A DNA stretch of 39,278 bases from an uncultured Clostridia bacterium (GTDB lineage Bacteria > Bacillota > Clostridia > Oscillospirales > Acutalibacteraceae), in the NCBI GenBank assembly GCA_947305635.1, contig CAMZEG010000002.1, positions 1 through 39,278 of the forward strand. The letters are read 5' to 3'. Below are positions 1-39,278 of this stretch, piece after piece; the first letter of the stretch is position 1; the number at the start of each line of letters is the position of its first letter. The notes beneath the pieces are model-generated. The model worked only from the letters and a program-made list of their open reading frames with translations, searched no databases and was not told the origin of the DNA. The translations under genes were made by a program, and so were the position numbers.

Positions 1-35
1 GTGATGTCGCCGGCTTTGGGCATATAAGTTGACAT
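1..35 (-). CDS. rplM: 50S ribosomal protein L13, N-terminal fragment (runs off the left edge)
   Basis: Reverse complement reads GGAGG-N8-ATG TCA ACT TAT ATG CCC AAA GCC GGC GAC ATC = MSTYMPKAGDI, matching the usual Clostridia L13 N-terminus; RBS and promoter upstream. Confidence 0.72.
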   Translation of the reverse strand, partial: MSTYMPKAGDI

Positions 36-43
36 GTTGGTTT

Positions 44-124
44 CCTCCAATCAAAATTGCTGGCGCTCTCGCGCCGGATGTCAAATTGCTGAGATAGTGT
101 ATCACAGCGCCTGCCCTTTGTCAA
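44..124 (-). promoter_or_regulatory. Promoter and short structured leader of rplM
   Basis: Minus strand TTGACA (119-124), 17-bp spacer, TACACT (96-101); leader hairpin GGCGC-GAGA-GCGCC (62-75) between two copies of AGCAATTT(T)G; GGAGG at 44-48. Confidence 0.7.
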
Positions 125-282
125 CACTTTTTTGAAACTTTTTCAAAATACAAATCCAATGCTCGATTTATCTTCGTTTTCCTCGTTTTTTCTCCTGTTT
201 TCTCCCAATCAATTTTTCGTTTTTTGCGACGCGCCCCGCCTTTTCCCGGCCTGCACCCGCCTTTCCGCGACACCCGCAGCTT

Positions 283-314
283 CCTTAATCCCTTATTCCC
301 TTAATCCCTCAGTC
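283..314. repeat. Four degenerate 8-bp tandem units
   Basis: Plus strand CCTTAATC CCTTATTC CCTTAATC CCTCAGTC. Confidence 0.7.
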
Positions 315-412
315 CCTTTTCCCCTTCCTTCCACAATTCCACAGCCCGCTTTTCCGCGCCACGTCTGGGCTTCTCCCCGGTTACCCGCGGCTCACTTCCA
401 TAGCGATTACAC

Positions 413-475
413 GCTCTTTTCCGTGTTTTCCACGGTTTGCGCGGCGATTTCCACGTTTTCCTCGCGGTTTTCCAC
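413..475 (-). repeat. Three degenerate 21-bp tandem units
   Basis: Minus strand units starting at 475, 454 and 433: GTGGAAAACCGCGAGGAAAAC / GTGGAAATCGCCGCGCAAACC / GTGGAAAACACGGAAAAGAGC. Confidence 0.7.
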
Positions 476-487
476 ATCCGAAACAGC

Positions 488-529
488 GCAAAACCGCCTG
501 TGTAAAGCAAAGTTACTTTACACAGGCGG
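488..529 (-). terminator. Rho-independent terminator of the 542..1324 gene
   Basis: Perfect 14-bp stem CCGCCTGTGTAAAG/CTTTACACAGGCGG (494-507 / 516-529) followed by TTTTGCG on the minus strand. Confidence 0.85.
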
Positions 530-541
530 CATGTTTTACTC

Positions 542-1324
542 TCAGTCTTCCCCAAGCGTTTGGCGCAAAAACCGCTGCGCTTCGGTCAGATCGCGCTCGT
601 CGCGGAAGTTGTGGCGGTAGAGTTCAATCAGATATTTTCCCTTGTAGCCGCGACCCTCGAGCGCGTCGAACAGCCGCCGGAACGGGAACTCCCCTTTCCC
701 GGGCGGCATGCAGTCATGGCTGGCGTCCCGGTCGCTCGCGTGCACATGCACAATGCTGTCCCCGACGGCGTCGATGAAAGCGAACGGGTCGACCCCCGCG
801 CGGCCGGCCTGCTTGAGGTCGAGCACCATCGCGAAGTCGTCGCCCAACTCCGCCTGCAGCTTTTGCATGAACGCCGGGTGTTCGCCGACGTAGTAGACGA
901 CGTTTTCGTGCGCGACCTGCACGCCGAAGGGTTTTGCTCTTTCGTTGAGCTGCGCGAGCCGTTCGGCGTAGCGTTCCGGCTCGATTTTGAGGCTCTTTGC
1001 CCCGTGGAGAACGAAGAGGTGCGCCCCGAGCGCTTCGGCCGCCTCAAAAAAGCGCGGGTAAAAGTCCAGGCTGTCGCGGAACCGCCGCTCGTATTCGCTG
1101 AAGAGCCAGAACCCCTCGGTGAACGACATGAACGGGTGGACGGAGACGATCTCCATCCCGTAGCCGTCGCGGATCGCGCAAAGCTCCCGCAGCAGATCCC
1201 CGTGCAGCTCGCCCGGCGAATTGAAAAAGATCTCCGCCGTCTTGGCTCCCGCCTCTCCGATCCGGCGCAGAGACGCTTCGGTCTCCTCCGGATAAAAGCA
1301 GGACGACGACATCCCGATCCGCAT
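542..1324 (-). CDS. Sugar phosphate isomerase/epimerase (xylose isomerase-like TIM barrel)
   Basis: 260 aa, MRIGMSSSCFYPE...HENVVYYVGEHPAFMQ...MVLDLKQAGRAGVDPF...VHVHASDR...GKGEFPF; TTGCTT-17-TATAAT promoter upstream. Confidence 0.82.
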   Translation of the reverse strand: MRIGMSSSCFYPEETEASLRRIGEAGAKTAEIFFNSPGELHGDLLRELCAIRDGYGMEIVSVHPFMSFTEGFWLFSEYERRFRDSLDFYPRFFEAAEALGAHLFVLHGAKSLKIEPERYAERLAQLNERAKPFGVQVAHENVVYYVGEHPAFMQKLQAELGDDFAMVLDLKQAGRAGVDPFAFIDAVGDSIVHVHASDRDASHDCMPPGKGEFPFRRLFDALEGRGYKGKYLIELYRHNFRDERDLTEAQRFLRQTLGED

Positions 1325-1389
1325 AGCAGCCCCTCCCTTCGGTTGATGGGTTTATTATAGCAAACGGCGCGGGAAAAAGCAAGCGTAGT

Positions 1390-1417
1390 CGACAGTCGTT
1401 AGTCGTTAGTCGTCAGC
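1390..1417. repeat. Degenerate heptanucleotide tandem repeat
   Basis: CGACAGT CGTTAGT CGTTAGT CGTCAGC, four consecutive 7-mers. Confidence 0.8.
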
Positions 1418-1531
1418 GACGCGAGGGAGGAATGCACGGCAGCGAAGTCATCGCCCGCGGAACAACGCTGCGTGTGAGTATTGTCGCGCAGGGGCAACCC
1501 TGCGTGGTCGCCCTTCAAGTCTCTCTCCCCA

Positions 1532-1563
1532 AAAGCAAAAGCAGGGCGCAACCGCGCCCTGCT
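1532..1563 (-). terminator. Terminator of the metallophosphoesterase gene
   Basis: AGCAGGGCGC-GGTT-GCGCCCTGCT then TTTGCTTTT on the minus strand. Confidence 0.85.
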
Positions 1564-1581
1564 CTTTTGTTTGCACTGTGT

Positions 1582-2799
1582 TTATCTGCTGCCCTTCCAC
1601 GGAGTGACGAACACCAACCGGAGCAGGAACCGCAGGATGTCGCCGAAGATGGCGGTGGACATGATGTCGATCGGGACGATCTTGACGTTGTCGCCGGTGA
1701 TCTCGTCGTAATAGACCGAATCGATCAGGTAGTTCGCGACGTCGTTTTCGTCGAAGGTGTAGACGCGCATGGAGCGGTGCGCCGCTCTGCCGTAGGCCGC
1801 AAAGCCCGTGCCGCCGTTGTAGCCCATGATGATCTCGTCGTCGGTCTTCATGATGAAGTGGTTGACATGGTCGTGCGCAAAGAACGCGCCGATGATGTCG
1901 CCCTTTTCGAGCCAGGCTTCGTATTCGCCGGACTTCGTGTCAAAGACCTCGGAGCAGGGCGCTTCGCCGACATAGTTGTCGTTGCGGACCATCCGGTCGG
2001 GATCGGTGAACATGTTCTCTTCTTTTTCAAGATACCACTTATAGTCGTTCAGGCTGAAGATCGCGTCGTTCGCGTGCTTCGCGTCGGTCTGCTCAAGGCA
2101 CTGATAGATCTCCTTGACGGGGACATGCTGGAAGACGACGGAGGGAACGACCGTGCCGCCGTTGGCGGTTTTGAGCTCGTCGCTCTTTTGCTTGTACCAT
2201 TCGGTCGTTTCCGGATAGCAGCCGGTGTAGCCGTTGGCAAGGCCGTCCTTGTTCTGCGAATCGATCATGTAGACGTTGAGCGCCATCTTGCTGCCGTCGC
2301 TCGACATGATGGGAATGTTGTAGGTGCCGGGGTCGACGTCCTTGTCTTCCTTGTTCCAGATGTTGTATTCAAACTCGTCGAAGACTTCCATCTGCTCTCT
2401 GGGGGAAACCATGTCGTCCTTGTCGTGGTCGTGGTTGCCCGGGGTGTAGGCGAACGGGACCTCCAGTTCGTTCAGCAGAGCCGCGAGGTTGCGCAGCGAC
2501 TGCTTGACGCGCTTGGCGTTCGCGCCGATGAAAATATCGTTGCAAACGTCGCCGGGGATCACGACGAGGTCGGGCTTCTCCTGCGCAACGGCGGCGCGGA
2601 TGAAGGCCTCGGTCCGCTTGTTCATCTTGTCGGTGTCCTGCGTATCGTTGATCTGCAGAATCTTGAATTTGCCGTCTTTGTTGAACTGCAAGACCTTTTC
2701 CCCCTTGTCGTTGACTGTCGCCTTTTCCGCCGCGAACGCGACCGTGCAGCAGGAAAGCAGCATGATAACGGATAAAATGAGTGCGAGTGCTTTCTTCAT
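1582..2799 (-). CDS. Secreted calcineurin-like metallophosphoesterase
   Basis: Start at 2799 (MKKALALILSVIMLLSCCTVAFAA signal peptide) rather than 2994; motifs FKILQINDTQD, VIPGDVCND, TPGNHDHDKDD, FAHDHVNHF; TATAAT promoter upstream. Confidence 0.85.
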   Translation of the reverse strand: MKKALALILSVIMLLSCCTVAFAAEKATVNDKGEKVLQFNKDGKFKILQINDTQDTDKMNKRTEAFIRAAVAQEKPDLVVIPGDVCNDIFIGANAKRVKQSLRNLAALLNELEVPFAYTPGNHDHDKDDMVSPREQMEVFDEFEYNIWNKEDKDVDPGTYNIPIMSSDGSKMALNVYMIDSQNKDGLANGYTGCYPETTEWYKQKSDELKTANGGTVVPSVVFQHVPVKEIYQCLEQTDAKHANDAIFSLNDYKWYLEKEENMFTDPDRMVRNDNYVGEAPCSEVFDTKSGEYEAWLEKGDIIGAFFAHDHVNHFIMKTDDEIIMGYNGGTGFAAYGRAAHRSMRVYTFDENDVANYLIDSVYYDEITGDNVKIVPIDIMSTAIFGDILRFLLRLVFVTPWKGSR

Positions 2800-2883
2800 G
2801 TCAGAAACACGCCTTTCTGTTGAGGATAGTTGTATTATAGCAAAAAGCGGCGCAAAAAACAACCGACGAAGCCGCGCCGACTG

Positions 2884-2925
2884 AACAAAAAAACGGCAGC
2901 CTTTTTGTGAAGGTTGCCGATTTTG
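2884..2925 (-). terminator. Terminator of the FN3 protein gene
   Basis: CGGCAACCTT-CACAAA-AAGGCTGCCG-type stem then TTTTTTT on the minus strand. Confidence 0.7.
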
Positions 2926-2935
2926 ATTGGATTGT

Positions 2936-4102
2936 TCAAATCGCGGTTTCCACTTTCTGGTAGTCGGCGGGAAGCTCGAACGCGTCGTCCGCAACGTCGG
3001 ACGAGAAGGTGTAAACCGTTATAACGTTGACGCCGCCGTTCGCCGCATAGAAGACGATTTCAACCAGCGAATCGCCGTTAAAGTCGAAGGCCGTGGCGGT
3101 TCCGTCCTCCTGATGGAACAGCTCGCGCTGCAAGATCGTTTTGCCTCTGCGGACCTCGATCAGCTGCGGCGCGCCGACCGGGTCTTCCGTCAGCGCTTTT
3201 GCCAGATCGTCAAAGTCGGTTTCGTCAAGCGCTTCCGCAAGAACGGCCTGCGTCGTCGGGGTATAGCGCTTGCGCAGCGGGAGCAGCGTGAACGCGCCCT
3301 CGTCGTTTTGCAGCAGCTTCACCCGCGTGCCGGAAATCTTGGTGTCGATCGCGACCTTCTCTCCCTGTCGGCAAACCGTCGTTGCCGCGCCTGCGGACAC
3401 GCCCTTGTCCGTCATGAACTTCACCGTGTATGTCCCGCTTTGCAGTGTCGCGGCGAAGGGCGCGGTCTTGCTTTGGGTGGTCGGCGCCGCCTTCTTTGTC
3501 TTCGCGTTCAGCCACGAGGAATATTTGCCGTAGAGCCTGTCGTAGTCGATTTTGGTATAGGCGCGGACGGAGAACAGGTAGGTCGTGTCCGGCTGCAGAC
3601 CGCCGACCGTGATCGCGGTCTTCTTGGTCGCTTTGATCTTATGGTAGGTGTTCCGGATCGCGTCGTAGTAATAGACGACGTAGCCCGTCGCGCCCGTGAC
3701 CGGCTCCCAGCGGAATTTGATCGTGTCTTCGGTCGCCTTCGCCAGCGTCGGCTGCTCCACCTTCTTCGGCAGGATGTAAAACGAATAGACCCGTTTGCCG
3801 GTGTAGCCGCTGCCGTCGATCGCCTTGATGATCACTGTCGCGTCGCCGACTTCCACGTTGTCTTTATAGCGGACGGTGTAGTGCTTGCCTTCTTTGAGCA
3901 CCTTGTCGTTGTGCTTGACCGTGACGGCGGGCGTTTTCGCCTTGCCGCTGTAGACGGTGCGGGTATAGGCGAACTTCATCTTCACGCCGGCGTGCCGGAA
4001 CGAGGTCGGCTGCTTTTTCGCCGCGAACGCGGGCACTGCGCACGCGCAAACCATTGTCAGGCAAAGCAGAACCGCCAGCGCCTGTTTCAGATACCGTTTC
4101 AT
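2936..4102 (-). CDS. Secreted protein: signal peptide, YTG-type Ig-like domain, fibronectin type III domain, C-terminal LolA-like region
   Basis: MKRYLKQALAVLLCLTMVCACAVPAFAA; RTVYSGKAKTPAVTVKHNDKVLKEGKHYTVRYKDNVEVGDATVIIKAIDGSGYTG; FN3-like PTLAKATEDTIKFRWEPVTGATGYVVYYYD; paralogue of 16695..18689. Confidence 0.75.
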   Translation of the reverse strand: MKRYLKQALAVLLCLTMVCACAVPAFAAKKQPTSFRHAGVKMKFAYTRTVYSGKAKTPAVTVKHNDKVLKEGKHYTVRYKDNVEVGDATVIIKAIDGSGYTGKRVYSFYILPKKVEQPTLAKATEDTIKFRWEPVTGATGYVVYYYDAIRNTYHKIKATKKTAITVGGLQPDTTYLFSVRAYTKIDYDRLYGKYSSWLNAKTKKAAPTTQSKTAPFAATLQSGTYTVKFMTDKGVSAGAATTVCRQGEKVAIDTKISGTRVKLLQNDEGAFTLLPLRKRYTPTTQAVLAEALDETDFDDLAKALTEDPVGAPQLIEVRRGKTILQRELFHQEDGTATAFDFNGDSLVEIVFYAANGGVNVITVYTFSSDVADDAFELPADYQKVETAI

Positions 4103-5625
4103 CCGAAGAGCCCCCTTACGCTATTGTCGATGACCACCGTCGTCACACTGCACGCGGGAACGGTGAATTCGTTGTGCCGGACGCCGTTGTAGGTCTGCTC
4201 GAGCTGATGTGTCGCGTCCGTGGTGTAGATCGCCATGTGGATCCCCGACGCGTCGAGGCGGATCGTCTTTTCGTCCCCCTCGTTGGAGATCACAAGCACC
4301 TGCCGGTTATCCGGCGTCGCGAACGCGGCGAAGTCGGTCTGAACGTGCCGCTCCCAGCTCGCCTCGCGGTAATCCTCCGGCTTGCAGACGAAGGTCATGA
4401 TCTTCGACCCGGCGGGCACGAATTTGGAAAAATGCGCCAGAGCGTAATAGCGGTAGCTGACGTCATACGTCGCAAAGTCCGTGTCGGCGCTGAACAAGCC
4501 GTCGCTATAATCGAGCCCGTCCTCATTGTTGATTCCGCGCTGGTTGACCGCGACCCATGACGTCCAGCTGTTCGCGCGGGTAAAGTTGAAGTCGTTCGCG
4601 ATCACCCGCGCCATAATGACCGCCGCCATCGGGTCGGTCGTCGCGTGCTTGTTCGGCAGCTCGCACCATTCGGTCATGTCGAGCGTCCGGTCACCGAAGT
4701 TCTGTTCATCGAACCAGGTGCGGAAATCCGCCTTTTCCCAAAGCTGGGCGTCCTTCCAGTAGCTGTGGTAGGCGAACGAGCCGGTGTTGCGCAGCAGCAC
4801 GTCGTCGCTGCCGATCCCCGAGAAGTATTCCTTCGTCAAATCGCCGATTTCGCCGGCCTCCGGGACGGAGAGCTGCACGGGCAGCTTTCTCGCCTCTATC
4901 CCTTCGGCAAACAGGTGCAGCACCCGCAGCAGCTGCTCGGTCTCGTAGTGGCAGCCCTCCTGGTGGACCCACTGTCCGCCCCAGCCCCACTGCGGCTCGT
5001 TGATCGGGGAGATGTATTTGACGGGCACGCCTTTCGAAAGGAAGTACTCCGTGATCGTCAAAAAGTAATCGACAAAGGCCTGCTCAAACGCCGGGTCGAG
5101 GTTCGGGTCGCCGTCCTCGACGCCGCCGCTCGCTTCGCCCGAAACGGTCATCGTGTAGTGCGGGCTGTTCGCGAACAGCACCACCGTATCGACGCAGCCG
5201 TAGGACAGCGCTTCAAAGAGCGCCTTCTGCGCGTTCGCGTCGCGGGTGAAGTCATAGATCCACGTCTGCGTCTCTTCGTCGAAGACATAGAAGCTTTCCG
5301 CGTTGCGCCAGGGGTTGCCGACGCGGTTGTGCGCCGGGTTGACGCCGCCGCCGACGTTGTAGCGGTAGATGTTCAGCGCGAGCCCGTCCTTGCTGTAAAG
5401 CCGTTTGACAAGGTCGGTCCGCGTCGCGTCGTCGTCGACCATGTGGCTCCACCAGCAGGCGGAGGTGCCGAAGCCGCTGACGCATTCCTGCGTCACCAGC
5501 GGAGATAACCGGATTGTCACGTCTGCGCCCTCCCTTCCGAGCTGTCCGCTCCAAACGCTCACCGCGGTCAGAAGACCCATCAGGTAAAGCGCGACCTTGA
5601 GCCAGATCTCTTTGAGTTTCTGCAT
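4099..5625 (-). CDS. Glycoside hydrolase family 30-like (glucosylceramidase / endo-beta-1,6-galactanase type)
   Basis: 508 aa; CVSGFGTSACWW, LNIYRYNVGGG, acid/base ISPINEPQWGWG, nucleophile LDMTEWCELP; N-terminal hydrophobic segment; 4-nt overlap with the downstream FN3 gene. Confidence 0.85.
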   Translation of the reverse strand: MQKLKEIWLKVALYLMGLLTAVSVWSGQLGREGADVTIRLSPLVTQECVSGFGTSACWWSHMVDDDATRTDLVKRLYSKDGLALNIYRYNVGGGVNPAHNRVGNPWRNAESFYVFDEETQTWIYDFTRDANAQKALFEALSYGCVDTVVLFANSPHYTMTVSGEASGGVEDGDPNLDPAFEQAFVDYFLTITEYFLSKGVPVKYISPINEPQWGWGGQWVHQEGCHYETEQLLRVLHLFAEGIEARKLPVQLSVPEAGEIGDLTKEYFSGIGSDDVLLRNTGSFAYHSYWKDAQLWEKADFRTWFDEQNFGDRTLDMTEWCELPNKHATTDPMAAVIMARVIANDFNFTRANSWTSWVAVNQRGINNEDGLDYSDGLFSADTDFATYDVSYRYYALAHFSKFVPAGSKIMTFVCKPEDYREASWERHVQTDFAAFATPDNRQVLVISNEGDEKTIRLDASGIHMAIYTTDATHQLEQTYNGVRHNEFTVPACSVTTVVIDNSVRGLFG

Positions 5626-5660
5626 GCTGTATGCCTCCCTTCGGATCGCATCTTTTCTCT

Positions 5661-5689
5661 TTTATACCATATTTCGAAAGGCCTGTCAA
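5661..5689 (-). promoter_or_regulatory. Promoter of the GH30-FN3 operon
   Basis: Minus strand TTGACA-17-TATAAA; ATACCAT 7-mer (5664-5670, plus strand) overlaps the -10 region. Confidence 0.7.
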
Positions 5690-5782
5690 TAAAAGAACCG
5701 CCCGCAACCGGGCAGGGAAAAGCGAAATATGTTTTTTAATTGTTGCGGAATTGAATATAATAAAAAAATGCGTCGGAATGGG

Positions 5783-5816
5783 TTGCATTTTGCCGGCATA
5801 CCATATATAATGGTAT
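5783..5816 (+). promoter_or_regulatory. Promoter with operator-like palindrome upstream of the DUF4474-like gene
   Basis: TTGCAT (5783-5788), 17-bp spacer, TATAAT (5806-5811); perfect inverted repeat ATACCAT-ATATA-ATGGTAT (5798-5816). Confidence 0.7.
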
Positions 5817-5858
5817 AGTTATTATGACCACTATATTTTGTTTCCCCGGAGGCGTATC

Positions 5859-7082
5859 ATGTACCAAAAAATCGTATTCATCATGCTGATCCCGCTGCTG
5901 TTCTTCTACACGCTGATGCCCGCCGCGTTCGGCGCGCGCAACGACGAATGCTTCAAGCTCAGCGACCTCAAGGATCTGCATTCTCTGAGCGACTATGTCA
6001 ACTATATCCAGGAACGCGGCGCCCCGTCGTTCGACACCGACGCCTTTTTGCGCATCCTCGCCCCGGGCGACATCGCCCGTAAGATTTTGCATGGCCAGGT
6101 CCTTGACCGCGAAGAGGAAGCCTACCTCGACGCGTCGCTTGACGAAACGCTGTCCTCTTACTGCACCTATATCGCGGAGAACACCGGCTTCGATCTCGAG
6201 CGCCTGATCACCCATCTGCCGAACCTGAACGGCCCGGCGGAATTCGGCGCGAAGGTGCTGCACGTCAACACCACCGAGCTGCGCGAAAAGATCTTCGAGC
6301 TGCGCAACGAGGCGGACGACGAGGGCGACACCTTCAAGGCGAACATGCTCTATCTCATCGGCGCGTACTTCTCCGTGATCGAAAAGGCGGAGATCCGCGC
6401 GGTGCCCTCCTACCGCGATCCCGACGAAGTGATGGTCGAAGTGACCGTGACCTATTACGACGGCACGAAGGAAGTCATGTATCCCGGATTGTTTATCAAC
6501 ACCGTGACCGGCGAAGCGACCGGCTACACCGACACCGGTATGATCAACCTCGGTTTCAACTGCCAGATTCCGGAACTGGTCGTTTACGCAACGGTCGGCG
6601 CGTGGCAGCGCAGCCTCGGCTTCATGCTGCTGTATGACATCCTCGCAAACTCCTCCCCGCTGTTCAATTACAACACCCGCCGTCTGAAGTTCGATTACAA
6701 CGGCAAGGAATGGATGATCCAGATCTGGAAGGGCAACTACGCGCTGATCACCAACGGCGCGGAGGTCGGCGTCTACAACCGCGAATCAGGCTCGAAGGGC
6801 ACCTATTACAACTGCGCGAGCGACGACGAACTGATGAACATGACGCTGCAGCTGTATCACCATGACGACCAGCTCTTCTCCATCGGGCCGATGAAGCACT
6901 GGTGGATGAACGGCTTCAAGATCACGAAGACCATCTATCAGCCGAAGGATCTGACGATGAAGTTTTCCATCGATATGCCGGATGAAGAGATGCTGAACGC
7001 GTTTGCCGGCGCGATCGATAAGGAAGGCACCGGCGACGTCACCTATGTGATCGACGGACTGACAATCTATGTGACATTCTAA
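5859..7082 (+). CDS. Secreted/membrane-anchored DUF4474-like protein
   Basis: Start MYQKIVFIMLIPLLFFYTLMPAAFG at 5859 with GGAGG; C-terminal half FDYNGKEWMIQIWKGNYALITNGAEVGVYNRE...YNCASDDELMNMTLQL is DUF4474-like from recall. Confidence 0.7.
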   Translation: MYQKIVFIMLIPLLFFYTLMPAAFGARNDECFKLSDLKDLHSLSDYVNYIQERGAPSFDTDAFLRILAPGDIARKILHGQVLDREEEAYLDASLDETLSSYCTYIAENTGFDLERLITHLPNLNGPAEFGAKVLHVNTTELREKIFELRNEADDEGDTFKANMLYLIGAYFSVIEKAEIRAVPSYRDPDEVMVEVTVTYYDGTKEVMYPGLFINTVTGEATGYTDTGMINLGFNCQIPELVVYATVGAWQRSLGFMLLYDILANSSPLFNYNTRRLKFDYNGKEWMIQIWKGNYALITNGAEVGVYNRESGSKGTYYNCASDDELMNMTLQLYHHDDQLFSIGPMKHWWMNGFKITKTIYQPKDLTMKFSIDMPDEEMLNAFAGAIDKEGTGDVTYVIDGLTIYVTF

Positions 7083-7088
7083 AGCAGA

Positions 7089-7128
7089 AAAACAATGGCC
7101 GCGCTCCGAAGAGCGCGGCCATTGTTTT
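7089..7128. terminator. Bidirectional terminator between convergent genes
   Basis: 18-bp perfect stem AAAACAATGGCCGCGCTC-CGAA-GAGCGCGGCCATTGTTTT. Confidence 0.92.
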
Positions 7129-7145
7129 GTTGTTTTCGCAGCCGC

Positions 7146-8606
7146 TTACAACAGCTTTTCCAATCCGGCGTCGGAGTATTCCTCGCCGGCGCGTTTTTTC
7201 TGCAGCTGCACGCGCAGCGCGTCGTAGGTCTTTCTCGTCATCGGATACAGCAGCAGCCACAGCAGCGCCAGCGTCATGATCGCGGCGGGGATCAGGGAGG
7301 ACAGGTTTTCCATACCCTTCACGATCGATTCCGCAGGGCGCACAAACGTCGCGGCGTCCGCGCCGGATTCGCTGGTCGCGTCGTAGCCGTAGGCGCCGAG
7401 GATCAGGCCCTGCGCCAGAATGCCGGCGGCGGAGCCGAACTTCTGCACCAGCTGCGGCAGTGCGGTGGTCATGCTCTCGCGGCGCGCGCCGTCCTGTCCG
7501 TTGACATATTCGTCCAGCTCCACGATGTCGTACGCCATCGAGTAGAACACGGTCCAGAAGGTGGAAAGTCCGGTGCCCAGCAGCAGCGGCGCGCCGATCA
7601 GCATGATCTTGAACGAGCCGATCTGCGTGTCGAAGCCGATGACCTTCAGCAAAATCAGGCCGACGACCGTGACAGAGATGAAGATCAGACAGGCGGTGCG
7701 GCGGTCGGTCTTTTCGCAGACCTTGGTCACGACCGGGACCGCGACGGCCATTGTGATGACCAGCATGCCGATGACGATGGCGATGCCGGAGTTATAGTCG
7801 GTGTTGATGCAGTCGACGACCATGTAGGACAGGTTGCTCTGCAGCATGGAGGCGCCCGCAAGGAAGAAGAACACGAACAGCAAAAAGAACTTCACGGGGC
7901 GCAGCTTTGTAATCTCGCCGAAGCTGCGCAGCGTGGTGCCGATGCCGAGGCCCTTCGGGGCAACTTCGCCTTCTTTTGCCTGCCGCGCCTGATAGACGCC
8001 CTTGAGCGAGGCGGCGCAGACGAGGCCGGACAGCACGGCGAGGATGGACAGCCCGCCCGCCACGTGCATATAGGTGATGGCGCCGACGCCCACCAGCGCG
8101 GGCATGATGTTGCCGATGCCGATGCAGAACGCGTTGACAAACGAGGACTGCGAGCGCAGAACCGTGCGTTCGTCATAATCCTCGGTCAGCTCCGCGACCA
8201 CGGCGTAATAGGGGATCGTATAGATGGTGTAGAACAGCCAGATCAGCATCGATACCGCCGTATACAGCAGCACGTTCGGCAGCTGCGCTTCGCCGAAGGC
8301 TTTGGGGCCGAGGCCGCTCCAGACCACGGTGAAGCAAAGCGCCAGCGGCAGCACGGACTTGAGCATCATCTTGCGCTTGTCCTTGCCGGGACGGTCGGAG
8401 ATGTTGCCGACGATCGGGTCCGTAATGGCGTCCCAGCCGATGGAAATGAAGATCACGATACCCGCGAGCTGCGGCTTTACATGGATGATCTGCACCAAAA
8501 ACGTGAGGAAATAGGTGTAGTACATGTTGTACAGCAGCGAGTCGGCGGCAATGCCCAGCGCATAGCCGACTTTTTTCTTTCTGGTCAGTCCAGCATTCTT
8601 AGCCAA
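7146..8606 (-). CDS. GPH-family (MelB-like) MFS sugar:cation symporter
   Basis: KKKVGYALGIAADSLLYNMYYTYFLTFLVQ...GWDAITDPIVGNISDRPG...; likely TTG start at 8606 after AGAAGGAAT RBS; TTGACT-17-TATAAT promoter at 8657-8685. Confidence 0.85.
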   Translation of the reverse strand: MAKNAGLTRKKKVGYALGIAADSLLYNMYYTYFLTFLVQIIHVKPQLAGIVIFISIGWDAITDPIVGNISDRPGKDKRKMMLKSVLPLALCFTVVWSGLGPKAFGEAQLPNVLLYTAVSMLIWLFYTIYTIPYYAVVAELTEDYDERTVLRSQSSFVNAFCIGIGNIMPALVGVGAITYMHVAGGLSILAVLSGLVCAASLKGVYQARQAKEGEVAPKGLGIGTTLRSFGEITKLRPVKFFLLFVFFFLAGASMLQSNLSYMVVDCINTDYNSGIAIVIGMLVITMAVAVPVVTKVCEKTDRRTACLIFISVTVVGLILLKVIGFDTQIGSFKIMLIGAPLLLGTGLSTFWTVFYSMAYDIVELDEYVNGQDGARRESMTTALPQLVQKFGSAAGILAQGLILGAYGYDATSESGADAATFVRPAESIVKGMENLSSLIPAAIMTLALLWLLLYPMTRKTYDALRVQLQKKRAGEEYSDAGLEKLL

Positions 8607-8699
8607 AGTAATTCCTTCTTTCTTTCGTTTGTCCGGAACGGAAAAAGCCAAGCCCCATTATACACGGGGACGGCGGAATAGTCAAGATTCCGGCGTTCC

Positions 8700-9650
8700 T
8701 TACCGGATCAGGTCGTGCGCCTTGATATAATCGACCACCTCGTCGACGGTGGTGAACGCGAGCGCGACGGTCGTGTCCGCGGCGCCGTAGTAGATCGCGA
8801 TCCGGCCCGTTTCGCTGTCGGTCAGCGCGGCGCACGGGAAGACCACGTTCGGCACGTCGCCGACGGTCTCGTACAGCTCGTGCGGCGCCAGAAGGAAGCT
8901 GTCCGCGCGGTGCAGCACCTTCCAAGGCTCGTCCTTATCCAAAAGGGCGGCGCCCATGCTGTAGGTGAAGCCGTTGCAGCTGGTCAGCACGCCGTGGTAG
9001 AACAGCAGCCAGCCCTCATCCGTTTCAATCGGCGTCGGGCCCGCGCCGACCTTGGTCATCTCCCAGTTCTGGACGGGTTCCATCACGAACCGGTAGTTGC
9101 CCCAGTAGGTCAGATCACGGCTGCGCTGCAGGAAGATGTCGCCGTAGGGGGTGTGTCCCCGGTCGCACGGACGGATGAGCAGCACATATTCGCCGCCGAT
9201 CTTTTTCGGGAACAGTACGCCGTTGCGCGCGACGGGGTAGGTCGCGTCCTCCAGCTGGGTCCAGTCCTTGAAATCCGTTGTCACGGCGACGCCGATCGTC
9301 GTCCCGTGGTCGGTGAGGTTCACCCAGGTCAGATAGTACTTGCCGTCGATCTCGCACAGCCGCGGGTCGTAGCCGTAAAAGATCACCTTGTCGTCAAGGT
9401 CCCAGTGGATGGCGTCCTTGCTGTAGCCGGTGACGAGGGTGTGGTAGCGGGTTCTCGTATCCACGCGGAACACGCCCGCAAAGCCGTCGCCGTACGGGAC
9501 GACCGCGGAGTTGAAGATGCTGTTCGCAAAGAACAGGTTGTCCCTTGTGATGATCGGGTTTTCGGTGTAGCGCCAGACGGGGTACGGGTAGCCTGCGGGT
9601 TTCTCCTGCCAGGGCAGGTTCTTGATTGCCGGACCTAAGATTTTTGCCAT
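8700..9650 (-). CDS. Glycoside hydrolase/phosphorylase family 130
   Basis: NPIITRDNLFFANSIFNSAVVPYGDGFAGVFRVDT, YDPRLCEIDGKYYLTWVN, KVGAGPTPIETDEGWLLFYHGV: five-bladed propeller GH130 signatures. Confidence 0.88.
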   Translation of the reverse strand: MAKILGPAIKNLPWQEKPAGYPYPVWRYTENPIITRDNLFFANSIFNSAVVPYGDGFAGVFRVDTRTRYHTLVTGYSKDAIHWDLDDKVIFYGYDPRLCEIDGKYYLTWVNLTDHGTTIGVAVTTDFKDWTQLEDATYPVARNGVLFPKKIGGEYVLLIRPCDRGHTPYGDIFLQRSRDLTYWGNYRFVMEPVQNWEMTKVGAGPTPIETDEGWLLFYHGVLTSCNGFTYSMGAALLDKDEPWKVLHRADSFLLAPHELYETVGDVPNVVFPCAALTDSETGRIAIYYGAADTTVALAFTTVDEVVDYIKAHDLIR

Positions 9651-9662
9651 GGGATTCGCCTC

Positions 9663-11132
9663 CTATTGTGTAATTTGAATTTTGATCTCGTGTCTGCCCG
9701 CGCCGGTCTGCAGGGCGAGCAGGCTCGCGCCGTTCTCGTACTGTTCGGCGATTCTGCCGTTTACGCCGTCGGGCATGACGAACGGTTTGTGGACGTAGAT
9801 CAGGCTTTCGCCGTCGCCGTCCGCGTCGAAGCAGAGCGTGAACACGTCCGTTTTCCGGTCATAGCCGTAGCGGACGATCTCGCCCGCGACCGCGACGGGG
9901 TGCGTGCGGGAAAGCATCGTCATCAGCGGCGCGTCCATGTCGTCGCCGTGGTAGTCCCAGTACAGCTGGCCCCACTGCATCTCGTCGAAGAAATCCAGCA
10001 GCTCGAACGCGTGGGGGAACCACGACGTGTCGGTGTTGTCGCTGCAGCCGCCCCATTCGCCCACGATCGTCGGCACGCGCAGCCGCAGCTGCGTGTTGCG
10101 CATCTCGCCGAAAAAGGCTTTCACACGGGAGGCGTTCGCGTACTGATACAGCGGCGTGTCGACCGAAAAGTCATAGGCGTGCGGGCCGAAGCACTGGTTC
10201 TTTTCGCGGACGCCGTTCACAGTGATCGGCGGCGCGGACTGTCTGATGCCGGTGTTGCAGATGTAGCTTTGCTCCATCATGACGATCCCGTTGTCCGTCA
10301 CCGCGCGGATCGCGGCGGCCGTTTTGTTCAAAAACGGGCCGTACTTTTCCCGGTCGAACTTCGCTTCGAGCGGATCGATCTTCCGCACGGCGTCGCGGAT
10401 CACGTCGCCGCCGATACAGTCGAGGATCGTCCGGGTGTCTTTTTTCAGCGCGGCCTTCACCAGCCGTTTACGGTCCACCTTTTTGTTGAAGGCGACCGTC
10501 TTTGCGACGCCGGACAGGAGCCGCAAAAACATCCGGTTGCTGCACGAGCCCGGAAACGGCTCGTTCATCAGATCGTAGCCGAAGAGCGCGGGGCTGTTGC
10601 CGTAGCGCCGGGCGAGCATCTGCCAGAGGTCGCAGTAGCGGTCCTGCAGTCCCTTTCCCAGCACCGGGGTGTTGTTCCAGAAATGGTCGAACTCTTTTCG
10701 CACCCACCGGCCCAGAAAATAGCCGTCCGCCCAGACGAAGAGCGGCATCCGCGGCTTCGCGCCGTCGGTGATTGCCGCCCAGCCCGGCGCGCCGTCGCCG
10801 ACGCACTTGCCGTCGTTCTGGGAATACAAATCCTGATGCATGTCGAGCAGAATATAGACGCCGTACTTTTCCGCCAGCGCAAAGATCTCGTCGAGCGACC
10901 GCAGATAGCTTTCGTTGTACCGCTCCGGTTCCGGCTCCAGATTCTGCCAGGTGACCGCAAGGCGGATGAGATCGAAGCCGTTCGCCTTGTATTTTTTGAA
11001 AAACGTCTCGTCCAGCGGATAGCGGAACGCCGTGCAGTTGACCAGCTTGTCGTCGATATTCATCCCGTTGAAAATCCGTGTCCTGCCCTGCTCGTCCGTG
11101 AACCGCAGCTCGTTTGTCTGAATCCTCTGCAA
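9663..11132 (-). CDS. Glycoside hydrolase family 5, endoglycoceramidase-like
   Basis: LLDMHQDLYSQ, GDGAPGWA, FWNNTPV, GYDLMNEPFPGS (acid/base), PTIVGEWGG (nucleophile), C-terminal beta domain; no obvious signal peptide; TTGAAC-17-TATACT promoter upstream. Confidence 0.85.
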   Translation of the reverse strand: MQRIQTNELRFTDEQGRTRIFNGMNIDDKLVNCTAFRYPLDETFFKKYKANGFDLIRLAVTWQNLEPEPERYNESYLRSLDEIFALAEKYGVYILLDMHQDLYSQNDGKCVGDGAPGWAAITDGAKPRMPLFVWADGYFLGRWVRKEFDHFWNNTPVLGKGLQDRYCDLWQMLARRYGNSPALFGYDLMNEPFPGSCSNRMFLRLLSGVAKTVAFNKKVDRKRLVKAALKKDTRTILDCIGGDVIRDAVRKIDPLEAKFDREKYGPFLNKTAAAIRAVTDNGIVMMEQSYICNTGIRQSAPPITVNGVREKNQCFGPHAYDFSVDTPLYQYANASRVKAFFGEMRNTQLRLRVPTIVGEWGGCSDNTDTSWFPHAFELLDFFDEMQWGQLYWDYHGDDMDAPLMTMLSRTHPVAVAGEIVRYGYDRKTDVFTLCFDADGDGESLIYVHKPFVMPDGVNGRIAEQYENGASLLALQTGAGRHEIKIQITQ

Positions 11133-11279
11133 GGTCTCATCCTCCTTTTGCGGCTGAAATATATCATTAGTATATCATCAATCCCGGCATTGTTCAAGGG
11201 AAAACGAAAAGAAACCGCCGAAAGCCCGAAGACGGCGCGGCATGCCGGCGGAGGTTTTGCGCCGAACGCCCGCCCTGTC

Positions 11280-11363
11280 TTGCAATTGCGGCCCGATTGT
11301 GCTAAAATGGACAGGCTGAACAGCAGCCCGCAAAGCGATGCGTCGACAGTTTCCCGCGGGCTG
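11280..11363 (+). promoter_or_regulatory. Promoter and structured leader of the M29 aminopeptidase gene
   Basis: TTGCAA-17-TAAAAT (11280-11308); leader inverted repeat CAGCCCGC (11324-11331) / GCGGGCTG (11356-11363). Confidence 0.55.
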
Positions 11364-11389
11364 AGAATGAGAGACAAGGAGAAACCGAT

Positions 11390-12613
11390 ATGAAACAAAC
11401 CGTTTTACGCAAATATGCCCGCCTGATCGCGCGCACCGGCGTCAACATCCAAAAGGGGCAGGAGGTCATCGTCAACTGCGATCTGGATCAGCCGAAGTTC
11501 GTGGCGCTGCTGGTGGACGAGTGCTACAAGGCCGGCGCCAAAAAAGTACGCGTCGAGTTCGACTACCAGCCGCTCGAGAAGCTGCACGTCCGTCACCAGA
11601 GCGTGACGACGATGGCGCAGATCACTGCGTGGGAAAAATCGCGGCTGCAATACTACGTTGACACGCTGCCCTGCCGCATCTATCTGATGTCCGAGGATCC
11701 CGACGGACTCAGGGGCATCAATCAGACGAAAATCGCCAAAGCCAACCAGAAGCGCTTTCCCGTTATCAAGCCGTACCGCGACCAAATGGAGAACAAATAC
11801 CAATGGTGCATCGCGGCGGTTCCCGGCGCCGCATGGGCGAAGAAGCTCTTCCCCGAACTGCCGAAAGGCAGAGCCATCGAAAAGCTATGGGAAGCGATCC
11901 TCTTCACCTCCCGCGTCACCGACGATCCTGAGGCCGCGTGGGCGGCGCACGACCGCGATCTGCACGACCGCTGCGCCTATCTGAACGCGCTTGGCATCAC
12001 CGAGCTGCGCTACAAGGGCGACAACGGCACCGATCTCACCGTGGGCATGATCCCCGAAGCCGAATTCAAGGGCGGCGGCGACACCACGCTGCAGGGCGTG
12101 TACTTCAATCCCAACATCCCGACCGAGGAATGCTTTATCTCCCCCATGCGCGGCAAGGCGGAGGGCATCGTCTACGCCACCAAACCGCTCTCCTATCAGG
12201 GTGAGCTGATCGAGAACTTCTCCGTCCGTTTCGAGAACGGCAAAGCCGTCGAGGTCAAGGCCGAAAAGAACCAGGCGCTGCTGGAGCAGATGATCGCCAT
12301 GGACGAGGGCGCCGCCTATCTGGGCGAGTGCGCGCTGGTGCCGGTGAACTCCCCGATCTCCGAGTCCGGCCTGCTGTTCTATAACACGTTGTTCGACGAG
12401 AACGCCGCGTGCCATCTGGCGCTGGGCATGGGCTTTGCCGACACGATCAAAGGCTTCGAAAACAAGACCCTCGAAGAATGCCGCGCGCTCGGCGTCAACG
12501 ACTCGATGATCCATCAGGACTTCATGATCGGCTATGCGGGGCTGGAGATCGACGCCGTCACCCGCGACGGCAGGACCGTCCCCATCTTCCGCAACGGCAC
12601 CTGGGCGTTCTGA
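11390..12613 (+). CDS. M29-family aminopeptidase (AmpS/PepS-like)
   Basis: MKQTVLRKYARLIARTGVNIQKGQEVIVNC...FNPNIPTEECFISPMRGKAEGIVYATKPLSYQGELIENFSVRFENGK...LGECALVP...FYNTLFDENAACHLALGMGF. Confidence 0.93.
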   Translation: MKQTVLRKYARLIARTGVNIQKGQEVIVNCDLDQPKFVALLVDECYKAGAKKVRVEFDYQPLEKLHVRHQSVTTMAQITAWEKSRLQYYVDTLPCRIYLMSEDPDGLRGINQTKIAKANQKRFPVIKPYRDQMENKYQWCIAAVPGAAWAKKLFPELPKGRAIEKLWEAILFTSRVTDDPEAAWAAHDRDLHDRCAYLNALGITELRYKGDNGTDLTVGMIPEAEFKGGGDTTLQGVYFNPNIPTEECFISPMRGKAEGIVYATKPLSYQGELIENFSVRFENGKAVEVKAEKNQALLEQMIAMDEGAAYLGECALVPVNSPISESGLLFYNTLFDENAACHLALGMGFADTIKGFENKTLEECRALGVNDSMIHQDFMIGYAGLEIDAVTRDGRTVPIFRNGTWAF

Positions 12614-12646
12614 GGCGACAGGGCTGAACGATAAGAGACTGTGACA

Positions 12647-12692
12647 CAAAAATGCCGGGATTCCTTCTAAAAAAAGGACTTCCCGGCATTTT
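12647..12692. terminator. Bidirectional terminator between the aminopeptidase gene and tRNA-Arg
   Basis: AAAAATGCCGGGA...TCCCGGCATTTTTT. Confidence 0.85.
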
Positions 12693-12699
12693 TTATTTT

Positions 12700-12774
12700 T
12701 GGCACCCCCTGGGGGAATCGAACCCTCAACTGATCCTTAGGAGGGATCCGTTATATCCATTTAACTAAGGAGGC
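12700..12774 (-). tRNA. tRNA-Arg(CCT), CCA encoded
   Basis: GCCTCCT acceptor with AGGGGGT; anticodon arm GATCC-CTCCTAA-GGATC gives CCT; TTCGATT T-loop; one A-C mismatch in the T-stem; terminal GCCA. Confidence 0.9.
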
Positions 12775-12788
12775 ATATAAACAGAAAT

Positions 12789-12829
12789 CGGACGCATTTG
12801 ATTGTAGCACCAAATGCGTCCGTTGTCAA
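12789..12829 (-). promoter_or_regulatory. Promoter of tRNA-Arg(CCT) embedded in an inverted repeat
   Basis: Minus strand TTGACA (12824-12829), 17-bp spacer, TACAAT (12801-12806); CGGACGCATTTG (12789-12800) / CAAATGCGTCCG (12811-12822) is a perfect 12-bp inverted repeat around the -10. Confidence 0.8.
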
Positions 12830-12835
12830 CTGCTG

Positions 12836-13819
12836 TCAATAGGTGATCTTCCAGGTCTGGGTGCTGTAACCCTCAAAGCTCGCCGTGCCGGACAAGAAAC
12901 CCATCTTCGCGCTGCCGGTGCCGTCCATCGGGAGATACAGCTGCAGCTGCTTGACGCGGCACTGATCGTCCACCGTCACGACCACGGAGGAACCCGGGTA
13001 GTGCATATCGGCGCCGGTGATCGTCGCGCCGGGCACTTCCATGTCGGTCATCTTCAGATAGCCGATTGCCTGCGCGTTGTAGGTCGGAACCGGCTGGTCG
13101 ATCGAGGAGCGCTCCTCCGCGAGTTTGAGCGTGTAGGTCACGTCGCCGCCGTTTCGTTTGGCGGAGGCGGATTTGACGCCGGCTGCGGGCAGGGTGAACT
13201 GCGCGTCCGTGGGCGGGATCACCTGGTTCGGCGTCACTTCGCCCTCGTCCTTGATCTCCTTGCCGTCGTCGTCATGGCCGACGGCTTTGCCGTCCAAGAA
13301 AACGTAGGTCACGTTCTTGTCGCCGATCTTCTTGCTGATCACGCTGTTCAGGATGCTGACGGCGGACTTCGCCGAGCAGTCGACGATGCGGATGGAGATG
13401 GTCTCCTCGTTGCGCGCCGTCATGTTCTTGGTCGCTTTGAGCGTGTTGATCGCTTCGGTCGCGCGCTTGACGATCTGCTCTTTGGAAAGCGCGGAGACAT
13501 CCTCTGTCGTCGCCTGCGCCTTGGTCGTGTCTTCGTTGTTCTTCGCTTTGGCCGTCGTCGCGGCGGAAAGCTCGCTGTCCGGGTAAGTCGTGAGCTCGGC
13601 GATGGCGTTGCCGACGCCCGTGATCTCGGGCAGATCTTCGGTCGTCGGGACGGCGGTTGTCGTCGTTGCGTCTTCGCTCGTCGGCGCGGCGGTCGTCGTC
13701 TGCGCCGCCTGCTCTTTCCGGATATTCTGCTTTTCGCGGTAGGAGCCGAGCTCGAACCCCATCATAAACAGCCAGACCGCGAGAATGGCGGCAATGATCG
13801 CTTTGAATTCTTTTCGCAT
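12836..13819 (-). CDS. Membrane-anchored extracytoplasmic protein of unknown function with Thr-rich linker
   Basis: MRKEFKAIIAAILAVWLFMMGFELGSYR anchor; TTTAAPTSEDATTTTAVPTTED linker; TTGACA-17-TATGTT promoter at 13864-13892. Confidence 0.65.
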   Translation of the reverse strand: MRKEFKAIIAAILAVWLFMMGFELGSYREKQNIRKEQAAQTTTAAPTSEDATTTTAVPTTEDLPEITGVGNAIAELTTYPDSELSAATTAKAKNNEDTTKAQATTEDVSALSKEQIVKRATEAINTLKATKNMTARNEETISIRIVDCSAKSAVSILNSVISKKIGDKNVTYVFLDGKAVGHDDDGKEIKDEGEVTPNQVIPPTDAQFTLPAAGVKSASAKRNGGDVTYTLKLAEERSSIDQPVPTYNAQAIGYLKMTDMEVPGATITGADMHYPGSSVVVTVDDQCRVKQLQLYLPMDGTGSAKMGFLSGTASFEGYSTQTWKITY

Positions 13820-13931
13820 GGTCGGTCTCCTTTCCGTCGGATTCAGTTGCGGAATACTCCTATAACATACTGAAAAACGGCGGGTTTGTCAAGAGCAACC
13901 GAGGAAAAAGATTTCTCCTTTTTCTGCCGGA

Positions 13932-15029
13932 TCAGCCTTTTTTCGGCATCGCGCCGGCAAAGAGGCGATCCAGCAGCCGCGCGGCGGCGCGGTTCAGCGC
14001 GTCAAAGTCAACCGCCGCAGTGTAACAGCTTTCGAGCCGGTCGTGCGTCTCTTTCGCCTGCCGCAGCTGGGCGACGCTTTCCTCGATGAGCGACTGCGCG
14101 GTCTTTTGCTGGAACTGCAGTCTCTGCTTTTGCCGCCGCACCGCGTCCGGCTGCAGAAAGCGAGCCGCGTGCAGCGTCCGCGCCGCCGGCAAAGCAGCGG
14201 TCTGCGCCGTCTTGCGCAAAAAGGCGACGCCCGTTTCCGGCACCAACAGTCCCAGCGGGTCGCCGTGCGGGTCCATCGGGTCGAGGATCAGCACATGGTC
14301 GTAGCCGTGCACCGACGCGCGCGACGCGAGCCGCGAAAGCAGCATCCCCGCCGCCGGGGAAAACGGGTCGTCGAGCAGCGTGATCTCCGTCGCGGCGGCG
14401 CGGACCGTCTCCGGGAAGAAGACGACGCCCTTCGGCGTGACGCCCGTCAGAAAGCGGCGCGTCGCCCGGCCGGGCCGGCTCCCCTTTTTGTGCGGCAGCA
14501 GCCGCATGCTGCAGCGCAGGGCGTAGCCGTTGAGCTTTTCTTCGAGCACAAGCGGCTGCAGCAGCTGCAGTGACGCCTGCCGCAGCGCGCCCGCCGCCGC
14601 GAGATAGCGGGTGCTGCGCCGGTGGCAAAGCGCGGTCTCGAGCGTGTAGCGCCGGATCGCCTCCGCGTTTTCGTGCAGCATCGTCTGATCCCAGAACGCG
14701 CCGAGATCGATCAGATTTTCGCACGCGCCGGGGAATCGCGGCTCCACCACATGCGGCGTGGTCCCGTCGCAGACGAACAGCCCCAGCGCCGGCACGGACA
14801 CGGCGTCGAGACTGTCCGGGTCGCTGCTGCAGCAGACGCGCTCCGTGTCGAAGCCGAGAGAAACCGCCTTCGCCGCGATTGCTTTCATCAGGGTGGATTT
14901 TCCGCAGCCGGGGCCGCCTTTGATGATCTGTACGTTGTGGTCCCGATAAGGATCGACGGTTTCGCCGAAGAGAGAGACAAAGCCGTACGGCGTGTTCGCG
15001 CCGAGAAAGCTGCGCGTTTCAGTTGCCAT
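13932..15029 (-). CDS. P-loop ATPase, PRK06851-like
   Basis: VQIIKGGPGCGKSTLMKAIAAKA Walker A; two-domain layout, with a second nucleotide-binding-like region near VLILDPMDPHGDP. Confidence 0.75.
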   Translation of the reverse strand: MATETRSFLGANTPYGFVSLFGETVDPYRDHNVQIIKGGPGCGKSTLMKAIAAKAVSLGFDTERVCCSSDPDSLDAVSVPALGLFVCDGTTPHVVEPRFPGACENLIDLGAFWDQTMLHENAEAIRRYTLETALCHRRSTRYLAAAGALRQASLQLLQPLVLEEKLNGYALRCSMRLLPHKKGSRPGRATRRFLTGVTPKGVVFFPETVRAAATEITLLDDPFSPAAGMLLSRLASRASVHGYDHVLILDPMDPHGDPLGLLVPETGVAFLRKTAQTAALPAARTLHAARFLQPDAVRRQKQRLQFQQKTAQSLIEESVAQLRQAKETHDRLESCYTAAVDFDALNRAAARLLDRLFAGAMPKKG

Positions 15030-15089
15030 AGAATACCTCCAGTATTGTTGTCGGTGGTCTTGGGTCGTTGCTCTTTATCCTATTCGCTT

Positions 15090-15167
15090 TGACAACAGAT
15101 TGTCACAAATATTTTACAGAAAGTTCGCCCGGCGGGACTACCAATCTGCCGCCGGGTGTTGTATAAT
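15090..15167. promoter_or_regulatory. Divergent regulatory region between the ATPase gene and galT
   Basis: Inverted repeat TGACAA-CAGA-TTGTCA (15090-15105); inverted repeat CCCGGCGG (15128-15135) / CCGCCGGG (15149-15156); TATAAT at 15162-15167. Confidence 0.6.
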
Positions 15168-15191
15168 ATTCCCATACTGGAGGGATGTACC

Positions 15192-16679
15192 ATGATCGAC
15201 CTGCAAATCCGCCAACTGACGGCCTACGCGATCCAAAACAGCCTGATCGACCCGCGGGACGCCCGCTGGGCGGTCAACCGGCTGCTGGAGGTGCTTGAAC
15301 GCGACGCGATCGAAGACGGCCCGCTGCCTGACGCCGTGCCGCCGCTCGAAGAGATCCTCGCCCCGCTGCTGGACGACGCCGTCGCCCGCGGCCTGATCGG
15401 CGCGGATATCACGAGCCGCGATCTCTTCGACACGAAGCTGATGGGCGCGCTCACGCCGCCGCCGTCGGCAGTGACCGACCGCTTCTACGCGCTGTATGAG
15501 ACGTCACCGGAAGCCGCAACGGACTTCTTCTACCGCTTCAGCCGCGACACGGACTATATCCGCCGCTACCGCGTGAAGAAGGATCTCAAATGGAAAACGC
15601 AGACGCCCTACGGCGAGCTGGACATCACGGTCAATCTTTCCAAACCGGAAAAGAGTCCCGAGGAGATCGCCGCGGCAAAGAAAGCCAAGCAGGGCGGCTA
15701 CCCGAAATGTCTGCTCTGCCCCGAAAACGAGGGCTACGCCGGCCGGGTGAACCACCCCGCGCGGCAAAACCACCGCGTGATCCCGATCACCGTGGACGGC
15801 TGCGACTGGGGCTTCCAGTATTCGCCCTACGTCTACTATAACGAGCACTGCATCGTGTTCAACACGCAGCACATCCCGATGAAGATCGACCGCGGCGCGT
15901 TCAACAAGCTGCTGGACTTCATCGAGCTGTTCCCCCATTACTTCGTCGGCTCCAACGCCGACCTGCCAATCGTCGGCGGCTCGATTCTGACGCACGAGCA
16001 TTTCCAGGGCGGGCGCTACGAGTTCGCAATGGCGAAAGCGCCGGTGGAAACGCCGTTCTCCGTCCCGGGTTTTGAAACCGTCGACTGCGGGATCGTGCGC
16101 TGGCCGATGTCCGTCATCCGTCTGACGTCAGCCGACCGGACGAAGCTCGTCGACCTCGCCGACCGGATTCTCAGCAGATGGCGCGGCTACACCGACGAAG
16201 CGGCCTTCGTCTTCAGCGAGACCGACGGCGAACCGCACAACACGATTACCCCGATCGCCCGGATGCGGAACGGCCGGTACGAACTAGACCTTGTGCTGCG
16301 CAACAACATCACGACCGAAGAGCACCCGCTCGGCGTCTTCCATCCGCACGCGGAACTGCACCATATCAAGAAAGAGAACATCGGCCTGATCGAGGTCATG
16401 GGCCTCGCCGTGCTGCCCGCCCGGCTCAAGACGGAGCTTGCATCGCTCGCCGAAGCGATCCTCGCCGGCGCGGATCTCACAGCGGATCCCGTGCTCGCGA
16501 AGCACGCGGACTGGGTCGCGTCCTTCCGCGGCAAGTACGAGATCACGCCGGACAACGTAACCGAAATCTTGAAACAGGAAGTCGGCGCCGTGTTCGCCGA
16601 AGTGCTTGAGCACGCCGGCGTCTTCAAGCGCGACGACAGCGGCAAAGCCGCGTTCGCACGATTCATCGCAACCCTTTGA
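15192..16679 (+). CDS. galT: UDP-glucose--hexose-1-phosphate uridylyltransferase (GalT class II)
   Basis: Start at 15192 (MIDLQIRQLTAYAIQNSLID) with GGAGGG; NHPARQNHRVIPI, EHCIVFNTQHIPMKID, GGSILTHEHFQGGRYEFAMAKA. Confidence 0.95.
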   Translation: MIDLQIRQLTAYAIQNSLIDPRDARWAVNRLLEVLERDAIEDGPLPDAVPPLEEILAPLLDDAVARGLIGADITSRDLFDTKLMGALTPPPSAVTDRFYALYETSPEAATDFFYRFSRDTDYIRRYRVKKDLKWKTQTPYGELDITVNLSKPEKSPEEIAAAKKAKQGGYPKCLLCPENEGYAGRVNHPARQNHRVIPITVDGCDWGFQYSPYVYYNEHCIVFNTQHIPMKIDRGAFNKLLDFIELFPHYFVGSNADLPIVGGSILTHEHFQGGRYEFAMAKAPVETPFSVPGFETVDCGIVRWPMSVIRLTSADRTKLVDLADRILSRWRGYTDEAAFVFSETDGEPHNTITPIARMRNGRYELDLVLRNNITTEEHPLGVFHPHAELHHIKKENIGLIEVMGLAVLPARLKTELASLAEAILAGADLTADPVLAKHADWVASFRGKYEITPDNVTEILKQEVGAVFAEVLEHAGVFKRDDSGKAAFARFIATL

Positions 16680-16694
16680 GAAAGGAGCCTTTCC

Positions 16695-18689
16695 ATGAAA
16701 ACAAGGATTTCCACCCGCCTGCTCGCCGTTCTGATGGCGATGCTGATGCTTTGCGCCGCGGCCCCCGCCGCGACGGTGACCTATGCCGCCGCCGCGAAAA
16801 CGTCGACGTCCGCCACAGCGGCGAAGAAGCTTTCCAAAGCGAAGATCACCTACACCAAATCGCTGACCTATACGGGCAAGGCCCGCAAGCCGAAGGTCAC
16901 CGTCAAATACGGAAAAACGACGCTCAAAAAGGGCAAGGACTACACCGTCGTCTATAAGAACAACACCGAGGTCGGCATCGGCACGATCACGATCAAGGCC
17001 AAGAGCGGCTCCGCCTACACCGGCAGCAAGACCGTGAAGTTCAAGATCCTCCCGGCGCAGGTTAAGGGAGCGAAGGCCGCGACCGTGACCACCGCTGCCG
17101 TGAAGCTGACGTGGAAGGCCGTCAAGGGCGCCAAGGGCTACGTCGTTTACAGCTATGACGCGGCGACGGGCAAGTACACCAAGCTCAAGGCGACAAAGAA
17201 GCTCGCGCTGACGGTGAAGGGCCTTGCCGCCGACACGCCGTATCAGTTTGCGGTCCGCGCCTACGCGAAGAACGGCAAGACCTATTACGGCAAGTTCTCC
17301 AAGCTCGTCAGCGTCCGCACCAAGGCCGTCGCGCCCGTGGTGGACCCGACCGAGCCGACGACGGCACAGGACCCGACCGATCCGACGAGCCCGACGAACC
17401 CGACCGATCCGACCACGCCGACCAATCCGACCACACCGACCAGCCCGACGACCCCGTCGAACCCGACCGATCCGACGAATCCGACGACGCCGACCAACCC
17501 GACGACCCCGACCAATCCGACCGTCACGGTCGGTAAGGTGACCGGCCTGACAAAGAGCGTCGACGGCACGTCCGTGTCGTTCCGCTGGAACGCCGTTGCG
17601 GGCGCGACCGGCTACGAACTGGCGCAGTATGACGCCGCGACGAAGAAGTACACCCTTTTGTCCTCCGTGACCGCGACGAGCGCCACGCTGAAGCTGGAGG
17701 CGGGCGAAAGCTATGTCTTCGCCGTCCGCGCGTTCATCAAGGGCGACGACGGCAAAAAGACCTACGGCGACTATTCCGACACGGTCGCGGTGACGATTGA
17801 AAAGGAAACGCCGGTCGACCCCTCCGCCCTGACAAAGGTGACGGGCGTCAGCGCGACAAAGACCGACGCGACGGTCAATTTGAGCTGGGCGGCGGTCCCC
17901 GGCGCGAACGGCTACGAGGTCGCGACCGTGAACGGCTCCTCCTATAAAAAGGTGACCGAGGTGACGACCGCGAGCGCGAAGCTGACGAATCTCGAACGCC
18001 ACAAGGAGCTGCAGCTCGTCGTGCGCGCGTTTGTGAAATCCGGCAGCCAGTACGGCTACGGCGACTACTCCGACCCGGTGCCCGTGATCGTCTATAACGC
18101 CGACTACTACGGCGCGGCGTTCCGCAACGGCACATTCAAGATGACGCTCCAGATGGATCTGGACGGTTCCGGCGAACAGCCGGTCACGGTCGCGTTCAAA
18201 AACGGCAACATGGACTTTTCGGCAACCATGCCGCTCACCGACTCGCTCAAGGTTCCCATGGAAGTCCGTATTCTCGAAAACGGCACCAAAATCTATATGA
18301 AGTTCGGCAGCGGCTCTCTTGCCACCTGGTATGACGCCACGGAAATGATGGCAGAGGGCGGCGAACTGAGCGACATGAGCAGCGCCATGGACATGAGCGA
18401 CCTGTTCGGCGGCCTCGATCTGGGCAACGGCAAGGACGTTGCGATGTCCACGGAGACCAGAGGCGGCAAGACCTATGAAGTGGAAACCTTCACGAGCGAC
18501 GGACAGCAGATCAAGATCTATACCCAGAACAACGATCTGAAGATCCTGCAGATCAAGGATTCCTACGGCACAGCGGAGTATCAGATCAGCAACTTCACCA
18601 CCAACGTGAGCGACGACCTGTTCACGGCGCCGAAAAACGCGAGCAACCTGAAAGAACTGATCGATTTTCTGGAGGCCTTTGCCGGATAA
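16695..18689 (+). CDS. Large secreted protein: signal peptide, YTG-type Ig-like domain, three FN3-like modules, D/S/N-P-T linker, LolA/LppX-like C-terminus
   Basis: 664 aa; KITYTKSLTYTGKARKPKVTVKYGKTTLKKGKDYTVVYKNNTEVGIGTITIKAKSGSAYTG; repeated W(N/K)AV.GA.GY modules; C-terminal YQISNFTTNVSDDLFTAP; 15 bp after galT. Confidence 0.8.
   Translation: MKTRISTRLLAVLMAMLMLCAAAPAATVTYAAAAKTSTSATAAKKLSKAKITYTKSLTYTGKARKPKVTVKYGKTTLKKGKDYTVVYKNNTEVGIGTITIKAKSGSAYTGSKTVKFKILPAQVKGAKAATVTTAAVKLTWKAVKGAKGYVVYSYDAATGKYTKLKATKKLALTVKGLAADTPYQFAVRAYAKNGKTYYGKFSKLVSVRTKAVAPVVDPTEPTTAQDPTDPTSPTNPTDPTTPTNPTTPTSPTTPSNPTDPTNPTTPTNPTTPTNPTVTVGKVTGLTKSVDGTSVSFRWNAVAGATGYELAQYDAATKKYTLLSSVTATSATLKLEAGESYVFAVRAFIKGDDGKKTYGDYSDTVAVTIEKETPVDPSALTKVTGVSATKTDATVNLSWAAVPGANGYEVATVNGSSYKKVTEVTTASAKLTNLERHKELQLVVRAFVKSGSQYGYGDYSDPVPVIVYNADYYGAAFRNGTFKMTLQMDLDGSGEQPVTVAFKNGNMDFSATMPLTDSLKVPMEVRILENGTKIYMKFGSGSLATWYDATEMMAEGGELSDMSSAMDMSDLFGGLDLGNGKDVAMSTETRGGKTYEVETFTSDGQQIKIYTQNNDLKILQIKDSYGTAEYQISNFTTNVSDDLFTAPKNASNLKELIDFLEAFAG
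17341..17527 (+). repeat. Tandem repeat tract encoding Pro-Thr-rich linker
   Basis: VDPTEPTTAQDPTDPTSPTNPTDPTTPTNPTTPTSPTTPSNPTDPTNPTTPTNPTTPTNPT. Confidence 0.9.
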
Positions 18690-18705
18690 GAAAAAGAAAA
18701 CAGAA

Positions 18706-18737
18706 AACGGCGTTGAACCAACCGGTTCAACGCCGTT
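18706..18737. terminator. Bidirectional terminator
   Basis: AACGGCGTTGAACC-AACC-GGTTCAACGCCGTT, 14-bp perfect stem between convergent genes. Confidence 0.9.
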
Positions 18738-18749
18738 GTTTGTATGCAA

Positions 18750-19298
18750 TTATCTGCGGTCGAGCGCGCAGCGGGCAGTCACCTTTCCGGCGAAATCCGC
18801 CTTCGCGCTTTGCACCTCCACCGTTTTTTCTTCCCCGGCGAAAAGCGTGAATCCGTTTTCCGAAAACGTGCAGCCGTCGCAAACGAGCGTCACGTCCGGC
18901 GCGAACACGGCCGCGCGGACCGACACGCAAACCGTCCCGGCGCGCAAAAACACTTCCGTTTCCAGCCGCCGTCCGCCGAAACGGCGGGCACGCAGCTTTT
19001 TGCTCCACCAGCAGGTGTTATAGCATTCGTTCCCCGCCTCATCGATGAGGAACAGCCGCAGAATCTCCTTCTTTTCGCGGATTTCGCGCCGATCGAAAAA
19101 GAGCAGCTGGGTTTCGCTTTGCGGCGGGACGCTCACGCGCTCGGCCGTTTCGCCGCGGCAAGCGCCGTCCGTCCCTTCAATCCGACAGCGCGCCGTCCCA
19201 AAGAAGGGGGCGTCCGTGTCGTTATGCAGCATGATCTTGAGCAGCCGGTCGTCCTCTTCGACGGACAGGCGCAGCGGGGCTTTGGGTGCGGGGTTCAT
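18750..19298 (-). CDS. Stand-alone Ig-like beta-sandwich protein resembling C-terminal domains of GH2 beta-mannosidases
   Basis: LRLSVEEDDRLLKIMLHNDTDAPFFGTARCRIEGTDG...VSVPPQSETQLLFFD...AAVFAPDVTLVCDGCTFSENGFTLFAGEEKTVEV; 10 bp after the GH63-like stop. Confidence 0.55.
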   Translation of the reverse strand: MNPAPKAPLRLSVEEDDRLLKIMLHNDTDAPFFGTARCRIEGTDGACRGETAERVSVPPQSETQLLFFDRREIREKKEILRLFLIDEAGNECYNTCWWSKKLRARRFGGRRLETEVFLRAGTVCVSVRAAVFAPDVTLVCDGCTFSENGFTLFAGEEKTVEVQSAKADFAGKVTARCALDRR

Positions 19299-19308
19299 CG
19301 TTGTCCTT

Positions 19309-20967
19309 TCAGGCGTCCTGCAGCATCAGCAGCGTGAAGCAGGCCGACCAGTTGAAATCGGTGATGGCGTGCATGCGGGTCCGGTAGTCCGGCACTTCCG
19401 GCTGCGGCCCCTTGCGGTTGAGACGCCACGGCGCGATTTTGTCCTCCGCGTCATAGAACTCGAAGACGTTGCCCGTCTCTTCGAACCAGCGGTTGACGCT
19501 TTGCAGCGTCCGCTCCTGCAACGCTTTCGCTTCGTCGTCATAGCCGTAGCGCCGCAGGCCGAGGATCGTGAAATAGTTGAAGTTGAGCCAGACGCAGCCG
19601 CGCCACATGTCAGCGCCGTAATCGGCGTGGTCGCGGGAGATCGACGGCACCGGCAGCGGCGTCGCAAAGGTGCCCTCGTCGTGCAGCAGCGCAACGAGCT
19701 TCGCCGCGCGCTCTTCGGTGCAGACCCCGGCGAACAGCGGCAAAAACGAGCAGCAGCTCAGAACGCCGGTCAGATCGCCGGAAAGCGTCCGGTCGCAGTA
19801 CGCGCCGCGGTCGTCGTCCCAAAGCAGGTCGTTGATCTTTTGCGCCATGTCGTCGCCGATCTGTTGGAAGCGCGCTGCCTCCGCTTCGTTGCCGAGGATG
19901 CGATAGATCTCCGCCAGGCAGCGGCAGTCGTGGACCATGAAGCACGAAGCGTCGATCGCGTCGAGCGTTTCGATGGTGTCGAAGCGGGGAGAATTGTCCA
20001 TTCCGCTCTCGTCACAGCGACAGCGCACGTTGTTGTAATCGGTCTTCCATTCGAGCAGCCCGTTGCCGTTCAGGTCGCGGTTTTTGAGGAACCACAGCTC
20101 GAACGCGGCGATCTTGTCGGCGCAGCGGGCAAGGAAATCTTTGTCGCCCGTCTTGCGGAAGACCTCCAGCGCCGCCCACGCGAGCACCTGCGGCTGCGTG
20201 ATGTCGGACAGATCGGTCGTGCTGCGCATGCGGTGAGGAATAAAGCCGTCCGCCGTCTGGCACTGCAGCACGGCGAGCAGAGCCTCCTTCGCCATTTCGC
20301 CGTCGTACTGCGCGAACGTGATCGCGTGGAACGCGGAGTCCCACAGCCACATGTCCTTATGCGGCAGCCGGTCGGGCGTTGTGAACCGGCCGGTGAAGCC
20401 GTCCTGCGGGCTGTAGACGTTGACCCGGTTGACGGAAAGGCATTTGTAATAGAGCGGTTCATACTGCGGCCTGCGGCAAAGCGGCATTGCTTCGTAATAG
20501 GCCAGCCGCTGCTGATAGATCGCGTCGATATCGAGCGCGAGCTTCTCCTGCGCCGCAGCGAGCGCAAGCGCGGCCGTTTTTTCGCGGCAGAACACGAAGC
20601 GGTCGCCCTGCGTCAAAAGCGCGTAGCAAAAGCCATTCGCCTGCAGCAGCTGGGCGCCGCGGCGCGTCTGGAGCGCGCAGCGCACCGCCGTCGAAATCCG
20701 CACGCGGCAGCGCGTTCTGCCGATCACGGTCGTCTTGTCCGCGAAGACGAGCAGCAGCTCGTCCGACTGCAGCGCGTCCGAAAGCACGACGCGCATTTTG
20801 TCGCTGTTGACATCGACCGCGAGGGTCACGGGGTTCGACGCGTCAAAGCGGATCTGCACCGGCTGATGCATCAGCATGCCGACGAAATCGTTCTTATGCA
20901 GATTCTCGCCGTCGATACCGCTGAAGCCGAACAGCGAGCCGTAATTGTATTTATGCGGGAGATTCAT
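19309..20967 (-). CDS. GH63/MGH1-like (alpha/alpha)6-barrel glycoside hydrolase
   Basis: HKDMWLWDSAFHAITFAQYDGEMAKEALLAVLQCQTADGFIPHRM...RGCVWLNFNYFTILGLRRYGY...YDAEDKIAP. Confidence 0.82.
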   Translation of the reverse strand: MNLPHKYNYGSLFGFSGIDGENLHKNDFVGMLMHQPVQIRFDASNPVTLAVDVNSDKMRVVLSDALQSDELLLVFADKTTVIGRTRCRVRISTAVRCALQTRRGAQLLQANGFCYALLTQGDRFVFCREKTAALALAAAQEKLALDIDAIYQQRLAYYEAMPLCRRPQYEPLYYKCLSVNRVNVYSPQDGFTGRFTTPDRLPHKDMWLWDSAFHAITFAQYDGEMAKEALLAVLQCQTADGFIPHRMRSTTDLSDITQPQVLAWAALEVFRKTGDKDFLARCADKIAAFELWFLKNRDLNGNGLLEWKTDYNNVRCRCDESGMDNSPRFDTIETLDAIDASCFMVHDCRCLAEIYRILGNEAEAARFQQIGDDMAQKINDLLWDDDRGAYCDRTLSGDLTGVLSCCSFLPLFAGVCTEERAAKLVALLHDEGTFATPLPVPSISRDHADYGADMWRGCVWLNFNYFTILGLRRYGYDDEAKALQERTLQSVNRWFEETGNVFEFYDAEDKIAPWRLNRKGPQPEVPDYRTRMHAITDFNWSACFTLLMLQDA

Positions 20968-22472
20968 GCCAAATCACCTGCCGTTTCCGCCGTTTCCGCG
21001 GCGGCTCTCTTTTCTCTCATCTCGTTGAGTTCGACCATGATGCCGTCTCTGCGTTTGCCGGTGAAGCGGTCAAGCGAATACATGACGGCGGGCAGGAAGT
21101 TGCCGATCGCGCCGCAAAGCGCAACCACAAAGTAAATGCCCTTCAGCGTGGAGTTTGACTGCACGACTTTGATCGTGTTGCCCGCGGCGTCCTTCTTGCC
21201 GCTCTGATAGCCGATGGCAAGGAGAGAGAGGTTCTTGACGTTGACGCGGATCAGCGTGTTCAGCCGGCCGACGATGCTCTGCACCGCGACGAGCATACCG
21301 TCGGAACGGATCGCTTCGCCGAGGTACTTTTCGCTGTACCACTCCATGTAGTCCGTCGAGTCCGCGACGATAATCTTGCGCGCGGCATCCATACCGGAGT
21401 TCGGCATGCCGGAAAGACCGATCAGCACGCCGACAAGATAGCGCCATTTGCGCACGCGGTTCAGATCGAACTTTGAGCCGAGCAGGGCGATCGCGGAATA
21501 AAACGCGGCGGAATACAGGTGGCTGCCGACGAGCATCGACCGCGCGGAGACATGCGCGCCGATGATCGGGACGAGGAACAGGCCGACGTAGGAAAGCGAA
21601 CCGCTGATCATGTCGATGATCGCCTTCATGCCGTAGTTGTCAAAGGTCTCGCGATAAAGGTCGGGCAGCAGGTCGTAGGTGACCTTGCGGATCGTTTCGA
21701 ACATGGATGCGGCCATCGCGATCATGAACGGCTTGTTGTGCAAAATCGCGGAGATCTTCTTGCGGTTCCAGGTGACCTTGGTCTCGCCCTCCTTGGGCGT
21801 GACGTTGACTTTTTCGTTCAGCGTGTAATACGGCGCGTGCATGACGGACACGCCGAGCAGACAGAAGAACAGCGCGACGAAGAAGTGGGCCCATTTCTGC
21901 TGCGTGATGTCGGAAAAGCGTTCCACCACGATCGGCAAAAGCCAGCCGGGCAGCATGGAGCCCAGCGTTGCCGCAAGGGAGGACAGGGTATAGAAATTCT
22001 TTCTGTCCTTCGGGTTCGTCGTCATTCGAAGCGAGATGGTCGTCATGGCCATATCGAAGAAGGCGTCGACCGATTCAAAGAGAATCGTGAAGATGAAGGC
22101 CCAGATCAGGTTGATCAGCGGGCTGCCCGACGGGACGACGAACAGCAGCAGGCTCGTCAGCGCGAACGGGATCGGCGCGATGCGCAGAATCGTTTTCGCG
22201 GTGCTTTGCTTGCCGGGCGGCGTCGGCCGGTCAAGGATCGGCCCTGCGATCGGCGGGATGAGGAAGGAGAAGATCGCCGACACGTTTTCCAGCAGGTTCA
22301 GCCGTCCCGCGTCGATCATCTGAAAGTCGCGGTTGAACTTGCTGGAATAGGTATAGACGCAGTCCTGACCCATCGTGTTGCCGAAGATGCCGCCGGAATA
22401 TCCGAACTGTTCCTTCACCGTGAAGGAGGGGTTGTTCTTGATCGCGAGGATGGTGTCTTTGATTTTAGACAT
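20964..22472 (-). CDS. GPH/MFS-type sugar transporter
   Basis: FGYSGGIFGNTMGQDCVYTYSSKFNRDFQMI...NLIWAFIFTILFESVDAFFDMAMTTISLRMTTNPKDRKNFY...; multiple hydrophobic helices; 4-nt overlap with 19309..20967. Confidence 0.8.
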   Translation of the reverse strand: MSKIKDTILAIKNNPSFTVKEQFGYSGGIFGNTMGQDCVYTYSSKFNRDFQMIDAGRLNLLENVSAIFSFLIPPIAGPILDRPTPPGKQSTAKTILRIAPIPFALTSLLLFVVPSGSPLINLIWAFIFTILFESVDAFFDMAMTTISLRMTTNPKDRKNFYTLSSLAATLGSMLPGWLLPIVVERFSDITQQKWAHFFVALFFCLLGVSVMHAPYYTLNEKVNVTPKEGETKVTWNRKKISAILHNKPFMIAMAASMFETIRKVTYDLLPDLYRETFDNYGMKAIIDMISGSLSYVGLFLVPIIGAHVSARSMLVGSHLYSAAFYSAIALLGSKFDLNRVRKWRYLVGVLIGLSGMPNSGMDAARKIIVADSTDYMEWYSEKYLGEAIRSDGMLVAVQSIVGRLNTLIRVNVKNLSLLAIGYQSGKKDAAGNTIKVVQSNSTLKGIYFVVALCGAIGNFLPAVMYSLDRFTGKRRDGIMVELNEMREKRAAAETAETAGDLA

Positions 22473-23709
22473 CGGAAGGAACCTCCTTTGTTATGGGTGT
22501 GCTTGCCATGCCGTAGGCGTTTTCCGCCCGAACGGCAACGGTTTTGACGCCGGGCGTTTTGGGCAGCGGAATCGTATAGAAAGGCTTGTCGTGGGTGAAC
22601 CAGTATTCGTGCAGGGTATAGGCGCTTTGGAGCACCTTATCGTTCGCATCGCGTCCTTCGGCGCGGTACAAAAACACGGGGAAGCTGTCGCCGCTTTGGG
22701 CTGCGGGGCAGGTGATTTGGTACGCGTCGTCGGTTTCTTCCATCTGCAGCACCGCGTCCGCGGGGAAGACGGGCGGCGCGGAGCGCGCTTCCTGCCGCGC
22801 GGGGGTATAGGGGAAGGCCTCCTTCTTCGCCGGAAAGCGCAGCACATAGCTGCAAAGACAGTCGCCGGAGAAGAAGTCGTAGCCGCGCAGCACGACGGTG
22901 TGCTCTTGGTCGGCTTCGACGATCCAACCCTGCGACATCGTTTCGCACTGCGGCGGGTGAACGGTGCGCTCAGCGCCGACCGTGAACTCCGCGTAGCTCA
23001 GCGCGCCGGTGCCGATCGCGGTGAAGTCTTTCTGGAACACCGAGCGCGGGTCGTTGAGCGGGTAATGGGAGTGGCCGGAGAAATGCACGACGTTCGGATG
23101 CTTCGCAAGGATCTTTGTAAAGTGCGTCAGGCCCCAGCCGTCGAAGCGGGTGCTGCCGTAGACCGTGTCGCGCACATGCTCGTGCTGCATCACAAAGACC
23201 GGCGCGTCCGGTGTGTCCTTCGCCGCTTTTTTCAGCTCCCGTTTCAGCCAGCGCTTTTGCTTTCTGTCGTAGTAGCAGTCCTTTTCGCTGGTGGAGACCG
23301 AAAGAAAGTGCAGCCCGCCGATCGTCAGGTGGATGTCGGTCGAAAGGCCGGTAATATCTCGGAAGTGCCGCAGGCCGGTCTTCTCTCCGCCCTTGCCGAA
23401 CTCCCAGTTGTCGTGGTAGCGCGGGACGCAGGCGATGACGGCCGTTTCCTTTCGCAGGGCGCTTTGCACGGTGTCCCAGAACGCTTCGAACTGCGCCGGG
23501 GTGCCCTTGTTTGTCAGATCGCCGGCGAACAAAAACGCGTCGAGCCGGTCGTAACTTTCGTCCGCGGCGGCAATGGCGTACGCCGTTTCCATCAGCGTTT
23601 TCAGCCGCCGGGTCTGTTCGTCGCCGGCCTCTTTGATATGCAGATCGGAGCACACGCAGAAGCGCAAAACCGGCCGAAACGCCGCCGGCGCGGGGTCGGG
23701 TCCAACCAT
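22465..23709 (-). CDS. Cytosolic metallophosphoesterase with C-terminal Ig/FN3-like region
   Basis: LRFCVCSDLHI, FLFAGDLTNKG, CVPRYHDNWEFG, FVMQHEHV, VHFSGHSHYPLND; 8-nt overlap with transporter gene. Confidence 0.82.
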   Translation of the reverse strand: MVGPDPAPAAFRPVLRFCVCSDLHIKEAGDEQTRRLKTLMETAYAIAAADESYDRLDAFLFAGDLTNKGTPAQFEAFWDTVQSALRKETAVIACVPRYHDNWEFGKGGEKTGLRHFRDITGLSTDIHLTIGGLHFLSVSTSEKDCYYDRKQKRWLKRELKKAAKDTPDAPVFVMQHEHVRDTVYGSTRFDGWGLTHFTKILAKHPNVVHFSGHSHYPLNDPRSVFQKDFTAIGTGALSYAEFTVGAERTVHPPQCETMSQGWIVEADQEHTVVLRGYDFFSGDCLCSYVLRFPAKKEAFPYTPARQEARSAPPVFPADAVLQMEETDDAYQITCPAAQSGDSFPVFLYRAEGRDANDKVLQSAYTLHEYWFTHDKPFYTIPLPKTPGVKTVAVRAENAYGMASTPITKEVPSDV

Positions 23710-23744
23710 CCGTATCGCCTCCCGGAAAGGAATATCTATTCTTT

Positions 23745-23830
23745 ATTATAATAGGAAAGCTCCGAAAGTCAATGAAGAATCTATAAAATAATCAAAATTC
23801 GGTTGCAATTTTGCAATACTGCGGTATAAT
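23745..23830. promoter_or_regulatory. Back-to-back divergent promoters of the two glycan/phosphoesterase operons
   Basis: Minus: TTGACT (23767-23772)-16-TATAAT (23745-23750). Plus: TTGCAA (23803-23808)-16-TATAAT (23825-23830); TTGCAATTTTGCAA motif at 23803-23816. Confidence 0.75.
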
Positions 23831-23869
23831 GAAAAGCGAGAAAACACACAGAAGAAAGGAAGGATTCCC

Positions 23870-24979
23870 ATGTCAAAAACGAAAAAGATCATCCTTTGCT
23901 GTGTCGCGGCGCTGGTCGTTATCGCGGCCGTCGCGGCGGCCGTCGTCTACAGCAAGCTTCCGCACGCTTTGAACTACCCGATCGACAAAATCGAACCCTG
24001 CGAGCACCAGGCCGTCAGCGTGGTGTCGAAGGACACGGACACCGTCACACTGCAGAAAAACGACGGCGGCGCGTTCCGGATTCTGATGTTCACGGACCAG
24101 CATCTCAACGGCGACAACAAAACCGGCTATAAGACCGTGGAGCGCATGATCGACGCCATTCAGCGCGAAAAGCCCGATTTGGTACTGGTCGGCGGCGACA
24201 ACATCACCAGCGGCATGAACCGTAAGCGCAGCGCCCAGTTCGCGGAGATCTTCGAACAGCTCGGCGTCTACTGGGGCGGCGTCCTCGGCAACCACGAGGG
24301 CGACAACCCGTATTCCATCACCCGCACGGAGATGGTGGATATCTTCTCGTCCCACGCGCACTGCGTGATGCTGCCCGGGCCTGCGGACATCGACGGCGAC
24401 TGCAACTACGTGATCCGCCTGCTCGACAAGGACGGCAAGCTTGTCAAGACGATCTTCTGTCTCGATACGTTCGACGAGATCAGCGACGAGACCGCCGCTT
24501 CGCTGACGCTCTATGACAAGAGAACGCCCTACGACGGCGCGCACGAAAACCAGGTGCAGTGGTACCGCGAAAAGGCCGAAGCCCTCAAAGAGACCGACGG
24601 CGACTACGATTCCATTTTGCTGATGCACATCCCCCTGCACGCCTATGACGAAGCGCTTGAAACCGAAAAAATGCTTTACGGCGATCAGCGCGAGGACATC
24701 TGCTCCACCGTCTATGACAACGGCCTGTTCACCGCGATTCAGGACGTCAGCGTCACGCAGATCGTCTTCTGCGGCCACGACCACCTCAACAACTTCGGCG
24801 TCCAGTACAAAAACGTGCTGCTCAGCTATATCGAGCCGTCGGGCTACGGCGCCTACGGGATGGACCGCCGTGACGCGCCGCCGTCAGACTGGCTGCAGGG
24901 CTACACCAAACTGGACCTCCTGTCGGACGGCACCGTCGCGCAGGATCAGATCCGCTACGCAGAGGTGTACGGCGACTGA
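23870..24979 (+). CDS. Membrane-anchored metallophosphoesterase (Dcr2/purple acid phosphatase-like)
   Basis: N-terminal TM; FRILMFTDQHLNGD, LVLVGGDNITSG, GVLGNHEGD, LLMHIPLHAYDEAL, VFCGHDHLNNFG. Confidence 0.87.
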   Translation: MSKTKKIILCCVAALVVIAAVAAAVVYSKLPHALNYPIDKIEPCEHQAVSVVSKDTDTVTLQKNDGGAFRILMFTDQHLNGDNKTGYKTVERMIDAIQREKPDLVLVGGDNITSGMNRKRSAQFAEIFEQLGVYWGGVLGNHEGDNPYSITRTEMVDIFSSHAHCVMLPGPADIDGDCNYVIRLLDKDGKLVKTIFCLDTFDEISDETAASLTLYDKRTPYDGAHENQVQWYREKAEALKETDGDYDSILLMHIPLHAYDEALETEKMLYGDQREDICSTVYDNGLFTAIQDVSVTQIVFCGHDHLNNFGVQYKNVLLSYIEPSGYGAYGMDRRDAPPSDWLQGYTKLDLLSDGTVAQDQIRYAEVYGD

Positions 24980-26682
24980 TGGACAGATTTGAACGCTTCG
25001 ACCCGCGCGAAAACGCGCGGCTGGTGCACCACTACATCACCCACATGGTGGATGAAAGCGAGGACAACCTCCCCTACTGGCTGCTGCTGCCGAACAAAAA
25101 GCCCGCCGAAGCGGCGCATTGCCGCGTTGACGACGCGGAGCTGGTCGGCTCGTGGTACGAGGGCCTTTGCTGCGCGATGGAGCTGCTCGGCACACAGGAC
25201 GGCGACGACGTCAAGCAGTCGCTGCGGCGCCATCTGATGAAGTCCTGGGGCGAGCACGGGCTGCGCTTCTGCGAGCCCTACCCGTGGACCCACACGGTTC
25301 ACGCCTCGTTCCATGAGATGGGCTACATCCTCCCCGCGCTGAACAAAATTGTCGAGGAATACCCCGACGATAAAGAGGCCGAACGGCGCGCAAGCGAGCT
25401 GATCAGCGGCATGCGCAAGCTCGTGATCGAGCGCAAGGTGCGCACGTTCTGGTCGGGCGACTTCCCCGAGCCGGATCCCCTCTATGAGTTCCCGAACGAC
25501 GTCTATCTCAAGGACGGCGGCTTCGACCTTACGCGGCACACCGGCCGCGGCGAGCAGCCGATCCGCAACGCGCTGATGCTGCACGCGCTGGCGCGGCGGT
25601 ACGACCTGACGGGGGACAAAACGGCGTTCGACCTCGCGGTCGGGATGGCGAACTTCGTCCTCGGCCCATCGCGGTACTTCAACTATAAAATGGAGTTCTT
25701 CGGCCACGTTCATTCCGCGGTCTGGTTCGCCTGCGGTCTTGTCTATCTCGGCCGGCTGATCCAAAACGACACCTATATCGATAAGGGCAAGGCGATCTAC
25801 GACTACGTCCGCTCGCTGTCGTCGTCCTTCGGCTGGGTGCCGGAGTACGCACAGTGGCACCCGATGGAAGAGGAGCACTGCGAAACGTGCTGCGTGCGCG
25901 ACATGATTCTTTGCGCGCGGGAGCTGACCAAGTGCGGCTACGACTGCTACTGGGACGACTTCAACCGCTTCGCCCGCAACCAGCTGGTTGAAAACCAGAT
26001 CCGCTACACGGGCTACGTCACGGTCGACAACACAAAACCCGACGCGAACGGCATCACCTACCGAGATATCGACAAGCGGATGGTCGGCGGCTTTACGGGC
26101 GGGAGCGAACCGAACAGCATCTCGCTGCAGCGGTTCCGCTCGATCGCGGGCTGCTGCGTCGGCACCGCGCCGACCGCGCTCAAAGAGGTCTGGGACAGCG
26201 CGATCACCGAAGAAAACGGTGCTCTCATCGTGAACGTGCCGCTGGATAAAGAGACCGACGCGCTGTCTCTTTCGTCGGCGCTGCCGAACGAGGGCAGACT
26301 CACCCTGACGGCGAAGCGCCCCTGCCGCGCCGGCTTCCGGCTCTACGGCTGGATGGGCGACGATCTCACCTTTACCGTCAACGGCAAGCCTGCCGACGTG
26401 ACCCGCGACGGCAAAACCGCGATCGCAAACCTGAATCCGGGCGACATGCTGGTGCTGACCTTCCCGCTGGAAACGCGCGAAGAAAAAGAGACCGTCGCCG
26501 GGCGGACGTTCACCGTGCTCTGGCGCGGCTGCGACGTCGTGGACCTTTTGCCGCGCGGCGAACATGTCCGGCTCTATCAGCGCGACCGGGACATCCCGAA
26601 ATATTATCCCACGCCGGACGACGTGGTCTACACGGGCGCGGTCAACTACGGCCCGACCCAGCAAAAAGGAGGCGCGAAATGA
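24979..26682 (+). CDS. GH127-like (beta-L-arabinofuranosidase superfamily) protein
   Basis: Barrel motifs; EEEHCETCCVRDM and AGCCVGTAP resemble the GH127 Glu/Cys3-Zn site; 1-nt stop/start overlap TGATG with the upstream gene. Confidence 0.72.
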   Translation: MDRFERFDPRENARLVHHYITHMVDESEDNLPYWLLLPNKKPAEAAHCRVDDAELVGSWYEGLCCAMELLGTQDGDDVKQSLRRHLMKSWGEHGLRFCEPYPWTHTVHASFHEMGYILPALNKIVEEYPDDKEAERRASELISGMRKLVIERKVRTFWSGDFPEPDPLYEFPNDVYLKDGGFDLTRHTGRGEQPIRNALMLHALARRYDLTGDKTAFDLAVGMANFVLGPSRYFNYKMEFFGHVHSAVWFACGLVYLGRLIQNDTYIDKGKAIYDYVRSLSSSFGWVPEYAQWHPMEEEHCETCCVRDMILCARELTKCGYDCYWDDFNRFARNQLVENQIRYTGYVTVDNTKPDANGITYRDIDKRMVGGFTGGSEPNSISLQRFRSIAGCCVGTAPTALKEVWDSAITEENGALIVNVPLDKETDALSLSSALPNEGRLTLTAKRPCRAGFRLYGWMGDDLTFTVNGKPADVTRDGKTAIANLNPGDMLVLTFPLETREEKETVAGRTFTVLWRGCDVVDLLPRGEHVRLYQRDRDIPKYYPTPDDVVYTGAVNYGPTQQKGGAK

Positions 26683-27422
26683 ACGTTCTGAGCTTCAACA
26701 TCCTTTGCCGCGACTGGCAGCCGCGCGTCCCGCCGGTGACCGCGACAATCCGGGACACGGCGCCCGACCTCTTCGGGCTGCAGGAGGCGCATGCCGGCTG
26801 GATGGACGCGATCTGCGCCGCCTTCCCGGACTACGCTTACGTCGGCATCGGCAGAGACGACGGCAAGCGCGAGGGCGAGTTCGCCCCCGTCTTCTATAAA
26901 AAAGACCGGTTCGCGCTGCTGGACAGCGGCCATTTCTGGCTCAGCGAAACACCCGACCGCCCCGGCAAGGGCTGGGACGCGGCGTGCATCCGCATCTGCT
27001 CGTGGGCGCTGCTGGAAGACAAGACGACCGGCGAACGCTTCGCCGCGATGGATACCCATCTCGACCACAGAGGCCCCGTCGCCGCGGAACAGGGCATGGC
27101 GCTGATCCTGGACCGCGCGGCACAGTTCGGCGATCTGCCGGTGCTGCTGATGGGTGACTTCAACTCGTTCCCCGATTCCGCGCCGTACCGCCGCGCGATG
27201 GCCGCCGGTTTTTCGGACGCCCGGGACATCGCGCCCGTCCGCGACGAAATGTTCACGTTCCATAACTACGACGATCCGGACGACAACGCATTCCGGAAGA
27301 TCATCGACTATATTTTCATCAAAAACTGCAAAAGCGTGGATTCGTTCCGCGTTTTGACCGACCGGCAGGACGGACAGCTCCCGTCGGACCACTACCCCGT
27401 TTTCGCGGCGGTGCAACTATAA
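26679..27422 (+). CDS. Endonuclease/exonuclease/phosphatase-superfamily hydrolase
   Basis: MNVLSFNILC, DLFGLQEAH, AAMDTHLDHRGPVA, VLLMGDFNSFPDS, DYIFIKN, PSDHYPVFAAV. Confidence 0.92.
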   Translation: MNVLSFNILCRDWQPRVPPVTATIRDTAPDLFGLQEAHAGWMDAICAAFPDYAYVGIGRDDGKREGEFAPVFYKKDRFALLDSGHFWLSETPDRPGKGWDAACIRICSWALLEDKTTGERFAAMDTHLDHRGPVAAEQGMALILDRAAQFGDLPVLLMGDFNSFPDSAPYRRAMAAGFSDARDIAPVRDEMFTFHNYDDPDDNAFRKIIDYIFIKNCKSVDSFRVLTDRQDGQLPSDHYPVFAAVQL

Positions 27423-27433
27423 AGGAGGGCGCT

Positions 27434-28225
27434 ATGAGATACGGTGTCAGTTTCAGTCTGGATCTCCCGCAGCAGGTGCGGATGGCAAAGGAAGCGGGCT
27501 TCGATTACGCGGAATGCGGCTTCGGTTCGCTGTCGCGCGCGGACGACAAGGCGTATGCGGCGTACCGCGACGCGCTCAGGGAAAACGACATCCCCTGCGA
27601 AGCGGCGAACTGCTTTATCCCGGGCGATCTGCCGATCATCGGCACGGACTATGCCCGCAAGGAGATGCGCGACTATATCGAGAACGGGATGCGCCGCGGC
27701 GCGCCGCTCGGTCTGCGGACGGTCGCGTTCGGCTCAGGCGGCGCGCGTTCTCTGCCGAAGGGCGTCACATTCGCCGAAGGCTTCCGCCAGCTCGGCGCGT
27801 TTCTGCGCGACGTGGTGTCTCCGATTGCCGCGGCGTACGGCGTGACGGTCGCGATCGAGCCGCTGCGCAAAGGGGAATGCAACGTGATCCACACGCTCGA
27901 CGAGGGCGTGATGCTCGCGGCGCTCGCCGACCGCGAGAACATCTCCTGCCTCGCTGACGTTTATCACATGTGGGGCGCGGGCGACAGCTTCGACGATCTG
28001 CGCAGGCTGCGCGGCTGCATTGCGCACGGGCATATCTCCAACCCTGAAACGCCGGACAAGGCGGCCAAACGCACCTTCCCGCTGGACAAAAAGGAGTTCG
28101 ATTACAAGGGCTTCGTCAAGGCGCTGCGCGATGCGGGCTGCAAGCGCTGCTCGATCGAAGCGAAGGTCTACGACTTTCCGACGGAGATCAAAAAGTCGGG
28201 AGCGATTTTGAAAAATCTGCTGTAA
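27434..28225 (+). CDS. Sugar phosphate isomerase/epimerase (TIM barrel)
   Basis: MRYGVSFSLDLPQQVRMAKEAGFDYAECG...VAIEPLRKGECNVIHTLDEG...ISCLADVYHMWGAGDSFDDLRRL...IAHGHISNPE. Confidence 0.87.
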   Translation: MRYGVSFSLDLPQQVRMAKEAGFDYAECGFGSLSRADDKAYAAYRDALRENDIPCEAANCFIPGDLPIIGTDYARKEMRDYIENGMRRGAPLGLRTVAFGSGGARSLPKGVTFAEGFRQLGAFLRDVVSPIAAAYGVTVAIEPLRKGECNVIHTLDEGVMLAALADRENISCLADVYHMWGAGDSFDDLRRLRGCIAHGHISNPETPDKAAKRTFPLDKKEFDYKGFVKALRDAGCKRCSIEAKVYDFPTEIKKSGAILKNLL

Positions 28226-28227
28226 GC

Positions 28228-28274
28228 GCACAGTGCACAGTGGACAGTGCACAGAAAAGTCAACAGTCGACAGC
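28228..28274. repeat. Degenerate heptanucleotide repeat
   Basis: GCACAGT GCACAGT GGACAGT GCACAGA (aaagt) CAACAGT CGACAGC, immediately after the stop of 27434..28225. Confidence 0.8.
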
Positions 28275-28275
28275 T

Positions 28276-28300
28276 AAAGCCGCCTGCGGGCGGCTTTTTG
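28276..28300 (+). terminator. Terminator of plus-strand operon
   Basis: AAAGCCGCC-TGCG-GGCGGCTTTTT. Confidence 0.8.
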
Positions 28301-28317
28301 CGTGTTCAGTGTGCAGA

Positions 28318-28355
28318 AAGAGGAACCGAAGCGATTGCTTCGGTTCCTCTTTTTC
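28318..28355. terminator. Bidirectional terminator between convergent operons
   Basis: AAGAGGAACCGAAGC-GATT-GCTTCGGTTCCTCTTTTT. Confidence 0.9.
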
Positions 28356-28362
28356 TCTTCTT

Positions 28363-30135
28363 TTACACTTCGACTGAGCCTTCCGTGTACTCCTTATGCT
28401 CGCGGTGGAAGAACTTTTCTTCCGGCTTGAGATCGAGACCGATCGTGCCGCCGGGGTTCATCAGGTAATCCGGGTCGAAGTAGTTCTTCAGCGTGCGGAT
28501 CACGCCGTATTCTTTTTCGCCGAGATACCCTTCCAGCCACGGGGCGAACATTTTGCCGATGCCGTGGTGGTGGCTGATTGCCGCGCCGCTCTTCTGGATC
28601 GCGTCGAGAATCGTCGCGTGGTAGCGGCGGAATTCCTCCTCGTCCTGCATCTTCGTCATAAAGATGAAGTAGAGGTTCGCGCCCTGCGGGTAGCAGTGGG
28701 ACATGTGCGTCGTCACGATCGTGTTCGGCAGCGCGTGGCACACCTCGCGCACCTCGCGGTGGACGCGCCCCATGTTGGACCAGTTGACCGTGCATTCGAG
28801 CGTGTCGATCATGTAGCCGAAGTCCATCAGCGTATCGCGCAGATACGGGTCGTTGAAGCGGCCCTTCTCCCAGCCCTTGCAGACAAGACCCGTCATCGGG
28901 ATCGCGCCGTATTTGCGGGCGATGCGGGAGATATTCTTTGCGACGTTCTTTGAAAAGCCCTTTTCGCCGTCGGTGAAGCCGAGGAAGAGACAGCGCTCAA
29001 AGTCCTTGTAGCCGATCTTTTCCAAAATCGGGCCGAGCGGCGTTTCGTCCACGTTGTAAAGATGCAGCATCAGCGAGGTCTCCTCCGGGTCGGACAGGCG
29101 GAAGACCGAGGAATAGCCGCATTCACACTGCATCATTTCGCGCGCGGCGTCCATCGCGATTTCCCAGTTCTTGAACATGTAGGAGAAGCGCTTGCGGTTT
29201 TCGGGCATCCAGCGGAAAACGCGCAGCGTCACCTCGGTCAAAACGCCGAAGGTGCCCTCGCTGCCCATCATGATCTGGTTGAGGTTCGGACCGGTCGCTT
29301 CGCGCGGGTAGTGGCTCGTTTCGATCTTGCCGATCGGCGTCGCGTACTTCTGCGACAGTACGATATCCGCGATCGTGCCGTAGTAGGTGCTGTTCTGGCC
29401 CGCGCCGCGCGTAACCGTCCAGCCGCCGACCGAGGAATACTCGAACGACTGCGGGAAGTGGCCGCAGGTGTAGGCGCGCTTCGCGCCGAAGAGAGTCTGC
29501 GCGTTCTGCAGCGTTTCTTCCAGCTTCGGGCCGGACATGCCCGCCTGCACGGTGATGGTCTGGTCGGTCTCGTTGAACGAAATCACCTTGTTGAAGTTGC
29601 GGCGCATATCGAGCGAGACGCCGCCCTTGATCGGTTCCACGCCGCGGGTGACGGAGGAGCCGCCGCCGTAAACATAGAGCGGGAGTTTATGCTCGGTCAC
29701 ATAGGCGACGATTTTCTCGATCTGCTCGCTCGTTTCGGGGAAGACGACGAGGTCGGGCAGAGAGTCGAACCGGCGGTGCCGCATCCGCAGCAGGTCGTAC
29801 ATCGTCTGCCCATAGGCGACGGCGAGCCGATCGTAGTCGCTTTGCGACACGTTCTCTTCCCCGACGATCGCGGCGATCGCGGCGACATGCGCGGGGTCGA
29901 TCTGCGGCGCGTGCTCCGGGCCGAGGGTCACCGGCTCCATGCCGATATCGTCGTTGTACTGCTTAAAGTCGTCGTCCGAGAGGTTGCAGCGGGTTTTCAC
30001 ATAATTATAGAGGCTCTCTTTGGGATACTTGAAGAAGTCCGGATCGCCCCAGCGGAAGATGGAGCGGAAGCTGTTTTCGGGCGCCCGTTCCAGCACCCAG
30101 TTCGGCTCAAAGCCGCGGTACGGTTTCGTGCTCAT
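28363..30135 (-). CDS. FAD-binding oxidase/transferase of the alkyldihydroxyacetonephosphate synthase (AGPS)-like family
   Basis: VVFPETSEQIEKIVAYV, YGGGSSVTRGVEP, SSVGGWTVTRGAGQNSTYYGTIADIV, IMMGSEGTFGVLTEVTLRV, SHHHGIGK near C-terminus. Confidence 0.87.
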   Translation of the reverse strand: MSTKPYRGFEPNWVLERAPENSFRSIFRWGDPDFFKYPKESLYNYVKTRCNLSDDDFKQYNDDIGMEPVTLGPEHAPQIDPAHVAAIAAIVGEENVSQSDYDRLAVAYGQTMYDLLRMRHRRFDSLPDLVVFPETSEQIEKIVAYVTEHKLPLYVYGGGSSVTRGVEPIKGGVSLDMRRNFNKVISFNETDQTITVQAGMSGPKLEETLQNAQTLFGAKRAYTCGHFPQSFEYSSVGGWTVTRGAGQNSTYYGTIADIVLSQKYATPIGKIETSHYPREATGPNLNQIMMGSEGTFGVLTEVTLRVFRWMPENRKRFSYMFKNWEIAMDAAREMMQCECGYSSVFRLSDPEETSLMLHLYNVDETPLGPILEKIGYKDFERCLFLGFTDGEKGFSKNVAKNISRIARKYGAIPMTGLVCKGWEKGRFNDPYLRDTLMDFGYMIDTLECTVNWSNMGRVHREVREVCHALPNTIVTTHMSHCYPQGANLYFIFMTKMQDEEEFRRYHATILDAIQKSGAAISHHHGIGKMFAPWLEGYLGEKEYGVIRTLKNYFDPDYLMNPGGTIGLDLKPEEKFFHREHKEYTEGSVEV

Positions 30136-31688
30136 TGCGTGTCCCTCCTGTTGATCTCTGCGATGGATTTATCGATCGGCCGCAGCCGCGCGGGCAGCCG
30201 GCTGTAGATCTTTTCGTAGCAGTCCATGTAGCGTTCGTGCTCTTCCTGCCGCGGGGCAAAGGTGTCCTTCGGCTGGACCATGTGCGCGATCGCGTCGTCG
30301 TAATCGGCGAAGACGCCCTTCGCGACAAAGGCGACCATCGCCGCGCCGATCGCGCTCGCCTCGTGGGTCTGGATCCGGCTGACCGGCAGCCCGAAAAGGT
30401 CGGCGGCAATCTGGCAGACAACGTCGCTGCGCGCGCCGCCGCCGCCCGCATACAGCACGCGGACTTTTTGCTTCGAGCGCTTTTCCATTGTGGAAAGCCC
30501 GTGGTACAGTTCCAGCAATATGCCCTCGATGATCGCGCGGTAGAGGTGGTAGCGCGTGTGGTAATCGGCAAAGCCGACAATCGCGCCGCGGGCGTTCGGG
30601 TTCGTGATCCCCGGCGTCCAGAACGGCTGCAGCAGCAGACCGCCGCTGCCCGGCTCAATGTCTTTGATCTGTTCGTCAAGATACTGCTCGGGAGAGATGC
30701 CGCATTTTTCGGCTTCGCGTTTGTCGGCGGCGCCGAATTCCCGGATGAACCACGAAAGCATCCAGAAGCCGCGGAACACCTCGAACTCGGGGTTGTACAA
30801 ATCGTTCGGCACGGCGGGATAGGCCGGCATGAACGGCTGCGGCTCAAAGTAGTCCTTCACCGCCATCTGCAGCGTGGCGGTCGTCCCGAACGAGACCGCG
30901 GCGCGGTCGGGATGCACGACGGAAAGGCCGAGCGTCTCGCAGCCCTTGTCGGAGCCGGCGGCGATCAGCGGGATCCCCGCGGGAATGCCGGTCTTTTCGC
31001 TCGCCTCTTTTGTGATCGGGCCGATCGTCTCGCCCGAGGGCACGAGGTCGCAAAGCTTTTCTTTCGGCACATCGCACACGCAGCGGGACAGCTCCTTTTC
31101 GCCCATCCAGCGGCGGTTCTTGTAATCGAACGGCACATGGCCGATCATATTGGCGACGGAATCGACCAGCTTACCCGTCAGCTTGTAATGGAGATAGGCT
31201 GGCAGCATGACGTATTTTGCGGTCTTGTCCCAGGTTTCCGGCTCGTTTTGCATCAGCCAGTTCGCCGCCGTGGCGCGGTAGAGGATTTTGACTGCCTCCC
31301 CCATCCCGACGAGGGAGAACAGCGCCGCTTTGAGCGGCGGGATCTGCCCCTTGTCGTCCGCGCACCGCTCGTCGAGCCAGAGGATGATGTCGCGCAGCGG
31401 GCGGTTCTCTTCGTCGAGACACAGCACCGTGTCGCGGATGCAGGTCAGCGAGACCGCGACGATGCGGTCGAGCTTATCTCTGTTGCGCGCGAGCAGCGTT
31501 TTCGACAGCGCGGCGATCGCGTCAAAGTAGAAGTCGGGCGTCTGCTCCGCCCAGCCGGGCTGTTTGGAAAAATAGGGCGTTTCGTAAACCTGCTGCGCCT
31601 TGTCCTCGAAGCCGCCGGTCTCGTTGACCAGCAGGCACCGCGCGCTCTGGGTGCCGATATCAAAGGTCAGCACAAGCGGATGTTCCAT
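30132..31688 (-). CDS. FGGY-family carbohydrate kinase
   Basis: LVLTFDIGTQSARCLLVNETG, GWAEQTPDFYF, AAGSDKGCETLGL, SFGTTATLQMAV, VRVLYAGGGGARSDVVCQIAADLFGLPV. Confidence 0.92.
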   Translation of the reverse strand: MEHPLVLTFDIGTQSARCLLVNETGGFEDKAQQVYETPYFSKQPGWAEQTPDFYFDAIAALSKTLLARNRDKLDRIVAVSLTCIRDTVLCLDEENRPLRDIILWLDERCADDKGQIPPLKAALFSLVGMGEAVKILYRATAANWLMQNEPETWDKTAKYVMLPAYLHYKLTGKLVDSVANMIGHVPFDYKNRRWMGEKELSRCVCDVPKEKLCDLVPSGETIGPITKEASEKTGIPAGIPLIAAGSDKGCETLGLSVVHPDRAAVSFGTTATLQMAVKDYFEPQPFMPAYPAVPNDLYNPEFEVFRGFWMLSWFIREFGAADKREAEKCGISPEQYLDEQIKDIEPGSGGLLLQPFWTPGITNPNARGAIVGFADYHTRYHLYRAIIEGILLELYHGLSTMEKRSKQKVRVLYAGGGGARSDVVCQIAADLFGLPVSRIQTHEASAIGAAMVAFVAKGVFADYDDAIAHMVQPKDTFAPRQEEHERYMDCYEKIYSRLPARLRPIDKSIAEINRRDTQ

Positions 31689-32067
31689 CGTTTTTTCTCC
31701 TTTCGCTTTCCGTTTCGTTTAACACATTGCTCGTCACGATCACGTCCGCGCCGAGACCGAGCGCATTTTCCAATACGATATCGCCGCGCCCGAGCCGCGT
31801 TCTGACCGTCGTGCGGCTGATCTCCCGCATCACGTCGAAGATTTTGTCTTTCGGGATCTCCTTCGATATGCGCACGGGCAGCACCGGCACGTCGGGAAAG
31901 GCGGTGCGCACCGTGGTGCAGACCGTGCGGCGCGGGTCGCGCACCTCGCTTTCGGCAAAGGCGGCGCCGCGCTTGCAGCCGTTGCCGGTGATCTGCAGGT
32001 TGCCGTTTTCCTCGGCGATCCGCATCCGGCAGCCGCGCGGGCAGACGATACAAACCAGTTCCTTCAT
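31660..32067 (-). CDS. DUF1667 protein (Cys-rich small partner of GlpA/B-like oxidoreductases)
   Basis: MKELVCIVCPRGCRMRIAEENGNLQITGNGCKRGAAFAESEVRDPRRTVCTTV. Confidence 0.88.
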   Translation of the reverse strand: MKELVCIVCPRGCRMRIAEENGNLQITGNGCKRGAAFAESEVRDPRRTVCTTVRTAFPDVPVLPVRISKEIPKDKIFDVMREISRTTVRTRLGRGDIVLENALGLGADVIVTSNVLNETESERRKNDGTSACADL

Positions 32068-33338
32068 CTTTGCGCCTCCTGTTCCGGTCGTCTGAGGGAA
32101 AAGCGGACGACGCTTGTTTCACTGAGATTCCACTCCCCCGGCCGCAGCGTCAGCTGCTCCATCTCCGGCGGGCGCAAAAACGCGTACCGTTTGGAAAAGA
32201 CCGTTTTGCCGTCCGCGGTGATCTCCAGCGTACAGCCGTTTTCCTCCTTGCGGGCGCGGAAATAAACGGTCAGCGCGTCCCCTGCCCTTTGCAGATCCAG
32301 CGTCTGCGGCACGACGTACAGCAGATCGTCCGACGGCTGCAGCTCGATCAGCCGCCGTTCCCGCGGGCGGTACAGCGCGGCGGCTTTTCCCGCCTGCGCC
32401 GCGTTTTCCGAAACGTAGTCGACGAGGTCGTTGACGTGCAGCGCGTTGCCGCAGCAGAAAACGCCGTCGACGTTCGTCATGCAGTCGCCGTCGCAGGCGG
32501 GGCCTTTGGTACGCGGATCGAGCCGGACGCCGAGCGACTGCGCGAGTTCGTTTTCCGGGATCAGCCCGACCGAAAGGATCAGCGCGTCGCAATCGACGCG
32601 GCGCTCCGTCCCGGGAATCGGGGTCATCGTTTCGTCCACTTCGGCGATCTCCACTCCTTCGAGCCGATCCGCGCCGAAGACGCGCGTCACGGTGTGGGAG
32701 AGATACAGCGGAATATCAAAATCGTATAGGCACTGGTGCAAATTGCGCGTCAGGCCGGAGGGCGTCGGCTTCGCTTCGTAAACGCCGAGCACTTCCGCCC
32801 CCTCCAGCGTCAGCCGCCGCGCCATGATCAGGCCGATGTCGCCCGAGCCGAGGATCACGCAGCGCTTTGCCGGCTGCAGGCCGAGCAGATTGGTAAAATG
32901 CTGCGCCGTGCCGGCCGTAAAGACGCCGGCGGGCCGGGTGCCGTGGATAAAGACCTGCTTCGCCGTCCGCTCGCGGCAGCCTGTCGCGAGGACGAGCGCC
33001 CTTGCGGTTTCAACCGCGACGCCGCCGCGGCTGACCGTATGGACCCGGAAGCCGTCGCCGGTGTTGTCGATCTTCGTCACGAAGGTCAGCGTTTTCACGT
33101 CGATCTCCCGCGCGCGCAGTTCATCCATATACCGTTCGGCGTATTCGGGGCCGCTGAGCTTTTCGCCGAAGCGCAGCAGGCCGAAGCCGTCGTGGATGCA
33201 TTGCTTGAGGATGCCGCCCAGCCGCGCTTCGCGCTCGAGCAGCAGAACGCGCGCGCCGCTGTCGTGGGCGCTGATCGCCGCCGCGAGCCCCGCCGGGCCG
33301 CCGCCGATGACGATCACGTCATAGAAGGATGCCGTCAT
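32064..33338 (-). CDS. NAD(P)/FAD-dependent oxidoreductase (GlpB-like position)
   Basis: DVIVIGGGPAGLAAAISAHDSGARVLLLEREARLGGILKQCIHDGFG; ALVLATGCRERTA; CVILGSGDIGLIMARRLTLEGAEVLGVYE. Confidence 0.9.
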   Translation of the reverse strand: MTASFYDVIVIGGGPAGLAAAISAHDSGARVLLLEREARLGGILKQCIHDGFGLLRFGEKLSGPEYAERYMDELRAREIDVKTLTFVTKIDNTGDGFRVHTVSRGGVAVETARALVLATGCRERTAKQVFIHGTRPAGVFTAGTAQHFTNLLGLQPAKRCVILGSGDIGLIMARRLTLEGAEVLGVYEAKPTPSGLTRNLHQCLYDFDIPLYLSHTVTRVFGADRLEGVEIAEVDETMTPIPGTERRVDCDALILSVGLIPENELAQSLGVRLDPRTKGPACDGDCMTNVDGVFCCGNALHVNDLVDYVSENAAQAGKAAALYRPRERRLIELQPSDDLLYVVPQTLDLQRAGDALTVYFRARKEENGCTLEITADGKTVFSKRYAFLRPPEMEQLTLRPGEWNLSETSVVRFSLRRPEQEAQR

Positions 33339-35065
33339 TGCGCACCGCCCCCTTCCCCGTCTTTCGTTCTGCCATAGGTGATCACGGACGCTGCCGATGA
33401 TTTGCGGACGTCCGACAGCTCCGTGCCGAGAAACTCCGCGATAATCTTTGTCACGAGCGGCGAACAGAAGCCGCCCTGACAGCGTCCCATGCCGGGCCGC
33501 ACGCGCTTTTTGATCCCATCAAGCGTCGGCACACAGATGGGCGATTGCAGCGCGTCGAGGATCTCGCCCTTGCTGATCTCTTCGCAGCGGCAGACAATTT
33601 CGCCGTAGTCGGGATTTTCGCGGATCAGCGCGTCGCGGGCGTCGTCGTCCAGTTCGCGCAATACGGGTACGCCCTTGCGGACGGGATTGAACGACGGGTT
33701 TTCTTCCACGGCCTGCGTCTTTTGCAGCAGCGCGACCGCCATCTGCGCCACGTCGATCGCGACGGCGGGCGCGGTCGTCAGCCCCGGCGACTGGATCCCG
33801 GCGCAATGGATCAGATTCTTCGTCCTGCGGCCCGGCTCGATGACGTAATCCTCTTCGAACGTCGGAGCGCGCACGCCGGTGAAATAAGTGATGATATCGC
33901 ACTCCGAGAGCGGCGGCAGGGTCGTCTTCTGCTTGTCGAAGACCGTGCGGATGCTCTCCGGCCGCGTTTCGGTGTTCTCTTTTTCGTATGTTTCCACCGC
34001 GTCGGGCCCGGCCAGAAGATTGCCGTGGGCCGTGCGCATGACGCCGCCGCCCTTGGAATGGGTCTTGCCGTGGACGCTCAGATCCTTGACCGAGGCGATC
34101 GACTGGAGATAGGCGCCGGTCTTTTTGTCGAGGATCGAGTTGGTGCCGCGGCGCGGGTGGATGGAATAAAAGCGGTCGTGCGCCATCTTTGCGACCGCTT
34201 CCGCGAACACGCCGGCGGCGTTGATCACAAGCTTCGGGCGCAGCGTCCCGCGGTTGGTTTTCACGGCGGTGATGCGGCCGTCTTCGACCGTCATATCCAG
34301 CACGGCGGTGTTCAGCGCGACTCTCGCGCCGTTCGTGACGGCGTTTTCCGCGAACGCGATCGTCAGCCCGTAGGGGCAGACGACGCCCGCGCTGGGGTTA
34401 TAGAGCGCGAACTTCGTTTCCGTTGTCAGCTGCGGTTCGCGCCGCAGCAGTTCTTTGCCCGAAAGCAGGACGGTGTCCTCGATCCCGTCGTGGTGTTTAC
34501 GCCAGAAGGCGTACAGCGCGATCAGCGGGAACAGCGCCCGTTTTTGAAACAGCACATACTGCCCGACGCGGGAGAACGGGACGTCCAGCTCGCGGCAGAC
34601 GTCTTCGTACATGCGGTTTGCCCGGCGGATATACTTGTGCTTGAGCGAGCCCTTGCCGAGGTCGATCCCCGGGTGGACTTCGCCGTCGTTGCGGCCGGAG
34701 GCCTGCAGCGCGAGATCGGCTTCCTTTTCGACCAGCAGCACGTCGAGCTTCCATTTCATCAGCTCCCGCGCGATCGAGGCGCCGGAAATCCCGCCGCCGA
34801 TCACGAGCACGTCGGGCGCGTCGCCGTCGAGCGACCGGTCCTCGTCCGGCGGGAGCCGCATCGGGGCGTCCTTTGCGTTCGGGCAGGCGATATCGTTCAG
34901 CACATGGTGCGTGCTGTTCTTTTTTGCCGCAAGCTGACAGGCGGCAACAACGTCCGCCCAGTCGTCCAGTTCGCCGCGCAGCACGACGCAGCCGTCTTCG
35001 GCCGACGCCGTGACGCGGCCGCCGTATAACTGCTGCAGTTTGCGGTTCAAAGTCGCCGTTTTCAT
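33335..35065 (-). CDS. GlpA-like FAD-dependent oxidoreductase with BFD-like [2Fe-2S] C-terminus and BON-like N-terminal extension
   Basis: Start at 35065 (MKTATLNRKLQ) with GGAGGT; BON-like GGRVTASAEDGCVVLRGELDDWADVVAACQLAAKKNSTHHVLNDI; DVLVIGGGISGASIARELMKWKLDVLLVEKEADLALQASGRN; IVCRCEEIS...GMGRCQGGFC. Confidence 0.87.
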   Translation of the reverse strand: MKTATLNRKLQQLYGGRVTASAEDGCVVLRGELDDWADVVAACQLAAKKNSTHHVLNDIACPNAKDAPMRLPPDEDRSLDGDAPDVLVIGGGISGASIARELMKWKLDVLLVEKEADLALQASGRNDGEVHPGIDLGKGSLKHKYIRRANRMYEDVCRELDVPFSRVGQYVLFQKRALFPLIALYAFWRKHHDGIEDTVLLSGKELLRREPQLTTETKFALYNPSAGVVCPYGLTIAFAENAVTNGARVALNTAVLDMTVEDGRITAVKTNRGTLRPKLVINAAGVFAEAVAKMAHDRFYSIHPRRGTNSILDKKTGAYLQSIASVKDLSVHGKTHSKGGGVMRTAHGNLLAGPDAVETYEKENTETRPESIRTVFDKQKTTLPPLSECDIITYFTGVRAPTFEEDYVIEPGRRTKNLIHCAGIQSPGLTTAPAVAIDVAQMAVALLQKTQAVEENPSFNPVRKGVPVLRELDDDARDALIRENPDYGEIVCRCEEISKGEILDALQSPICVPTLDGIKKRVRPGMGRCQGGFCSPLVTKIIAEFLGTELSDVRKSSAASVITYGRTKDGEGGGAQ

Positions 35066-35150
35066 GCCGCACCTCCGTTCCTTTGGGTTCGGTTCTATCA
35101 TACACCGCGCGGGGCGGTTTGTCAATCTGCGCCGGACTAAGAGTTGGTTA

Positions 35151-35180
35151 TTGACAGAGCTGTAATTCCTATATTATAAT
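35151..35180 (+). promoter_or_regulatory. Promoter of the GH51 gene
   Basis: TTGACA (35151-35156)-18-TATAAT (35175-35180). Confidence 0.75.
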
Positions 35181-35211
35181 GGAGCAAAGAACACCAACGG
35201 GAGGAACCACT

Positions 35212-37944
35212 ATGAAGTACACGATCCTCGCAAAACTCCGTCAATGGTTCGCCGCAATCGCCGCCCTGCTGGCGGCTTTCTGCGCCGGCAAAACAACGCC
35301 CCCGCCCGAGCCTGTCCGCCCGGCAGCCAACACCGTTGCCGCCTATGACGCCGACGCCGCGGACTACCGGCTGACGATCGACCCGGACACGGCTGTGGGC
35401 GACATCAGCGATCTGCTGTTCGGCATCTTCTTCGAAGACATCAACTTCGCGGCGGACGGCGGTCTCTACGCGGAAAAGGTCGTCAACCGCTCGTTTGAAT
35501 ACACGACGTTCGCCCGCGGCGATCAGCTTTACGGCTGGAGCGCCGTCGGCGGCGCCGCCCTGCGCGCGGAAACCGGGAAACCGGACGAAGCGCTGAACGA
35601 AAACAATCCGAACTTCGCCGTTGTGACCAACGACGGCGACGCGCCCGCCGGCCTTGCGAACCGCGGCTTTCTGGACGGCCTGAGCATCGACAAAGACGCG
35701 GCCTACAAGCTCTCGTTCTACGCGAAGAGCAGCGATTACACCGGCCCCGTCACAGCGCAGCTCTGCGTCGGGGAGACGGTCGTCGGAGAAGGCGCAGTCG
35801 ACGCGATCGGCGCGGACTGGACGAAATACACGCTGACTCTCACGGCGGGCGAAACGGCGTTCGAAAACGTGACGCTGCGCCTGCTGATCGGCAAGGGCAC
35901 CGTCTGCTTCGACATGATCTCCCTGTTCCCGACCGACACCTACAAGGGCCGCGAAAACGGCATGCGCAAGGATCTCGGCGAAATGCTTGAAGCGATGCAT
36001 CCGCGCTTTCTGCGTTTCCCGGGCGGCTGCGTGATCGAGGGCTACGACAAGGCGACCGCCTACAGCTGGAAGGATTCGATCGGCGTCGGCAGCGACGGCC
36101 TGCCGCTCGCCTTCAATGGGACCTACGGCGACGTCGCGGCGCGCAAACAGGGGATCAACATCTGGACGGACGTCGCTGCGACGGACGACCCCTGGCCGTG
36201 CTTTATGAGCTACGGCCTCGGCTTCTATGAGTTCTTCCGGCTCGCCGAAGACCTCGGCGCGGCCCCGGTGCCGGTGCTGAACTGCGGCCTGTTCTGCCAG
36301 ATGCGCGGGCGCGGCCCCGTCGCGATGGACGACCCCGCCTTCGCGCAGTATGTCCAGGATATGCTTGACCTCGTCGAGTTTGCCCGCGGCGACGCGGATT
36401 CCACCTGGGGTAAGGTGCGCGCCGCGCTCGGCCACCCGGAACCGTTCGATCTGCCGTTCATCGCGATCGGCAACGAGAACGAGGGGGAGGACTACTACGA
36501 GCGCTTCGCCGCGTTCCGCAAGGCGTTCGACGACGCGAAAGCGGAAAACCCGTCTTTGTACGAGGGCATCGAGCTGATCTATTCCGCGGGCGCGTCCGAC
36601 GCGACCCACGGCGCGAACTATATCAAGTCCTATGAATACGCCGAACAGTGGCTGCAATCGCACCCGGGCAAGACCGCGCTGGACTTTGCCGGCGCGACGG
36701 ATCAGCACTACTATAACGACCCCGAATGGTTTTTGCAGAACGCGGACTACTATGACCGCGGCGTTTACGGCAGAACCGACGACGCCATCACCGCCACGCG
36801 CTACGGCGGCGCAATCCCGGTCTTTTTGGGCGAATACGCCGCGCGGTCGAACCGGCTGCGCGCCGCGCTCGCCGAAGCGGCCTATATGACCGGTCTCGAG
36901 CGCAACGGCGACATCGTGCGGATGGCGGCCTACGCTCCCCTCTTCGGCAACCTGACCGCGACGCACTGGTCGCCGAACCTGATCTGGTACAACAACCATC
37001 AGGTCACCGGCTCGATCAACTACTATGTCCAGAAGCTGTTCATGCTGAATCAGGGCAAAACGCTGCTGCAATCGACGCTCGACGGCGCGGCGGTCCCGCA
37101 AAAGGATATCGTCGGCAAGATCGGCGTCGGCACCTGGTACACGTCGGCGGCGTTCGACAATGTCAAAATCACCGACAACAAAACGGGCCGCGTGCTCGAC
37201 CGCGACCGCTTCACCCTGCCGGGTTACTTCGTCAACTGGACGACCCCGACCGACGGCAAATGGCGCACCAAGAACGGCAAGCTGGTCCAGCTCGAAACCT
37301 CGATGAACTATTCCAACACCGGCTCGGTCGCCTATTTCGGCGACGAGACGTGGTCGAACTACACCTATGAACTCGACGCCCAAAAGCGCGGCGGCGAAGA
37401 GGGCTTCATGATCTCCTTCGGCGTGCAGGATACCGAGAACAATATCATCTGGAACATCGGCGGCTGGCAGAACACGGTCTCGTGCCTGCAGATTGTTGAA
37501 AACGGCGAAAAGACCGGCCAGATCCCCGGCACGGTGAAGCCGTTCACCGCCGAGGAGGGCAAGACCTATCATCTGAAAATCGTCGTCGACGGCCGCCGCA
37601 TCCAGTGCTATATCGACGGTGAAAAATATGTCGATTTCAAGACCGGCTCCGACAGCGAGGCCGACGCCTATCAGGTCGTGTCGACCGACGACAGCGGCGA
37701 CGTGATCGTCAAGCTGGTCAACGTCACCGGCAGCGACCGCACCTTTGCTGTCGACCTCGGCGAAAAGCAGACCGCTTCGACCGCCCGCGTCTCGCAGCTC
37801 AAAGGCACCGACCTCGACAACGACAACATCCTCGGTCAGCCGGAGGCCTGTAAGATCGAAGATTTCACGCTCGACGGCGTGTCCGCCCGGTTCAACTACA
37901 CCGCGCCCGCCTATTCCGTGACGGTGCTGCGACTTTCGAAATAA
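35212..37944 (+). CDS. GH51 alpha-L-arabinofuranosidase-like enzyme with inserted LamG/DUF1080-like domain
   Basis: ISDLLFGIFFEDINFAADGGLYAEKVVNRSFEY, RFPGGCVIEG, acid/base IAIGNENEGEDYYERF, nucleophile PVFLGEYAARS; insertion DGKWRTKNGKLVQLE...GEEGFMISFGVQDTENNIIWNIGGW...YHLKIVVDGRRIQCYIDGEKYVDF. Confidence 0.9.
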   Translation: MKYTILAKLRQWFAAIAALLAAFCAGKTTPPPEPVRPAANTVAAYDADAADYRLTIDPDTAVGDISDLLFGIFFEDINFAADGGLYAEKVVNRSFEYTTFARGDQLYGWSAVGGAALRAETGKPDEALNENNPNFAVVTNDGDAPAGLANRGFLDGLSIDKDAAYKLSFYAKSSDYTGPVTAQLCVGETVVGEGAVDAIGADWTKYTLTLTAGETAFENVTLRLLIGKGTVCFDMISLFPTDTYKGRENGMRKDLGEMLEAMHPRFLRFPGGCVIEGYDKATAYSWKDSIGVGSDGLPLAFNGTYGDVAARKQGINIWTDVAATDDPWPCFMSYGLGFYEFFRLAEDLGAAPVPVLNCGLFCQMRGRGPVAMDDPAFAQYVQDMLDLVEFARGDADSTWGKVRAALGHPEPFDLPFIAIGNENEGEDYYERFAAFRKAFDDAKAENPSLYEGIELIYSAGASDATHGANYIKSYEYAEQWLQSHPGKTALDFAGATDQHYYNDPEWFLQNADYYDRGVYGRTDDAITATRYGGAIPVFLGEYAARSNRLRAALAEAAYMTGLERNGDIVRMAAYAPLFGNLTATHWSPNLIWYNNHQVTGSINYYVQKLFMLNQGKTLLQSTLDGAAVPQKDIVGKIGVGTWYTSAAFDNVKITDNKTGRVLDRDRFTLPGYFVNWTTPTDGKWRTKNGKLVQLETSMNYSNTGSVAYFGDETWSNYTYELDAQKRGGEEGFMISFGVQDTENNIIWNIGGWQNTVSCLQIVENGEKTGQIPGTVKPFTAEEGKTYHLKIVVDGRRIQCYIDGEKYVDFKTGSDSEADAYQVVSTDDSGDVIVKLVNVTGSDRTFAVDLGEKQTASTARVSQLKGTDLDNDNILGQPEACKIEDFTLDGVSARFNYTAPAYSVTVLRLSK

Positions 37945-37957
37945 ACCTAACAGCGAA

Positions 37958-37988
37958 ACCCGCCCTTCCTGAGGGCGGGTGCTTTTTT
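37958..37988 (+). terminator. Terminator of GH51 gene
   Basis: ACCCGCCC-TTCCTGA-GGGCGGGTGCTTTTTT. Confidence 0.9.
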
Positions 37989-38055
37989 GCCTTTTGGCTT
38001 GCAAAACGGCGCGTTCCGTGCTACAATAAGGTATCAACCGAAAGGAGAGACATCT

Positions 38056-39081
38056 ATGACAAGAAAAAAGAGAGCCTGGCTGTCCGTCGTACTGTTCGTC
38101 GTGATCTTTGCGGGACTGCTGATTACGGCGACCTTCACCGACCTGCAGGTCAGCCAAATCCTCACAAGCAAGGCGCTTGCCGCCCATACCTATCTGACCA
38201 ACGCGAGCCCCTTCGGGGTCGCGCTTGAAGCGCTCGGCAGCGACCCGGTCTATCTCGCGTTCGCGTTCGCGTTTTCGCTGCTGTTCTGGTACTGCCTGCG
38301 GAAAAAGAATATGCCGGCCGTGCCGAAGACGCTGCTCGCCTGCGTGATGGGCGTCTGCGCGATGATTGCGAACTATGTGCTGGTTGACGACACGATGGGC
38401 TATATCGAAGAGCATCTCACCGGCGAATACGGCGCGTTCGTGGAACACGAGCAGCTTGCCAACCACGCGTGGCTGATGGTCATCGTCATTGTCGTCGCGG
38501 CGCTGCTGACGGCGCTGCTGCTGCTGGCGACAAAGAACTTCAACGAAGCGCAGACCGAACGGCTCTTTGCGGTCGCGGTCGCGACACTGGTCTTTCTCGT
38601 GGTTTCCACCATCGTCCTGCACGTGATCAAAAAGCCGGTCGGCCGCGTCCGCTTCCGCGCGATGAACGTTGCCGACGCCGATCCCGCCCTCGCGGACGCC
38701 TACGGCTTCTCGCACTACGCCCGCTGGTTCGAGCATCACGGCCAGTGGATCACCAAGGATCAAATGCTGGCGATGTTCGGCACCACCGACGCGCTGAAAT
38801 CCTTCCCGAGCGGCCACACCAACGCGGCGGGCGCCTCCTATCTGATGCCGATGCTGAACGACGCGCTACGCATCAAAAACAAGGGCGTGCGCGCCCTGAT
38901 GTGGATCTGCCCGGTCGTGATCACCGGTCTTGTGGCGGTCAGCCGGATCATTGTCGGCGCCCACTTCTTCTCCGACGTCCTTGTCGGCGGGACCTGCGCG
39001 TTCGTGTGCATGATTGTCAGCCGCGAGATCTTCGTCTGCAGAGGCGCCAACGTCAAAGCGATGTTCGACAAAGAGGCGTAA
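38056..39081 (+). CDS. PAP2-superfamily membrane phosphatase
   Basis: Start MTRKKRAWLSVV at 38056 with AAAGGAGAG; KKPVGRVRFR, FPSGHTNAAG, SRIIVGAHFFSDVLVGG (three PAP2 motifs); TTGCAA-17-TACAAT upstream. Confidence 0.92.
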   Translation: MTRKKRAWLSVVLFVVIFAGLLITATFTDLQVSQILTSKALAAHTYLTNASPFGVALEALGSDPVYLAFAFAFSLLFWYCLRKKNMPAVPKTLLACVMGVCAMIANYVLVDDTMGYIEEHLTGEYGAFVEHEQLANHAWLMVIVIVVAALLTALLLLATKNFNEAQTERLFAVAVATLVFLVVSTIVLHVIKKPVGRVRFRAMNVADADPALADAYGFSHYARWFEHHGQWITKDQMLAMFGTTDALKSFPSGHTNAAGASYLMPMLNDALRIKNKGVRALMWICPVVITGLVAVSRIIVGAHFFSDVLVGGTCAFVCMIVSREIFVCRGANVKAMFDKEA

Positions 39082-39110
39082 GCCACTCCGCATACAGCAA
39101 TAAATAGAGA

Positions 39111-39140
39111 GAGACGGCGCCGCGGCGCCGTCTTCTTTTC
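39111..39140 (+). terminator. Terminator of PAP2 gene
   Basis: 20-nt perfect palindrome GACGGCGCCGCGGCGCCGTC then TTCTTTTCC. Confidence 0.8.
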
Positions 39141-39177
39141 CGGCATGGAAAAGGCTGAATTTTTTTCAGAAAAGAAC

Positions 39178-39206
39178 TTGACAACCGCGGCGGTTTGTGC
39201 TAATAT
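39178..39206 (+). promoter_or_regulatory. Promoter of tRNA-Arg(ACG)
   Basis: TTGACA (39178-39183)-17-TAATAT (39201-39206). Confidence 0.85.
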
Positions 39207-39224
39207 ACTTTGGCACAAGCAAAT

Positions 39225-39278
39225 GCGCTGGTAGCTCAGCTGGATAGAGTGTTTGGCTACGAACCAAAAGGTCGGGGG
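39225..39278 (+). tRNA. tRNA-Arg(ACG), 3' end truncated by the window
   Basis: GCGCTGGTAGCTCAGCTGGATAGAGTGTTTGGCTACGAACCAAAAGGTCGGGGG; anticodon arm TTTGG-CTACGAA-CCAAA. Confidence 0.9.

Follow-up and report, generated by a model that had tools for sequence, protein, structure and literature searches.

A conserved pair of divergent operons in herbivore-gut Clostridia that may act on a phosphate-bearing glycan

In the window, as we call the whole stretch of DNA that was analysed (39,278 nucleotides of contig CAMZEG010000002.1 from an uncultured Clostridia bacterium), eight open reading frames were confirmed between positions 18750 and 28225. Gene content, synteny, promoters, terminators, fold, active-site residues and predicted topology of this locus were established by computation. 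The genes form two operons that diverge from one spacer of 160 bp (23710-23869). The leftward operon, on the minus strand, encodes the metallophosphoesterase MPEa (PF00149, 22465-23709), a GPH/MFS_2 cation symporter (PF13347, 20964-22472), a GH63-like hydrolase (PF22422 and PF03200, 19309-20967) and an Ig-like protein (PF17753 Ig_mannosidase, 18750-19298); the first two junctions are overlaps of 8 and 4 nt, and a 10-nt gap separates the last two genes. The rightward operon, on the plus strand, encodes the membrane-anchored metallophosphoesterase MPEb (PF00149, 23870-24979), a divergent GH127-like enzyme assigned by its predicted fold (24979-26682), an EEP-fold phosphatase/phosphodiesterase (26679-27422) and an AP_endonuc_2 TIM-barrel protein resembling sugar isomerases/epimerases (27434-28225), with overlaps of 1 and 4 nt followed by an 11-nt gap. 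An earlier, sequence-only reading had described a divergent operon pair around a 160-bp region, and the coordinates and all junction lengths were as it had claimed. Profile scores confirmed the domain calls, with the exception of GH127, which stayed below the Pfam cut-off.

The spacer holds sigma-70-like promoters placed back-to-back on both strands: TTGACT-16-TATAAT for the leftward operon (23745-23772, minus strand) and TTGCAA-16-TATAAT for the rightward one (23803-23830, plus strand), with 11/12 and 10/12 sigma-70 matches; both could be aligned in 6/7 loci. A terminator-like hairpin with a 14-bp stem follows the last gene of the leftward operon on the 3ʹ side (18706-18737, listed for both strands) and another, with an 18-bp stem, ends the rightward operon (28315-28354, plus strand), so that the limits of the locus agree with those of the predicted transcription units. 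The convergent AGPS/FGGY/GlpA operon (28363-35125) was considered as a further member and rejected, as it occurs independently in 37/300 genomes and a terminator lies between.

A scan for the GH127-like protein gave 80 loci, chiefly from herbivore-gut Clostridia, with 57-91% identity to the copy in the window. The core, consisting of GH63, GPH and MPEa on one side and MPEb, GH127-like and TIM-barrel genes on the other, was syntenic in six of them (L014, L015, L020, L022, L024 and L043), which argues that the two-operon layout is not due to chance, and partial gene sets were present in many more. A phosphoesterase gene was found within 6 kb in 37/80 GH127-like loci vs 4/40 GH125 and 0/20 AGPS loci, both taken as controls, and in the 38 loci that extend at least 5 kb to both sides, GH63 was always accompanied by an MPE gene (10/10); an independent-pairs test on the GH127-like tree had too few events for significance. 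With MPE or EEP genes so close in only 4/40 of its loci, GH125 was discarded as a general marker of the system. The TIM-barrel gene adjoins 10/80 of the GH127-like loci. The Ig-like gene is accessory, as only the two closest relatives, L014 and L015, have it, and the EEP gene is missing at the corresponding position in L015, L020, L022, L024 and L043. The neighbourhood search proposed along with the sequence-only reading thus found a recurrent neighbourhood rather than a lack of conservation; the reading itself, import and dismantling of a phosphorylated or phosphodiester-linked oligosaccharide, was partly supported, in its gene content and conserved surroundings, whereas phosphate on the imported glycan remains putative and the Ig-like and EEP genes are outside the conserved core. 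Our search of the literature gave no account of these genes in combination.

The GH127-like protein scored 13.2 bits against the GH127 profile (PF07944; cut-off 24.9). Its structure model (pLDDT 89.9) has an (alpha/alpha)6 barrel plus a beta-sandwich, and the top 21 PDB folds were all GH127/GH146 (E 7e-16 to 5e-13), with the next match at 1e-7. Thus, although the profile score is below its cut-off, the model supports the GH127-like call, with a probable GH127/GH146 fold. Residues E289, E302-x-C304 and C392-C393 are invariant in 49 homologues and correspond to E322, E338, C340, C417 and C418 of the zinc-cysteine site of HypBA1 (PMC10728902), as judged from the motif and from profile alignment of the ETC stretch, not from superposition of the sites. 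The protein therefore seems to have the expected residue set: a putative Glu acid/base, a Glu and three Cys around zinc, and a Cys nucleophile. The predicted fold and the E...ExC...CC site are common to the beta-L-arabinofuranosidases HypBA1 and BtGH146; however, the GH127-like protein is only 11-16% identical to these enzymes, is shorter and is encoded beside GH63 and MPE genes. It has no signal peptide. The locus singles out one highly conserved GH127-like enzyme family, the substrate of which is open to direct assay.

The GH63-like hydrolase scored 195 bits against PF22422 (MGH1-like, cut-off 27) and 81 bits against PF03200 (GH63, cut-off 22.4), contains the SGMDN motif and matches YgjK; no signal peptide was seen and it is predicted to be cytoplasmic. 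Both domains are shared with GH63 enzymes such as YgjK and the mannosylglycerate/glucosylglycerate hydrolases, whereas the equivalog models were matched with only 128 of 625 bits (YgjK-type alpha-glucosidase) and 71 of 550 bits (glucosylglycerate hydrolase). The symporter reached 95 bits against PF13347 (cut-off 27) and 107 against TIGR00792 (cut-off 231). In the Ig-like protein, the PF17753 domain covers residues 115-176, and no signal peptide was seen.

MPEa (PF00149, 37 bits) has the DxH, GD and GHxH motifs and RYHD in place of GNHD; since the canonical asparagine is absent (Tyr in the window copy), its activity is uncertain. In the predicted structure its fold is nearest to Rv0805 (the best match), GpdQ and purple acid phosphatases. 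It differs from the metallophosphodiesterases Rv0805 and GpdQ by an identity of only 12-19%, by the Asn to Tyr change and by an extra C-terminal region past the Pfam domain, which is folded with high confidence in the model. In MPEb (PF00149, 53 bits), all of the canonical motifs are present (DQH, GD, GNHE, H, GHDH). MPEa lacks a signal peptide and is predicted to be cytoplasmic, whereas MPEb is membrane-anchored with its catalytic domain predicted outside. This arrangement recurs when N-termini are called by a hydrophobicity window, not by a signal-peptide predictor: the first GPH-adjacent MPEa copies are without signal peptide in 17/17 cases (an upstream start in L024 being discounted) vs a hydrophobic N-terminus in 16/19 unlinked paralogues (Fisher p = 1e-7; p = 9e-5 when all GPH-linked copies are taken as called), and a hydrophobic anchor is present in 16/16 GPH-linked MPEb proteins. 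In L016, L017 and L059, which lack MPEb, its position is filled by a second copy of MPEa, the N-terminus of which is signal-like. These features point to a predicted arrangement of one phosphoesterase per membrane side, MPEa in and MPEb out.

The EEP protein, also predicted to be cytoplasmic, is ~38% identical to PDB 4c1r, annotated as 'mannosyl-6-phosphatase' (213 aligned residues, E 5e-41) and the nearest named structure; the two share the stretches GRDDGKxxGE and FWLSETPDxPxKGWDA, and the homology over the domain suggests a phosphatase of this type. The phosphoesterases could instead be regulatory cyclic nucleotide or dinucleotide phosphodiesterases, only the GH/GPH part being catabolic. 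This would fit Rv0805 as the best fold match of MPEa and a weak SpdA match, yet the SpdA equivalog score was 17 bits against a cut-off of 400, the MPEb domain is predicted outside and EEP resembles a sugar phosphatase, and we regard a regulatory role as very improbable. The sequence-only reading would have failed if these proteins had matched housekeeping nucleases or cyclic-nucleotide phosphodiesterases. This condition did not refute it, as the exonuclease III equivalog score (19 bits against a cut-off of 182) was, like that for SpdA, far too low; since the MPEa fold group, one of phosphodiesterases and phosphatases, includes a cyclic-nucleotide enzyme, the matter is not fully closed. A defence-related (PADLOC) identity of the phosphoesterases and the GH127-like protein gave weak scores only and was rejected.

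The MPEa-like and EEP-like families are multi-copy in this lineage and occur in many contexts: MPEa-like genes in 79/300 genomes, with at least six copies in this genome, and EEP-like genes in 77/280 genomes, with at least five. Twenty further EEP loci were of mixed content and uninformative about the substrate. The abundance of such paralogues in the lineage, the missing metal-ligand residue of MPEa, the occurrence of GH127-like genes away from phosphoesterases (e.g. in Paenibacillus, beside ABC importers) and the activity of GH127/GH146 relatives on plant beta-L-arabinofuranosides (PMC10728902, PMC10850190) would all suit plain utilisation of an unphosphorylated plant oligosaccharide, with the phosphoesterases scavenging phosphate or dephosphorylating intracellular sugar phosphates. 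However, the MPE genes are specifically associated and operon-linked with the GPH and GH127-like genes, and form a matched inside/outside pair; we consider this explanation rather unlikely.

Relatives of the transporter/MPE core hint at mannose-rich or glycerophospho-linked glycans. One locus (L131) reads GH130-GH63-GDPD-GPH-GH125-MPEa-YhhN-GH4-MPEb; GH130, MPEb and GPH occur with GH63 in L237 and with a GH63-like fragment in L242, and in L085 a GH127-like gene lies with GH125, EEP and GH63, in L068 with GH92. Alternatively to a phosphorylated mannose glycan, the locus might handle a glycolipid head group or a glycan joined through a glycerophosphodiester, e.g. glycosyl-glycerophosphate from lipids or teichoic-type polymers, with MPEa and MPEb as glycerophosphodiesterases and the two glycosidases freeing sugar. 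GDPD in GPH/MPE relatives (L131, L269), YhhN in L131, L223, L229 and L240, the closeness of the MPEa fold to the glycerophosphodiesterase GpdQ, and a GPH gene closing a GlpA-FADox-DUF1667-FGGY-AGPS operon in L244 are consistent with it. Neither GDPD nor YhhN is present in the two operons of the window, though, and the AGPS operon, independent and set apart by a terminator as described above, adjoins GPH in 1/20 loci; we consider such a substrate unlikely.

With a chance that we put not far short of even, both operons together make up a single conserved Gram-positive unit for glycan utilisation, the likeliest substrate of which is a phosphorylated oligosaccharide, phosphate-bearing mannose glycans of the fungal mannan or N-glycan type being the leading candidate. 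In the pathway that we infer, including the phosphate and the mannose, MPEb would act extracellularly on a phosphate ester or diester in the oligosaccharide, and what results would be taken up by the symporter together with a cation. Within the cytoplasm, leftover phosphate groups would be taken off by MPEa and EEP and alpha-linked hexose units by the GH63-like enzyme, and the GH127-like enzyme may cut another linkage of an unusual kind; a freed sugar could be isomerised by the TIM-barrel protein. Phosphate on the imported glycan is plausible, though unproven. More tentatively, the locus may represent a new Gram-positive pathway for phosphodiester or phosphomonoester glycans. Such a pathway would have a phosphoesterase at each membrane face with the GPH transporter in between, and its zinc-cysteine glycosidase would stand for a new family within the GH127 fold group. 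The multi-copy MPE and EEP families, the MPEa lacking the GNHD asparagine and the lack of a GH125 match in this genome (76% complete) weaken the mannose/phosphate model.

Fungi, protozoa, bacteria and plants bring phosphorylated glycans into the gut of herbivores. Among the glycan-utilisation loci described so far, those able to deal with the phosphate are, to our knowledge, mostly from Bacteroides. Our results suggest that herbivore-gut bacteria carry a conserved set for sugar-chain import, with two unusual glycosidases and phosphoesterases on both membrane sides, for a phosphate-bearing sugar; if so, Clostridia would have an equivalent of the Bacteroides loci. According to PMC10154615, phosphatases work with GH92, GH38, GH76 and GH125 in yeast-mannan breakdown by Bacteroides, and the yeast alpha-mannan system of Bacteroides thetaiotaomicron (Cuskin et al. 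2015, as cited there) applies phosphatases and glycosidases to phosphate-bearing mannan. None of GH76, GH92, GH38 and GH125 was found among the locus proteins, and a search for GH125 in this genome (76% complete) gave none. The resemblance to the B. thetaiotaomicron system includes the EEP protein with its 4c1r homology, whereas the operons of the window import by a GPH symporter without SusC/D, use GH63-like and GH127-like enzymes, and add two metallophosphoesterases to EEP.

The locus at positions 18750-28225 is a genuine, conserved, two-operon glycan-utilisation unit with a candidate GH127-fold enzyme. The eight ORFs, their strands and overlaps, and the 160-bp divergent spacer described in the sequence-only reading were all reproduced exactly in our ORF check. 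Pfam matches in the locus comprised Ig_mannosidase, MGH1-like/GH63, MFS_2 (the GPH symporter), two metallophosphoesterases (MPEa of the leftward and MPEb of the rightward operon), Exo_endo_phos (EEP) and AP_endonuc_2 (the TIM-barrel protein, TIM). The spacer carries two sigma-70-like promoters, one on the minus strand (23772-23745) and one on the plus strand (23803-23830), and hairpin terminators are located at 18706-18737 and 28315-28354. The promoter elements were alignable in six of the seven loci compared; L024, the seventh locus of this alignment, was entered with an upstream MPEa start.

GTDB genomes were scanned with an alignment of the GH127-like protein, which yielded 80 loci, 74 in Clostridia (most of them from the rumen or other herbivore gut), five in Paenibacillus and one in Kiritimatiellota. 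The sequence-only reading had proposed a search for the neighbourhood in other genomes, and the layout indeed recurs, with GH63-GPH-MPEa / MPEb-GH127-TIM syntenic in six other loci (L014, L015, L020, L022, L024 and L043). The same parts are rearranged as MPEa-GPH-MPEa2-GH127 in L016, L017 and L059, and as GH127-MPEb-GPH-MPEa (L039, L040), GH127-MPEb-GH63 plus ABC permeases (L070, L072) and GH63-GH127-EEP (L087). An MPE or EEP gene was present within 6 kb in 37 of the 80 GH127-like loci, as compared with 4/40 GH125 loci (p = 4e-5) and 0/20 loci of AGPS, the alkyl-DHAP synthase-like protein of the neighbouring operon (p = 2.5e-5), and GH63 in 13/80 against 0/40 GH125 loci; these p-values assume independent loci, although the genomes are in fact related, and the counts are lower bounds because many contigs are short. 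On the GH127-like tree of well-flanked loci, MPE presence requires at least six changes and that of GH63 at least three, and an independent-pairs test gave the expected direction, but on too few events. We also noticed that an FAD-dependent oxidoreductase (L028 12674-13963, cluster c13) adjoins GH127-like genes in 11/80 loci, as well as some GH125 genes.

By sequence, the assignment of the GH127-like protein is weak, as it scored 13.2 bits against Pfam GH127 and did not pass the cut-off of 24.9. However, every one of the 21 top PDB matches of its AlphaFold2 model (pLDDT 89.9, with 49 homologues as input) was GH127 or GH146, and the E-value rose by more than five orders of magnitude from the 21st match to the next fold. 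The earlier GH127-like call is supported at the level of predicted fold, but not of Pfam score. Residues E289, E302-x-C304 and C392-C393 are invariant in the 49 homologues, and on the basis of motif they match the residues of HypBA1 that form its zinc-cysteine site (PMC10728902). Given the predicted fold and this invariant motif, the protein is probably a cysteine glycosidase.

MPEb has the full canonical metallophosphoesterase motif set and a membrane anchor, the latter being present in 16/16 GPH-linked MPEb proteins. MPEa lacks the asparagine of GNHD (RYHD in the window) and keeps the remaining ligand motifs; the asparagine position (motif at residues 97-100 of the window MPEa, alignment A3) varies family-wide, differs between clades, and includes Tyr, Cys, Ala, Gly and Ser. 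The MPEa model (pLDDT 94.2) came closest in fold to Rv0805 and GpdQ, the latter a glycerophosphodiesterase, and to purple acid phosphatases. The MPEa family is large in this lineage (79/300 genomes), and a hydrophobic N-terminus was found in 16 of 19 unlinked members but not in the first MPEa copies linked to GPH. In loci without MPEb, its place is taken by an additional MPEa copy whose N-terminus is signal-like. We read MPEb and MPEa as a matched outside/inside pair flanking the importer. This topology pattern strengthens the sequence-only reading's proposal of a phosphate-bearing glycan, which fits the genomics, but the substrate itself we only infer. A second GPH-MPEa pair, 88% and 73% identical, was found in the same assembly (L124, contig C194), and is either a paralogous copy or the result of strain mixture.

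The genes neighbouring relatives of the core, together with those of some GH127-like loci, point to mannose-containing glycans and possibly to glycerophospho-linked glycans. In L131, relatives of the GPH/MPE core are accompanied by GH130, GH63, GDPD, GH125, YhhN and GH4; this cluster, an enlarged form of the transporter/phosphoesterase core, runs GH130-GH63-GDPD-GPH-GH125-MPEa-YhhN-GH4-MPEb at 1745-12762. Core relatives occur with GH130 and GH63 in L237 and with YhhN in L223, L229 and L240; in L242 they occur with GH130 and, for GH63, only a GH63-like fragment, and in L225, L228 and L234 transporter relatives occur with GH130, without an MPE adjoining the transporter. Among GH127-like loci, GH125 and EEP are present in L085 and L082, and GH92 in L085 and L068. 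Against this, GH125 mostly stands alone, no GH125 was seen in the source genome (76% complete), and GH127-like genes adjoin many other gene types. The EEP protein is ~38% identical to 4c1r, deposited in the PDB as a mannosyl-6-phosphatase; since its relatives are common (77/280 genomes), their contexts are mixed and its gene lies outside the conserved core, it is a lead on the substrate rather than proof. A GH130-family protein (PF04041, 218 bits) is encoded at 8700-9650, ~9 kb from the locus and outside both operons.

Convergent with the locus, positions 28363-35125 of the window hold an operon GlpA-FADox-DUF1667-FGGY kinase-AGPS, which suggests bacterial ether-lipid metabolism. The top PDB match of its last protein, AGPS, was alkyl-DHAP synthase 2uuu (E 1e-70). 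The operon occurs independently in 37/300 family genomes, often adjoined by a TetR-like gene.
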